Positions 1 through 51,898 of a DNA stretch of 51,898 nucleotides are shown piece by piece. Positions within the stretch are counted from its first letter, which is position 1. Every line of letters begins with the position of its first letter. The notes below the pieces were generated by a model. The model did not search any database. It saw only the letters and a program-made list of their open reading frames with translations, and was not told the origin of the DNA. This DNA comes from Nevskiaceae bacterium (GTDB taxonomy: Bacteria; Pseudomonadota; Gammaproteobacteria; Nevskiales; Nevskiaceae), in assembly GCA_021731445.1 (NCBI GenBank), contig JAKFXK010000031.1:1-51898 (forward strand), written 5' to 3'. The position numbers and the translations under genes were made by a program.

Positions 1-49
1 CGCCTTCGCTTCGCTACGGCGTTTTTTCCGGTGAACTTAGGCGTTAGGC
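1..49 (-). repeat. attC site of cassette E (cut by window edge)
   Basis: The core site GTTAGGC lies at 43-49. It is preceded by a short-type attC arm (GGTGAACTTAGGC) resembling the sites at 388-465 and 2318-2405. The far end lies outside the window, so the length is unknown. The stop codon of the neighbouring cassette gene overlaps the core. Confidence 0.7.
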
Positions 50-361
50 ATATGAAAAAACAGAATACAACAGCACTGCCGCTGGCGGAAGTAAATAAGC
101 CATGCTAGCCGCTCCGGTTTGATTGCCGTTTGGAATTGGCAACTTGGCATTTGATTTATTATAGCCTGCGGGTTTTGAGGGCGCCGTTTTAAACCCAATT
201 AACAAGAGAGCAATTGCTGGAATGGTTAAAACAGCAAAGGCCAGTGCCTCGCCTTTGGAATTGAGTTCCCAAATTGCAGCAGCGCCAACCAATGCGAAAG
301 CAGCAAGGCATAAACTTGGTATTAGAAAAACCCAATAGATGAAAGCTTTAAGAAATTTCAT
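44..361 (-). CDS. small membrane protein of integron cassette E
   Basis: A hydrophobic protein of about 105 residues with three likely membrane segments: near the N-terminus after MKFLKAFIYW, around the AFAVLTIPAIALLLIG stretch, and at the C-terminus (AYLLPPAAVLLY). I do not recognise a family. It is the only gene between attC sites 388-465 and 1-49 and points away from attI, as cassette genes usually do. I start at the ATG at 361. An upstream in-frame start at 406 lies inside the neighbouring attC, and neither has a clear ribosome binding site. The TAA stop is inside the attC core. The coding sequence is more A+T-rich than the chromosomal genes. Function unknown. Confidence 0.6.
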   Translation of the reverse strand: MKFLKAFIYWVFLIPSLCLAAFALVGAAAIWELNSKGEALAFAVLTIPAIALLLIGFKTAPSKPAGYNKSNAKLPIPNGNQTGAASMAYLLPPAAVLLYSVFSYA

Positions 362-387
362 AACTTGTGAAGTGCAGATTTTTTGAG

Positions 388-465
388 GCCCAACGCCTAA
401 GTTCACCGGAAAAACCGCCGTAGCGAAGCGGAGGCGGGTTTTTCCGGTGCAACGCCTTGTTGGGC
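388..465 (-). repeat. attC recombination site (short type, cassette D)
   Basis: 78 bp from GCCCAAC (388-394) to GTTGGGC (459-465). The inner arms pair (CACCGGAAAAACC with GGTTTTTCCGGTG) around a small loop, as expected of an attC that folds as single-stranded DNA for IntI. It is closely similar in arms and length to 2318-2405. Confidence 0.85.
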
Positions 466-786
466 GCGCTCACTTTCTAGTGCTTCAATCTGCTGAAGCA
501 CCGCAAAGAACTTTTTACCGAGGCTGGTAAAGCCATACTCGACATGAAGTGGAACCTCTGCGAACTCTGTTTTTGTGAAGACGCCATGCGCTACAAGCTT
601 GCGCAGGCGCTCATTGAGAACCTTTGTAGAGATGCCGGGAATGGCCCTCTCAAGCTGACCTGGGCGGGTAGTGCCTGTGTGAACGGCACGCAGGACGCTC
701 CATGACCATTTGCAGCCCAAGACATCTTCAAGCAGTGCTGTGATGCGGCCTGATGCTGGCTCAGGGTCAGGCTTCATAGGAACCAT
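403..786 (-). CDS. HxlR-family winged-helix transcriptional regulator (cassette D)
   Basis: A 127-residue DNA-binding protein of the HxlR (DUF24) type. It has the family pattern of a short N-terminal helix, W-S-x-x-V-L-R, a recognition region with GISTKVLNERLRKL, and the wing G-V-F-T-K with VEYGFTSLG. The usual N-terminal sensor cysteine is absent. One Cys sits near residue 25 (LGCKW), so redox sensing is possible but unproven. The start may be ATG 786 or ATG 777, and both lie by a duplicated 11-bp motif. The last 20 or so residues are encoded by the attC site itself. It is divergent from a thioredoxin-like gene within the same cassette, which suggests it controls that gene and itself. Confidence 0.8.
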   Translation of the reverse strand: MVPMKPDPEPASGRITALLEDVLGCKWSWSVLRAVHTGTTRPGQLERAIPGISTKVLNERLRKLVAHGVFTKTEFAEVPLHVEYGFTSLGKKFFAVLQQIEALESERAQQGVAPEKPASASLRRFFR

Positions 787-810
787 TTTGTAAGTAGAGA
801 ACCATTTTGT
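781..810. promoter_or_regulatory. candidate HxlR operator: tandem direct repeat
   Basis: AACCATTTTGT occurs at 781-791 and again at 800-810, a 19-bp period (about two helical turns), between the divergent regulator and thioredoxin-like genes. The left copy overlaps the regulator start codon. Position and spacing suit an autoregulatory site, but function is inferred only. Confidence 0.45.
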
Positions 811-889
811 GCCTTCTTTTCAAGCAGTTACTTTTATGAAGAATAGAGCAGGTGGCGCTGGGTCACAACCAACTGATGGAGATTTAAGC

Positions 890-1126
890 ATGGCAAAGAA
901 AGCGGTTTTTTACCACGCAGGTTGTTCGGTGTGCGTGGAGGCTGAACAGAACGTTGCGAAGGCTCTTGACACGGGACGCTACAACGTCGAGATCGTGCAT
1001 TTGGGGCAGCAAAAGGCTCGCGTGAAGGAAGCTGAAGCCGCCGGAGTGAAGTCGGTGCCCGCGCTCGTTTTGGATGGGCTGCCGTTTCATATCAACTTCG
1101 GGGCTGGCCTTGATGCTCTGAAGTAG
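890..1126 (+). CDS. thioredoxin/glutaredoxin-like protein (cassette D)
   Basis: A compact 78-residue thioredoxin-fold protein. It has a first strand with a C-S-V-C redox motif (FYHAGCSVCVEAEQNV), a cis-proline-type segment V-K-S-V-P-A-L-V, and a closing strand and helix. It should be a small cytosolic disulfide or thiol-exchange protein, as no signal peptide is present. I start at ATG 890 because GGAG at 878-881 is correctly spaced; an in-frame start at 809 would add a disordered-looking extension. It reads towards attI, opposite to the usual cassette gene direction, and diverges from the HxlR-type gene, so it must have its own promoter in 787-889. Partner and substrate are unknown. Confidence 0.75.
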   Translation: MAKKAVFYHAGCSVCVEAEQNVAKALDTGRYNVEIVHLGQQKARVKEAEAAGVKSVPALVLDGLPFHINFGAGLDALK

Positions 1127-1186
1127 AAGCATAACTGCGGGTGGCGGCCTCATATGTGATGAGCATGTGGGGCCGTTTTCTTTTAC

Positions 1187-1315
1187 GCCCAACGTTCGAG
1201 CTAACCGGCCCGCGGAGGCAAGCGCCGTAAGCCCAGTCCGCGATGATGCACCATGTGCCGCGGACTGGGCTTACGGCGCTTGCCGTAGCGGGTCCGGTTG
1301 AGCGAGTGGTTAGGC
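1187..1315 (-). repeat. attC recombination site (long type, cassette C)
   Basis: 129 bp from GCCCAAC (1187-1193) to GTTAGGC (1309-1315). It forms a long imperfect hairpin. The inner stem GCCGTAAGCCCAGTCCGCG pairs with its complement across the loop ATGATGCACCATGTG. The outer arms and loop match the site at 1768-1896, but the inner stem differs in both strands together. Confidence 0.88.
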
Positions 1316-1344
1316 CTCACTGTGCGCCAGCCGTGCTGCGAAAC

Positions 1345-1653
1345 TCACCTTGATCTTGGGCGTCGAAGCCGCGCCGAGACAGCAGCGCCCGTGGCGGTGA
1401 CGGCGCCAAGCACAGGAACCGCGATCGAGGCAATACCCAGGAGGAACGCCGCGCGCTCATAGCCGAGCGCGGCCGAGCCGATGAGGCCTGCGACGGCTGC
1501 AACAAACAGCCAGATCGAAACTAGGACAACAGTGCGCGGGCTCAGAAAGAGGCCCAAGGCCGCGCCGCACAGTAAGACCAACAACCAGGTTAGGTAAGCG
1601 CTATCCAACGCACGCCTCATCTGTCGATGCAGACTTCGCTCCGAGGAACTCAA
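1345..1653 (-). CDS. small integral membrane protein of cassette C
   Basis: About 102 residues, with three hydrophobic stretches that look membrane-spanning (around YLTWLLVLLCGAALGLF, VVLVSIWLFVAAVAGLIG and AAFLLGIASIAVPVLGA) and basic ends (LHRQMRR and ARLRRPRSR). No family recognised. It is the only plausible gene between the attC sites at 1187-1315 and 1768-1896. The start is uncertain: the frame opens with TTG at 1653, the first ATG is at 1620, and neither has an obvious Shine-Dalgarno. About 110 bases separate it from the upstream attC, room for a cassette-borne leader or promoter. Function unknown. Confidence 0.5.
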   Translation of the reverse strand: MSSSERSLHRQMRRALDSAYLTWLLVLLCGAALGLFLSPRTVVLVSIWLFVAAVAGLIGSAALGYERAAFLLGIASIAVPVLGAVTATGAAVSARLRRPRSR

Positions 1654-1767
1654 CTTGGATAGAGGTCATACAGGTCACCCTGGAAGTGAGCGAGGCGATT
1701 GAGGCTGGAGCGAGGAGAGGGATTGCACGATTCGGGTTGTGGGAGTGCAGGGCGGTCGATTCGTGAG

Positions 1768-1896
1768 GCCTAACGTTCGAGTTAACCGGCCCGCGGAGGC
1801 AGGCACCGTAAGGCCGGGCTGAGATGATGCACCATGTGCCTCAGCCCGGCCTTACGGTGCCTGCCGTAGCGGGTCCGGTTGAACGAGTGGTTAGGC
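1768..1896 (-). repeat. attC recombination site (long type, cassette B)
   Basis: 129 bp from GCCTAAC (1768-1774) to GTTAGGC (1890-1896). Inner stem arms ACCGTAAGGCCGGGCTGAG and their complement flank the same loop as the attC at 1187-1315. The exact length match with a different but still perfectly paired inner stem shows that structure, not sequence, is conserved. Confidence 0.88.
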
Positions 1897-1897
1897 C

Positions 1898-2314
1898 TCA
1901 TTGGCGCAGCTCCTTGCGGACGACCAGCTTCAGGCCAGACCAAACCTCGCTCACTGCGCAAACCTTGATGTCGACCAGGCCCATCGGGAGCGCTACCTCA
2001 CGAATTCTGTCTTCCGTGATGTCCGTCTGTACCTTCGATGCCTTTTTGGGCCACGAGACCCAGATCGCGGCATTGGGACGGATGTTCGTGCGCAAGCGCT
2101 TCAGGGTGATACCAAGTGCATCGTAGGACTCTGCGAAGACGTGCACGACATCTGTGTTCTCTGATACTCGCGCGTCAAACTTGACCCCTTCGGGAACAGG
2201 AGCCAGCAGTTCAGAGTAATTCTTCGGCGGATTCTCCAGGACCACTCGTGAGCCCTCGGTGATTCCGAGCTTCTTCGCCAAAGGAGTGCCGGAGTACCCA
2301 ACTGCTGGTTTCAT
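1898..2314 (-). CDS. DUF3052-family protein (cassette B)
   Basis: 138 residues. The beginning (GYSGTPLAKKLGI, G-S-R-V-V-L-E-N-P-P) and the segment P-N-A-A-I-W-V-S-W-P-K-K, followed by T-D-I-T-E-D-R-I-R-E, fit the DUF3052 family as I remember it, which is small, soluble and of unknown function. No signal peptide or membrane segment. The start ATG lies only 3 bases after the attC core of the preceding cassette. Its only Shine-Dalgarno-like bases (AGG of GTTAGGC) therefore lie inside the recombination site, and translation may depend on what is inserted upstream. The stop is 1 base from the next attC core, so almost the whole cassette is coding. Confidence 0.75.
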   Translation of the reverse strand: MKPAVGYSGTPLAKKLGITEGSRVVLENPPKNYSELLAPVPEGVKFDARVSENTDVVHVFAESYDALGITLKRLRTNIRPNAAIWVSWPKKASKVQTDITEDRIREVALPMGLVDIKVCAVSEVWSGLKLVVRKELRQ

Positions 2315-2317
2315 GAG

Positions 2318-2405
2318 GCCTAACGCTCAAGTTCACCGGAAAAACAGCCGTAGTGCAGCGCAGCGAAACGAAGGCTGGTTTTTCCGGTGCAACGCCTTGT
2401 TGGGC
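2318..2405 (-). repeat. attC recombination site (short type, cassette A)
   Basis: 88 bp from GCCTAAC (2318-2324) to GTTGGGC (2399-2405). Arms TTCACCGGAAAAAC and GGTTTTTCCGGTG pair as in the site at 388-465. This is the attC of the first cassette of the array. Confidence 0.87.
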
Positions 2406-2972
2406 CTAATTGCTACAAAACTCATGAACGCGCGCCTCGACAATACCGGCTCCGCTGGCGCGGGTGAAATTGAGCTCGATAGCATCGTATTGTTGGGTGG
2501 TGGTGTATGAGACTCTGCCTGGGCTTGCCGGGTCTTGAGTGCTACTGCCTCCGCCAGAGTTGAAATTGAATTGCTCTCGCTGGACACCACCTGCGTAGGT
2601 GACGAGTGAGATGACCAAGCCTGCCGAAGTGCCATAGGAAATGGAATGAACCATACCGGCGAGGCTACCCGCTGGGAACACAATGCCGCTCTGTGCGGTG
2701 GCTCGGAGAGTGACCGAGCCTGCTGAGCTAGCTGGCATATTGAGAGTGGCAAAGGTGCTGCCGTTGCCATCTATGGCTTGTGCCGCGTTTGAGACGTTGC
2801 AGCCGACACAACCGGAAGAAACAGACATTGATGTGGCAGTGCTACCACCAGATATAGGCCTGCAACCCTGCAATAAATTGCCGCCGCCGTTACTGCCGCC
2901 ACCGCCACCGCCACCGCAAGCCGACATAAATAAGGCAGCAGTTACAACAGTAGCCGCTCTCTTTAAATACAT
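2406..2972 (-). CDS. secreted lipoprotein of the first integron cassette
   Basis: 188 residues with a lipoprotein signal peptide: K4-R5, a hydrophobic stretch, and the lipobox M-S-A-C with the lipidated Cys at about residue 19, followed by a run of glycines as a flexible tether. Mature domain is unrecognised. It has four further cysteines (two in CVGC) and a beta-rich look (T-S-M-S-V-S-S-G-C, V-T-L-R-A-T), so an extracytoplasmic beta-sandwich is plausible. The start is supported by AAGGAG 7 bases upstream. As first cassette after attI it should be the best expressed from an integron Pc promoter. The stop codon abuts the attC core. Function unknown. Confidence 0.75.
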   Translation of the reverse strand: MYLKRAATVVTAALFMSACGGGGGGGSNGGGNLLQGCRPISGGSTATSMSVSSGCVGCNVSNAAQAIDGNGSTFATLNMPASSAGSVTLRATAQSGIVFPAGSLAGMVHSISYGTSAGLVISLVTYAGGVQREQFNFNSGGGSSTQDPASPGRVSYTTTQQYDAIELNFTRASGAGIVEARVHEFCSN

Positions 2973-2991
2973 AGGTAACTCCTTCTTTTAG

Positions 2992-3107
2992 GCCCAACGC
3001 CCTTTAGGCGTCAAAACCACCGCCTATCACGGCAGTAGATTGACGCAGCAAGCTAAAAATCTTACGCATGTCTATGATTCCCCTTACTTATTCTTGTGAG
3101 GTGCGAA
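2992..3107. other. attI region and divergent promoter region of the integron
   Basis: The GCCCAAC core at 2992-2998 marks the attI/cassette junction, between intI and the first cassette. Two TTGACG hexamers face outward: minus strand at 3014-3009 towards the cassettes and plus strand at 3040-3045 towards intI. They form a 7-bp inverted repeat (GCGTCAA/TTGACGC). They could be -35 elements of Pc and PintI, but I see no convincing -10 at 17 bp for either. No LexA box was recognised. Confidence 0.55.
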
Positions 3108-4103
3108 ATGAACGTGCCGGCAAAAGCGTCAACGCCTCCGAAGCCCCGTCTGCTAGACCAAGTGCGTGAACGCATCCGCACCTTGCACTATAGCTTGAGA
3201 ACAGAAAGCACCTACGTCAACTGGATAAAGCGCTTCATCATCCACCACGGCAAGCGTCATCCCAAAGAGATGGGCTTGCCAGAAGTGGAAACATTTCTGA
3301 CCAGCTTGGCGGTCGAGCGAAACGTTTCTGCTAGCACGCAAAATCAAGCATTGGCAGCGTTGCTGTTTCTCTACAAAGAAGTTTTAGGCGTCGAGTTGCC
3401 CTGGTTGAAGGATGTGACGCGTGCCAAGCGGCCTAAACGCCTTCCCAGCGTGCTTACAAAGCAGGAGTTGCAATCGCTGTTTGCCCAGCTGCCGCCGAAT
3501 GGTGATGTGCCTCTTGTGATTCGTCTGCTCTACGGCACCGGCATGCGAGTGCTCGAAGGGTTACGGCTTCGCGTGAAAGATATTGACCTTGCCCGATGCG
3601 AGATCATCATTCGCGAGGGCAAAGGCAACAAAGACCGCATCACGGTACTGCCGCAATCACTGATCGAGCCATTGCGCGCACAGCTAGTGTGGCGGCGCAC
3701 GGTGCACGATCATGATCTAGCTGATGGCCGCGCCGATGTGTGGCTGCCCGAGGCGCTTGAAATGAAGTATCCCAAGGCAGCGAGTGAGTGGCCTTGGCAG
3801 TTTGTGTTTGCGACTAAGAATTACGTGACCGATCCGCGATCAGGGGCCGTACGCCGCCACCATCTCGACGAGCGATTGATCCAGCGCCAGGTGAAGCAAG
3901 CGGCAACAGCCGCGCGGCTCAGCAAGCGGGTGACGCCGCATACGTTGCGTCATTGCTTTGCGACACATTTGCTTGAGTCGGGATACGACATCCGCACCGT
4001 ACAGGATTTGTTGGGGCATAAAGATGTAGCCACAACGATGATCTACACGCATGTGCTCAACAGAGGTGGTCGAGGCGTGGTCAGCCCGCTAGACATGCCC
4101 TAG
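3108..4103 (+). CDS. intI: integron integrase IntI
   Basis: Site-specific tyrosine recombinase (331 residues) that inserts and excises gene cassettes at attI/attC. Catalytic residues are visible: R147 in G-T-G-M-R, K in the REGKGNKDR strand (about 171-175), H278-x-x-R281 in TPHTLRH, H304 in LLGHKD, and Y313 in MIYTHV. The IntI-specific insertion lies at about 213-233 (around [17 protein letters not shown]) between the two catalytic halves and separates it from XerC/D. An N-terminal SAM-like domain ([13 protein letters not shown]) is present. I start at ATG 3108 with GAGG 6 bases upstream; a GTG at 3096 is also in frame. It diverges from the cassette array, as expected. No frameshift, so it appears functional. 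Confidence 0.93.
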
Positions 4104-4454
4104 TCGGAGCAGATCAGCTTTGAGCAAAAGTATGTGGACTGACAGGGCGCAAACTTTGCTTTCAGATGTGAACCGCAGCAACGATTTGAGTGTGAGAGAA
4201 TTACACCCCCGCGGGTTCAGGAACTCGCCCAGTTCCACTCCGATGGTCGCAGGTTCGATTCCCAAAACGATCATTTTTTGATCTAATTTTGGTCGGGGTA
4301 TCACTGGGGGTATGTAACAAATTGAGGTAGGTGTGAATCTATATATCTCAAGGCGTTGCGAGCCACTTTCGATTCCTGTTCCCGCACCAGTTCACTGTAT
4401 CCAGCGGGGCGCATTGCGCCCCGTTTTTGGGTTAAAAGATCACTGGTGTCTCGC
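4104..4454. other. non-coding stretch with decayed tRNA-like 3' ends
   Basis: No credible gene. Two segments look like tRNA T-loop/3' remnants: GGTTCGATTCCC at 4252-4263, and TTCGATTCC followed by CCCGCACCA at 4368-4389. Neither has a pairing T-stem. Such remnants are commonly left by islands that used tRNA attachment sites. The tRNA cluster starts just downstream. Confidence 0.4.
4405..4428 (+). terminator. intrinsic terminator before the tRNA cluster
   Basis: CGGGGCGCATTGCGCCCCG, an 8-bp G+C stem with a short loop, followed by TTTTT. It would isolate the tRNA cluster from intI transcription. Confidence 0.7.
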
Positions 4455-4542
4455 GGAGAGGTGGCAGAGTGGTCTATTGCGGCAGTCTTGAAAACTGCTG
4501 AGTCGCAAGGCTCCGGGGGTTCGAATCCCTCCCTCTCCGCCA
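4455..4542 (+). tRNA. tRNA-Ser(TGA)
   Basis: 88 nt with long variable arm. Acceptor GGAGAGG pairs with CCTCTCC, and the encoded CCA is at 4540-4542. Anticodon loop CTTGAAA gives anticodon TGA (reads UCN). First of four tandem tRNA genes. Confidence 0.96.
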
Positions 4543-4558
4543 TTCATTCATTTCCGCT

Positions 4559-4635
<77 letters not shown>

Positions 4636-4654
4636 CTTTTCAAACGAGGTTCGT

Positions 4655-4668
4655 TATACTGCGCGCCC
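4655..4668 (+). promoter_or_regulatory. probable promoter -10 and discriminator before tRNA-His
   Basis: TATACT at 4655-4660 is followed by a G+C-rich stretch GCGCGCCC, the discriminator type linked to ppGpp/DksA control of stable RNA promoters. The -35 is not clear. The rpsB and infC promoter candidates show similar discriminators. Confidence 0.5.
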
Positions 4669-4672
4669 TTTG

Positions 4673-4748
4673 GTGGCCGTAGCTCAGTTGGTAGAGTCCC
4701 AGATTGTGATTCTGGTTGTCGCGGGTTCGAGCCCCGTCGGTCACCCCA
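4673..4748 (+). tRNA. tRNA-His(GTG)
   Basis: Acceptor GTGGCCG pairs with CGGTCAC (one G-U). A genomic G at 4672 can serve as the -1 residue opposite C73, typical of tRNA-His. Anticodon loop TTGTGAT gives GTG. CCA is encoded. Confidence 0.96.
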
Positions 4749-4763
4749 AAGTTTTCGTGGCTT

Positions 4764-4841
<78 letters not shown>

Positions 4842-4855
4842 CTAATCAACAACTT

Positions 4856-4883
4856 AGCCCAGATTAATCATCTGGGCTTTTTT
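4856..4883 (+). terminator. island-borne terminator for the tRNA operon
   Basis: A perfect 9-bp stem AGCCCAGAT/ATCTGGGCT with a 5-base loop, then six T. It lies 17 bases after tRNA-Lys and replaces the native terminator displaced to 14714-14744. Confidence 0.85.
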
Positions 4884-5271
4884 GTTGGTGCTACGCTGGT
4901 GCTACATTCCCACGCATTTTTGAAATTGGCGTCCGCCTTGTGCCAGAAGCGGCGGTTCGCCAAGGTCCACTATCAGAATCCCGATAGTTCAGTCCCATGC
5001 CTCGGCCACAGCTCCAATGCGACAGATGAACGCATTAGAGCCATCAGCGCTTATGAGTATTGTTTCTTCACGGATTACGCGCACGGACAATCGCACCATC
5101 GCCAACCGTCACACGGCGCGCAAGCCTATGCCGCAAGCTATTTAGCTGCTGGGGAACAGACCCCGCTTGACCGAATGACGGCTCATTGAGGACTACTACG
5201 GACAGAGTGGGCCAATCCAATAAGGCCCTTTATGCCACGTTGTTATGGCACCATGGCCAAAAGGGGGGGGA
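4884..5271. other. left end of island, no convincing gene
   Basis: It contains two direct copies of TGGTGCTAC (4886-4894, 4897-4905), 11 bp apart, which resemble GTGCTACA near the integrase end (14505-14512) and may be integrase arm-binding sites. An open frame at 4899-5189 has no ribosome binding site and no recognisable protein character. The rest probably holds the promoter of the operon that begins at 5272. Confidence 0.45.
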
Positions 5272-6732
5272 ATGTATTCAGTACTGCATTTGTCCGATCT
5301 GCATCGAGCGCCGGACGACAACCTGAGTAATCAGGAACTGCTTTCGAGCCTGCGCGCTGATAAGCATCGCTACGAAGCAGAAGACCCCGCAATCACAGTG
5401 CCGAAGGCTATCGTCGTGAGCGGCGACATCATTCAAGGGCTCGACCTTGGCACCACGGATGTGAGTGCTGAACTTCGTCGTCAATACGACGTCGCAGAAG
5501 ATTTTCTCGCGCGCTTGGCTGACGAATTTCTGGATGGTGATAGATCACAAATCGTTGTGGTGCCGGGAAATCATGACGTCGACTGGAATACGTCGCGAGC
5601 GGCTATGACTGAAGTTCCAGCAGGCAGCGAGCCGAAACCGAAGGATGCGTTCAAAGAAGACTCCAACTACCGTTGGGACTGGAAAACGAGAAAATTTTTC
5701 CAAATTCACGACCACTTCCATTACGCGAAAAAACTAGATGCCTATTGGGACTTTATAGAACGATTTTATAAAAACGTATCTGGCATTCCAAAGCTGGACC
5801 GCAACAGTGACTACGGTTTGTTTAGTCTCTTTGGTGGAAGGGTAGGCGTAGCCGCATTCAACTCCTGCCACGGCAATGACTGCTTCGCTGTTCACGGAGC
5901 CATAAAGCGAACCGCAATTTCGGAGAGCCACCTTCTAATGGGGGAAGCGCCTCATTGCTTCGAGCTATGGATTGCCGTTTGGCATCACAACATTGAAGGG
6001 CCTCCTTATCGAACGGACTACATGGACGTAAATTTGGTGCGCAACATGATTGGCCGAGGATTCCGTGTCGGAATGTATGGACATCAGCACAAGAATCAAC
6101 TCGAGCCCCGAGACATAAAGTTACCCGACAAGGAAACCATGGCAGTAGTTGGCGCCGGATCTTTATGCGCGGGCGCTAAGGAGCTGCCCACCGGATCGTA
6201 TCGGCAATACAACATATTAGAGTTCGGCGACGACTTAGAAAATGTTCGCGTCCATGTTCGCCAAATGGAAGTGGCTCAATTATTTTCAAAGGCCCATCTG
6301 AGCTCGGTGGGCGGTAAAAGCTACGTGGAATTGGCGTGGGATCAGCCCGCAGAAATTAAGGCCAAGCTTCAGGCGCGGCAGCAAAGTGCGATCGCTTTTC
6401 GGGTGAAGCAGATAGAAGCACATGTAAAAAGCAAAGAATTTTCCAAGGCGTTTGCACTTTTGTCGCCAAATGCGCAAAGCATGGACGCATACGAGAGAAC
6501 GCTCGCGATACAGGCCAGCGAAGGGCTGAGCAACTGGAAGGCAGTGATCCTCTACGCGGTGCCGCCTCGCACGATCAGTGATCTCGTCGCGGCAGTAAAT
6601 GCTCATAGTCGCATTAAGAACACTGCAGCCGCACGTGTACTTCTATCTGAATATGCCCTTGCTGTTGAAATGCCAGACTCGACGAAGCGTGATCTTATTC
6701 AGATGTTGAATGTGAAAGAAAAGCACGGATAA
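5272..6732 (+). CDS. calcineurin-like metallophosphoesterase with C-terminal helical extension
   Basis: Predicted binuclear-metal phosphoesterase of 486 residues. All family motifs appear in order: D9-x-H11 (LHLSDLH), G51-D52, G99-N100-H101-D102, H238-H239 and G270-H-x-H273, so the catalytic site looks intact. After the catalytic domain, roughly residues 310-486 are helix-rich, possibly TPR-like, and not typical of the family. I start at ATG 5272 because AAGGGGGGGGA directly precedes it and the first strand should begin there; an ATG at 5245 is in frame. The stop lies 4 bases before the Hsp90-like gene, so the pair is an operon. No signal peptide, so it is cytosolic. The substrate is unknown (nucleotide, nucleic acid or protein phosphate). 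It is A+T-rich relative to host genes, consistent with transfer. Confidence 0.85.
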   Translation: MYSVLHLSDLHRAPDDNLSNQELLSSLRADKHRYEAEDPAITVPKAIVVSGDIIQGLDLGTTDVSAELRRQYDVAEDFLARLADEFLDGDRSQIVVVPGNHDVDWNTSRAAMTEVPAGSEPKPKDAFKEDSNYRWDWKTRKFFQIHDHFHYAKKLDAYWDFIERFYKNVSGIPKLDRNSDYGLFSLFGGRVGVAAFNSCHGNDCFAVHGAIKRTAISESHLLMGEAPHCFELWIAVWHHNIEGPPYRTDYMDVNLVRNMIGRGFRVGMYGHQHKNQLEPRDIKLPDKETMAVVGAGSLCAGAKELPTGSYRQYNILEFGDDLENVRVHVRQMEVAQLFSKAHLSSVGGKSYVELAWDQPAEIKAKLQARQQSAIAFRVKQIEAHVKSKEFSKAFALLSPNAQSMDAYERTLAIQASEGLSNWKAVILYAVPPRTISDLVAAVNAHSRIKNTAAARVLLSEYALAVEMPDSTKRDLIQMLNVKEKHG

Positions 6733-6736
6733 AACA

Positions 6737-9040
6737 ATGGAAAAAATTCCTTTTCAGGTGGACATCAGTCGAGTAATTGAAGTTTTAGCCACCCAGATTT
6801 ATCAAACACCGCTTGCTCTACTTCGTGAGAATACGCAGAACTCGTATGACGCACTATTGCTTAGAAAGCAGTTGGGCCACTCTTTTGAGCCGCAGATTGA
6901 AATAACAATTTCCAGCGCTGAAATTAAGGTGTCGGACAATGGAATTGGGATGACCGGAATTGACTTGAAAAGTCACTATTGGCGTGCCGGTTCCAGCAGC
7001 AAAAATACGCCAGAAGCTCGCGCTGCCGGCGTAGTGGGTACTTTTGGAATCGGTGCAATGGCGAATTTCGGCATTGCCGAGGAATTGGAGGTTATTACCG
7101 AAAGTGCGACCACAGGAGAACGAACCAGATGCAAGGCGAGACGCTCTACGTTATCTGCGACCGACGATTGCATCGAATTTGAACCACTTGCGACCACAGG
7201 CTCAGCTGGAACAATTGTTCGCGCTGTAACGCAAAGCGGTATGACAATCAACGTCTCACAAGCGGTCGCATACATATCTGAGTTTGTGATGTTTTTGCCC
7301 ATGGTCGTTCGCGTCAATGGCATCATCGCGAGTCGCAAAAGCTATTCCTCAATTATCCCTGCAATTGCTCAAACGTGGTCTGAAAGCATTGTTGGTGCTG
7401 ACTTAGGCGGCGGTTTTCAATGCGAAATGGTCCTGGCCGGGTCCGGAAGCGGCGAACTTTTGGTTCAATGCTCGAATTTATCTATGGGAGGACAGCCTCT
7501 GAGCGGAGTCCTTCATCTCCGGCAAGGTATGAGTAATCTTCGGACATTTCGAAGTGGATTTGGCCTTGCGACTACGGCAGTTCACTCGGTATATCAATTC
7601 GGTGGTGTCGCAGACATTTTGGTGCTTCAACCGACCGCAGGACGCGAAGCGCTCACTACAGCTAGCACGCAGTTGCTTCAGCAGTGGGTTTCGAAGATAG
7701 ACGACTTTGTTTCAATCCGATTTTCGTCCCGTCCAGAGGCGGATCAAAACACCCAATTTATGACTTGGGCGGCGCAACGAGGTAGATACGACCTGTGTGG
7801 CCTACTGAAGATTTCCATTCAGCCCGGCTCATCGAGAACATTGCTTGAAGTTAAGGCCCAATCTGAAACAAAACCTTGGCTCGTCTACGGGGGTGCTGAT
7901 CAAAGCACCTTATCGCTGGCCTCCGAGGACAGGCCAATGGTTGTGCTATCTCGATCAAATCCACGCCGGCAGTGCGAGCATAACTACCTAAGGTCTTTCT
8001 GCAAAATCGAGGAAATGACTGACGATCCAAAAGTGCTCTCAATAAAAAAAGAGAAAGACTGGTCCTTGCCAGAGCAAGCTCTTTCTTTCAGGTTATCGGG
8101 AGTATTGTCGTCAGACTATTTCGTTGTTGCAAAAATCGGCTTCGGAAAAATGTCCCACGAACTGCCGATTCTTGTAACGCGTCGAAATGATCCAATAGAA
8201 ATTATTCTTGATCCAGAAGGTCAATCGGTTCAACTTCTCATCTCGGTATATGACAGCCAGTACGCGGCTTTTGACTCAATGGTCAAAGACTTTGTGAGAA
8301 GCGTCGTATTTCAAAAGATTGCAGATTTGGTGCCTAGTAGCACTCGCCAAGGCGCCGAGGCATTCCTTAAGTCTATCCAACGGTCGAGAGAGGTATTCGA
8401 GTATGAGCTCTCTGATTCTGATTCGTTGCAATCAATATGGGCAGATTACACTTCGGGTGAAATATCTATGCCCGAAGCGGTGCAAAAATCGATTGACGCT
8501 GCTGCAAAGTCAGTTCAAGTAATCGATTCAACGGTAAGTGCGCATGTGCGCGACGTGGTTCCAGACGTCGTAGATAATGCGGCAACAATCAATGTTGCTG
8601 CCGACATAAACGCAACAGAGTTTGCCGCCGCGCCGCCGATCATGCGACTTGAAAAGCCGACTGATCGAAAACTTCTGACCATTCCAGCATCGGAGCCTCC
8701 TCTTCAAGGGTATCGATGCTTTTTGGCGATAAGTGATCGTATCCGTGAAGATAGGGGAGACTTCTTTCTGCAGCCACATAAAACATCAGTAGTCTGGGGA
8801 GGGCAACGTGCGTTATTTATTTTTGAACATCATTCTGGTGAATTTGGGCTGTACTATGATATTCAGAGTCAAGAAATTATCGCCTCAGGATCAGGTGGAA
8901 AGGCATTTCCGACTTGCACCATAATTTTAAAAAATCGAATTTTTGTCCCGGTGCCTGCGGAGATTGAGGCCGCCTTTGTACCGGCCGCTGGCGAGAGAAA
9001 GAAGCTCCAAGTCAAATGCGACATTCTCTACATAGACTAA
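6737..9040 (+). CDS. Hsp90-like (GHKL) ATPase, partner of the metallophosphoesterase
   Basis: 767 residues. The N-terminal ATPase domain has the GHKL boxes: E31, N35 and D38 in RENTQNSYDA, D67-x-G-x-G71-M72 in VSDNGIGM, and G101-x-x-G104-x-G106 in GTFGIGA, closest to Hsp90/HtpG-type domains. The rest (about 200-767) does not match HtpG by eye. A middle region is followed by a linker rich in Ala/Val near 600-640 and a beta-rich C-terminal domain (about 655-767). It is therefore not a housekeeping chaperone but an Hsp90-domain protein of unknown specificity. The GGA of the preceding stop region (6727-6729) acts as Shine-Dalgarno, which suggests coupled translation. It is low in G+C relative to its surroundings. 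Cytosolic. Confidence 0.85.
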   Translation: MEKIPFQVDISRVIEVLATQIYQTPLALLRENTQNSYDALLLRKQLGHSFEPQIEITISSAEIKVSDNGIGMTGIDLKSHYWRAGSSSKNTPEARAAGVVGTFGIGAMANFGIAEELEVITESATTGERTRCKARRSTLSATDDCIEFEPLATTGSAGTIVRAVTQSGMTINVSQAVAYISEFVMFLPMVVRVNGIIASRKSYSSIIPAIAQTWSESIVGADLGGGFQCEMVLAGSGSGELLVQCSNLSMGGQPLSGVLHLRQGMSNLRTFRSGFGLATTAVHSVYQFGGVADILVLQPTAGREALTTASTQLLQQWVSKIDDFVSIRFSSRPEADQNTQFMTWAAQRGRYDLCGLLKISIQPGSSRTLLEVKAQSETKPWLVYGGADQSTLSLASEDRPMVVLSRSNPRRQCEHNYLRSFCKIEEMTDDPKVLSIKKEKDWSLPEQALSFRLSGVLSSDYFVVAKIGFGKMSHELPILVTRRNDPIEIILDPEGQSVQLLISVYDSQYAAFDSMVKDFVRSVVFQKIADLVPSSTRQGAEAFLKSIQRSREVFEYELSDSDSLQSIWADYTSGEISMPEAVQKSIDAAAKSVQVIDSTVSAHVRDVVPDVVDNAATINVAADINATEFAAAPPIMRLEKPTDRKLLTIPASEPPLQGYRCFLAISDRIREDRGDFFLQPHKTSVVWGGQRALFIFEHHSGEFGLYYDIQSQEIIASGSGGKAFPTCTIILKNRIFVPVPAEIEAAFVPAAGERKKLQVKCDILYID

Positions 9041-9220
9041 TCGACCGTGGCGTTGGTTACTGCCCAGCCCAATGTCTGTTATCGCAAAATCTCGGTCATC
9101 GTTGACGTGCTGTTAGGTGTCCGCTTTCAGGGTGCGTCTTTGGCGATCTCAACTTCCGCTTCGGGCTGATTCAAGACGTAGATACAGTTATTGACACAGG
9201 TCCAAAGGGTTACGGCTTTG

Positions 9221-10135
9221 CTACGGCAAGCCCATGATGAATTCCCGGTGTTTGAAGGCCCAGGTTGCACCAAGCAGCATCTTCATCTGTGAATAGGGCA
9301 TTGCTCCTAGGAAGCCATAACTCTCTCCCACGATCACGGCGAACAGTCGCATTTTGCGCCGCCACTCTTTCGCACCCGTGGTCATCCACGAAAATCGTGT
9401 GTTGGCAATTCGCCCTTTTCCTGAATATTCGACCAAACGCAGCCCGCGGTCCGCAAGTAGGCGTTGCTCGATGTGCTTGGAAATGTATTTGCCCACGTAG
9501 CGCGCAATCGCGTCTCTTGATGATTTGATCGGTAGCAGCTCGACTCGACCGAACCCGTAGCCTTTGGCTGTTTTGCGCCAGAACGCCCACTCTTGTTTTA
9601 GCTCTGGGCACGCACTGCTGTAGTCGCTTTGCTTCGCTGCGTTGAAATCAAATCCGGTGCGGATATCGACAGGCAGTACGACCAGTAAATGATAGTGAAT
9701 GCGTCCCGACTTCTGCCGCTCGATTACGCGGATGATTGCCGGGTAGCGATCCGCTAGTACTCCGCTGCGCAACGAGTTGAATCGTCGTTGTGCTTCTTTT
9801 GCACTGGTGATGTGTTCTGCGAAAGTAAGAGTGAGGAAACCGATACGCTCAATCCCATGCCTCTCGCAGAGCGCTTCGACATTCCAAGCGAGAGCAGCGG
9901 CTGATTTTCGCTGCTGCGGAGAAAGCGTGTTTAGGTTGAGTGCTGCTTTCTCTGCTGAGCGTTGCAGTGCAGGTCCGTATCGGCGTTCCAGTACTGCCCA
10001 AGCGTCCATGCCTGTGGCGTCGTTGGGGTGTGGTTCGTTTGAGTTGTTACTAAATAGACAAGGAAGAACCGCACCAGCCGTTGCACCCGTTTGATCGGGT
10101 GCAGCCGTACGCGGCCCTGCAAGGGGCGACTTCAT
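9221..10135 (-). CDS. HUH-type replication initiator-like protein
   Basis: 304 residues with the three signatures of a single-stranded-DNA nicking Rep protein: F100-L-T-L-T-F105 (motif 1), H147-Y-H149 within GRIHYHLLV (the HUH metal site), and Y213-V-G-K216-Y217 (catalytic tyrosine helix). This fits inovirus- or plasmid-like rolling-circle initiators and suggests the excised island can replicate. The start at 10135 is strongly supported by AAAGGAGG seven bases upstream. It follows the AlpA-like gene, probably in one operon. A relaxase-like mobilisation role is the main alternative. No partner coat or secretion genes are present. Confidence 0.78.
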   Translation of the reverse strand: MKSPLAGPRTAAPDQTGATAGAVLPCLFSNNSNEPHPNDATGMDAWAVLERRYGPALQRSAEKAALNLNTLSPQQRKSAAALAWNVEALCERHGIERIGFLTLTFAEHITSAKEAQRRFNSLRSGVLADRYPAIIRVIERQKSGRIHYHLLVVLPVDIRTGFDFNAAKQSDYSSACPELKQEWAFWRKTAKGYGFGRVELLPIKSSRDAIARYVGKYISKHIEQRLLADRGLRLVEYSGKGRIANTRFSWMTTGAKEWRRKMRLFAVIVGESYGFLGAMPYSQMKMLLGATWAFKHREFIMGLP

Positions 10136-10200
10136 GCGCGGCCTCCTTTCGGCCGCGACCTTCGCGTCCGGGTCGCGCCAGGGGCGCGATCCCGGCGCGC

Positions 10201-10398
10201 TTAGGCCGCGTCCTTCAGGTTGCTGGCAATGAAAGCTTCCACGTCTGAAGCGCGGTAGCGGACGAGTCCACCAACCTTCACGTAAGGCAGTGGGTAGCGC
10301 TTGGAGCAGCGCCAGACAGCGAGGGTGTGCTGGGTGACCCCTAACAGTTTGCTAACGGTTTGCGGTGTGAGGAGCTGGGTAAGAACGGCGACGGTCAT
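10201..10398 (-). CDS. AlpA/excisionase-like HTH protein
   Basis: 65 residues. It is a small winged-helix DNA-binding protein of the HTH_17/MerR-like excisionase type: L-T-P-Q-T-V-S-K-L-L-G-V, then T-L-A-V-W-R, P-Y-V-K-V-G-G-L-V-R-Y-R and D-V-E-A-F-I. Proteins of this kind act as excisionases or activate the integrase gene in P4-like islands. I start at ATG 10398 with GAG about 8 bases upstream; the frame extends to 10434. It lies 65 bases upstream of the HUH protein gene, in the same direction. Confidence 0.8.
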   Translation of the reverse strand: MTVAVLTQLLTPQTVSKLLGVTQHTLAVWRCSKRYPLPYVKVGGLVRYRASDVEAFIASNLKDAA

Positions 10399-10472
10399 GG
10401 CGAATCTCGGTGCAGTCCAAAGGCGGACCGTCACGGATTCAATGGCATGCGAAAGCGCAGGAAAACGCTGAC

Positions 10473-10493
10473 ACCCCTGTGATGGGTAGGGGT
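10473..10493. repeat. inverted repeat upstream of AlpA/rep genes
   Basis: ACCCCT and AGGGGT separated by 9 bases, in the untranslated region before the AlpA-like and HUH genes. It could be an operator or part of a replication origin hairpin. Functional assignment is speculative. Confidence 0.3.
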
Positions 10494-10578
10494 ATCAGGC
10501 CCATTGGGCGTATCTAAAAGGCGAGTGAAAACAGGGCGATGCGAGGTGATCGAAAAATTATTTTTGACTGCTTGGGTA

Positions 10579-11226
10579 TCACTGTTCGCCTGGTCGGATA
10601 ACGCGCGCGATTCGGTCTGCAGCGGTAGAGCTGATGCCGATAAAGTGCGTTGTGATCCATTCAGAAATAACCTTGTTGGTTGGCTCTGCTTCAGGCTTGG
10701 CTGACGAGAGCCAGAAGTGATCGATAGCGGCGCAGGCAGCTTCTAGAGCTGGTGTCGTGAACTGGCTTTGCAGCACGCGTCCACGCGCGCTGTCCGCAGC
10801 TTGCGGTTTGCTGGGCGCTGGAAAGATTTTGGTGAGTATCGTGGCGCGCTCATTTCCAACAAGATCGGGGCGACTGGCTGCCCAACGACCAAAATGTGTG
10901 GGATCAATCAATTCTTCACTGAAGACGCCCCACTTTTTGCGCTTCTGGATTTGAAGATTGCCAGCGAGTACGGCACGCATTGCATAGTCGTAGAAGTTTT
11001 CGGCATCTGGCACATATGGCCAGTACGGTGGCCAACACGTGCGAAAGAAGGGAATTGGAATTAAGCCGAAGGTCGCGTCACAGGCTTCGCGGAGAGTCCA
11101 AATGTCATGACGCAGCCAGATGACAAGGCGGGCTTCGGAAGCTTTTAGCGCGTAACTCCTAGGCTTAGAAAGCCAGCGATTTGGCGGCCTCACAGTGACG
11201 TTTTGTTGGGCGTTCTGATCAGGCAT
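10579..11226 (-). CDS. island protein of unknown function
   Basis: 215 soluble residues, family not recognised. Visible features are a basic start (RPPNRWLSKPRSY), a segment W-L-R-H-D-I-W-T-L-R-E-A-C reminiscent of short hypothetical proteins common in integrated islands, a Trp/Tyr/Pro-rich stretch (CWPPYWPYVPDAE), and a C-terminal helical part (about 140-215). I start at ATG 11226 with GAGG at the right distance; the open frame upstream overlaps the antitoxin gene and is not real. It begins 7 bases after the antitoxin stop, so it may be cotranscribed with the toxin-antitoxin pair. Confidence 0.65.
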   Translation of the reverse strand: MPDQNAQQNVTVRPPNRWLSKPRSYALKASEARLVIWLRHDIWTLREACDATFGLIPIPFFRTCWPPYWPYVPDAENFYDYAMRAVLAGNLQIQKRKKWGVFSEELIDPTHFGRWAASRPDLVGNERATILTKIFPAPSKPQAADSARGRVLQSQFTTPALEAACAAIDHFWLSSAKPEAEPTNKVISEWITTHFIGISSTAADRIARVIRPGEQ

Positions 11227-11233
11227 GTACGCC

Positions 11234-11548
11234 TCAAGCGAAGTGAACTTCTGCCTTGGTGCCGATCTTCTTCTGCACAGCAGAGAAGATGGCGGAGAGG
11301 CTGTCCATGCCGGGATTGCCTCGCGCGGAAAGCATGCGGTGCAGGCTCTTGGCAGGCTTGTGGGTCTTGGTGGCCAGTGCCTCAAAACCGATGGTGGCGT
11401 TGACGAGATCGCGCAGGATCAGGCGGGCAGGCTCAGGTTCGCCGCTCAGCATGAGCGTGGCTGCTTCATCGAGCAGGGCTTTTGCGAACGCCGGCTCGCG
11501 CTGTACGCGGTCAGTGACGGTGTCTTTGAAGTCGCGGGTGAGTGCCAT
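11234..11548 (-). CDS. HigA-like antitoxin (HTH addiction module protein)
   Basis: 104 residues of the predicted-regulator antitoxin type that pairs with HigB/RelE-like killer proteins (F-K-D-T-V, L-L-D-E-A-A, then the HTH region KPAKSLHRMLSARGNPGMDS). It should neutralise the upstream toxin and repress the operon. GAGG seven bases before the ATG overlaps the toxin's 3' end, and only 5 bases separate the two genes. The toxin-first order is characteristic of higBA. Cytosolic. Confidence 0.85.
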   Translation of the reverse strand: MALTRDFKDTVTDRVQREPAFAKALLDEAATLMLSGEPEPARLILRDLVNATIGFEALATKTHKPAKSLHRMLSARGNPGMDSLSAIFSAVQKKIGTKAEVHFA

Positions 11549-11553
11549 TTGGA

Positions 11554-11913
11554 TTACCTCGATTTTTTAGGGCTGGGTTTGGCTGGCTTCTCAGCCTTTT
11601 TCCGTGCCTTGTATTCGGTGTGCAGTGCTTTGGCGGTGGCGATGTCTTTCGGCTGAGTCTTCTTGATGCCACCACCAAAAAGGATGATCAGGGCATCGCC
11701 ATCTTTGGCGAGATAGATTCGATACCCCGGTCCCCAGTCGATTCGGTATTCGCCGATGCCGTCAAACCACTTGATGCTTGAGGTGTTGCCGGTCGCCATG
11801 CGTGCCTTAGCGACGGTTGCTTTCGCAGCCGCCTGAGCATCAAGGTCGTTGAACCATTCGCTATAGGGCGATGTGCCGTTTTCGCGGATGTATTCGAGGA
11901 CTCGAATGCTCAT
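11554..11913 (-). CDS. RelE/HigB-like toxin (addiction module killer protein)
   Basis: 119 residues. A RelE/ParE-superfamily fold is indicated by E-Y-I-R-E-N-G-T-S-P-Y-S-E-W-F near the N-terminus, GIGEYRIDWGPGYRIYLA, and the strand I-I-L-F-G-G-G-I-K-K-T-Q, which is diagnostic of the addiction-module killer subfamily. Expected activity is ribosome-dependent mRNA cleavage. The tail is Lys-rich (ARKKAEKPAKPSPKKSR). It is the first gene of a toxin-antitoxin operon with a palindrome just upstream. On an island such a module favours retention and may also act against phage. Confidence 0.88.
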   Translation of the reverse strand: MSIRVLEYIRENGTSPYSEWFNDLDAQAAAKATVAKARMATGNTSSIKWFDGIGEYRIDWGPGYRIYLAKDGDALIILFGGGIKKTQPKDIATAKALHTEYKARKKAEKPAKPSPKKSR

Positions 11914-11922
11914 GTCGAAATG

Positions 11923-11938
11923 GTAACGTATTTGTTAC
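11923..11938. promoter_or_regulatory. candidate toxin-antitoxin operator
   Basis: Palindrome GTAAC-GTATTT-GTTAC starting 10 bases upstream of the toxin start codon, where the antitoxin HTH would be expected to bind. Confidence 0.5.
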
Positions 11939-12035
11939 TTATCTTGCTAGCCCTGCCTTGTATGCTGTTGTTGGGAAACGTTGCAGCGGCTAACACTGAA
12001 TGCAGCGGACGCAACAAAGCCATCAGGGGGAAATC

Positions 12036-12695
12036 ATGGAATTAAGACCACCAGTACGGCCCTTGCATGTCCGTCCTCGAGAAGACGACTCCAAGCAAAT
12101 GCTGATGGCCATCATCATTCTGCTCGTCGGAGTGATTGCGGTATTCGCGTTCTACTCGCACCGAACGAGCAATGCCAAGTTGAGCGTGTCGAATGCGCTA
12201 CAGCAGCAGCAAGAGTTTCCAGCTGCTGGTCTACCGGGTGCTCAAGAGCAGACGGCACCAGCCCTGGAGCGGCAGATTGTTTATCAGCAGCCAGCCGCGC
12301 CTGTAGGTCCAAGCACATCCGATATCAGCCGCTATAACTCGATGCAGGAGTCTTGCTATCGCATGGCGCGAATGAATGCGGATGGCGAATACCCGGCATT
12401 GCAGCAGGCGGCTTGCAATGATTACGCGCGCTTTGCGGCGTCAGTAGGGATTGATGCGGGGCAGCTGCCTGATGTGAGGATTCAGCAGCAAGTACAGCAG
12501 CCCGCGCCACGTCAGTTAGCCCAGAGCAACTCCCATCGGTCTCCTTCTGCCCTGTGCGAAGGACTTGAGCGGCAGAAGGAAGCTATCAATGCGCGCACGC
12601 GGCAAAGCCATACCTCATGGGAGGCGGAGTACTTCCGCGAAGAGCTACGTAAGATCAATGCGCAGATGTGGGATTTAAATTGCCGTAATCACTAG
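12036..12695 (+). CDS. single-pass membrane protein of unknown function
   Basis: 219 residues. A short cytosolic Arg/Pro-rich start is followed by one transmembrane helix at about 22-41 (MLMAIIILLVGVIAVFAFYS), then a Gln/Ala/Pro-rich spacer and a periplasmic C-terminal part with four cysteines and a helical end (CEGLERQKEAINARTRQ). This suggests an anchored periplasmic protein with disulfides. I start at ATG 12036 with AGGGGG just upstream; an ATG at 12000 lacks one. It is convergent with the secreted protein gene at 12731-13147. Function unknown; no similarity to pilus or secretion proteins that I can name. Confidence 0.65.
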   Translation: MELRPPVRPLHVRPREDDSKQMLMAIIILLVGVIAVFAFYSHRTSNAKLSVSNALQQQQEFPAAGLPGAQEQTAPALERQIVYQQPAAPVGPSTSDISRYNSMQESCYRMARMNADGEYPALQQAACNDYARFAASVGIDAGQLPDVRIQQQVQQPAPRQLAQSNSHRSPSALCEGLERQKEAINARTRQSHTSWEAEYFREELRKINAQMWDLNCRNH

Positions 12696-12730
12696 CTTCA
12701 CTTTTTGCGTCGCTCGCGGGTTGACGGATT

Positions 12731-13147
12731 CTACTTTCCGTATTCCGAGCAACTGACTTTGCTCACTTCGATTTGGTCAATCTGACAGGGATTCTTGTCG
12801 CTGCACCACCGCACATCGACTCGTTTGGTTTCTTCCGCTGTGCGCGCTGAGGCCACTGCGAATTGATAGAAAAACTGGAAGTTCGTTGTTCTTTTCTCGC
12901 CATTCTGGGAGTGATGCACGATGCCGTCTGCAGTGACGACAACAGTGCGATCAGGCTTGGCATCGACAATCGTGTACTTGGCGTCGATGGACAGTTTGGC
13001 GTTGTCGTAGGGGATGAGGCGCAGGCTGTGTTTCAAAACTTCTACTGCGCCCTTGCAGTCGGTGACGGCATAAGTATTGGACGCAGCGCTCATCAAGCAG
13101 AGCGATACGCACGAGATCGAAAGGTTGCGTCGGAAGTCAGCAGTCAT
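12731..13147 (-). CDS. secreted protein of unknown function
   Basis: 138 residues beginning with a signal peptide (R-R-N-L-S, hydrophobic core, cleavage probably after SNTYA near residue 27). The mature part of about 110 residues has four cysteines (DC, WC, PC and SC), enough for two disulfides, and beta-strand patterns (S-I-D-A-K-Y-T-I-V-D-A, R-T-V-V-V-T-A-D-G). The start at ATG 13147 has AAGGAG seven bases upstream; the frame extends to 13216 without a good signal. It lies 72 bases before the integrase gene's 3' end and reads the same way. Family not recognised. Confidence 0.65.
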   Translation of the reverse strand: MTADFRRNLSISCVSLCLMSAASNTYAVTDCKGAVEVLKHSLRLIPYDNAKLSIDAKYTIVDAKPDRTVVVTADGIVHHSQNGEKRTTNFQFFYQFAVASARTAEETKRVDVRWCSDKNPCQIDQIEVSKVSCSEYGK

Positions 13148-13219
13148 GGCAGGTCTCCTTCTGTGGATTTGATAGCGCCGAACCTCGTTTGAGGTTGCGT
13201 CGAATACTAAAAGCATTCT

Positions 13220-14482
13220 TTACGCTTTGACATGATCGCTATTCAACGCGGGCTTGCTGGATGGCAATCGCTCGTAGACAAAGTCAGAGATGCGTTGCAT
13301 CGGGTCACGCAGACGTTCGATGTTCCTGCCGATATAGCCTGCAGTGACATCGCCGGTGATTCGATGGTTGAGCAGCCGCTTGAGCGCGTAATGAGATAGA
13401 TCGAGGCTTTCTGCAATGGTTGCGAAGGTGCGTCGCAGATCGTGCATGGTGAAAGACGTGCCGGATTGATCGATCACACGACGCATCTGATAGCGCGGCT
13501 CGTGCAGAGGTTTTGCGTCGTCTTCGCCGGGAAAAACGTAGGGAGAGCCGGTGTTGTTTGCTTCTCGCGCGACCAGCAGCTGGGTGAGCTGGCTCGACAA
13601 GGGCAGGACGTGATCGCTGTAGTTTTTGGTATCGGGAACGGTGAGGGTTTGACCTTGCAGGTCGACGTGCGTCCAGAGTAGACCAGCGGATTCAGAGCGG
13701 CGCAGTCCCGTTAGAAGCGTTAGCAAAAGGTAATCGCCGACGCGCTTGCCCATCGTGTCCCATTCGTCCGACCGAAGCTTTTCAACAGCCGCAAGCCAAG
13801 CGGGAAGCTCATGCTCGCGGATGTAGGTTTCACGACGTTTCGGGCGCGCCCAGGCTTTTGTTTTGGAGAGACGCTTTACCGGGTTGAAAGTTAGGACTGC
13901 GTCTTCGCCTTCTGCGTCATATCGGCCTTGAGCGAAGTTCCAGATGGATCGGAAGGTGCGCATGGCCGAGTCGGCATACGCGCCGCCGCTATTTTTTGCG
14001 AGCTTGGCATGGCGATCCGCCACCATCTGGCCGGTGATGCTGCTGATTGGCTTGGCCTGCCAATCTTTCAGCGCTGCATTCATGATTTGCCGATAAACCC
14101 ATTGGGTCTTGGGACGAAGTGTTCTGACACGCAGCATTTCCTCGAAGGCTTCTTCGAGCTTCACTTGCTGGGTGCGCTCTTTCAGTTTTTCTGATTGCGG
14201 GTCGATGCCTTGGGCGATGTCACCGCAGACTTGCTCGCAACGCTTGCGCGCATTTTCGGGGGTGAGTGCTGGATAGCGGCCCAAGGTGATGCGCTTCACC
14301 TGGCCATTGATGCGTCGTTGTACTACCCAGCTCTTCGCGCCCTGGTCGGTGACACTCAATCGCAAAGCGGGTAGTCGCGGGTCTTCGTAATAGTGTCGCG
14401 TGCCGATTGCCGGAGACGGTAGTGCGTCGATGATTTTCTTGTTGAACTGGATGGGTTCGGCCATGACCGTATCGGGGATCAT
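13220..14482 (-). CDS. P4-type tyrosine integrase of the tRNA-Lys island
   Basis: 420 residues. An N-terminal arm-binding domain of the DUF4102 type (about 10-95) is followed by a core-binding SAM-like domain (105-205) and a catalytic domain with R261 (TGLRRSE), H347-x-x-R350 (MHDLRRTFA), H373 (LLNHR) and Y383 (TAGYIG), so it looks active. It would join and excise the element at the 47-bp repeats, the right copy of which lies 174 bases beyond its start. The start could be ATG 14482 or ATG 14464; neither has a clear Shine-Dalgarno. A strong inverted repeat precedes it. Confidence 0.95.
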   Translation of the reverse strand: MIPDTVMAEPIQFNKKIIDALPSPAIGTRHYYEDPRLPALRLSVTDQGAKSWVVQRRINGQVKRITLGRYPALTPENARKRCEQVCGDIAQGIDPQSEKLKERTQQVKLEEAFEEMLRVRTLRPKTQWVYRQIMNAALKDWQAKPISSITGQMVADRHAKLAKNSGGAYADSAMRTFRSIWNFAQGRYDAEGEDAVLTFNPVKRLSKTKAWARPKRRETYIREHELPAWLAAVEKLRSDEWDTMGKRVGDYLLLTLLTGLRRSESAGLLWTHVDLQGQTLTVPDTKNYSDHVLPLSSQLTQLLVAREANNTGSPYVFPGEDDAKPLHEPRYQMRRVIDQSGTSFTMHDLRRTFATIAESLDLSHYALKRLLNHRITGDVTAGYIGRNIERLRDPMQRISDFVYERLPSSKPALNSDHVKA

Positions 14483-14514
14483 TTTTTGATCAGTAGGTTC
14501 TACCGTGCTACACG

Positions 14515-14559
14515 GGAGCTACATCTGACGGGAATTTCGGTGAAAGTCAGTGTAGCTCC
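14515..14559. repeat. inverted repeat in the integrase promoter/right-arm region
   Basis: GGAGCTACA and TGTAGCTCC (9 bp, perfect), extended inside by CTGAC/GTCAG, with a 16-base centre. It lies between the integrase start and attR. With GTGCTACA at 14505-14512 and the left-end TGGTGCTAC copies, it may be bound by integrase or the AlpA-like protein. Confidence 0.5.
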
Positions 14560-14655
14560 GAGAGTCAGAATCCGCTACTGAAGCCAGTAAATAATTGGGT
14601 TTCAGAGGATTTCTGTGAATTAGTATGAAACACGGTGATTTACTGATTAAAAATG

Positions 14656-14702
14656 CTCTTAATCAGTAGGTTCCCGGTTCGAGTCCGGGGCGACCCACCA
14701 AG
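14656..14702. repeat. island attachment site, distal copy (47-bp direct repeat)
   Basis: Exact copy of 4795-4841: the 3' part of tRNA-Lys without its 5' half. It is therefore not a functional tRNA but the boundary of the island, and was the original 3' end of the host gene. Confidence 0.95.
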
Positions 14703-14713
14703 TGCGCGATCAA

Positions 14714-14744
14714 GGACCCAAGCCTATGTCTTGGGCCTTTTTTT
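14714..14744 (+). terminator. original tRNA-Lys terminator
   Basis: CCCAAG pairs with CTTGGG across CCTATGT (extended by GG/CC with a bulge), followed by seven T. It sits just past the distal att copy, where the native terminator of the tRNA operon would be if the island were removed. Confidence 0.75.
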
Positions 14745-14824
14745 GCTTGCACATTGACCGAATGCGATGATGCGGCAAGCACCATTAAAGGGAGCACCGC
14801 TTGAATCAGCGAGTGCGGGTTTAA

Positions 14825-16039
14825 GTGTCGGAAGACCGTTTGCGCCGCACGCTTGCTGCTGGCGAGTTGCTGTTCGAGCAAGGGCAGCAGGGCAATGCTG
14901 CGTTTGTGATCGAGTCGGGGGTGATCGAGATTTTCTCTGAGCGGGATGAGACCCGACAGGTGATTGCCCGTCTCGGCAGCAATGATATTTTTGGTGAGAT
15001 GGCCTTGTTGGGCGACGCGATTCGCACGGCTTCGGCCTGTGCGGTCGAGCCGACCCAGCTTCTGGTCGTGACGCATGAACATCTCAACGAGCGTCTGCTC
15101 GGCGCAGACCCCATGACGCGGCATCTGTTGCGTACGGTGGTTCTGCGCTGCCGGGAAATGCTGGCTTGGATGCGCACGAACGCAGCAACGCAAGCCATGC
15201 CGCAGCGTACTGCTGTACGCACGGCGGCTGGTGATGTGGATGATGCGGATAGGGATCTGGCTTTCCGGCGGCTTCGTACCGAGCAAGAGCTCGAGGTTGC
15301 CTTGGAGCGTCGGGAGTTTCAGCTTTACTTTCAGCCCATCGTGCGTCTGTCAGATCGTAAGGTGGCGGGCTTCGAGGCTTTGATCCGCTGGTTCAAGCCT
15401 GGGCATGGCATGGTGCCGCCCGGCGAGTTCATTCCGGTCGCGGAAGCCTCTCCACTGATCAATCGCATCGGGCTGTGGATACTCGAAACCGCGTTCGATA
15501 GCCTCGTGGAGATGGATGCAGTGGTCAGCGACAAGCGCGAGCCCTTGTTCCTCACGGTCAATCTTTCTGCCCGCCAGCTCACCGGCTCCGAGCTGCTGCC
15601 GGCGCTGACCCGGCAAGTGCGGAGACTCGAAGGGCGCGATTGCCGCATCAAGCTGGAAATCACCGAGTCGCTGATGATCGGCAATGTGGTCGAAGTGCAG
15701 GCTTTTATCGCCCGCTGCCGTGAACTGGATGTGCACGTGGTGCTGGATGACTTTGGCACCGGCTATTGCTCTCTTTCGTACCTGCACCTCTTCGAGGTGC
15801 ATACGATGAAGTTGGATCGCTCCTTTGTGCGTGGCATGGCCGTAAGCGATGCCAGCGAAAAAGTGGTGCGGGGCGTAACCCGCATCGCACACGATCTGGG
15901 CCTCAAAGTGGTGGTCGAGGGCGTTGAACGCCTTGAGGAAGCTGATCAGGCGGCGAGTCTGGGCATTGATTATGTGCAGGGATATTTCTATGGCCGCCCC
16001 GTGCCATTGGCAGAGGCCATCAAGAAGCTGAAGACCTAA
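14825..16039 (+). CDS. cNMP-binding domain / EAL c-di-GMP phosphodiesterase
   Basis: 404 residues. Residues 1-110 form a Crp-like cyclic-nucleotide-binding fold (FGEMALLGD, R67-T-A-S), and residues about 155-404 an EAL domain. The EAL active-site residues are present: E184-A-L, N in TVNLSARQL, E in KLEITES, DDFGTG, K in MKLDRSF, E in VVEGVE, and QGY at the end, so hydrolysis of c-di-GMP is expected. The sensory domain would link it to a nucleotide or other ligand. GTG is the start, without a strong Shine-Dalgarno; no better start is seen. It is the first host gene after the island and may run into the infC promoter region. Cytosolic. Confidence 0.85.
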   Translation: MSEDRLRRTLAAGELLFEQGQQGNAAFVIESGVIEIFSERDETRQVIARLGSNDIFGEMALLGDAIRTASACAVEPTQLLVVTHEHLNERLLGADPMTRHLLRTVVLRCREMLAWMRTNAATQAMPQRTAVRTAAGDVDDADRDLAFRRLRTEQELEVALERREFQLYFQPIVRLSDRKVAGFEALIRWFKPGHGMVPPGEFIPVAEASPLINRIGLWILETAFDSLVEMDAVVSDKREPLFLTVNLSARQLTGSELLPALTRQVRRLEGRDCRIKLEITESLMIGNVVEVQAFIARCRELDVHVVLDDFGTGYCSLSYLHLFEVHTMKLDRSFVRGMAVSDASEKVVRGVTRIAHDLGLKVVVEGVERLEEADQAASLGIDYVQGYFYGRPVPLAEAIKKLKT

Positions 16040-16058
16040 CAAAAATCGCTGCAAGTGC

Positions 16059-16087
16059 TTGTTTAGTGTGGGGCGCTCGCATATTAT
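16059..16087 (+). promoter_or_regulatory. probable infC promoter
   Basis: TTGTTT (16059-16064), a 17-bp spacer, TATTAT (16082-16087), then a G+C-rich discriminator CGCGGGCC. It has the same -35 and spacing as the rpsB promoter candidate and lies 50 bases before the infC start. Confidence 0.55.
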
Positions 16088-16138
16088 CGCGGGCCTTTGC
16101 ATAGGGTCGCCCGTTGTGGGCAGACGGAGGATTTAAGT

Positions 16139-16660
16139 ATCTCGACAGAAAAGCAGGATCGACGCAACGAAGAGATCACCGCACAGAAAGTGCGCGTGAT
16201 CGGTGCGGACGGCGAACAGATTGGCATCATGATGACCCGTGACGCGATTGCGAAAGCGGCTGCAGATGGTCTCGAACTGGTGGAAATCTCCCCCAATGCC
16301 GAACCGCCCGTCTGCAAGATCATGGACTACGGCAAGTTCCTTTATCAAAAGGACAAGCAGCAGCAGGCCGCGCGCAAGAAGCAGAAGCAGATCCAGATCA
16401 AGGAAATGAAGTTCCGTCCCGGCACCGAGGACGGTGACTACAACACCAAGATGCGTCAGATCAAGGAGTTTCTGGAAGAAGGCGACAAGGTCAAGATCAA
16501 CCTGCGCTACAAGGGCCGCGAAATGGCCCACCAGGAAATCGGCATGCAGATGATCGACAAAATCAAAGCCGACTTGGTGGAGATTGCAGTGGTAGAGCAG
16601 CACCCTCGGTTGGAAGGCCGCCAGGCTGTGATGGTTCTGGGGCCGAAGAAGACCAAATAG
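16139..16660 (+). CDS. infC: translation initiation factor IF-3, with ATC start codon
   Basis: IF-3 (173 residues) binds the 30S subunit and checks start codons. It has the N-domain ([19 protein letters not shown]), a Lys-rich linker and the C-domain ([27 protein letters not shown]). No ATG, GTG or TTG occurs near the conserved N-terminus. ACGGAGG at 16124-16130 is spaced 8 bases from ATC at 16139, giving fMet-S-T-E-K-Q. A rare start (ATT, ATC or ATA) is known for infC and lets IF-3 repress its own translation. An in-frame TTG at 16097 has no Shine-Dalgarno and gives an atypical extension. It leads the infC-rpmI-rplT-pheST operon. Confidence 0.95.
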
Positions 16661-16819
16661 CTTTCTGGTCTTTGCAGCAGCAGCGTGTTTTTAGCAGCAC
16701 CCAAAAGTCTTGCCCTGGCAACATCTTGGCAAGCCCGGTTAGCGGCCCTTTTACGATGTCAGGGCTTGTGAAGCCGGCTAAATCTTAAAGACATCTGTTG
16801 TTGTTTTGGAGCATTCACA

Positions 16820-17017
16820 ATGCCAAAGCTGAAAACCAACAAGAGCGCCTCGAAGCGCTTTTCCGCGACCGGAAAAGGCGGCTTCAAGCGTGGTCACGCC
16901 TACAAGCGCCACATCCTGACCAAGAAGTCGGGCAAGACGATTCGCCAACTGCGCGGTGAGACCCAGATTCACGGGTCTGACCTCAAGGAAGTGCGTCAGC
17001 TGCTGCCCTACGCTTAA
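16820..17017 (+). CDS. rpmI: 50S ribosomal protein L35
   Basis: 65 residues, the normal L35 size. Basic, with the typical start [13 protein letters not shown] and the G-H-A-Y-K-R-H-I-L motif. It binds 23S rRNA in the large subunit. GGAG 8 bases upstream of ATG. The 159-base gap after infC is longer than usual and could carry an L20 autoregulatory leader, though I could not resolve a specific fold. rplT follows 18 bases downstream. Confidence 0.97.
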
Positions 17018-17035
17018 TCATCAGGAGAACCCAAT

Positions 17036-17422
17036 ATGGCACGTGTAAAACGCGGCACCACCGCAAAAGCAAAGCACAAGAAAATCCTGAATGCCGCCAA
17101 GGGCTACTACGGTGCACGCTCACGCGTGTTCCGAGTGGCGAAGCAGGCGGTCATCAAGGCCGGTCAGTACGCCTTCCGTGATCGTCGCGTCAAAAAGCGC
17201 GAGTTCCGCGCCATCTGGACGCAGCGCATCAATGCTGCCGTGCGCGAGTACGGTCTGAGCTACTCCAAGTTCATCCACGGCCTCACGCTCGCTGGCATCG
17301 CCATCGACCGCAAGGTGCTGTCCGAGCTGGCCATCAGCGACAAGGCTGCGTTTGCGAAGATCGTCGATGCGGTCAAGGCCAAGCTGCCCACCACCGGCGC
17401 GCTGGCACCGAAAGCGGTTTAA
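17036..17422 (+). CDS. rplT: 50S ribosomal protein L20
   Basis: 128 residues, about ten longer than the usual 117-119. The conserved part covers [24 protein letters not shown] and [17 protein letters not shown]. The extra residues form a low-complexity C-terminal tail ([13 protein letters not shown]). It is an early 23S rRNA assembly protein and, in other bacteria, a repressor of rpmI-rplT translation. It is followed by a hairpin before pheS. Confidence 0.97.
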
Positions 17423-17444
17423 GTTTTCGGCAGATGGTTCAAGC

Positions 17445-17472
17445 AAAGGGGTGGCGCAAGCTGCCCCTTTTT
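17445..17472 (+). terminator. hairpin with T-tract between rplT and pheS
   Basis: AAAGGGG...CCCCTTT flank a GCAA loop (one wobble pair in the stem), followed by a T run. It is probably a partial terminator or attenuator setting pheST expression. No Phe-rich leader peptide is present, unlike Escherichia coli pheM. Confidence 0.65.
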
Positions 17473-17501
17473 CATTTGTGAACACTTGGGGATGAGAACG
17501 G

Positions 17502-18503
17502 ATGAGTCCGAATCTCGATGAGTTGTTGAGCGCGGCACAGGCCGATATTGCAGCCGCAGCCGATGCCCGCGCACTCGATGCCCTGCGCGTCGATCTGCTC
17601 GGCAAAAAGGGCCGTGTCACCGAGATGCTGAAAAGCCTCGGCGGCATGGTGCCGGATGAGCGCAAGGTTTTTGGCGAGCAGGTCAACCGTGTACGCGATG
17701 CGCTGAATGCCGCACTCGATGCACGCGGCAACACGCTGGCGGGTGTAGCACTACAAGCCAGGCTCGCCTCGGAAACCATCGACGTCACCTTGCCCGGTCG
17801 CGGCATCGGCGTCGGCGGCCTGCATCCCATCACCCGCACCATCCAGCGCATCAGCGGGCTCTTCAACGAGCTGGGTTTCGAGACCGTCGAAGGCCCGGAG
17901 ATCGAGGACGACTTCCATAATTTCCAAGCGCTCAACATCCCGGAGAGCCATCCGGCGCGGGCGATGCAGGACACTTTCTATCTCAAGGACGGCGCGCGCC
18001 TATTGCGTACCCACACCAGCCCGGTGCAGATCCGCACCATGCTGGCCCGCAAGGCTCCCATCCGCATCATCTGTCCGGGCCGCGTGTATCGCGTCGACTA
18101 CGACCGCACGCACAGTCCCATGTTTCACCAGATCGAAGGGCTGTACATCGCCGAAAAGGTGAGCCTCGCTGACCTGAAATACGACATCACCACTTTCCTC
18201 TCGCGTTTCTTCGAGCGTGATGTGGAGGCGCTGTTCCGCCCCTCGTATTTCCCTTTTGTAGAACCCGGCGCGGACGTACACATCAAATGGGAGGACCCTG
18301 AGAAAGGCACGCGCTGGCTGGAGGTGATGGGTTGCGGCATGGTGCATCCCAACGTATTGAAGGCGGTCGGCATCGATCCCGAGCAGTTCAGCGGCTATGC
18401 CTTTGGCATGGGCGTGGAACGCATGGCGATGCTGCGCTATGGCGTCAGCGACCTACGCGACTTCTTCACCAACGATCTGCGCTTTCTCGCGCAGTTCCAA
18501 TAA
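17502..18503 (+). CDS. pheS: phenylalanine-tRNA ligase alpha subunit
   Basis: 333 residues, the standard length. An N-terminal coiled coil (about 1-85) is followed by a class II synthetase core: motif 1 region [16 protein letters not shown], motif 2 [12 protein letters not shown] and motif 3 [13 protein letters not shown]. It forms the alpha2beta2 enzyme with PheT and holds the phenylalanine/ATP site. pheT begins 12 bases downstream, in the same operon. Confidence 0.98.
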
Positions 18504-18515
18504 GGCGAACCCGCC

Positions 18516-20888
18516 ATGCAACTCTCATTGAACTGGCTTCGCGAGTGGACCAATCCCGCGGCGACCGCGAGCGAACTAGCCCACAAACTCAACATGGCGG
18601 GGCTGGAGGCTGAAGGCAGGCCGCTCGCCGAACATCCGCTGCAAGGCGTGGTCGTTGGCCGAATCCTCAGCGCCGAAAAGCATCCGCAGGCGGATCGCCT
18701 GCGCGTCTGCACGGTCGATATCGGAAGCGGCACGCCGCAGCAGATCGTCTGTGGCGCGCCCAATGCACGTGTCGGCCTGTGTGCGCCGGTCGCCACCGTC
18801 GGCAGCACCCTGCCGGGCGACCTGCATATCAAGGCCGCCCAGCTTCGCGGGGTCGATTCCGCCGGCATGCTGTGCTCGGCCAAGGAGCTGATGCTGTCCG
18901 ACAAGTCCGAAGGCCTGCTGGAACTCGATGACGAGGCCACACCCGGCACGCCCATCAGCAGCTATCTGAGGCTCGACGACACGCTACTGACCCTGGAGCT
19001 GACGCCTAATCGGGGCGATGCCTTAAGCATCAACGGTCTTGCCCGCGAGGTCGGTGCGCTCTACGGCTTGCTGCCCTGCAAGCCCGCCATCGAAAAAGCT
19101 GCCATTACCAGCAGCAAAACCCTGGCGGTCACCATCGAAAATATCGCGGATTGCAGCCGCTATCTGGGCCGCGTCATCGAAGGAATCAACCCGCAGGCGC
19201 GCACTCCGGACTGGTTGCGCGAGCGGCTGCGCCGCAGCGGCATCCGCAGCATCCATCCGGTGGTGGACATCACCAACCTGGTGATGCTCGAGCTCGGTCA
19301 GCCCATGCATGCCTTCGACCTCGGCAAGCTTGCCGGGCCGATCCACGTGCGTCGTGCGCAGGCCGGCGAGACGTTGAAATTGCTAACCGAAGACACTGTA
19401 CATCTTGGCCGGGAACTGCTGATCACTGCAGGGGGGCAAGCCGCTGCAATGGCGGGCGTAATGGGCGGTGCTGATTCGGGCGTGACGACAGCTACCACCA
19501 GCATCTTCTTCGAGTCTGCTGCGTTCGCACCCGCAGCAATCGCAGGCAACGCGCGTCGTCACAAGCTCTCATCCGATGCGGCCTATCGCTACGAACGTGG
19601 TGTGGATACCGTGCTGCAAGCTCAAGCCCTGGAGCGCGCGACCACACTCGCACTCGCCATCTGCGGCGGGCAGGCGGGGCCGGTCACGGGCGCAGGCGGC
19701 GATGTGAAGCGCGCAGCGATCATGCTGCGCCACCAGAAACTCATCGACCTGCTGGGTGTGGAGATCACCGCCAGCGAAGTCGAGGTGCGCCTGCAGTCCC
19801 TCGGCGTGACGGTGAGCAAGGCAGGTGAGGGTGCCTGGACCTGCACGCCGCCCACTTGGCGCTTCGATATCGCCATTGAGCAGGATCTGATCGAGGAAGT
19901 TGCCCGCCTGTTTGGTTACGAGAACATCGCCGCCAAACCCTATAGCGCTGCGCTCATCCCTCCTCAGCAGAGCGAATCCCGTCGCCCTGCTGCGCGCATC
20001 CGCGATGCGCTGGTTGCGCGTGGCTGGCAGGAGGCCGTCACCTACAGCTTCGTCGATCCGAAAATCCAGGCCCGCCTTAGCCCGGCGTTTGCGGGCATTC
20101 CGCTCGACAACCCCATCGCCGAGACCATGGCCGTGATGCGCACCACGCTGTGGACGGGTCTCATCGGGGCTTGGCTGCACAACCATCAACGACAGATGCG
20201 GCGCGTTCGCTTTTTCGAGCTGGCCAGTACCTTTGCAGAAACCGAAGGCAAGATCAGCGAGACGCCGCGCTTGGCCGGGCTCGCCTTCGGCTCGGCCACT
20301 GCCGAGCAATGGAGTGACAAAGCCCGCCCCGTTGATTTCTACGACGTGAAGGCTGATGTAGAGGCGATCTGTGCCGCTTTTGGCGGTGATGCCAGCGCCT
20401 TCCGCTTCGAGGCCGGGCAGCATGCTGCGCTGCACCCCGGACGCACTGCCGCCCTCATCCGCAACGGCCAGCACGTCGGTGTGCTGGGCGAGCTGCACCC
20501 TGAACTGGTGCGAAGCCTGGATCTACCCGGTGCGCCGCTACTGTTTGAACTGGACTGGTCGCTGCTCTCTGCCGCCCACATCCCCGTTGCCCAAGCCGTG
20601 CCTGAGTTCCCCACCGCCCGTCGCGATATTGCCCTGGTCGTTGACGAAGCCATCCCGGCCCAGAGCCTGATTGACACCGCCGAAGCAGCGGCCGGCCCCA
20701 ATCTTGCGCAAGCCTTCGTGTTCGACATCTATCGCGGGCTAGGTTTACGTGATGGATCAAAGAGTGTGGCAATGGGATTGATTTTTCAGGATTATTCCCG
20801 CACGCTCACGGTCGAAGAAATCGACACGCAGGTGACAGGCATCGTCGCCGCTCTCGCGCAAAAGCTGGGAGCCAGCCTGCGGGGATGA
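18516..20888 (+). CDS. pheT: phenylalanine-tRNA ligase beta subunit
   Basis: 790 residues, the usual size. It has the tRNA-binding OB domain (about 40-150), the B3/B4 editing domain (about 210-360, GQPMHAFDLGKL), B5, the catalytic-like core (VTYSFVDPK), and the C-terminal anticodon-binding FDX-ACB domain (about 695-790, FPTARRDIALVVDE). It hydrolyses mischarged Tyr-tRNA-Phe and binds tRNA. It ends 20 bases before ihfA, as in most gammaproteobacteria. Confidence 0.98.
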   Translation: MQLSLNWLREWTNPAATASELAHKLNMAGLEAEGRPLAEHPLQGVVVGRILSAEKHPQADRLRVCTVDIGSGTPQQIVCGAPNARVGLCAPVATVGSTLPGDLHIKAAQLRGVDSAGMLCSAKELMLSDKSEGLLELDDEATPGTPISSYLRLDDTLLTLELTPNRGDALSINGLAREVGALYGLLPCKPAIEKAAITSSKTLAVTIENIADCSRYLGRVIEGINPQARTPDWLRERLRRSGIRSIHPVVDITNLVMLELGQPMHAFDLGKLAGPIHVRRAQAGETLKLLTEDTVHLGRELLITAGGQAAAMAGVMGGADSGVTTATTSIFFESAAFAPAAIAGNARRHKLSSDAAYRYERGVDTVLQAQALERATTLALAICGGQAGPVTGAGGDVKRAAIMLRHQKLIDLLGVEITASEVEVRLQSLGVTVSKAGEGAWTCTPPTWRFDIAIEQDLIEEVARLFGYENIAAKPYSAALIPPQQSESRRPAARIRDALVARGWQEAVTYSFVDPKIQARLSPAFAGIPLDNPIAETMAVMRTTLWTGLIGAWLHNHQRQMRRVRFFELASTFAETEGKISETPRLAGLAFGSATAEQWSDKARPVDFYDVKADVEAICAAFGGDASAFRFEAGQHAALHPGRTAALIRNGQHVGVLGELHPELVRSLDLPGAPLLFELDWSLLSAAHIPVAQAVPEFPTARRDIALVVDEAIPAQSLIDTAEAAAGPNLAQAFVFDIYRGLGLRDGSKSVAMGLIFQDYSRTLTVEEIDTQVTGIVAALAQKLGASLRG

Positions 20889-20908
20889 AGTAATGGGAGA
20901 CACATCGC

Positions 20909-21199
20909 TTGACCTTGACCAAGGCAGAACTGGCCGACGCGCTGTTTGAAGAACTTGGGCTGAACAAGCGCGAGGCCAAGGAGTTTGTCGATCTGTTTTT
21001 CGAGGAAATGCGCACGCGGCTGGAAGCGGGCGAAGAGGTGAAGCTGTCAGGATTTGGTAACTTTGAGTTGCGCAGCAAGAATCAACGTCCGGGACGAAAC
21101 CCCAAAACCGGACAGGAAATCCCCATTTCGGCACGTCGTGTGGTGACGTTCCGGCCTGGCCAGAAACTGCGGTTGAGGGTGACTGTTGATGAAAGCTAA
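20909..21199 (+). CDS. ihfA: integration host factor alpha subunit
   Basis: 96 residues of the HU/IHF family. The conserved arm [21 protein letters not shown] and the end [15 protein letters not shown] are present. It forms a heterodimer with IhfB that bends DNA, relevant to integrase reactions such as those of the tRNA islands nearby. The start is TTG at 20909 with GGGAGA 8 bases upstream; the protein then begins M-T-L-T-K-A-E as in homologues. The 3' end overlaps the next gene by 11 bases. Confidence 0.97.
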
Positions 21200-21602
21200 T
21201 GCTGCGGAAGTGCTGACCCTGCCGATGCCCACGGCAGAGTTTCCGCGCAAGCGGTACTACGCAATTGGCGAGGTCAGCGAGCTGTGCGGCATCAAACCGC
21301 ATGTGCTGCGTTATTGGGAACAGGAGTTTCCGCAACTCAAGCCCATCAAGCGCCGTGGCAACCGCCGCTATTACCAGTTCGACGATGTCGAGATGGTGCG
21401 CCGCATTCGCAGCCTGCTCTACGAACAGGGTTTCACCATCGGCGGTGCACGCCAGCGGCTGCGCGAAGCACGTCAGGAGCAGGTGGCAAGCATCGCTGCC
21501 GCCGCAGTGCCGATGGCCGCCCCCATGCCGGTATCACGCAAAGACCAGATCAAGGATTTGCGCCGTGAGCTGGAAGAACTGCTCAAGCGTCTGCCAAGTT
21601 AA
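21189..21602 (+). CDS. MerR-family transcriptional regulator
   Basis: 137 residues. An N-terminal winged helix of MerR type ([21 protein letters not shown], then [19 protein letters not shown]) is followed by a helical dimerisation end ([19 protein letters not shown]). No metal-binding cysteine cluster, so the effector is unknown. This gene constantly follows ihfA in gammaproteobacteria. The start ATG 21189 overlaps the ihfA end, which suggests translational coupling; a TTG three bases earlier is also in frame. Confidence 0.9.
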
Positions 21603-21662
21603 GTTTCTTGAGCTGTCATCTACTGCAACGCACGCAGATGGCTTAGACTATCCAACTTGCAT

Positions 21663-21741
<79 letters not shown>

Positions 21742-21755
21742 TTAAAACCCGGATA

Positions 21756-21786
21756 AGCCACTGAAATCAGTGGCTTTTTTCGTTTT
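21756..21786 (+). terminator. terminator after tRNA-Pro (element side)
   Basis: AGCCACTG/CAGTGGCT, a perfect 8-bp stem with AAAT loop, then TTTTTT and a second T run. It parallels the terminator beyond the distal repeat. Confidence 0.85.
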
Positions 21787-21824
21787 TATCCACAACAAAT
21801 TTCTCTCAATATGATTGACCGTTC

Positions 21825-21845
21825 GGGACAAAATAGTTTTGTCCC
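21825..21845. promoter_or_regulatory. perfect palindromic operator candidate
   Basis: GGGACAAAA-TAG-TTTTGTCCC: 9-bp arms with a 3-bp centre, 102 bases before the repressor start and just after a TTGACC that may be a -35. The half-site GGGACAAAA recurs at 22855-22863. Likely the repressor's own binding site. Confidence 0.65.
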
Positions 21846-21947
21846 AAATGGATTCGATCTTCAAACAGACAATTTGCGAAGACGAACCTGCTAACCACAT
21901 GCATAAAAAGACGATGTGAAAGCTGAAGAATGCCGAAGGAGATGAAC

Positions 21948-22559
21948 ATGCTAGACCTAGATAAGCGCCGTGCCGGCAGCGCCTGGATTCACAGCCGCCT
22001 GCGCGACGTGGGTCTCTCGCAGCAGGATGTGGCGCGACGCATGAGCAAGATTTTCCCGGACGCCAGCGAGGACGGGCTGAAGTCCACCCTTTCGCGCTTC
22101 ATCAATGGCACGCGCGAGATGCCCACCGTCAAGTTCGTGGCCTTTTGCACGATCATCGGCGTTGCGCCGGATGTTTTGTTGCGAGAGATGGGCTACGAGA
22201 TGGTGCCGCTGCCGCAGGTGCCTGTGGTAGGCGAGATTGGTGCCGAAGGCCGGGTGACGCTTAAGCACATCGGCTGGATCGAGGCCCCGGCGGGTATCCG
22301 CCCTGAAGCGGCGTACCTGGTGAGCCTGCCCGGTTCGTTGCTGCATCACGCAACGGTCTTTGTAGGCAAACCATCGAAGAAGCTCGGAACGCTGATGAAC
22401 CGCACCTGTGTATACCAGCGAGGTGGTGTGGAAACGCTGGGTGTGTTGACGGCGGCGGCTTTCGCACCAAAGGCCGGCGGCATGGATGTGCTGGCTGGCC
22501 CGGGCGACGATGCGGCCCCGCAAGAGGCCGCTCCGGTGCTATTCGTGTCGATGCTATAG
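21948..22559 (+). CDS. phage-type repressor with degenerate S24-like C-terminal domain
   Basis: 203 residues. An N-terminal helix-turn-helix (about 15-75: D-V-G-L-S-Q-Q-D-V-A-R-R-M, then L-K-S-T-L-S-R-F-I-N-G) is followed by VPVVGEIGAEGRV, which resembles the hinge/cleavage region of CI/LexA repressors. The G-D-S-M catalytic motif is absent, so RecA-stimulated self-cleavage is unlikely. I start at ATG 21948 with GGAG 6 bases upstream; ATGs at 21930 and 21942 are in frame. It is the only gene between two tRNA-Pro att copies. It could still silence related incoming phages, or simply be a relic. Confidence 0.75.
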   Translation: MLDLDKRRAGSAWIHSRLRDVGLSQQDVARRMSKIFPDASEDGLKSTLSRFINGTREMPTVKFVAFCTIIGVAPDVLLREMGYEMVPLPQVPVVGEIGAEGRVTLKHIGWIEAPAGIRPEAAYLVSLPGSLLHHATVFVGKPSKKLGTLMNRTCVYQRGGVETLGVLTAAAFAPKAGGMDVLAGPGDDAAPQEAAPVLFVSML

Positions 22560-22854
22560 GTCACGGGCAAATACTTATAAAAGCCAGAGATCGCGGCACT
22601 TCATTGAATGCAAATTGGCTTTAAGTTTTTTAAGGAGCCGGGGTGGCGGTTATCGAGCATGGCGGTGGTGCGTGGGCCGAATGAGCCGAAAACAACGCTA
22701 GGCAAGACGTCGAAGGTAGGGTGGTTGTAGTGGGCCGCGATCGCGGACAACACAATGCTGGCTAAACGACTTAGATAAAGAAGCAATTTGTGTCCTCATA
22801 TTTTCGGAAGATGCTGCATGGGGCTTACGATCATGTAATCGGCGCCGAACCGTC

Positions 22855-22863
22855 GGGACAAAA
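22855..22863. promoter_or_regulatory. half-copy of the palindromic operator
   Basis: GGGACAAAA, identical to one arm of the 21-bp palindrome at 21825-21845, near the other end of the remnant. It may mark a lost second operator region. Confidence 0.4.
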
Positions 22864-22971
22864 CCCTGATGTATCTAATTGTTTCTATTTGTCTCTAAAT
22901 GCTCGGCACGAGGTTGCTGAAAACCTCTGAAAGCCACGTAGTTAAAGGGTTTCAGCGTTTGGCTTGCGCTT

Positions 22972-23019
22972 CTTGGGGTGGTAGTGGTCGGAGGTTAAAA
23001 TCCTCTCGCGCCGACCAAT
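22972..23019. repeat. distal tRNA-Pro attachment copy (48 bp)
   Basis: 3' half of tRNA-Pro without its 5' half. The single change (GGTTCAAAT to GGTTAAAAT) hits the conserved T-loop C56, which is free to drift once outside the functional gene. Confidence 0.88.
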
Positions 23020-23033
23020 CTAAAAACCCTCGA

Positions 23034-23059
23034 AGCCCCCGTCACTGGGGGCTTTTTTG
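23034..23059 (+). terminator. original tRNA-Pro terminator
   Basis: AGCCCCC/GGGGGCT stem with a 6-base loop, then six T. Its place beyond the distal att copy marks it as the native terminator. Confidence 0.8.
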
Positions 23060-23086
23060 TTTCTCAAGACATCTCAGCACGAGCAA

Positions 23087-24082
23087 TCAGCGCATCAAGG
23101 CACGGTTGCGGCCAGCCTGCTTGGCTTCGTTGAGCGCAGCATCGGCGCGGGCCAGCAGGGTGCTGTGGCCCAAGAGCGGGTTGTCGGTTTTATGGATGCT
23201 GCTGCCGCCAACCGAAACCGTGATCAGCTGCGCCGGGCTTGCGGGATGCGGGATGGCGAGTTTCTGCACGGATTCGCGTAGGTGCACTGCCACACCGGCG
23301 GCATCCGATGCTGAGGTTTCTGGCAGTACGATCACGCATTGCGCGCCAACGTAGCGGGCGGCGATATCGCCACCACGACGCAGTTGCGCTGCCAGGTGAT
23401 GGGCGACCAGCTTGAGTGTGCGATCCCCGGCTTCGTGGCCGTTGCTTTCGTTGTAGAGCCGGAAGTGGTCGATATCCACCAGCAGCACGGACAGGGGCAG
23501 CGCGCTGCGGTGGCCGCGACGCCATTCACGCTCGAAGAACTCGTCGAAATAGCGGCGGTTGTAGAGGCCGGTCAGCCGGTCTTTCACCGACAGTGCCCGC
23601 AGCAGCAGGGTTTCCTCGAGGATGTCGCGCAGGTCTTCCATCAGGGTGCGCTGCTCTGGCATCAGCTCGCGCGGCGAGTCGTCAATGGCGCACAGTGTGC
23701 CGATGGGCAGGCGGTTGTGCGCGCGGATGGGGATGCCAGCATAAAAGCGGATGTGTGGCTCGCCCATGACCAGCGGATTGCTGCCGAAGCGCACATCCTT
23801 TAGGGCATCCGGCACCACCAGCATCTCGTGGCCCAGAATCGTATGCGCGCAGAAAGAGGCATCTCGGGAGGTTTCGCGCAGGTCCAGCCCCTGCACGGAT
23901 TTGAAAAACTGCCGTTCGCCATCCACCACCGTGAAGGTGGCGGCCCGCACACCCAGCACATGACGGACAAGCCTCGTCAGGCGATCAAAAGAGGGTTCGA
24001 AATCCTTGCCGGTGAGGTGCAGCTGTTCCAGCGTCGCCTGGCGCGCCGCTTCATGCGGGTGATAGGGGGCGGCGATGTGCAT
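23087..24082 (-). CDS. GAF-GGDEF domain protein with degenerate catalytic motif
   Basis: 331 residues. A GAF sensor domain (about 30-160; VRAATFTVVDGERQFFKS, GIPIRAHNRLPIGTLCAID) precedes a diguanylate-cyclase fold (about 166-331; D-R-L-T-G-L-Y-N-R-R-Y-F-D-E, L-V-D-I-D-H-F). The signature G-G-D-E-F is replaced by V245-G-A-Q-C249, so c-di-GMP synthesis is not expected. It may be a sensor, a GTP binder or a protein-interaction module. No inhibitory RxxD site recognised. No good Shine-Dalgarno at ATG 24082. It stands alone and convergent to the tRNA-Pro remnant. Cytosolic. Confidence 0.88.
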   Translation of the reverse strand: MHIAAPYHPHEAARQATLEQLHLTGKDFEPSFDRLTRLVRHVLGVRAATFTVVDGERQFFKSVQGLDLRETSRDASFCAHTILGHEMLVVPDALKDVRFGSNPLVMGEPHIRFYAGIPIRAHNRLPIGTLCAIDDSPRELMPEQRTLMEDLRDILEETLLLRALSVKDRLTGLYNRRYFDEFFEREWRRGHRSALPLSVLLVDIDHFRLYNESNGHEAGDRTLKLVAHHLAAQLRRGGDIAARYVGAQCVIVLPETSASDAAGVAVHLRESVQKLAIPHPASPAQLITVSVGGSSIHKTDNPLLGHSTLLARADAALNEAKQAGRNRALMR

Positions 24083-24184
24083 GTGCGGGCTGCCAGCAGG
24101 AGGTGTGACTGATCATGGCAAGGGCTGCGGTCAACGCTGCCGGCCTGCGCGACAGGATGCGGTCCTGATTCGACGAAAGGCGAC

Positions 24185-25204
24185 TTACAGACTCTGTGCG
24201 AGCCAGCGGGCAATCAGCGCATCGGACCAGCTGTCGAGCTTCCAGTTGTGGATGAAGCCGCAATGGCCGCCGCGCGGCGTCGCCAGGTAATGCTTGAGAT
24301 TGCCTTTGGTCTGTAAGCCCTCGAAGTCCGCAGGCGGGCACACCGAATCATCCTGCGCGGTGAGGATGGCCAGAGGCGTCGGAGAGCACAGCAGCTCTGC
24401 GGGCCTGAGCGTGTACTGGCCGAGATAGGCTTCGAGGTCGGGATATTCGGTGTGGGTCGCGACGAAGGCGCGGGTGATCTCGGTGAAATTGCGGAGCCGC
24501 TTCTGTGGCGAGAAATCGTAGCGGCCAGGGAAGGCCTTGGCCTTGGCATCCATGGTCTTGCGCCACTTGTCGAGAAAGTAGCGGTTGATGAGCTTCGGCC
24601 CCTCGTCGATGGCCCGCAGCGTGGAGCCGGGATTGAGAGCCGGCGAGATACCGATACACAGCTTGGGGGTGATGCCCACAGCAGGCCCGTGCAGGCCGAC
24701 CCGCAAGGAAAAATTGCCGCCCAGCGAGAAACCCACCACCTGCAGGGGCAGGGTGTGCTGCTCAAGCGCCTGGATCTGCCGCACGGCACCCAGCACTTCG
24801 GCCAGACGCGCCGAATGGAACATGCCCTCGTTGAGTCCGTGGTGGGTGCTGCCGTGGTCGCGCAGGTTGAGGCGGAAGATGGAATGGCCAGACTGGTACA
24901 GCGCACAGGCCAGTCCGTAGAGGTAGCTCGAATCATGCGAACCCTCCCAGCCGTGGATCAGCACCACCAGGCTTTTGGCGGTCGCCTGTGCGGTATGCCA
25001 TCCAGTCAGGCGGACTTGGCCGCCGCGTTCGTCCGCAGTGTCCAGTTCGACCAGTCTGGAACAAGTGTCCAAGTCGATACCTCGCCGCCGCCACAGCCAG
25101 CGCGCGGGCCGTTTGCTGGCCAATATGGATTGCATGAAGGCTGAACGAAGGCCAGCTGCCGGTGCAAAAGAGGGTTCCGGCATGACGGGTGCGGCATCGA
25201 ACAT
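24185..25204 (-). CDS. YheT-like alpha/beta hydrolase
   Basis: 339 residues of the abhydrolase family related to Escherichia coli YheT. The oxyanion strand LVVLIHGWEGS, nucleophile elbow G-F-S-L-G-G, acid in A-Q-D-D-S-V, and histidine in G-G-H-C-G-F complete the triad. The substrate is probably an ester but unknown. I start at ATG 25204; a TTG at 25222 overlapping the previous stop is also possible. It is 14 bases after the PF10118-type gene, a likely two-gene operon. Confidence 0.88.
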   Translation of the reverse strand: MFDAAPVMPEPSFAPAAGLRSAFMQSILASKRPARWLWRRRGIDLDTCSRLVELDTADERGGQVRLTGWHTAQATAKSLVVLIHGWEGSHDSSYLYGLACALYQSGHSIFRLNLRDHGSTHHGLNEGMFHSARLAEVLGAVRQIQALEQHTLPLQVVGFSLGGNFSLRVGLHGPAVGITPKLCIGISPALNPGSTLRAIDEGPKLINRYFLDKWRKTMDAKAKAFPGRYDFSPQKRLRNFTEITRAFVATHTEYPDLEAYLGQYTLRPAELLCSPTPLAILTAQDDSVCPPADFEGLQTKGNLKHYLATPRGGHCGFIHNWKLDSWSDALIARWLAQSL

Positions 25205-25218
25205 GGAGGCGTTACTTC

Positions 25219-26085
25219 TCAATGCAGGGCGGGGTTGGCGAGGTCGGCTGTCAGCTGCTCGAGTTCCACCAGCGCGGCCCGGTTGTCGTGCTGCCAGGGG
25301 TGGAAACCCGGCTTGAAGTAGGCAAACCAGGCGGGCGCCAGCGACAGCCAGGCCGCCGGCTTCACGAACAGGAACTTTGCCAGCCGCAGGTAGCCCACCA
25401 AATGCCCCTGCTGCGGTTTGGCCGCATGCACCATGCGCACATGAAAGATGGCGGTGAACAGCCAGAAGAACCAGCTGGTCTGCAACAGGCCCCAGCAGCG
25501 TTTCAGGTAGCTGCCCAAGGTCGGCGGCATCACGGTTTTCCAGACATCGAAGGCCACGGCCTTGTGCTCGGTTTCTTCCAGCGCGTGCCAGCGCCAGAGC
25601 CGCGCGTAGTCGGGATGCGAGCCCGCCAGCACCTCAGGTTTGCGCAGCATGTCTGCGGCCATGATGGCAGTGAGATGTTCTAGCGCGATGGTCATCGACA
25701 GCTGCATCGAGGGCGAGAAGACCTTGTGCGCCATCTTCAGGCGATTGATGGTGAACTGCTCGATACGGTCGGCGGGCAGACCTGCCTCATCCATCAGCGC
25801 ATTGAAGGCGCGATGCTCGCGGCCGTGCATTGCCTCCTGCCCGATGAAGCCGGCGACGGCTTGTTGCAACGTTGGGTCCGTGATCTGGCTTTTGTAATGC
25901 CGCACGCTCTGGATGAAGAACTTTTCCCCTTCGGGAAAATACAGCGAGAGGGTGTTGAAGAACTGGGTCACATGACCACCGGCGCCGTGCCAGTCGGTGA
26001 TGCGCGCAGGCGGAAACGGGAAATGCAGGTCTCTGCGCACCGGCATGGGAGCAGGGACAGTGGGCGATGGTGCAGGGTCTGACAT
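25219..26085 (-). CDS. predicted metal-dependent hydrolase (PF10118-type)
   Basis: 288 residues. It contains carboxylate/histidine pairs at ferritin-like spacing: F-I-G-Q-E-A-M-H-G-R-E-H, A-L-E-H-L-T, and H-A-L-E-E-T-E-H-K-A-V-A. This fits the COG3687/PF10118 family, annotated as metal-dependent hydrolases of unknown substrate and plausibly di-iron. A hydrophobic C-terminal region (WFFWLFTAIFHV) suggests membrane association. The start ATG 26085 has GAGGAG just upstream; the frame extends to 26241 without support. Cotranscribed with the YheT-like hydrolase. Confidence 0.82.
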   Translation of the reverse strand: MSDPAPSPTVPAPMPVRRDLHFPFPPARITDWHGAGGHVTQFFNTLSLYFPEGEKFFIQSVRHYKSQITDPTLQQAVAGFIGQEAMHGREHRAFNALMDEAGLPADRIEQFTINRLKMAHKVFSPSMQLSMTIALEHLTAIMAADMLRKPEVLAGSHPDYARLWRWHALEETEHKAVAFDVWKTVMPPTLGSYLKRCWGLLQTSWFFWLFTAIFHVRMVHAAKPQQGHLVGYLRLAKFLFVKPAAWLSLAPAWFAYFKPGFHPWQHDNRAALVELEQLTADLANPALH

Positions 26086-26171
26086 CGGACTCTCCTCGCG
26101 GGTAGACAGTCGTCTACACGAAAACAGTGTTGATCTTCGCTTGGTCCAAGTCAAGTCCCCGACCCCTCGCC

Positions 26172-27317
26172 TCAGACCGTGTGGAGGTGCCTCAGGGTGC
26201 TCTGGTAGATGCGCGAGAGCCGCTCCAAGTCCGCCACCCACACATGCTCGTTGATCTTGTGTATCGAGTCGTTGACCGGCCCGATCTCCACGGTCTGCGC
26301 GCCCCAGGGGCTGATGAAGCGCGCATCGGAGGTGCCGCCACCGGTGAACAGCTCGGGTGCGAGGCCCGTCTCCTCAGCGATGGCGGCCTGCGCTGCCGCA
26401 ATCAGCGCGCCCTGCCGGGTCAGGAAAGGCTCGCCCGAGAGTTGCCATTTCAGTTCATGACGAAACTCCTGCGCGTCCAGGATGGCTTGCACCCGCGCGC
26501 GCAACGAGGCGTCTGTGGATTCGGTGCAGTAGCGGAAGTTGAACACCAACTCGCACTCGCCCGGCACCACGTTGTTGGCACCCGTGCCGGCATGGAGATT
26601 GGAGACCTGGAACGAGGTGGGCGGAAAGAAGGCATTGCCCTCGTCCCAGTGTTCGGCCACCAGTGCCGCAAGCGCCGGGGCAAGCCGGTGGATGGGGTTC
26701 TCCACTTTGGCGGGGTAGGCGATGTGGCCCTGTTTGCCGAGTACCTTGAGTATGCCGTTGAGCGAGCCACGGCGGCCCACCATGATGCGGTCGCCCAGCA
26801 CATGGCTGCTGGATGCCTCGCCGACGATGGCGTAGTCAGGCTGGATGCCGCGCGCCTGCAACACTTTCACCACGTGACGGGTACCGTGCTGGGCCGCGCC
26901 TTCCTCGTCGCTGGTGATGAGAAAGGCGAGGGTGCCCTGGATTGGGCCGGCCGCCAGCAGGCGCTCGACGGCGCAAACCATCGCCGCCAGGCCGGATTTC
27001 ATGTCCGCCGCGCCCCGGCCATACAGCACGCCGTCGCGGATTTCCGGTGCGAAAGGGTCGCTGTGCCACTGGTCGAGCGGGCCGGTGGGCACCACATCGG
27101 TGTGGCCGGCGAGGATGGTCAGCGGTGCACCACTGCCACGGGTGGCCCAAAGGTTGGTCACGCCGCCCTCGTCGATCCACTCGCTGGTGAACCCGAACAC
27201 TTCGAGACGCGCCGCGATCAGCGCGCAACAACCGGCGTCGTCCGGAGTCAGAGAGCGGCGGGCGATCAGCGCGGCCGTGAGCGCCAGAACGGCTGAGCCG
27301 GCAATGTCATCGGCCAT
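26172..27317 (-). CDS. dapE: succinyl-diaminopimelate desuccinylase
   Basis: 381 residues, the usual length. A zinc peptidase-like enzyme that hydrolyses N-succinyl-LL-diaminopimelate in lysine and peptidoglycan synthesis. Metal and catalytic motifs: H-T-D-V-V-P, G-R-G-A-A-D-M-K-S-G, S-D-E-E-G, G-E-A-S-S and C-terminal I-N-E-H-V. Dimerisation domain at about 180-295. dapD, the preceding pathway step, lies about 1.6 kb upstream on the same strand, separated by two other genes. Confidence 0.97.
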   Translation of the reverse strand: MADDIAGSAVLALTAALIARRSLTPDDAGCCALIAARLEVFGFTSEWIDEGGVTNLWATRGSGAPLTILAGHTDVVPTGPLDQWHSDPFAPEIRDGVLYGRGAADMKSGLAAMVCAVERLLAAGPIQGTLAFLITSDEEGAAQHGTRHVVKVLQARGIQPDYAIVGEASSSHVLGDRIMVGRRGSLNGILKVLGKQGHIAYPAKVENPIHRLAPALAALVAEHWDEGNAFFPPTSFQVSNLHAGTGANNVVPGECELVFNFRYCTESTDASLRARVQAILDAQEFRHELKWQLSGEPFLTRQGALIAAAQAAIAEETGLAPELFTGGGTSDARFISPWGAQTVEIGPVNDSIHKINEHVWVADLERLSRIYQSTLRHLHTV

Positions 27318-27356
27318 GGGTGATTCTCAGCATGGGTTGTGCAGGTAAGCCGTTTC

Positions 27357-28295
27357 TCAGCGCCGCCGGGCGGTCGGCGAGACGTTGAACAGCAGCGGCT
27401 CGGTGGCCGACATTTGCAGGTCGCCGGATTTCAGCAGAAGGTCGAGCGTATGGATCAGCGAGTCACGGCTGTGCTTCCAGCTCGATTCGAGCGTGGTGAA
27501 GGGCAGCGACGATGACTGCTTGAACAGGCCCATCCCCTTGCGGCGCAGGTCTGCATCAGGGTAGCTCTCTTCGATCTGCCGCAAAGGCTGTGAGAGTGCC
27601 AGCAGTGCGGGATGACTGACAGCAGCCCTGAGATAGGCCTCGCCGTCGGCGGTGAGCGCCCAGTAATTCTCGTAGCGCAGAAAGGCAGGCTTGACATAGC
27701 CATCGCGCAGGATCACGTCCAGACCCGCACGCAGGTGCTCGCCGCGCTGGCCGGTTTCTTGCCAGTAACGGGTGAGCGTCATGGCGATCAGCTGCTGTCC
27801 GGCACCCAGCTTCAGGTCACGGAAGATAGTGAGGATTTGGTTGCGCAAGCCAATTTCTGTTGGCTGCTTGGTCGGATCGACAAAACGTGTGGGCGCAGCG
27901 GCGGGCTCGACCTCTGTTGGTACCACGGGCCGTGGGGGCGCTGGTGCGGACACCACTGCCTGCGGCAGCGGTGCGGGCTTGAAGGCGGGTGCAGCAGCAG
28001 CGGACATCGGCGCTGGCACAGGTGTAGGCAAGCGGGCCTTGTCCATCGCGCCCAACAACTGCTCGAAGCCCTTGGTGGAAAGCCGCACATGCGGCTGCTC
28101 CAGGCCGGGAGTCATCACCAACAGGCCCTGCCCGAACAGCCACTCAAGGCTGTTGCGCAACTGCGCATAGGAGCGCTTGGTGGCGATCCACTTCTGCTGC
28201 ATCAGCGAAAACGGAATGCCATCCGAAATGCTGACGCTGTGGGCATTGAGCCAGTGCAACAGGTCGTCGGCGTCATCGTGCAGAGTGTCAGTCAT
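27357..28295 (-). CDS. conserved-looking protein of unknown function, two wing-like domains
   Basis: 312 residues, not recognised. An N-terminal domain (about 1-90) with winged-helix character (SYAQLRNSLEWLFGQGLLVMTP) is followed by a long Ala/Pro linker (about 92-140) and a C-terminal helical domain (about 145-312) with another wing-like unit (RAGLDVILRDGYVKPAFLRY ... WALTADGEAYLRAA). No signal peptide or membrane segment. It lies between dapE and the GNAT gene in the dap block, 45 bases from the GNAT stop. A regulatory or DNA-binding role is possible but unproven. Confidence 0.75.
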   Translation of the reverse strand: MTDTLHDDADDLLHWLNAHSVSISDGIPFSLMQQKWIATKRSYAQLRNSLEWLFGQGLLVMTPGLEQPHVRLSTKGFEQLLGAMDKARLPTPVPAPMSAAAAPAFKPAPLPQAVVSAPAPPRPVVPTEVEPAAAPTRFVDPTKQPTEIGLRNQILTIFRDLKLGAGQQLIAMTLTRYWQETGQRGEHLRAGLDVILRDGYVKPAFLRYENYWALTADGEAYLRAAVSHPALLALSQPLRQIEESYPDADLRRKGMGLFKQSSSLPFTTLESSWKHSRDSLIHTLDLLLKSGDLQMSATEPLLFNVSPTARRR

Positions 28296-28340
28296 GGCGT
28301 ATTGCGGATGGTTTGATATCGACGCGACTATGCCCAGCGT

Positions 28341-28883
28341 TCAGCCTTTCTGCCAGTCGTTGTTGAGCAGGCCGTAGATCAGGCTGCCGCTGTATTTGCC
28401 GCGGAACTTGTAGTTCTCGCGCAGATGACCTTCAAGCTTGAAACCCAGCCGCAGCAAGAGGCCGGACGAACGCGCATTGTCTGGATGCACATGGGCCTCG
28501 ATGCGATGCAGCGTCAGGCTGGCAAAGCCGTGGTCAAACATGGGTGCCAGTGCCCGCCGTGCATAACCCTTGCCCCAGAAGGCCGGCAGGATGGCGTAGC
28601 CGATCTCGGCATGGTCGTGCTCGCGGTCGATGCGCCAGATGCCGCCAGTTCCCAATGTGGTAGCGCTGGATTTCTCGACGATTCGCCAGCTGCAGCCGCT
28701 GCCATTGGCATTCGCCTCGACAATGCTCTGCACCTTGCCTACGGCCTCGTCGCGCGAGGCAAATGGTTCGCGGTCGATGTAACGGCCAGCTTCGGGGTCG
28801 TTGCGCAGCTGATACACGAGATCGACGTCTGCAAGCGTCAGTGGCTCAATGCGGATGAGCTCGTCTTGCCAGCAGGGCAGCAT
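28341..28883 (-). CDS. GNAT N-acetyltransferase (RimJ/RimL-like)
   Basis: 180 residues. The acetyl-CoA binding motif A (I-L-P-A-F-W-G-K-G-Y-A-R-R-A-L) and motif B (RIEAHVHPDNARSSGLLLRLGF), followed by E-G-H-L-R-E-N-Y, place it with RimJ/RimL-type acetyltransferases that modify protein N-termini or small amines. The substrate is unknown. It begins 6 bases after the dapD stop, so it is part of the dapD transcript. Confidence 0.87.
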   Translation of the reverse strand: MLPCWQDELIRIEPLTLADVDLVYQLRNDPEAGRYIDREPFASRDEAVGKVQSIVEANANGSGCSWRIVEKSSATTLGTGGIWRIDREHDHAEIGYAILPAFWGKGYARRALAPMFDHGFASLTLHRIEAHVHPDNARSSGLLLRLGFKLEGHLRENYKFRGKYSGSLIYGLLNNDWQKG

Positions 28884-28889
28884 CGGGGG

Positions 28890-29705
28890 TCAGTCGTCGC
28901 GCAGAAGCGCGTTGATGCCGGTCTTCGCGCGCGTCTGCGCATCGACGCGCTTGACGATGATGGCCGCCGTGAGGCTGTAGCGGCCGCCGTCCTTGGGCAG
29001 GGTGCCAGGTACCACGACGCTGTACGGTGGCACGTGGCCGTAGCTGATTTCACCCGTGCTGCGGTCGAGGATGGGAGTGGACTGGGTGATGAACACGCCC
29101 ATCGACAACACGCTCCCCCGGCCGACGATCACGCCCTCCACCACTTCGCTGCGGGCACCGATAAAGCAGTCGTCTTCGATGATGGTCGGCGAGGCTTGCA
29201 GCGGTTCCAGCACGCCGCCAATGCCCGTGCCCGCCGAGATGTGGCAGTTGGCCCCCACCTGCGCGCAGGAGCCGACGCTGGCCCAGGTATCCACCATCGT
29301 GCCACTGCCGACATGCGCGCCGATGTTGACGAAACTCGGCATGAGAATGCAGCCGGGCGCCAGGTATGCGCCCTTGCGCACCGCCGCCGGCGGCACGATG
29401 CGTGCGCCTTGCGCCTTGTATTGCGCGTCGCCCCAGCCCGCAAACTTGAGTGGCACCTTGTCGTAGCCCATCAGCTGGCCCATCTCGATGGGGGCGTTGT
29501 CGTGCAGGCGGAAGAACAGCAGAACGGCTTTCTTCAGCCAGTCGTTCACCTGCCAACCCGTTGCGGTGGGCTCAGCGACGCGGGCCTTGCCGCTGTCGAG
29601 CAGCTCGATGGCTTCAAGCACGGCGAGGCGGATTTCAGCGTCTTGGGGGTTCAGTGTGCTGCGCTGCTCCCAGGCGGATTCGATGGTGGATTTGAGTTGG
29701 GTCAT
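28890..29705 (-). CDS. dapD: tetrahydrodipicolinate N-succinyltransferase
   Basis: 271 residues. Trimeric left-handed beta-helix acyltransferase that adds succinyl to tetrahydrodipicolinate in lysine/diaminopimelate synthesis. The N-terminal helical domain ([15 protein letters not shown]) is followed by hexapeptide repeats from about residue 100 ([13 protein letters not shown]) and the C-terminal segment P-P-Y-S-V-V-V-P-G. Its start lies 1 base after the glnD stop, so translation is probably coupled. Confidence 0.97.
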
Positions 29706-29706
29706 G

Positions 29707-32403
29707 TCAGGAGTCGGAGCGATCTAGGGTGCGGATCAAGACTTCACGCAGCTCATCCAGCAGGCCTTCATCAAGCAGCGGCTGGTGCGCGCGGTCGGTG
29801 AGATAAAAAACGTCTTCGGCGCGCTCGCCGATGGTGGCGATCTTGGCGGCGTCGAGCAGGATGCCGCGCTTGTGGAAGATACGACCGATCATGCTGAGCA
29901 AACCCGGCTGGTCCGCCGCCACCAGCTCCAGCACGGTACGGCCACGGGCGGCTTCCTGACGGATATGCACGGTGGTGGGCGTGTTGAAGTGACGCAGGCG
30001 GGTGGACATGCGACGGTTGACGTCGACCACCGTGATGGCGGGATCGGCGATGACACGGGCGAGACGCTGGATGATCTCTTCCGTGCGGTGCTCACTAGTG
30101 ATGGCACTGCCGTCGGCTTCGAGCACGACATAGCTGTCAAGCACGTAGCCATCGGCGGTGGTGTGCAGGCGCGCATCGAGAATGTTCAAGCCCAGGCTCG
30201 CCAGCACGCCGGTGGTCAGCCCGAACAGATGGTCGCGGTCGCGGCAGTAGATGAAGACGCTGGTGCCGCGATCCTCGAAGTTCTTCACGAGCACCAAAGG
30301 CTGCGGTGCATCGGGATGGATGAGTATTTCCGGCAGGTGCCAGGCCAGCTCATCGGACGTGTGGCGCAGGAAGTATTCCGTCTCGATGCGCGAGAACACC
30401 TGTGCGGCGGCCTTCGCGTCGATACCCTGTGCGACGACTTTGTCCAGCGCGCGCTGGCGGTTGGCATCGGCACGTTGATCGAGCGTGAAGAGACTGTCCA
30501 GGCCTTGTTCGAGCGCGCGCGCAGTAGCCTTGTACAGCTCCTTCAGCAGCGAGTCGCGCCAGCTGTTCCAGAGCTTTGGGTTGGTGCCGCGAATGTCGGA
30601 CACGGTCAGCAAGTACAGGTAATCCAGCCGCTCGCGGGTGTCACAGGTCCTGGTGAAGACGGCGACCACTTGCGGATCTTGCACGTCCTGCTTCTGGGCG
30701 GTGAGCGACATTGTCAGGTGATGGCGCACCAGCCAGGCGACGAGTTCGGCGTCGGCGTGAGAAAGACCGTGGTCGAGGCAGAAGCCAATCGCATCGGCGC
30801 CGCCCAACTCGGAGTGATCGCCACCACGACCCTTGGCGAGGTCGTGGAAAAACGCGGCGAGGTAGAGCAGCTCCGGCTTGGGCAGGCGCTTGAAAATCTC
30901 CGAAGGGAAGGGCAGCTCGTCGGCGAACTGCGGCATCGCGATGCGTCGCGCGTTGCGCACGACGTAGAGGATGTGCTCGTCCACCGTCAGGGTGTGGAAC
31001 AGGTCGTATTGCATGTGGCCGACAATGCGGCCAAACGCGGGCAGATAGCGGCCCAGCACGCCATAGCGGTTCATGCGACGCAGGCCGTGGGTGAGCCCGT
31101 TGCCGTTGCGGAACAGCTCAATGAAAAGGCTCTTGGTGCGTAGATCTGCACGCACGGCGCCGTCGAGCAGGCGCAGGTCGCGGCGGATCAGCCGCAGCGT
31201 CTGTGCGCGGATGCCGGTGATCTCCGGATGCGCCTGCATCAGCGTGAAAATTTCGATCAGCGCCCAGGGCTGAGTGGTGAAGATGGCCTCGTCACGGGCT
31301 TCGATCACCGAGCCGCGAATCTGGAAGCGGGCGTTGAGGATGTTGACCTCACCATCTTTGCCAGCCCCCAGGATCGCTTCTTCAAACAGCTGCAAGAGCA
31401 TGTCGTTGAGGCAGGAGAGCGACTTGATGGTGCGGTAGTAGAGCTGCATGAACTGCTCGACCGCGCGGTTGTCGGGCTTGGCCCCATCGCTGGGGGCGTC
31501 GATGTAGCCGAACAGGCTGGCGACGCGCACTTGATGATCGAACAGGAGGCGGTCTTCGTGCCTGCCCGTGATCATGTGCAGGGCAAAGCGCACGCGCCAG
31601 AGAAAATCCTGGCCGGCGAACAGCTCGTCAGTCTCCTGCTTGCTCAGAAAACCGAAGTCACGCAACTCTTGGAGAGAGGCCGCACCGAATTGGCGCTTGG
31701 CGACCCAGGCAATGGTGTGGATGTCGCGCAGACCGCCGGGCGATTCCTTGACGTTCGGCTCCAGCTTGTAGCCGCTGTCGTCGTACTTGGCATGGCGGCG
31801 GCGCTGCTCTTCGAGCTTGGCCTTGAAGAAGGCGGCCACTGGCCAGAGCTTGTCCGGCGAGGTGTCGTGCAGCAACTGCGCATGTAGCGTCGCGTCGCCG
31901 ATGAGCAGGCGCGATTCGAGCAGATTGGTGATGACAGTGAGGTCTTCCGCGGCGATGCGCGCGCATTCCTCCACCGTGCGCACGCTGCTGCCGACTTCGA
32001 GGCCGATGTCCCACAGGAAGGTGAAGAAGGGTTCGAGCCGGGTGCGGTGCTCGGCCAGAGCTTCGGGCGTGTGCAGCACGAGCAGATCAATGTCGGAGTA
32101 CGGCAGCAGCTCACCCCGGCCATAGCCACCGACCGCCACCAGAGCAATGCCACTGGCAGCGCCCACATGCCGTTCCCAGACTTCGCGCAGTACCTCATCG
32201 ATCAGCTGCGCGCGGGCGCGCACCAGCACGTCGGCGGGCGCGCCGTCGTTGAACAGGCCAAACAGCCGCTCGCGGCCCCAGGCCAATGTCTCCTTGAAAG
32301 TGGCGATGGCGGGCTTGCCGGCCACCTGCAGGCGACCGCGAATCTTGCGGGTCGAAAATACTTCGACCGTCAAGGATTCACTGAGATCCAGGTCAGCGGT
32401 CAT
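29707..32403 (-). CDS. glnD: bifunctional uridylyltransferase/uridylyl-removing enzyme
   Basis: 898 residues. Nitrogen-status sensor that uridylylates PII proteins when glutamine is low and removes UMP when it is high. An N-terminal nucleotidyltransferase domain ([17 protein letters not shown]), a central HD domain ([14 protein letters not shown]) and two C-terminal ACT domains (about 700-890, e.g. [19 protein letters not shown]) are all present. The ATG overlaps the map stop by 1 base. The map-glnD-dapD order matches several gamma- and betaproteobacteria. Confidence 0.97.
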
Positions 32404-33188
32404 TAGGGGGTTTCATCCGAGCGCAGGGTTAGCACTTCGACACCATCTTTGGTGACCAGCACAGTGTGTTCCCATTGGGCGCTGAGCGAATGATCCTTGG
32501 TAACTACTGTCCAGCCATCTGGCAGCAGGCGGGTTTCAAAGCGGCCTGCGTTGACCATGGGTTCAATCGTGAAGGTCATGCCTTCCTGCAATTCCATTCC
32601 CGTGCCGGGTTTGCCGTAATGCAGGATCTGCGGGTCTTCGTGGAACACGCGGCCAATGCCGTGGCCGCAGTAATCGCGCACCACCGAGTAGCCTGCGCGC
32701 TCGATCACCTGCTGCACCGCATGGCCGATGTCGCCCAGCCGTGCACCAGGCCTGACCACGCGGATGCCCGCCCACATGGCCTCGCGGGCCGTGTTGACGA
32801 GGCGCTTGGCCAGCACGCCCGGTTCGCCGACCATGAACATGAAGCTGGTGTCGCCATGGAAGCCATCCTTGATGACGGTGACATCGACATTGACGATGTC
32901 GCCTTTCTTCAAAGGCTTGTCACTGGGGATGCCATGGCAGACCACATGGTTGACCGAGGTACAGAGCGATTTCGGGAAGGGCGGGCGATCTGCCGTGCCG
33001 CCATAGCCGAGCGGGGCAGGGATGCAGCCCAGCACCTCGCTCACGTACTGGTGGGCGTGGTCGTTGATGGCGCCCGTGGTGACGCCGGGTTTCACAAAGG
33101 ACTGCAAATGTTCGAGCACGCTGGCAGCGGCGCGACCGGCGGCGCGCATGGCGTCCTGCTCGGCGGGGGTTTTTATGGTGATGCCCAT
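32403..33188 (-). CDS. map: methionine aminopeptidase type I
   Basis: 261 residues. Removes N-terminal Met cotranslationally using two metal ions. Ligand-bearing segments are D-I-V-N-V-D-V, G-D-T-S, C-G-H-G-I-G, E-P-M-V and the C-terminal Q-W-E-H-T. It is divergent from rpsB, the common arrangement. Its 3' end overlaps glnD. Confidence 0.97.
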   Translation of the reverse strand: MGITIKTPAEQDAMRAAGRAAASVLEHLQSFVKPGVTTGAINDHAHQYVSEVLGCIPAPLGYGGTADRPPFPKSLCTSVNHVVCHGIPSDKPLKKGDIVNVDVTVIKDGFHGDTSFMFMVGEPGVLAKRLVNTAREAMWAGIRVVRPGARLGDIGHAVQQVIERAGYSVVRDYCGHGIGRVFHEDPQILHYGKPGTGMELQEGMTFTIEPMVNAGRFETRLLPDGWTVVTKDHSLSAQWEHTVLVTKDGVEVLTLRSDETP

Positions 33189-33212
33189 TTCCGCCGTGAT
33201 AACGGCAACTCA

Positions 33213-33241
33213 TTGTTTGCGAAGGGGCCGCATGGTATAAA
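33213..33241 (+). promoter_or_regulatory. probable rpsB-tsf promoter
   Basis: TTGTTT (33213-33218), 17-bp spacer, TATAAA (33236-33241), then GCGCGCCC discriminator. About 120 bases of leader follow before rpsB, room for the known S2 autoregulatory leader. The discriminator matches that before tRNA-His. Confidence 0.6.
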
Positions 33242-33361
33242 GCGCGCCCTTTTATGGCAATCCAGCCATTTACAAGGAAACCATCCGCGCGACCTAAGGG
33301 TGTGTCTTCGATATGAGGACATGCACCGCGCGGTTAGCCCAAACCCTCAGGAGCTTTCACC

Positions 33362-34276
33362 ATGTCGTCCACTGTTGCCCAAAACCTCACCATGCGCCAG
33401 CTGCTCGAAGCCGGCGCCCATTTCGGCCACCGCACGCGTTACTGGTCGCCCAAGATGGAAGCCTTCATCTTCGGCAGCCGCAACCGCATCCACATCATCA
33501 ACCTCGAGCAGACCCTGCCGCTGTTGAAGGATGCCTGCAACTTCGCCGGCAAGCTCGCTGCCAACGGCGGCAAGATCCTCTTCGTTGGCACCAAGCGCGC
33601 TGCCCGCGAGACGATTGAAGCCGAAGCCCAGCGCAGCGGCATGCCCTACATCAGCCAGCGCTGGCTGGGCGGCACGCTCACCAATTTCAAGACCGTCAAG
33701 GTGTCGATCAAGCGCCTGAAGGACATGGAGAAGCAGGTCGAGGATGGTTCGATCGTGCGCCTCAACAAGAAGGAACAGCTCACCTTCACCCGCGAGATCG
33801 AGAAGCTGCGCAAGTCCCTCGGCGGTATCAAGGAGATGCCCTCGCTGCCGGACTGCCTCTTCATCATCGACACCGGCTTCGAAAAGATTGCCGTCGCCGA
33901 AGCCAAGAAGCTCGGCATCCCCGTGATCGCCGTGGTGGACTCCAACAACAGCCCCGAAGGCATTGATTGCGTGATCCCCGGCAACGACGACGCCACCCGC
34001 GCCATCAAGGTCTACACCCAGGCGATTGCGGAAGCCATCATCGAAGGCAAGGGCACTATCACCACCGCACCGCGCCCCGAGGCAGTGGAAGGCGGCGAGC
34101 AGGAAAAGAGCCGTGCGAAGCCTGCTGGCCGTCGTGATGACCGCAACGACCGTGGTGGCGCCCGCCGCCCGGCGCCGCGCGTCGAAACCCGTGGTGCTGC
34201 GCCGCGTGCTGCCAAGCCTGCCGCTGCCGAAGCAGCCCCGTCTGCCGACGTCGCTGCCGAAAAGACCGAGGGTTAA
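33362..34276 (+). CDS. rpsB: 30S ribosomal protein S2 with long Arg/Ala-rich tail
   Basis: 304 residues. The S2 core ends near residue 230 ([10 protein letters not shown]), comparable to the 241-residue Escherichia coli protein. Residues 231-304 are a low-complexity tail rich in Ala, Arg, Pro and Glu (around [15 protein letters not shown]), which looks disordered. Core motifs are typical: [30 protein letters not shown]. It binds 16S rRNA late in assembly and is required to hold bS1. GGAG precedes the ATG. tsf follows after 5 bases. Confidence 0.97.
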
Positions 34277-34281
34277 TCGAC

Positions 34282-35220
34282 ATGGCTGATATCAACGCCA
34301 AGATGGTGGCCGAACTGCGCGAGCGCACCGGTGCCGGCATGATGGACTGCAAGAAAGCCCTGGTCGCCACCAACGGTGACATGGATGCGGCCATCGAGAA
34401 GATGCGCATGGACGGCATGACCAAGGCTGACAAGAAAGCCACCCGTGTGGCTGCTGAGGGCCGCATCGCGGTCGCCAGCAACGCCGAGGCAATGGCCTTG
34501 GTCGAAGTCAACTGCGAAACCGATTTCGTGGCGAAAGCCGACGACTTCATTGCACTAGCCGATGCCGCCGCCAAGATCGCCCTCGCAGCCAAGCCCGCCA
34601 CTGTCGAAGAGCTGGCCGCCATGAAAAATGGCGACTCGACCCTCGACGAACAGCGCCGCGCGATGGTCATCAAGCTGGGTGAGAACATCACCATTCGCCG
34701 CTTCGAAATCGTCACCAAAGCACAAGGCCCCATCGTCAACTATCTGCACGGCAGCAAGATCGGTGTCGTCGTGGCGATGGAAGCCGGCGATGAGACCTTG
34801 GCCAAGGATCTGGCACTGCACGCCGCTGCCATGTCACCCAAGGTGCTCTCCGCTGCCGATGTGCCTGCCGATGTCATCGCCGCGGAGCGCAAGGTGATCG
34901 AAGGCCTGGTTGCCACCGAAGCCGCCGAGGCCCAGGCCAATGCCGAAGCTGATGGCAAGGTCTACAAGGCCAAGCCTGCCGACATCATCGTCAAGATGAT
35001 CGACGGCAAGATCAACAAGTTCACTTCCGAAATCTCCCTGCTCGGCCAGCCGTTCGTCAAGAACGACGCCTACGGCAACAAGGGTGACGACGCGGTGGAA
35101 AAGACGCTGAAAGCCAGGAACGCCAAGGTCGCCCGCTTTGTGCGCCTGGCAGTGGGCGAGGGCATCGAGAAGAAGGTGACGGACTACGCAGCCGAGGTGG
35201 CTGAAGCGGCCCGGATGTAG
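34282..35220 (+). CDS. tsf: elongation factor Ts
   Basis: 312 residues. Guanine nucleotide exchange factor for EF-Tu. UBA-like start (LRERTGAGMMDCKKAL), the EF-Ts signature V-E-V-N-C-E-T-D-F-V-A, two dimerisation-type subdomains and the C-terminal coil are present. Slightly longer than the usual 280-295 residues. Ends just before a strong terminator. Confidence 0.97.
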   Translation: MADINAKMVAELRERTGAGMMDCKKALVATNGDMDAAIEKMRMDGMTKADKKATRVAAEGRIAVASNAEAMALVEVNCETDFVAKADDFIALADAAAKIALAAKPATVEELAAMKNGDSTLDEQRRAMVIKLGENITIRRFEIVTKAQGPIVNYLHGSKIGVVVAMEAGDETLAKDLALHAAAMSPKVLSAADVPADVIAAERKVIEGLVATEAAEAQANAEADGKVYKAKPADIIVKMIDGKINKFTSEISLLGQPFVKNDAYGNKGDDAVEKTLKARNAKVARFVRLAVGEGIEKKVTDYAAEVAEAARM

Positions 35221-35246
35221 TCTTCACGGGTAGAATGTTGCACCTT

Positions 35247-35276
35247 GCAAGGCCCCGGTAACGGGGCCTTGCTTTA
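35247..35276 (+). terminator. intrinsic terminator after tsf
   Basis: GCAAGGCCCCG/CGGGGCCTTGC, an 11-bp perfect stem with GTAA loop, followed by a short T tract (TTTAA). It separates rpsB-tsf from pyrH, which begins 22 bases later. Confidence 0.8.
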
Positions 35277-35297
35277 ACTGAATCCGACGGACTGCCG

Positions 35298-36029
35298 ATG
35301 CCCAACGACGCCCAACCAGCCCCTGTCTACAAACGCATCCTGCTCAAGCTTTCCGGCGAAGCCTTGATGGGCAAGCTTGACTTCGGCATCTCGCCCGACG
35401 TGATGAACTTCGTCGCCGGTGAGATCAAGCAGGTGGTGGATGCCGGGGTGCAGGTGGCAGTGGTGGTGGGCGGCGGCAATATCTTCAGGGGCGAAGGCCT
35501 GGCGCGCGGCGGCATGGATCGCGTCACCGGTGACCAGATGGGGATGTTGGCGACGGTCATCAATGCGCTCGCCATCCAGGATGCCGTCGAGCGTCTCGGC
35601 CTCGAAGTGCGCGTGCAATCCGCCATCCGCATCAACGAAGTCTGCGAGGACTTCATCCGCCGCCGCGCCGTCAGCCATCTCGAGAACGGCCGCGTGGTGG
35701 TGTTCGCCGCCGGCACCGGCAATCCCTTCTTCACGACCGATTCAGCCGCCGCCCTGCGTGCGGTCGAGATCGGCGCCGATCTGCTGCTGAAGGCCACCAA
35801 GGTCGATGGCATCTACACCGCAGACCCCAAGAAAGATGCGAGTGCAACCCGCTACGACACCCTGACCTATGACGTCGCGCTGGACCGTCGTCTCGGCGTG
35901 ATGGATCAGACCGCGATGGTGATGGGCCGGGATCACCGGATGAAACTCAGGGTCTACGACATGGAACGCCCCGGCGCGCTGCTGCGTATCGTGCGCGGCG
36001 AAAATGTCGGCACCCTCGTCACTGCATAG
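35298..36029 (+). CDS. pyrH: UMP kinase
   Basis: 243 residues. Hexameric amino-acid-kinase fold enzyme that makes UDP from UMP. Motifs: [33 protein letters not shown]. It is close to frr (18 bases), with GGAG before frr. Confidence 0.98.
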
Positions 36030-36047
36030 TTACCGAAGGAGAACACC

Positions 36048-36605
36048 ATGATTGATCCGATCAAGAAAGACGCCACCCAGAAAATGCTCAAGGCCATCGA
36101 CGCCTTGAAGAACGCTTTCCTCAAGCTGCGCACGGGCCGCGCTCATGCGGGCCTGCTGGATGGTGTGGTCGTGGACTACTACGGCTCTGATGTGCCGCTC
36201 TCACAGGTGGCCAGTGTGGTGGTGGAGGACGCCCGCACGCTCTCGATCACGCCTTGGGAAAAGCCGATGGTGGTCGCCATCGAAAAGGCCATTCTCAAGT
36301 CCAACCTCGGCCTCACGCCCAACGCCGCAGGCCAGACCATCCGCATCAACCTGCCGCCACTGACCGAAGACCGCCGCAAGGACCTGGTCAAGGTCGTGAA
36401 AGGCGAGACCGAGGACGCGCGCATCTCCATCCGCAATGCCCGCCGCGATGCCATGCAGGCGATCAAGGACCTGCTCAAGAGCAAGCAGATCAGCGAGAAC
36501 GACGAGAAGCGCGCCGAAACCGACGTGCAAAAGCTCACCGATCAGCACATTGCGCTGGCAGAAGCTGCGGCGGCGGCGAAAGAGAAAGAACTGCTGACGA
36601 TGTGA
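36048..36605 (+). CDS. frr: ribosome recycling factor
   Basis: 185 residues, the standard length. Splits post-termination ribosomes with EF-G. Typical features: K-L-R-T-G-R-A-H, the N-P-x-x-R-like [15 protein letters not shown], and the two long helices making a tRNA-like shape. Lies between pyrH and uppS in one run of genes. Confidence 0.98.
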
Positions 36606-36612
36606 GACTGAT

Positions 36613-37332
36613 GTGACCGCTGCCGTCCCCACCATTCCAACCGATCAGCTGCCCAAGCACGTTGCCATCATCATGGATGGCAATGGCCGCTGGGCGAAGC
36701 TCTGCGGGCAGCCGCGTGCCTTTGGCCACCGCGCCGGAGTGCGCTCGGCCCGCAAGGTGGTGCGGGCCGCGTCGAAAGCGGGTGTGGAAGTGCTGACCAT
36801 GTTCGCCTTCTCGCAGGAGAACTGGCATCGGCCACTCGAAGAGGTGAACCTCTTGATGCGCCTGTTTATCTCCACGCTCAAACGCGAGATCGCCAAGCTG
36901 GACGAGTACGGCCTGGTCTGGCGCTTCATCGGCGATCACGATGCGTTCGCGCCCGAGCTCAGGCAGCTGATGGCGGAGACCGAAAGGCGCACCCGCCGCA
37001 ACAAGGGCATGACCCTCTTGATCGCCGTCGGTTACGGTGGCCAGTGGGATATCGCACAGGCCGCTGCAAGCCTTGCCAGGCAGGGCGAGGCGATCACCGC
37101 AGAGGCCATCGAATCCAGGCTGGTGACGGCAGGTTATCCGGCTGTGGACTTGATGATCCGTACGGGTGGCGAACTGCGCATCAGCAATTTCCTGCTCTGG
37201 CAAGCGGCCTATGCCGAACTGTATTTCTGCGACACGCTCTGGCCCGAGTTCGAGAGCAGGAACCTGCATGAGGCACTGAGCTGGTTCGCGGGCCGGCAGC
37301 GCCGGTTCGGCCGCGTGCCAGAAGCAGCGTAA
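36613..37332 (+). CDS. uppS: undecaprenyl diphosphate synthase
   Basis: 239 residues. cis-Prenyltransferase making the C55 lipid carrier for peptidoglycan. Signatures: I-I-M-D-G-N-G-R-W-A-K with the catalytic Asp, G-H-R-A-G-V-R, and near the end D-L-M-I-R-T-G-G-E-L-R-I-S-N-F-L-L-W-Q. The start is GTG 36613, 7 bases after the frr stop, with no strong Shine-Dalgarno, so reinitiation is likely. cdsA follows after 5 bases. Confidence 0.97.
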   Translation: MTAAVPTIPTDQLPKHVAIIMDGNGRWAKLCGQPRAFGHRAGVRSARKVVRAASKAGVEVLTMFAFSQENWHRPLEEVNLLMRLFISTLKREIAKLDEYGLVWRFIGDHDAFAPELRQLMAETERRTRRNKGMTLLIAVGYGGQWDIAQAAASLARQGEAITAEAIESRLVTAGYPAVDLMIRTGGELRISNFLLWQAAYAELYFCDTLWPEFESRNLHEALSWFAGRQRRFGRVPEAA

Positions 37333-37337
37333 GCGCC

Positions 37338-38162
37338 GTGCTACTGCCCCGTGTCATTACTGCGCTGATCCTGCTGCCGCTGCTGCTGGGCGCAATCTTC
37401 GGACTTTCCACCGCGCAGCTTTACCTGGCGTTCTCGCTGGTTGGCATGGTCGCGGCCTGGGAGTGGTGCGGCTTCATGGGGCTGACCGCAACGGCTGCCC
37501 GTGGTGGCTACGTCGCTGCCATGGCCCTGACCCTTGCCGGACTCTGGTGGCTCACCACTGGCGCAGCGGATGCACGGTTGCCGGCCTTGGCATCGCTGCT
37601 CTGGTGGTGCGCAGCATTTGCCCTGGTACTGCGCTTCCCAGCCAGCTTCCCGAATGGGCCGTGGAGCGTGACACGCATGGCACCGCTCGGCCTTCTGCTG
37701 ATTGCCGCCACGCTCATCACCGTTGCGGCGCTGCATGCGCAGGCCACTGGGCCCTGGCGTCTGATGTTCATGCTGTTCATCGTCTTTGCAGCGGATGTCG
37801 GTGCTTACCTCGTCGGGCGCAACTACGGCCGGCGCAAGCTGGCCCCGGCGGTGTCGCCGGGCAAAAGCATCGAAGGCGCGATAGGCGGGCTGGTGCTGGT
37901 GGCCTTCTGGGCGGCAGCGGCAGGTTCCTACGTATTCCAGATCGACTCGCTCGCGCAGCTGGCTTTGCTCATCGCGGTTTCGGTGTTCACTGCGGCGGTG
38001 TCGATCATCGGCGATCTCACCGAGAGCCTGTTCAAGCGTCTGCGGGGCTTGAAGGACAGCGGCACCTTGCTGCCCGGCCACGGCGGTTTTCTCGACCGTA
38101 TCGACAGCATCCTCGCCGCCGCACCGGTGTTCTATCTGGGCGTGACCCTGCTGGGTCTATGA
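37338..38162 (+). CDS. cdsA: phosphatidate cytidylyltransferase
   Basis: 274 residues. Polytopic inner-membrane enzyme making CDP-diacylglycerol for all phospholipids, with about seven or eight hydrophobic helices. The family signature is complete: S-L-F-K-R-L-R-G-L-K-D-S-G-T-L-L-P-G-H-G-G, followed by D-R-I-D-S. The start is GTG 37338. The TGA stop overlaps the dxr ATG (ATGA). Confidence 0.97.
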   Translation: MLLPRVITALILLPLLLGAIFGLSTAQLYLAFSLVGMVAAWEWCGFMGLTATAARGGYVAAMALTLAGLWWLTTGAADARLPALASLLWWCAAFALVLRFPASFPNGPWSVTRMAPLGLLLIAATLITVAALHAQATGPWRLMFMLFIVFAADVGAYLVGRNYGRRKLAPAVSPGKSIEGAIGGLVLVAFWAAAAGSYVFQIDSLAQLALLIAVSVFTAAVSIIGDLTESLFKRLRGLKDSGTLLPGHGGFLDRIDSILAAAPVFYLGVTLLGL

Positions 38163-39358
38163 GCGGGCCGCAAAAACTAGTGGTGCTCGGTGCCACCGGC
38201 TCGGTGGGGCGCAGCACCCTGGATGTCGCGGCGCGACATGCGGACAGGCTCGAAGTCTGGGGCCTGAGTGCGCACCGCGATGTCGAGGGCCTGGCGCGGC
38301 TTTGCGAAATTCACAAACCGGCCCATGCCGTCATTGCCGATGCAAGCCGGTTCGATGCACTGCGCGTGCGCTTGCACGACGCTGGTCTGGCCACCGAGTT
38401 GCATGCCGGTGTCGCCGCGCTCGATGCCCTCGCCGCCGCCCCCGAAGCCACGCAGATTATGGCTTCAATTGCCGGTGCGGCGGGCCTGTCCTCAACGCTG
38501 GCTGCTCTCAAGGCGGGCAAGCGGGTGCTGATCGCCAACAAGGAGCCGCTGGTGATGGCGGGCCGTCTGATGATGGCTGCCGCTGCCAGCAGTGGCGCAA
38601 CGGTGCTACCGATCGATAGCGAGCACAACGCCATCTTCCAATGTCTGCCGCACAGCACGCGCTGCGGCGCAGGGCTGGCGAAGGGCATTCACAGGATCAT
38701 CCTCACCGCCAGCGGCGGGCCATTCCGCGAGACGCCCCTGGCCGAGTTGGCGCGCGTCATGCCGGAACAGGCGGTGCGCCACCCCAACTGGAGCATGGGC
38801 CGAAAGATCTCGGTGGACTCCGCGACCATGATGAACAAGGGTCTCGAATTGATTGAAGCTGCTGTGCTCTATGGCTTGCGCGAGCAGCAGATCGAAGTGG
38901 TCATCCATCCCGAAAGCATCATCCACTCGATGGTCGAATACGACGATGGCTCGACCCTCGCCCAGCTCGGCAACCCCGACATGCGGGTGCCGATTGCCCA
39001 TGCCCTGGCCTGGCCCGAGCGATGGGCCTCCGGTGTGAAAGGGCTGGACTGGACTTCACCGCGCAGCTTTCGCTTCGAGCCACTCGACCTAGAGCGATTC
39101 CCTGCCGTCGCCATCGCCCGCAATGTGCTCAAGGCGGGTGGCATTGCCCCCAACGTGTTCAACGCCGCCAACGAGGTGGCAGTGGCGGCTTTTCTCGATG
39201 GCAAGCTCGCCTTCAACCGCATCGCCAGCGTGGTCGAAACCGCGCTGCTTGAGGCTGGCTCATCCAGGCTTGCCGACGCTGACGAACTTGAGGCCATTCT
39301 CGCGGTCGATGGCTGGGCGCGACGTGCCGCTGCCACAGCGTTAAAGTCGCTGGCTTAG
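38159..39358 (+). CDS. dxr: 1-deoxy-D-xylulose 5-phosphate reductoisomerase
   Basis: 399 residues. Second step of the MEP isoprenoid pathway, feeding undecaprenyl and quinone synthesis. NADPH-binding start V-L-G-A-T-G-S-V-G-R-S-T-L-D, substrate region I-D-S-E-H-N-A-I-F-Q, S-G-G-P-F-R, and M-G-R-K-I-S-V-D-S-A-T-M-M-N-K. The start ATG at 38159 overlaps the cdsA stop. An open frame reaching back to 37463 is only the shadow of cdsA. Confidence 0.98.
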   Translation: MSGPQKLVVLGATGSVGRSTLDVAARHADRLEVWGLSAHRDVEGLARLCEIHKPAHAVIADASRFDALRVRLHDAGLATELHAGVAALDALAAAPEATQIMASIAGAAGLSSTLAALKAGKRVLIANKEPLVMAGRLMMAAAASSGATVLPIDSEHNAIFQCLPHSTRCGAGLAKGIHRIILTASGGPFRETPLAELARVMPEQAVRHPNWSMGRKISVDSATMMNKGLELIEAAVLYGLREQQIEVVIHPESIIHSMVEYDDGSTLAQLGNPDMRVPIAHALAWPERWASGVKGLDWTSPRSFRFEPLDLERFPAVAIARNVLKAGGIAPNVFNAANEVAVAAFLDGKLAFNRIASVVETALLEAGSSRLADADELEAILAVDGWARRAAATALKSLA

Positions 39359-39369
39359 GAGATACATAC

Positions 39370-40731
39370 ATGCTGGACTTCATTCGCAACGCTGGCGCTT
39401 TCGTGGTGGCCATCGGCATCCTCGTCGCCTTCCACGAATTCGGCCACTTCTGGGTCGCGCGCAAGCTGGGTGTGAAAGTGCTGCGCTTTTCCATCGGTTT
39501 CGGCAAACCCCTCTGGATCCGCAAGGGAAAGGACGGCTGCGAGTACGTCGTAGCCGCCGTGCCACTCGGCGGCTATGTGAAGATGCTTGACGAGCGCGAG
39601 GGTGAGGTGCCTGCGGGCGAGGTGCACCTGGCTTTCAACCGGCAGTCGCCATACAGGCGTTTTGCCATCGTGGCTGCTGGCCCCATCGCCAATTTCCTGC
39701 TTGCCATCCTGTTCTTCTGGATGGTCTACGTCATTGGCCAGCCCGGCCTGAAGCCGGTTGTGGCGGCCCCCCCCAGCGCTTCGGCAGCCGCAAAGGCTGG
39801 CGTGCAGGCGGGCGAGGTCATCACCCGCATCAACGGCGAGCCGGTCGCAACCTGGAACATGCTGCGCACCGCGATGCTCGAACACGTGGTGGATCGCACC
39901 GCGCTCTCGCTCGAATTGCAGCGCAGCACTTCGGATACCACCACTCGCAATCTCTCCGTGCCGCTCGATCGCGTACGCATGGACCCTGAGTTTCTGTTCG
40001 ACGATCTCGGCCTCTCGCCGTTTCAGCCCAAGGTCATACCGATCATCAGTGCAGTGGAGCCGGGAGGAGCGGCCGAACAATCCGGCTTCAGGTCAGGCGA
40101 CAAGCTGCTGACGCGCGATGGCGTGACAATCGAGGACTGGCAGGAGTGGGCGCTGTGGGTGCGCGCCAACGCCGGTGCGATTCCGGTGGTGACTTTCGAG
40201 CGCGATGGACAGGTGATGACGGCCAAACCGCTGCTCGCCACCGTCGAAGACGGTGGTGTGAAAATGGGCCGCTTCGGTGCCCGTATCGAACTGCCACGCG
40301 AGGCCAACCAGGATCTGCTGGCGGAAGACCGCCTCAATCCGCTCGCTGCCGTGCCGGCGGCCATCAAACAGACCTGGCGCATGTCTGCGCTCACCCTGAA
40401 GATGTTCGGCCGCATGTTCACCGGCGATGTCTCCGTGAAGAATGTCAGCGGACCCTTGCAGATCGCCGAAGCGGCGGGCTTTACCGCCAGCATTGGCGCA
40501 GCGGCCTTCCTGAGCTTTCTGGCTCTGGTCAGTGTCAGTCTCGGCGTGCTCAATCTGTTGCCGGTTCCACTGCTCGATGGAGGTCATCTGATCTACTACA
40601 TCATCGAGATCATCAAGGGCTCGCCACTTTCCGAACCGGTGATGGCAGCAGGCCAAAAGGTGGGCCTGACCTTTCTGATGCTGCTGATGGGCTTGGCCTT
40701 CTATAATGATCTTTCCCGCCTGATCGGCTGA
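39370..40731 (+). CDS. rseP: site-2 zinc metalloprotease RseP
   Basis: 453 residues. Inner-membrane intramembrane protease that cuts anti-sigma factor RseA and leftover signal peptides. The zinc motif H22-E-F-G-H26 is in the first membrane helix. Two tandem PDZ domains follow (about 120-290; G-V-Q-A-G-E-V-I-T-R-I-N-G and F-R-S-G-D-K-L-L-T-R-D-G). The third metal ligand motif N-L-L-P-V-P-L-L-D-G-G-H is near the C-terminus. GGAG precedes the ATG. Adjacent to bamA as in most proteobacteria. Confidence 0.97.
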   Translation: MLDFIRNAGAFVVAIGILVAFHEFGHFWVARKLGVKVLRFSIGFGKPLWIRKGKDGCEYVVAAVPLGGYVKMLDEREGEVPAGEVHLAFNRQSPYRRFAIVAAGPIANFLLAILFFWMVYVIGQPGLKPVVAAPPSASAAAKAGVQAGEVITRINGEPVATWNMLRTAMLEHVVDRTALSLELQRSTSDTTTRNLSVPLDRVRMDPEFLFDDLGLSPFQPKVIPIISAVEPGGAAEQSGFRSGDKLLTRDGVTIEDWQEWALWVRANAGAIPVVTFERDGQVMTAKPLLATVEDGGVKMGRFGARIELPREANQDLLAEDRLNPLAAVPAAIKQTWRMSALTLKMFGRMFTGDVSVKNVSGPLQIAEAAGFTASIGAAAFLSFLALVSVSLGVLNLLPVPLLDGGHLIYYIIEIIKGSPLSEPVMAAGQKVGLTFLMLLMGLAFYNDLSRLIG

Positions 40732-40792
40732 TGCCGGGCTCAAGCACTCGACACCACCGCGATCCATCAAAAGATTTACGACAAGGGCCATT

Positions 40793-43093
40793 GTGAGTTT
40801 CTTCCTTCAACCCCGCGCGCTGGTCGCGTACGCATCGCTATTGTTCCTGCCATCCGCCTTTGGCGCGATGCAGCCCTTCACTGTCGGCAGCATCCAGTCC
40901 GAGGGCTTGCAGCGCCTCGACGAAGGCACGGTGCTGACCTACCTGCCGCTCACCACCGGCGACGAGCTGAACGACCTCACCGAGCGCCAGGCGATCAAGG
41001 CCCTTTATGCTTCTGGTCTGTTTCAGGACGTGCAGCTGCTGCGCGATGGCGACACCCTCATCATCCGGGTGGTGGAACGCCCGCAGATCGCCGACTTCGA
41101 GATCGAGGGCAACGAGAAAATCGGCGGCGATGAGCTGAAGAAATCACTGACCGATGTCGGGTTGACCGCAGGCGAAACCTACAAGCGCGCGCTGCTCGAC
41201 CAAGTGCAGCAGGAGCTGCGCCGTCAGTACTATTCCAACGGCTACTACGATGTCGGCATCGATACCACGGTGACGGAGTTGCCCAACAACCGCGTCAGCA
41301 TCAAGGTGAAAGTGACCGAGGGCAAAGTCACCAAGATCAAGGACATCAACATCCTCGGCACCAAGGTGTTCAGCCAGAAGGAGCTGAAGGAACAGCTGGA
41401 GCTGAAAGCCAGCAACTGGATACCGTTCCAGAAGACAGACCGCTACTCCAAGCAGACGCTGGGTGGCGATCTCGAAAAGCTCCAGTCCTACTATCAGGAT
41501 CGTGGCTATCTCAAGTTCAATGTCGCCTCGGTGCAGGTGGCGCTTTCCGAAAACAAGGAGGACATCTTCATCACCGTCAACGTCGAGGAAGGCGAGAAGT
41601 ATTCGGTGAAAGACCGCCGCTTCAGCGGTGAGACCGTCCTCAACGAGGAGTTCATGAAGCGCCTGGTCTCGACCGAGGCCGGCGATACCTTCTCGCGCAA
41701 GGAAGCCACCGAGTCCTCGGACCGCATCGAGGCGGCACTCTCCGATGTTGGCTACGCCTTTGCCAAGGTCACGCCGGTGCCCGAGGTTTACGAGGACACA
41801 AAGCAGGTCAGCATCAATTACGCCATTGAGCCGGGCAAGCGTGCCTATGTGCGTCGCATCGGCTTTTCCGGGCATAGCGGCACCAACGATGAAACCCTGC
41901 GGCGCGAGATGCGCCAGCTTGAAGCCGCACCGTTTTCCAAGTCAGCGGTCGAGCGTTCCCGTGTGCGCCTGGCGCGCCTGCCGTTCATTGAAGAGGCCGA
42001 GGTCGATACCAAGCCGGTGCCGGGGTCGGATGACCTGGTCGATATCAATTTCAAAGTGAAGGAACGCGCGCCCGGCTCAGTGCAGTTCGGCATCGGTTAC
42101 TCCGGGGCCCAGGGCTTTCTCATCAATGCCAGCCTGACCCACACCAATTTTCTCGGCACCGGCAACCGGGTCGAGATCACCGCCGACCGCTCGACCATCT
42201 ACACCCAGCTCAATCTTTCCTGGACGGATCCGTATTTCACGGCGGATGGCATCAGCCAGACGTTGTCGACCTATTTCCGGAAGTCCGAGCAGGTCATCCG
42301 GTTCAGCTCCGGGTTCAACTCCAACGTCGTCGGCGCCGATCTGACTTACGGCATCCCCTTGTCGGAGTTCACCACGCTCAGGGCCGGTGGTGGCGTGTCG
42401 CGCACCGCCATCGAGACCTTCCCCACCGCCTCAGCTGACCAGGTGCTCGACTTCGTGCTGCAAAGCGGCACCGAGTTCACCGACGTGTCACTGCGCACCG
42501 GCATCACCCGCGACACCCGCAACCGCACCTTCTTTGCCTCGCGCGGCGCCTTGACGCGCTTCAATCTCGATGTGACGGTGCCGGGCAGCGGGATCGAGTT
42601 CTACAACCTGTTCGCACAGCATCAGCAGTACATCCCGGTTTATCGCAAGCTCTTCATCGACGCCAACAGCACGCTCGGTTACGTCGATACCTATGGCAAG
42701 GCCAAGATCGTGCCGCCGTACGAAAACTATTTCGCGGGTGGCCCGCGCACCGTGCGCGGGTTCCAGGACGGCACGCTGGGACCGCGTGACACACCTTTCA
42801 ACAACCCGTTCGGCGGCCAGTTGCGTACCACGGCGCAGTTCGACCTGGTCATCCCGACGCCGCTGGAATCCGACAGCAAGTCCTTCCGTGCCTCGCTGTT
42901 CTACGATGTCGGCAACGTGTTCGCACGACCCGAAGATTTCAAGGTGTCCGAGTTGCGCAGTTCCGCAGGCCTGTCGGTGCAGTATTTCACCCCCTTCCTC
43001 GGCCTGCTGCAGCTGTCATATTCCATCCCCATCACCGACAAGCCGGGTGACGAGGTGGACCAGTTCCAGATCAGCTTCGGCTCCGGTTTTTGA
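40793..43093 (+). CDS. bamA: outer membrane protein assembly factor BamA
   Basis: 766 residues. Inserts beta-barrel proteins into the outer membrane. Signal peptide with cleavage after S-A-F-G-A (about residue 24), five POTRA domains (about 25-420), then a 16-strand barrel with the lid-lock motif V-R-G-F and the typical C-terminal Phe (F-G-S-G-F). The start is GTG 40793; the translated region begins with a basic Arg and hydrophobic core. The 61-base gap after rseP shows no terminator. Confidence 0.97.
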   Translation: MSFFLQPRALVAYASLLFLPSAFGAMQPFTVGSIQSEGLQRLDEGTVLTYLPLTTGDELNDLTERQAIKALYASGLFQDVQLLRDGDTLIIRVVERPQIADFEIEGNEKIGGDELKKSLTDVGLTAGETYKRALLDQVQQELRRQYYSNGYYDVGIDTTVTELPNNRVSIKVKVTEGKVTKIKDINILGTKVFSQKELKEQLELKASNWIPFQKTDRYSKQTLGGDLEKLQSYYQDRGYLKFNVASVQVALSENKEDIFITVNVEEGEKYSVKDRRFSGETVLNEEFMKRLVSTEAGDTFSRKEATESSDRIEAALSDVGYAFAKVTPVPEVYEDTKQVSINYAIEPGKRAYVRRIGFSGHSGTNDETLRREMRQLEAAPFSKSAVERSRVRLARLPFIEEAEVDTKPVPGSDDLVDINFKVKERAPGSVQFGIGYSGAQGFLINASLTHTNFLGTGNRVEITADRSTIYTQLNLSWTDPYFTADGISQTLSTYFRKSEQVIRFSSGFNSNVVGADLTYGIPLSEFTTLRAGGGVSRTAIETFPTASADQVLDFVLQSGTEFTDVSLRTGITRDTRNRTFFASRGALTRFNLDVTVPGSGIEFYNLFAQHQQYIPVYRKLFIDANSTLGYVDTYGKAKIVPPYENYFAGGPRTVRGFQDGTLGPRDTPFNNPFGGQLRTTAQFDLVIPTPLESDSKSFRASLFYDVGNVFARPEDFKVSELRSSAGLSVQYFTPFLGLLQLSYSIPITDKPGDEVDQFQISFGSGF

Positions 43094-43144
43094 GTACCAG
43101 CAGCCTACAATCCCGTCACTACACACCCGTAAGAGAGAGTTGAA

Positions 43145-43654
43145 ATGCGTATCCGTACTGCCCTTGCCGCCCTTGCCCTCACTGCCAGCGCCACCGTCCA
43201 CGCCCAAGCGCTGTCCGCGCCCAAGATCGCCGTCGTGCGTTCGGCTGATGTGGTGCGCGATTCCGCGCAGTTCAAGTCGGCCGAAACCAAGATGAAAGCC
43301 GAGTTCGAGAAGCGCAAGAACGACCTCGAAGCGCAGGCCAAGGCCTTTGGCACCGATGTCGAAAACTACAAGCGTGATGCCGACACGCTCTCCCCCGACC
43401 AGCGCGCCAAGAAAGAGAAAGACCTCAACGCCCGCCAGGTCGACATCCAGTTCGCCCAGCGCAAGTTCCAGGAAGATCTGCAAAACCGTGATCGCGAGCT
43501 GACCCAGGACATGATGGGCAAGATCAAGAACGTGATCGTCGCCATCTCAAAGGAAAAAGGCATCACCCTGGTTGTGCAGGATCCGGTCTATGCCGACGAC
43601 AGCGTGGACATCACTGCCGAAGTGCTCAAGCGCCTGAATGCAGGCGGCAAGTAA
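43145..43654 (+). CDS. skp: periplasmic chaperone Skp (OmpH)
   Basis: 169 residues. Trimeric jellyfish-shaped chaperone that delivers unfolded outer-membrane proteins to BamA. Signal peptide ending near A-T-V-H-A-Q, then a short beta region (PKIAVVRSADVV) and long charged helices (about 45-125, e.g. KMKAEFEKRKNDLEAQAK) that form the tentacles. Follows bamA by 51 bases with GAGAG before the ATG and is closed by a strong terminator. Confidence 0.95.
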   Translation: MRIRTALAALALTASATVHAQALSAPKIAVVRSADVVRDSAQFKSAETKMKAEFEKRKNDLEAQAKAFGTDVENYKRDADTLSPDQRAKKEKDLNARQVDIQFAQRKFQEDLQNRDRELTQDMMGKIKNVIVAISKEKGITLVVQDPVYADDSVDITAEVLKRLNAGGK

Positions 43655-43667
43655 GCCGTAGCGGCAA

Positions 43668-43703
43668 GGCCCGGCTGCATGGCAGCCGGGCCTTTGTTAT
43701 TTT
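43668..43703 (+). terminator. intrinsic terminator between skp and lpxD
   Basis: GGCCCGGCTGC/GCAGCCGGGCC, an 11-bp perfect stem with ATG loop, followed by TTTGTTATTTT. It ends 7 bases before lpxD, so lpxD must rely on read-through or a promoter inside skp. Confidence 0.85.
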
Positions 43704-43709
43704 GCAGCC

Positions 43710-44774
43710 ATGAATACTTTCACTCTGCACGAACTCGCCGTCCGTTTCGAACTGACGCTCGTCGGAGAGGGTGCGACGCGCATCACCGGCCTCTGCGCAC
43801 TCAAGCCCGGTCAGTCCGGCAAGCTGACCTATCTCGCCAATCCCCAGCAGCGCGGCGCCTTGCCGGGTACGCAGGCAGCTGCAGTGATCGTCGGCGCGCG
43901 CGATGCTGCCGCCTTGCAGACGCCGGGCCTGATTGCGGCTGATCCCGGCCTTGCTTTCGCTCGCGTCGCCAGACTTTACGACCCTTCGAAAAACTTCGCG
44001 CCCGGTATCAGTGCAGAGGCCCTCATCGACCCTGGCGCCCGTATTGGCGTGGGCTGCTGCATCGGCGCCCGCGTGGTGATCGAGGATGCTGTCGTGATCG
44101 GCGGCGGCAGCCGCATCGGGCCGGGCTGCATCATCCGCAGCGGCACGGTGATCGGCGAGGGTGCGCGGCTGGAGGCCAACGTCACCGTCTGCGAGCGGGT
44201 CACCATCGGCGCGCGCGTGCTGATCCAGCCCGGCGCAGTGATCGGCTCGCGCGGCTTCGGCAATGTCCGCCTGCCCGATGGCAGCTGGGAGGAAGTGCCG
44301 CAACTCGGCAGTGTCGTGATCGGTGATGACGTCGAGATTGGCGCCAGCACCACCATCGACCGGGGTGCACTGACCGACACGGTGATCGGAGACGGCGTGA
44401 AGCTCGACAACCAGATCCAGATCGCCCACAACTGCATCATCGGCGCGCACACTGCCATGGCGGGCAGCTCCGGGGTCGCGGGTTCCACCACCATCGGCAA
44501 GCGCTGCATGATTGGCGGTGCCGCCAACATCGGGGGGCATCTCAGCATCTGCGACGATGTGGTGCTGCTTGGCCGCGCGATGGTGACGGGTCACATCAGC
44601 GAGCCGGGCGTGTATGGCTCCGGCCTGCCATTTGCACCCGCGCGTGAGTGGCGCAAGACCGTCGCTCGCGTGCGGCGTCTGGACAAACTCGAAGCCCGTA
44701 TCAAGCGCCTTGAAGCGGCAGCCCGGCTGCCGCCCACCGAACCACCAGCCGACGACAGCGAGAGAGACGCATGA
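43710..44774 (+). CDS. lpxD: UDP-3-O-acylglucosamine N-acyltransferase
   Basis: 354 residues, about 13 longer than Escherichia coli LpxD. Third step of lipid A synthesis. N-terminal uridine-binding domain (about 1-100), left-handed beta-helix of hexapeptide repeats (about 105-300) with the catalytic His in I-Q-I-A-H-N-C, and a C-terminal helix (LDKLEARIKRLEAAARL) followed by an extra polar tail. No Shine-Dalgarno is obvious because the terminator stem sits immediately upstream. Overlaps fabZ by 4 bases. Confidence 0.97.
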   Translation: MNTFTLHELAVRFELTLVGEGATRITGLCALKPGQSGKLTYLANPQQRGALPGTQAAAVIVGARDAAALQTPGLIAADPGLAFARVARLYDPSKNFAPGISAEALIDPGARIGVGCCIGARVVIEDAVVIGGGSRIGPGCIIRSGTVIGEGARLEANVTVCERVTIGARVLIQPGAVIGSRGFGNVRLPDGSWEEVPQLGSVVIGDDVEIGASTTIDRGALTDTVIGDGVKLDNQIQIAHNCIIGAHTAMAGSSGVAGSTTIGKRCMIGGAANIGGHLSICDDVVLLGRAMVTGHISEPGVYGSGLPFAPAREWRKTVARVRRLDKLEARIKRLEAAARLPPTEPPADDSERDA

Positions 44775-45304
44775 GCGGATCCAGCCCTGCCAGCACTGCC
44801 GAAAAGGCAGGCTGCACCCTGAACCAGAAAACCAGTTTCGACATCCGCGACATCATGCGGTTGCTGACGCACCGCTATCCCTTTCTGCTGGTGGATCGTG
44901 TCACCGAATACGACAAGGGAAAATCGTTGACTGCGCTGAAGAACGTCACCCTCAACGAGCCATTCTTCGTCGGCCATTTCCCGCTGGTGCCGACCATGCC
45001 GGGTGTGCTGATGCTGGAAGCGCTCGCACAGGCTTGCGGCCTACTCGCCGTACTCGATTCCGGCGTGCGGCCGGAGAGTGGCCACATCCTCTACTTCGCC
45101 GGCATCGATGAGGCCCGTTTCAAGCGTGTGGTCATCCCCGGCGATCAACTGACACTGCATGTCGTGCTCGACCGGCAGAAGCGCAATGTCTGGAAGTTCA
45201 AGACTTTCGCGCGGGTCGGCAAGGACATCGCCTGCGAGGCCCTGATGACCTGTGTGCTCAAGCATCCGGACGAGGCCAGATCCGCTGCCGAGGTCGCCAG
45301 CTGA
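44771..45304 (+). CDS. fabZ: 3-hydroxyacyl-ACP dehydratase FabZ
   Basis: 177 residues, some 25 longer than usual, mainly through an N-terminal extension (to about residue 25). Hot-dog fold enzyme dehydrating 3-hydroxyacyl-ACP, and so competing with LpxA for the same intermediate. Signatures: H-R-Y-P-F-L-L-V-D-R-V, catalytic His in V-G-H-F-P, catalytic Glu in L-M-L-E-A-L-A-Q. The ATGA overlap with lpxD and the TGATG overlap with lpxA point to coupled translation. A later start would cut the conserved fold. Confidence 0.96.
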   Translation: MSGSSPASTAEKAGCTLNQKTSFDIRDIMRLLTHRYPFLLVDRVTEYDKGKSLTALKNVTLNEPFFVGHFPLVPTMPGVLMLEALAQACGLLAVLDSGVRPESGHILYFAGIDEARFKRVVIPGDQLTLHVVLDRQKRNVWKFKTFARVGKDIACEALMTCVLKHPDEARSAAEVAS

Positions 45305-46098
45305 TGCTGCGTATTCACCCGACCGCGATCATCGATGCTCAGGCCGAGCTGCACGAGTCGGTGCAGGTGGGGCCTTATTCCATCATCGGCCCCGGCGTGG
45401 CGATTGGCGAAGATTGCTGGATTGGCCCGCATGTGGTGTTGAGCGGCCCGCTGAGCTTGGGCAAGCGCAACAAGGTCTATCCCTTCGCCAGTGTCGGTGC
45501 GCTGTCGCAGGACAAGACCGCGACCGAGGCACAGCCCACCAGCACGGTGATCGGCGACGACAACATCATCCGCGAGTACGTGTCGATCCAGCGTGGCACG
45601 ATGAAGGAATACGACAGCAAGCGGGGCGAGACCCGCATCGGTGATCGCAACCTCATCATGAACTACTGCCACATCGCGCACGACTGCGTGGTGGGCAGCG
45701 ACACCATCTTTGCCAACAACACCTCGCTCGCCGGCCATGTCGAGATTGGCGACCATGTGGTGCTGGGCGGCTACACGCTGATCTACCAGTTCTGCCGTGT
45801 CGGCGCGCATGGCTTCACGGCCTATGCCGCCGGACTCTCCGGTGACGTGCCTCCATTCGTGATGGTGCAGGGCAGCCCCGCCGATGCGCGTGCGGTCAAC
45901 AAGGAGGGCCTGAAACGCCGTGGCTTCAAGCCCGAGGAAATCGAGCCGATCGAAGAGGCCTTCAAGCTCATCTACCGCAGTGGCAAGGTGATGGCGGAGG
46001 TGAAGGCCGAACTGGCGGTGATGGGCGAAAGCTCGGTGCATGTGAAGCTGATGAGCGAGTTCATCAGCAACGGCAAACGGCCTTTGGCGCGCGGCTGA
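45304..46098 (+). CDS. lpxA: UDP-N-acetylglucosamine acyltransferase
   Basis: 264 residues. First step of lipid A synthesis, transferring 3-hydroxyacyl from ACP to UDP-GlcNAc. Left-handed beta-helix repeats throughout (I-H-P-T-A-I-I-D, V-G-P-Y-S-I-I-G-P-G-V), catalytic His in H-I-A-H-D-C-V-V-G, and a C-terminal helical ACP-binding domain (R-G-F-K-P-E-E-I). Its ATG shares a base with the fabZ stop. A hairpin lies downstream before lpxB. Confidence 0.97.
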   Translation: MLRIHPTAIIDAQAELHESVQVGPYSIIGPGVAIGEDCWIGPHVVLSGPLSLGKRNKVYPFASVGALSQDKTATEAQPTSTVIGDDNIIREYVSIQRGTMKEYDSKRGETRIGDRNLIMNYCHIAHDCVVGSDTIFANNTSLAGHVEIGDHVVLGGYTLIYQFCRVGAHGFTAYAAGLSGDVPPFVMVQGSPADARAVNKEGLKRRGFKPEEIEPIEEAFKLIYRSGKVMAEVKAELAVMGESSVHVKLMSEFISNGKRPLARG

Positions 46099-46108
46099 AC
46101 CGGGCCAA

Positions 46109-46136
46109 GGTCGAGTGCCTTGAATGGCACTCGACC
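46109..46136. repeat. perfect hairpin between lpxA and lpxB
   Basis: GGTCGAGTGCC/GGCACTCGACC, an 11-bp stem with TTGAAT loop, further enclosed by CCGGG/CCCGG. No T tract follows on either strand, so it is not a classic terminator. It may stabilise the upstream mRNA or reduce read-through into lpxB. Confidence 0.6.
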
Positions 46137-46187
46137 CCGGGAGTTGGAAAATAGCTACCGTCTCGCCAGGGGCGGCCAAATCACACC

Positions 46188-47336
46188 ATGACCAATAAGC
46201 CACTCCATTTCGCCCTCATCGCTGGCGAACTCTCCGGCGATATTCTCGGCGCCGCCCTCATCCGCGCTCTGCGAGCACGCTACCCCGGCGCCCGCTTCAC
46301 CGGCGTGGCAGGCCCAGGCATGGTGGCCGAGGGCTGCGAGAAGGTTGAAAGCATCGACGCGCTCTCGGTGATGGGCATCGCCGAGGTGCTGCCCGCCATT
46401 CCACGCCTGTTCAAGCTCAGGGCCGCGCTGATCCAGCGTTATGTGGCTGAAAAGCCGGACGTGCTGATCGGCATCGATGCGCCAGACTTCAATCTGGGGC
46501 TTGAAAAACGCCTGCGCGCACGCGGCCTGAAAACCGTGCATGTGGTCAGCCCCAGTGTCTGGGCCTGGCGCGAGGGGCGCGTGCATGGCATCAAGAAATC
46601 GGTGGATTTGATGCTCTGCCTGTTTCCTTTCGAGACTGCTTTTTATGCCCGGCATGGCGTGCCTGCGGCCTACATCGGCCATCCGCTGGCCGATCAGCTG
46701 GATGATGCGGTCACGCCGCTGCGAGGTCGTCAGGCATTGGCTTTGAGCGAGGCGCCGACACTGGCCGTGCTGCCGGGATCGCGTGGTGGCGAGGTGGCAC
46801 GCTTGGCGGTGCCGTTTGCCCAGGCCGTCGCACGGTTGGCCAGGCAAATCCCCGGCTTGCAGGTGGTCACACCCGTCGCCAAACCCAGTTTGCGCCCCGG
46901 TATCGAAGCGGCCCGGGCTGCACACGCGCCAGAGGTTGCGTGGACTCTGCTCGACGGCCAATCCCGCCAGGCCATGCAAGCTGCGGATGTGGTGCTGCTG
47001 GCGAGCGGCACCGCCACCTTGGAGGGCTTGCTGCTGGGCCGCCCGATGGTGGTGGGTTATGCCGCCTCGCCCTTGACGGTGTTCTTTCTGCGCACGCTGG
47101 GCATGGTGAAAGTCGTCAACGTCAGCCTGCCCAACCTGTTGTGCGGCAGCGCCGTGGTGCCAGAGTGCTTGCAGGAACGCTGCACGGGCGAACTGCTGAG
47201 TGCTGCGGCACTACCGCTGTTTGGCACAGCAGAGGCCCGCGCACAGACGGAATCGTTCACCGCCGTGCGCCGGGAGCTGAGGCGTGATGCGGGCGCGTTG
47301 GCGGCGGCCGCTATCGCGAACTTGCTGGGCCAATAG
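46188..47336 (+). CDS. lpxB: lipid-A-disaccharide synthase
   Basis: 382 residues. GT-B fold glycosyltransferase joining UDP-2,3-diacylglucosamine and lipid X, at the inner membrane. Motifs: A-G-E-L-S-G-D-I-L-G, G-I-D-A-P-D-F-N, S-P-S-V-W-A-W-R, G-H-P-L-A-D, L-P-G-S-R-G-G-E, A-S-G-T-A-T-L-E. The 89-base gap after lpxA contains the hairpin, and the overlap chain of the operon is broken here. Confidence 0.97.
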   Translation: MTNKPLHFALIAGELSGDILGAALIRALRARYPGARFTGVAGPGMVAEGCEKVESIDALSVMGIAEVLPAIPRLFKLRAALIQRYVAEKPDVLIGIDAPDFNLGLEKRLRARGLKTVHVVSPSVWAWREGRVHGIKKSVDLMLCLFPFETAFYARHGVPAAYIGHPLADQLDDAVTPLRGRQALALSEAPTLAVLPGSRGGEVARLAVPFAQAVARLARQIPGLQVVTPVAKPSLRPGIEAARAAHAPEVAWTLLDGQSRQAMQAADVVLLASGTATLEGLLLGRPMVVGYAASPLTVFFLRTLGMVKVVNVSLPNLLCGSAVVPECLQERCTGELLSAAALPLFGTAEARAQTESFTAVRRELRRDAGALAAAAIANLLGQ

Positions 47337-47360
47337 CGGGCCCTGCCGTCAGGACTGCCC

Positions 47361-47975
47361 ATGTCGGAAGAAACCGTGCAGGCTATGGCCATGCAGAACT
47401 GGATCGCAGGCATTGACGAGGCAGGGCGCGGCTGTCTAGCCGGGCCGGTGTTTGCAGCGGCGGTCATCCTGCCCTCTGATCACGGCATCGTCGGCTTGAA
47501 TGATTCCAAGCAACTGAGTGCTGTCCAGCGTGAGTCTTTGTTTCCGCTGATCCAGCAGCGCGCGCTGGCTTTTGCGATTGCCAGCGCGAGCGTCGAAGAA
47601 ATCGACCGTCTCAACATCCTGCAAGCCAATCTGCTCGCCATGCGGCGGGCGGTGGCGGCTTTGGGCCTGCGACCTTCGCTTTGTCTCGTGGATGGCAACA
47701 TCGACCCGAGGCTTGGCGTGGCGACGCGCTGCGTGGTGGGCGGCGATGCGCTGCACGCCGAGATTATGGCCGCGAGCATCCTCGCCAAGGTTGCGCGTGA
47801 TGCCCAGATGCAGCGGCTTGACGCGGAGCATCCCGGCTACGGCCTTGCCCAGCACAAGGGCTATGGCACGGTGCAGCACCTCACGGCACTGCGCACGCTG
47901 GGACCAAGTGCGGCGCATCGCATGAGCTTTGCGCCCTGCGCGCAGGCTGTGCTGCTTCTGGAGCAAGCGGCATGA
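47361..47975 (+). CDS. rnhB: ribonuclease HII
   Basis: 204 residues. Removes ribonucleotides and RNA from RNA-DNA hybrids. The catalytic D-E in G-I-D-E-A-G-R-G is followed by C-L-A-G-P-V (usually P-L-A-G-P), with the later acidic positions in L-V-D-G-N and K-V-A-R-D. The start is the ATG at 47361; later ATGs at about residues 9 and 11 are possible. Overlaps dnaE by 4 bases (ATGA). Confidence 0.96.
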
Positions 47976-50900
47976 GCTTCGTCCACCTGCGCCTGCACAC
48001 CGAGTATTCGCTCACCGACGGCATCGTCCGCATCGAGCCGCCCAAGCGCAAAGGCGGCGGGCAGGGGGCCACGCTCACCTCGCGGGCGAGTGAGTTGAAG
48101 CTCCCCGCACTGGCCATCACCGACGCCAACAATCTGTTTGCAATGGTCAAGTTCTACAAGTCTGCCGAAGCTGCGGGCATCAAGCCCATCGCCGGTTGCG
48201 ATGTCTGGCTGGAAGAACGCAACAAGGACGAAGGCCCCGAGCGGCTGACCGTATTCGTGCAGCATGAGGCCGGTTTCGAGAATCTCTCGGCGCTGCTGAG
48301 CCGCGCGCAGCTCGAAAACCAGACCCGCCATGGTGCGCTGGTGAAGCGCGAATGGTTGTCAGAGGCCGGGAGTGGCCTCATCGCCATGACCGGCAAGGAC
48401 GGTACGCTCGCCCGCGCCCTGTTCGCCGACCAACTCGAGGTTGCTCAAGACATCGCCGCCGAATGGCGCGCCCTGTTTCCGGATCGTCTCTATCTCGAAG
48501 TCTGCCGCTGCGAACGCGCCGACGATGAGGACTGGGTGCAGCTTGCAGCAGCCTTCGGCCGCCATGCGCAACTGCCGCTGGTGGCGACCAACGACGTACG
48601 CTTTTTGAAACCCAGCGAGTTCGCGGCCCACGAGGCACGCGTCTGCATTGCCACCGGCCGCGTGCTGGCCGATGACAAGCGGCCCAGACTCACCAGCGAG
48701 CAGCAGTACCTGAAGTCGGCGGAGGAGATGCGTGAGCTGTTTAAAGACATGCCGGAGGCGATCGAAAACACCCTCCACCTTGCGCGACGCTGCACGCTCA
48801 AGCTGCATTTCGGCAGCTACCACCTGCCCAAATTCCCGGTGCCGGAGAGCCATACGCCGGACAGCTTTCTGGAGCAGGAATCCCGCGAAGGCTTGAAGCG
48901 TCGCTTCACCGAAATCCAGCTGGCGCGTCCTGAACAGGAGTACTGGGAGCGGCTGGAGTTCGAGATCGCTGTCATCCAGAAGATGGGCTTTCCCGGCTAC
49001 TTCCTCACCGTTGCCGATTTCATCCGCTGGGCCAAGGCAAATGGCTGCCCGGTGGGACCGGGGCGTGGCTCTGGCGCAGGCTCACTTGTGGCCTACGCGC
49101 TGCGCATCACCGATCTGGACCCGCTGCCGTACGACCTGCTGTTTGAGCGATTCTTGAACCCGGATCGCGTGTCGATGCCCGACTTCGACGTCGATTTCTG
49201 CATGGACAACCGCGACAACGTGATCCGTTACGTGACGGAAAAATATGGTCGCCAGTTCGTCAGCCAGATCGTCACCTACAACACCATGGCGGCGAAGGGC
49301 GTGGTGCGCGATGTGACCCGCATCATGGGCCACGGCTATGGCTTTGGGGATCGCATTGCCAAGCTGATCCCGCCCACGCCAGGGGCAACGCTGGCCGATG
49401 CGGTGGAGCAGGTGCCGGAACTGAAGAAGGCCTATGCCGAGGAGGAGGACACCAAAGCCGCGCTCGATCTGGCACTCGAACTCGAAGGCATCACCCGTGG
49501 CGTCGGTGTCCATGCCGGTGGCGTGGTGATCGCACCACAGCCCTTGATGAGCTACACGCCACTGTATTGCGACCCTGACGGCAGTGGCGTGCGCACACAG
49601 TTCGACATGAAGGATTTGGAGGTGCTGGGCCTGGTGAAGTTCGACTTCCTCGGCTTGAAGACGCTGACTGTCATCGAGGAGGCGGTGCAGACGATTGCCA
49701 GGCGCACCAGCAAGGCGCTGGACATGTTGGCGCTGCCGCTCGACGACGCGCTCACCTATCAAAAAATCTTTCAGAGCGGAGAGAGCAGCGCGGTGTTCCA
49801 GATGGAATCGCCAGGGATGCAGAAAGCCGCGCGCGACTTAAAGCCGGACTGCTTCGAGGACATCATCGCGCTCGTCTCGCTGTATCGACCGGGCCCGATG
49901 GACAACATCCCAGTGTTTTGCGAGAACAAGCGCGATCCCAAGAAGGTGTCGTACCTGCATCCGGAGATGGAGCCGGTCTTGAAAGCGACCTACGGCATCT
50001 TCGTCTACCAGGAGCAGGTGATGCAGATGAGCCAGCGTCTGGCCGGCTACACGCTGGGCGGTGCCGATCTCCTGCGCCGTGCGATGGGCAAGAAGAAAGC
50101 CGACGAGATGGCCGAGCAGCGCGCCATCTTCAACAAGGGCGCGATCGAGCGTGGCGTCAGCGAGGAAGTGGCGGGCAAGGTGTTCGACCTGATGGAGAAG
50201 TTCGCGAACTACGGCTTCAACAAGTCTCACGCGGCGGCCTATGCGCTAGTGAGCTATCACACGGCCTGGCTCAAGACGCACTACCCGGCGGAGTTTATGG
50301 CCGCCGTGCTCTCCTGCGAAATGGCGCACCCGGAGTCGGTGGTGGTGATGCGCGACGAGGCGGTACGCATGGGCCTGAAGGTGTTGCCGCCTTCGGTGAA
50401 CCAATCACGCTATCGCTTCACCGTGCCCGCCAATGGGCAGGTGCGCTATGGCCTTGGCGCGGTGAAGGGCGTGGGCGAGGGCGCGGTGGAAGGCATCATC
50501 CATGAGCGCGATCAGCACGGCCCCTTCACAGATCTGTTTGATTTCTGCCGCCGCATTGACCTCAAGAAAGCCAACAAGAAATTGCTGGAGGCGATGATCT
50601 TCAGTGGCAGCTTCGACGAGTGGGGTTTAAACCGTGCCTCGCTGTTGAAGACACTGCCCAAGGCACTGCAACACGCGGAACGCGCCAGCAGCAATGCCAG
50701 CAGTGGACAGAATGATTTGTTCGGCAGTGGCGGTGGCAGCAAGCTGCCGGAAGCGCAGGTGAAGCACGAGCCGGAGCGCGTTGCCGAATGGGCGCTGGAG
50801 GAGAAATTGCAACACGAGATGGAGACGCTGGGCTTCTATCTCTCCGGGCACCCTATCGAAACACACAAGGCGCTGATCGACCAGACGTGCAGCGGACGCC

Positions 50901-51586
50901 TGTCCGAGATTCTCGCCAAGCTGGCACCTGCGCCCAAGCCTGATGCCAAGGGCAAGACGCCCTGGGTGCCGCGCAGCAAGAACCTCTTCGCGGCCTGGGT
51001 GACGGACATCCGCTATTTCAAGGCCCGCGATGGTGCGATGGGCAAGGCAGCCAAGGACAGCTACAAGGTGACGTTCACCGAGGGCGGTGCCACGCTCACC
51101 ACCTTCATCGACGCGGACAAATGGAGCGTGGCGAAGAACACCGTGAAGCTCGACGACGTGGTGTTCGTGCAAGGTGAACTGTCGATGAGTGCACCGCGCG
51201 AGGGCAGGGCGAGTGAGCCACGTCTCTACAACGCCGAGTTCTTCAGCCGTGCGGCCATCGCCGCTGATTACGCGCAGCGCGTCTGGCTGGTGTGGGATCG
51301 CCCTGCGGCCGATGTGCAAACCCTGCGCTCGCTGCTCACACCGTTCCGCCATGCGGAGGGGATGCCGGTGATGGTGGAAGTGGTGAATGCGCAAGCCCGT
51401 GCACTGCTCGACTGGCCTGCGGACTGGAAGCTGAAACTGACCGAATCCGGCATGGCGGCACTGCAACAATTCTTGACACCCGACTGCGTTAAAGTGCAAT
51501 ACCGGCGCTACACGCCGCCGGTGCAGGAGCGGCGCTTCGAGCGCAGTTCCGGTGGATTTTCAGGTGGTGGTGGCGATGATGAGTAA
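47972..51586 (+). CDS. dnaE: DNA polymerase III alpha subunit
   Basis: 1204 residues, slightly longer than Escherichia coli DnaE (1160). Replicative polymerase. It has a PHP domain (about 1-280; [12 protein letters not shown]), a C-family polymerase palm with the catalytic aspartates in [18 protein letters not shown], fingers (K-K-K-A-D-E-M), a helix-hairpin-helix/beta-clamp region (about 850-960; Q-N-D-L-F-G fits a clamp-binding motif), an OB fold (about 1000-1110) and a Gly-rich end ([11 protein letters not shown]). Coupled to rnhB by overlap. Confidence 0.98.
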
Positions 51587-51601
51587 GCACCCATCACCGG
51601 G

Positions 51602-51688
51602 CGTCATTCCGGCGAAAGCCGGAATCCAGTCTTGCCGAGAGTGACGATGTTTGAGGGACTGGATACCGGCTTTCGCCGGTATGACGAC
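51602..51688. repeat. REP-like paired inverted repeat between dnaE and accA
   Basis: Two 29-base units face each other (51602-51630 and 51658-51686). Each is itself a hairpin (TTCCGGCGAAAGCCGGAA and TACCGGCTTTCGCCGGTA). The two sequence differences between units are compensated within each hairpin. The CCGGCGAAAGCCGG core resembles dispersed extragenic palindromes of many beta- and gammaproteobacteria. Confidence 0.75.
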
Positions 51689-51719
51689 GTTGGTGCTAAC
51701 CGTTTTTAGAGACTTGCCC

Positions 51720-51898
51720 ATGAACCTCAACTATCTCGACTTCGAGCAACCCGTGGCCGATTTGCAGGCCAAGATCGACGAACTGCGGTTTTCGACCCAG
51801 GGCAGCGGTGTCAACCTCACTGCCGAGATCGAGAGCCTGGAAGGCAAGATCAAATCACTGACCGAGCAGATTTTCGCCAAGCTCACGCCCTGGCAGAT
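51720..51898 (+). CDS. accA: acetyl-CoA carboxylase carboxyltransferase alpha subunit (5' part)
   Basis: Only about 59 residues are inside the window. The start M-N-L-N-Y-L-D-F-E-Q-P and A-D-L-Q-A-K-I-D-E-L-R-F match the N-terminal helices of AccA, which with AccD transfers CO2 from biotin to acetyl-CoA. The gene runs off the right edge. accA after dnaE is normal for gammaproteobacteria. It is preceded by the REP-like element. Confidence 0.92.
   Translation, partial: MNLNYLDFEQPVADLQAKIDELRFSTQGSGVNLTAEIESLEGKIKSLTEQIFAKLTPWQ

Follow-up and report, generated by a model that had tools for sequence, protein, structure and literature searches.

Can an Hsp90 protein act as a sensor of infection instead of a general chaperone? 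This question is raised by a gene pair in the window, the whole stretch of 51,898 nucleotides analyzed here. An earlier note had proposed that the pair is a defense operon in which the ATPase controls a hydrolytic effector. The two genes are as follows.

5272 to 6732, + strand: calcineurin-like metallophosphoesterase (MPE) of 486 residues, the predicted effector, with a catalytic domain resembling SMPDL3A and YydB (residues 1–358) and a helical-hairpin C-terminal domain (360–485)
6737 to 9040, + strand: Hsp90-family ATPase of 767 residues, the predicted sensor or switch, with a GHKL domain (1–200), an Hsp90-type middle domain (about 200–430), a helical part assigned with less certainty (430–550), and a beta-rich C-terminal extension (about 630–767)

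Both open reading frames are intact, and the MPE gene comes first, 4 bp ahead of the ATPase gene, as the earlier note had described. The MPE frame ends at the stop codon at 6732. Its start was assigned to the ATG at 5272 in preference to 5245 because of the alignment of the relatives and the G-rich stretch located directly upstream. The A+T richness attributed to both genes was also found, the GC content being 46–52% at 5–9 kb versus about 60–65% for most of the window past 23 kb.

The pair is located within an integrated element of 9.9 kb, at both ends of which lies an identical 47-bp copy of the 3' end of tRNA-Lys, in direct orientation. The other features are as follows.

4764 to 4839, + strand: tRNA-Lys (CTT), the integration target (ARAGORN; Rfam RF00005)
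4795 to 4841, + strand: attL, 47-bp repeat formed by the 3' part of tRNA-Lys, 100% identical to 14656–14702
9221 to 10135, - strand: rolling-circle replication initiator of the G2P/ORF2 type (PF23343, 6e-11; phrog_3419, 7e-11)
10201 to 10434, - strand: small HTH_17 protein, an excisionase/AlpA-like regulator (PF12728, 2e-9)
11234 to 11548, - strand: likely cognate antitoxin of 104 residues, 5 bp past the toxin gene, assigned from gene order and size
11554 to 11913, - strand: HigB/RelE-type toxin (phrog_3445 'toxin', 2e-18)
13220 to 14482, - strand: P4-type tyrosine integrase of the element (Pfam Arm-DNA-bind_3, 2e-15, and Phage_integrase, 3e-15; phrog_1, 1e-52)
14656 to 14702, + strand: attR, duplicated 3' part of tRNA-Lys, the repeat partner of attL

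The repeat and the integrase bear out the tRNA island of the earlier note. The toxin of the reported toxin-antitoxin pair was recovered inside the element, and the antitoxin role of its partner follows from gene order since this protein had no Pfam match. In the sister genome G001, tRNA-Lys is followed by other sequence and the element is absent. Four sister genomes have the right flank, with its EAL gene, after another tRNA; the region may have been rearranged or have received a second element, or the assembly may be at fault.

Counting how often homologues are adjacent, as had been suggested, revealed an MPE gene directly upstream in 15 of the 15 ATPase relatives with an intact N-terminus, versus none of 128 other Hsp90-like loci. 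Most of the 15 loci displayed a 4-bp ATGA overlap between the two genes. Chance adjacency is ruled out by this count, which includes two loci from a later ATPase-only search made after the claim had been formed. The hosts comprised Pseudomonadota, Bacteroidota, Chloroflexota, Poribacteria, plasmids, and a Mu-like phage, the named genera being Oceanibaculum and Rhizobium. A single MPE of this type was present in each of six genomes checked, always adjacent to the ATPase gene. The ATPases of the pair formed one clade (support 99/98 in a tree including 13 of them), with bit scores of at least 736, versus at most 83 for other Hsp90-like proteins. The MPE and the ATPase form a real, dedicated two-gene unit. 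The family is rare: among 398 genomes of Pseudomonadota, only the query had it, and a megablast search of E. coli genomes gave no match. Scanning IMG/VR with a single protein recovered no relatives and scanning it with an alignment recovered two full-length pairs; a viral scan with the MPE alignment produced one weak match, and a BFVD fold search retrieved only generic phosphoesterases and SbcD types.

The MPE matched Pfam Metallophos (2e-8; 35.2 bits, above the cut-off of 21.5), and the ligand residues D9, H11, D52, N100, H101, H238/H239, H271, and H273 were invariant in an alignment of 10 relatives. With this profile and a full set of di-metal ligands, the protein is a calcineurin-like metallophosphoesterase. 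In the AF2 model (mean pLDDT of 84.9), the C-terminal extension is predicted to be helical at residues 360–485, as anticipated from the sequence. An ANAPC3/TPR-type Pfam match (5e-4) was obtained for one of 10 MPE members, and no NACHT match was found in the 486-residue MPE. The closest fold identified by VIA-align was that of YydB from Bacillus subtilis (PDB-IHM 9a6c; Z 25.2 over 294 residues at 3.4 Å), although identity is only 14%. YydB has been modeled in complex with YydD, which belongs to a different ATPase family from the ATPase of the pair. The MPE model also resembled the nucleotide phosphodiesterases SMPDL3A (Z 21) and Rv0805.

The best curated matches of the MPE were two experimentally validated anti-phage phosphoesterases, DS-9 (NCBIfam DS9_1, NF053862; 5e-13, 48.6 bits) and DS-8 (NCBIfam DS8, NF053861; 3e-8, 31.8 bits). 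The kinship is distant since these scores are far under the equivalog cut-offs of 420 and 790, respectively. DS9_1 was matched by all 10 MPEs of the pair and DS8 by nine of the 10 (best 2e-37), and both models outscored other MPE families. Metallophosphoesterase effectors in phage defense were validated only in 2026, with DS-8 and DS-9, both of which lose their defense when the active site of the metallophosphatase is mutated (PMC13092281). DS-8 is a single-protein system of E. coli comprising a metallophosphatase and a NACHT module, and has been linked to the cGAMP-cleaving SMPDL3A; DS-9 associates a metallophosphatase with a HAD phosphatase (PMC13092281). The pair shares with DS-8 the kind of phosphoesterase, the SMPDL3A-like fold, and the association with an ATPase that could plausibly serve as the sensor, but consists of two proteins with an Hsp90/GHKL ATPase instead of one protein with a NACHT P-loop NTPase. 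As in DS-9, there are two genes, of which that of the phosphoesterase comes first. The partner is in contrast an Hsp90-family ATPase, and the MPE spans only positions 195–481 of the DS9_1 model, the N-terminal part of which is missing.

The second protein matched Pfam HATPase_c_3 (5e-9) and NCBIfam PRK14083 (1e-24) and had no match to the HAD family. The GHKL ATP-binding boxes, previously described as complete, were invariant in 11 relatives (E31, N35, D67, G69, G71, and the GTFGIG box), as was R303. Alignment to HtpG by hhalign (99.6% over 194 columns) placed E31, N35, and D67 opposite the catalytic HtpG residues E34, N38, and D80. The absence of an HtpG-like remainder, also reported previously, held for sequence profiles, which did not pick up an Hsp90 middle domain, but not for the predicted fold. 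In the AF2 model (pLDDT of 80.1, with parts of 539–625 under 50), residues 7–430 superposed on the N and middle domains of TRAP1, in one alignment covering 304 residues (Z 24.2, 3.3 Å) and another covering 384 (Z 22.4, 4.8 Å). Toward the C-terminal dimerization domain of Hsp90, the alignment extended to about residue 545 only at about 8 Å rmsd, and the model contains a 200-residue C-terminal extension. Judged by its predicted fold, the protein is genuinely related to Hsp90 in its N and middle domains. The possibility of a misread HtpG was ruled out by a separate, genuine HtpG on another contig of the same genome (C66; 766 bits) and by the distinct clade of the pair ATPases. The protein also differs from HtpG, TRAP1, and Hsp90 by its score against the curated HtpG model NF003555 (40.7 bits, below the cut-off of 371), its beta-rich extension, and its operonic partner.

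Two further curated models scored below their cut-offs: NF050001, for the BbrUII/HgiDII restriction enzymes, gave 35.8 bits over the GHKL part only (cut-off 550) and NF041932, for MzaB of the Mza system, 12.2 bits (cut-off 850). The E27A substitution abolishes defense by VcSduA, a Shedu protein with an N-terminal GHKL ATPase (paraMORC3), showing that ATP hydrolysis is required in that system (PMC12137116). The pair resembles VcSduA in that a GHKL ATPase is proposed to govern an effector. In the pair, however, the effector is a separate phosphoesterase instead of a fused PD-(D/E)xK nuclease (DUF4263), for which the 767-residue ATPase had no Pfam or PADLOC match, and the best profile and fold matches of the ATPase are Hsp90 proteins.

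For the earlier note, a location in core loci would have counted against a new system. Homologues were instead found on plasmids, an integrative element, and a Mu-like phage, and diagnostic defense genes (Lamassu, Septu, AbiD, Hma, AbiE) were present in five of 10 readable neighborhoods and absent from the other five. Neighbors included Lamassu LmuA/LmuB with HsdM (L015), Septu PtuA with a patatin (L016), AbiD (L017), and ABC-3C (L012). The Poribacteria pair (L021) is embedded in an Hma operon, 10 bp ahead of HmaB, and the pair on the Mu-like phage (L094) adjoins a weak nSTAND3 match. Ten control HtpG loci, chosen from the core genome and thus not matched to accessory regions, had only generic or candidate defense models.

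The models of PADLOC, Pfam, and NCBIfam include none for the MPE-Hsp90 pair, and we found no paper describing it, although prior listing in the DefensePredictor supplementary tables or in unsearched preprints or subscription papers is possible. The pair probably represents a bacterial immune system not yet described, because it recurs across distant bacteria beside anti-phage systems, yet is in no catalogue searched. Adjacency, non-core location, and lack of a described match all favor the defense operon of the earlier note, which would be a two-gene anti-phage system on an integrative element, in which a switch of the Hsp90 type controls the phosphoesterase as effector. This reading builds on the conserved pairing, the intact catalytic residues of the two proteins, the mobile and defense-island context, effector kinship to validated anti-phage phosphoesterases, and the predicted Hsp90 fold. 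From these we infer protection, direct MPE-ATPase binding, the identity of the sensor, the substrate, and the trigger.

The main alternative is that the Hsp90 restrains, as an antitoxin-like chaperone keeping the phosphoesterase folded but inactive, until its loss or titration by a phage frees a toxic MPE. This would still be defense or element maintenance, and fixed gene order, translational coupling, mobile-element carriage, and the nearby toxin-antitoxin pair are compatible with it. Hsp90 proteins also keep signaling clients poised. NLRP3 and plant R proteins are cited as such clients (PMC12169576). This alternative is nevertheless unlikely, since the antitoxins of most type II pairs are small and a conserved 767-residue ATPase with invariant catalytic residues suggests active cycling.

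It is very improbable that the phosphoesterase protects its carrier by destroying immune second messengers, like phage anti-CBASS enzymes and ring nucleases, while the Hsp90 helps it to fold. The carriers, the resemblance to nucleotide phosphodiesterases, and the DS-8 link to SMPDL3A (PMC13092281) are in keeping with such a role, but counter-defense genes are mostly small and phage-borne, the relatives with data (DS-8 and DS-9) are defensive, and half of the readable neighborhoods, including the Hma operon, contain defense systems. The least probable reading of all is an accessory pair with an ordinary function in stress or nucleotide salvage and no immune role, spread by mobile elements. The other half of the neighborhoods and the ordinary-looking surroundings of L020, L018, and L180, loci from Chloroflexota and Prevotellaceae, might suggest it. 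It was set aside in view of the patchy cross-phylum distribution, the repeated association with unrelated defense systems, and the specific match of the MPEs to models of anti-phage phosphoesterases in preference to other MPE families; the first two of these points also spoke against a metabolic or core-gene role as the leading view.

In the preferred switch-and-effector system, a private, diverged Hsp90 would sense infection, for instance with a phage protein or folding load as its client, and would change conformation with ATP. Once released or activated by the Hsp90, the di-metal MPE, probably docking through its helical C-terminal domain, would hydrolyze nucleic acid, a nucleotide, or a cyclic nucleotide and thereby stop phage growth, perhaps at the expense of the cell. 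In a more specific version, which we regard as possible but not the likelier outcome, phage proteins or folding stress would be the client signal, and ATP-driven closure would switch on the docked MPE to destroy an essential or signaling nucleotide. PP5 is a eukaryotic TPR-phosphatase found on Hsp90. By analogy, both systems would combine Hsp90 with a metallophosphatase bearing a helical-repeat docking domain, although PP5 is a PPP Ser/Thr phosphatase and, of the bacterial domains, only one of 10 gave a TPR-type match. PDB 8gae was among the structural matches of the ATPase. Chaperone-based sensing has a precedent in DnaJ with bNACHT25 (PMC12169576). If correct, the more specific version would give prokaryotes a counterpart of both Hsp90-PP5 and the NLR immunity that Hsp90 keeps poised. 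A DS-8/DS-9-type effector wired to a dedicated Hsp90 would be a third architecture, offering a second handle on the effector substrate. The pair is directly testable since it is small, intact, and found in named Oceanibaculum and Rhizobium.

The earlier note had described two frames, for a calcineurin-type metallophosphoesterase (MPE) and, 4 bp further on, a 767-residue Hsp90-like/GHKL ATPase, and the coordinates agree:

5272-6732, same strand as the ATPase gene, MPE, 486 residues (Pfam Metallophos, 2e-8)
6737-9040, same strand as the MPE gene, ATPase (Pfam HATPase_c_3, 5e-9)

The metal ligands of MPE (D9, H11, D52, N100, H101, H238/H239, H271, and H273) were all invariant in an alignment of 10 relatives, as were the ATPase's GHKL boxes (E31, N35, D67, G69, G71, and GTFGIG) and R303, the arginine of its PTAGR motif, in an alignment of 11 relatives. 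There is no decay in either gene, in agreement with the intact MPE and complete ATP-binding boxes initially noticed.

Relatives were sought with an alignment of three ATPases, ignoring the neighboring gene. In genome contigs it found another eight, of which L019 is truncated by the contig end, and in IMG/VR two more; a P. aeruginosa megaplasmid type and a Rhizobium plasmid came in addition to these. MPE was located directly upstream of every ATPase relative found with an intact N-terminus, most with an ATGA overlap, MPE being split by a frame break in L014 and strongly diverged in L021 (Poribacteria). Adjacency, which the note had proposed to count, extended to two more relatives from a later genome sample; a third match of this sampling (L179) has decayed to a remnant, on a contig of 5 kb, and was left out of the count. 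The MPE profile had no match in 128 other Hsp90-like loci, and six of the pair genomes each encoded exactly one such MPE. ATPase scores fell into two sets (at least 736 versus at most 83 bits), and a tree built from 60 Hsp90-like proteins placed the 13 pair members in one clade (support 99/98), with the L021 ATPase on a long branch. The pair is a dedicated unit. The ATPase family was detected in 1/398 Pseudomonadota, 2/385 genomes of the class of L016, 2/393 of the order of L017, and 3/301 of the phylum of L020 (Chloroflexota), query genome included in each case; these low counts suggest that the family is rare. The record of the Rhizobium plasmid (L013:8532-10004) annotates MPE as several short hypothetical proteins, the 490-aa frame being intact. 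Many phage contigs (L101-L106, L114-L117, L120, and L127) encode other Hsp90/GHKL-like proteins, distinct from the pair ATPase family, of about 670 aa or inside giant 1,700-3,000-aa frames.

The structure model of the ATPase (pLDDT 80.1) matched TRAP1 with Z 24.2 (304 residues, 3.3 Å) when the alignment took in the N domain and some of the middle domain, and with Z 22.4 (384 residues, 4.8 Å) over the N and middle domains, the part to about residue 545 aligning only loosely. By sequence profile against HtpG, the N domain was the only detectable part. The remark that the ATPase has no HtpG-like remainder is therefore true of the sequence and probably wrong for the fold. A normal HtpG is encoded elsewhere in the same genome. 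For MPE (pLDDT 84.9), the nearest folds of residues 1-357 were YydB (Z 25.2), SMPDL3A (Z 21), and Rv0805 (Z 21), and the helical C-terminal extension previously noticed was modeled as a set of helical hairpins. The best NCBIfam matches were the anti-phage phosphoesterases DS9_1 (10/10 MPE members) and DS8 (9/10). In the corresponding systems, DS-9 and DS-8, mutation of the metallophosphatase abolishes defense (PMC13092281).

Profile catalogs, a check suggested by the note, contained no model naming the pair (PADLOC 2023, Pfam, and NCBIfam 2026), nor was it described in the open literature searched. Assignment to DS-8, DS-9, Shedu, Mza, BbrUII, or HtpG was rejected by the features tested. We filed the pair as a probable ATPase-gated effector defense operon with an unusual ATPase. 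The ATPase is of the Hsp90 type, instead of the NACHT type in DS-8; the kind of phosphoesterase is common to both.

Two identical 47-bp copies of the 3' part of tRNA-Lys(CTT), in direct orientation, delimit an integrated element (4795-14702) with the pair as first cargo inside attL. The element also encodes a rolling-circle initiator, an HTH_17 regulator of small size, a toxin and its likely antitoxin, and, adjoining the far repeat, an integrase of P4 type. G+C content was 46-52% at the pair; past 23 kb, most of the window is at roughly 60-65%. The A+T-rich pair and the tRNA island of the first reading were confirmed. Neither the full-length ATPase nor the rolling-circle initiator was found in four congeners. 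The right flank (14656-16039) carries an EAL/cNMP gene, then pheS/pheT; in four congeners these genes come after tRNA-Arg(ccg) or tRNA-Val(gac), not after the tRNA-Ser-Arg-His-Lys cluster found left of the element, a mismatch that a rearrangement, a second element, or a join made in assembly could explain. A 231-aa ORF (12000-12695) lies on the strand opposite to the element's own genes. It probably encodes a membrane segment, resembles Zot very weakly (phrog_197, E 0.07), and is perhaps a remnant of filamentous-phage ancestry.

The note had proposed to look for known defense genes beside homologues. L015 is followed by Lamassu LmuA/LmuB and also has a PDC-S31 candidate and HsdM beside it; L016 has Septu PtuA and a patatin; L017 has AbiD; and L012, on a conjugative plasmid, has ABC-3C genes and a gene of AbiEi type (DUF6088). 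In L021:3919-20500, the diverged pair lies inside an Hma operon, in the order HmaA, MPE, Hsp90, HmaB, HmaC, and ends 10 bp before HmaB; this arrangement suggests modular exchange between defense systems. In L094:6490-10328, a Mu-like phage carries the pair as cargo, near GemA and the Mu transposase; the adjoining gene encodes a 578-aa protein that weakly matches nSTAND3. In a PADLOC scan with a threshold of 1e-25, the 109 proteins that flank ten pair loci hit 60 models, among them LmuA, LmuB, PtuA, PtuB, HmaA-C, AbiD, and AbiEi; the 127 proteins around ten HtpG loci hit 8, generic ATPases or candidates. Diagnostic systems were present at 5/10 pair loci versus 0/10 HtpG loci (p about 0.016, one-sided Fisher), an imperfect control since HtpG loci are core.

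Reaching beyond these facts, we infer that MPE probably acts as effector and the Hsp90 protein as sensor or switch. MPE would be the best candidate for the effector, given that DS-8 and DS-9, with its distant relatives, depend on phosphoesterase activity for defense. The Hsp90 protein would be the best sensor or switch in view of three precedents: the GHKL ATPase of VcSduA is needed together with its effector (PMC12137116), in DS-8 a phosphoesterase of the MPE kind is coupled to a NACHT ATPase (PMC13092281), and chaperones are able to report infection, as DnaJ for bNACHT25 (PMC12169576). The Hsp90 protein would either activate or restrain MPE. The helical C-terminal domain of MPE may dock on it, by analogy with the TPR domain of PP5, which docks on Hsp90 in eukaryotes.

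Beside the element, positions 1-4103 form a chromosomal integron. Its attC-like repeats, of which there are at least four, have cores of the GTTAGGC/GCCTAAC type and lie near 380-440, 1180-1322, 1760-1903, and 2310-2400. The genes noted in it are:

403-786, minus strand, HxlR regulator, cassette ORF
1898-2314, minus strand, DUF3052 protein, cassette ORF
3096-4103, IntI integrase (TIGR02249, 1e-142)
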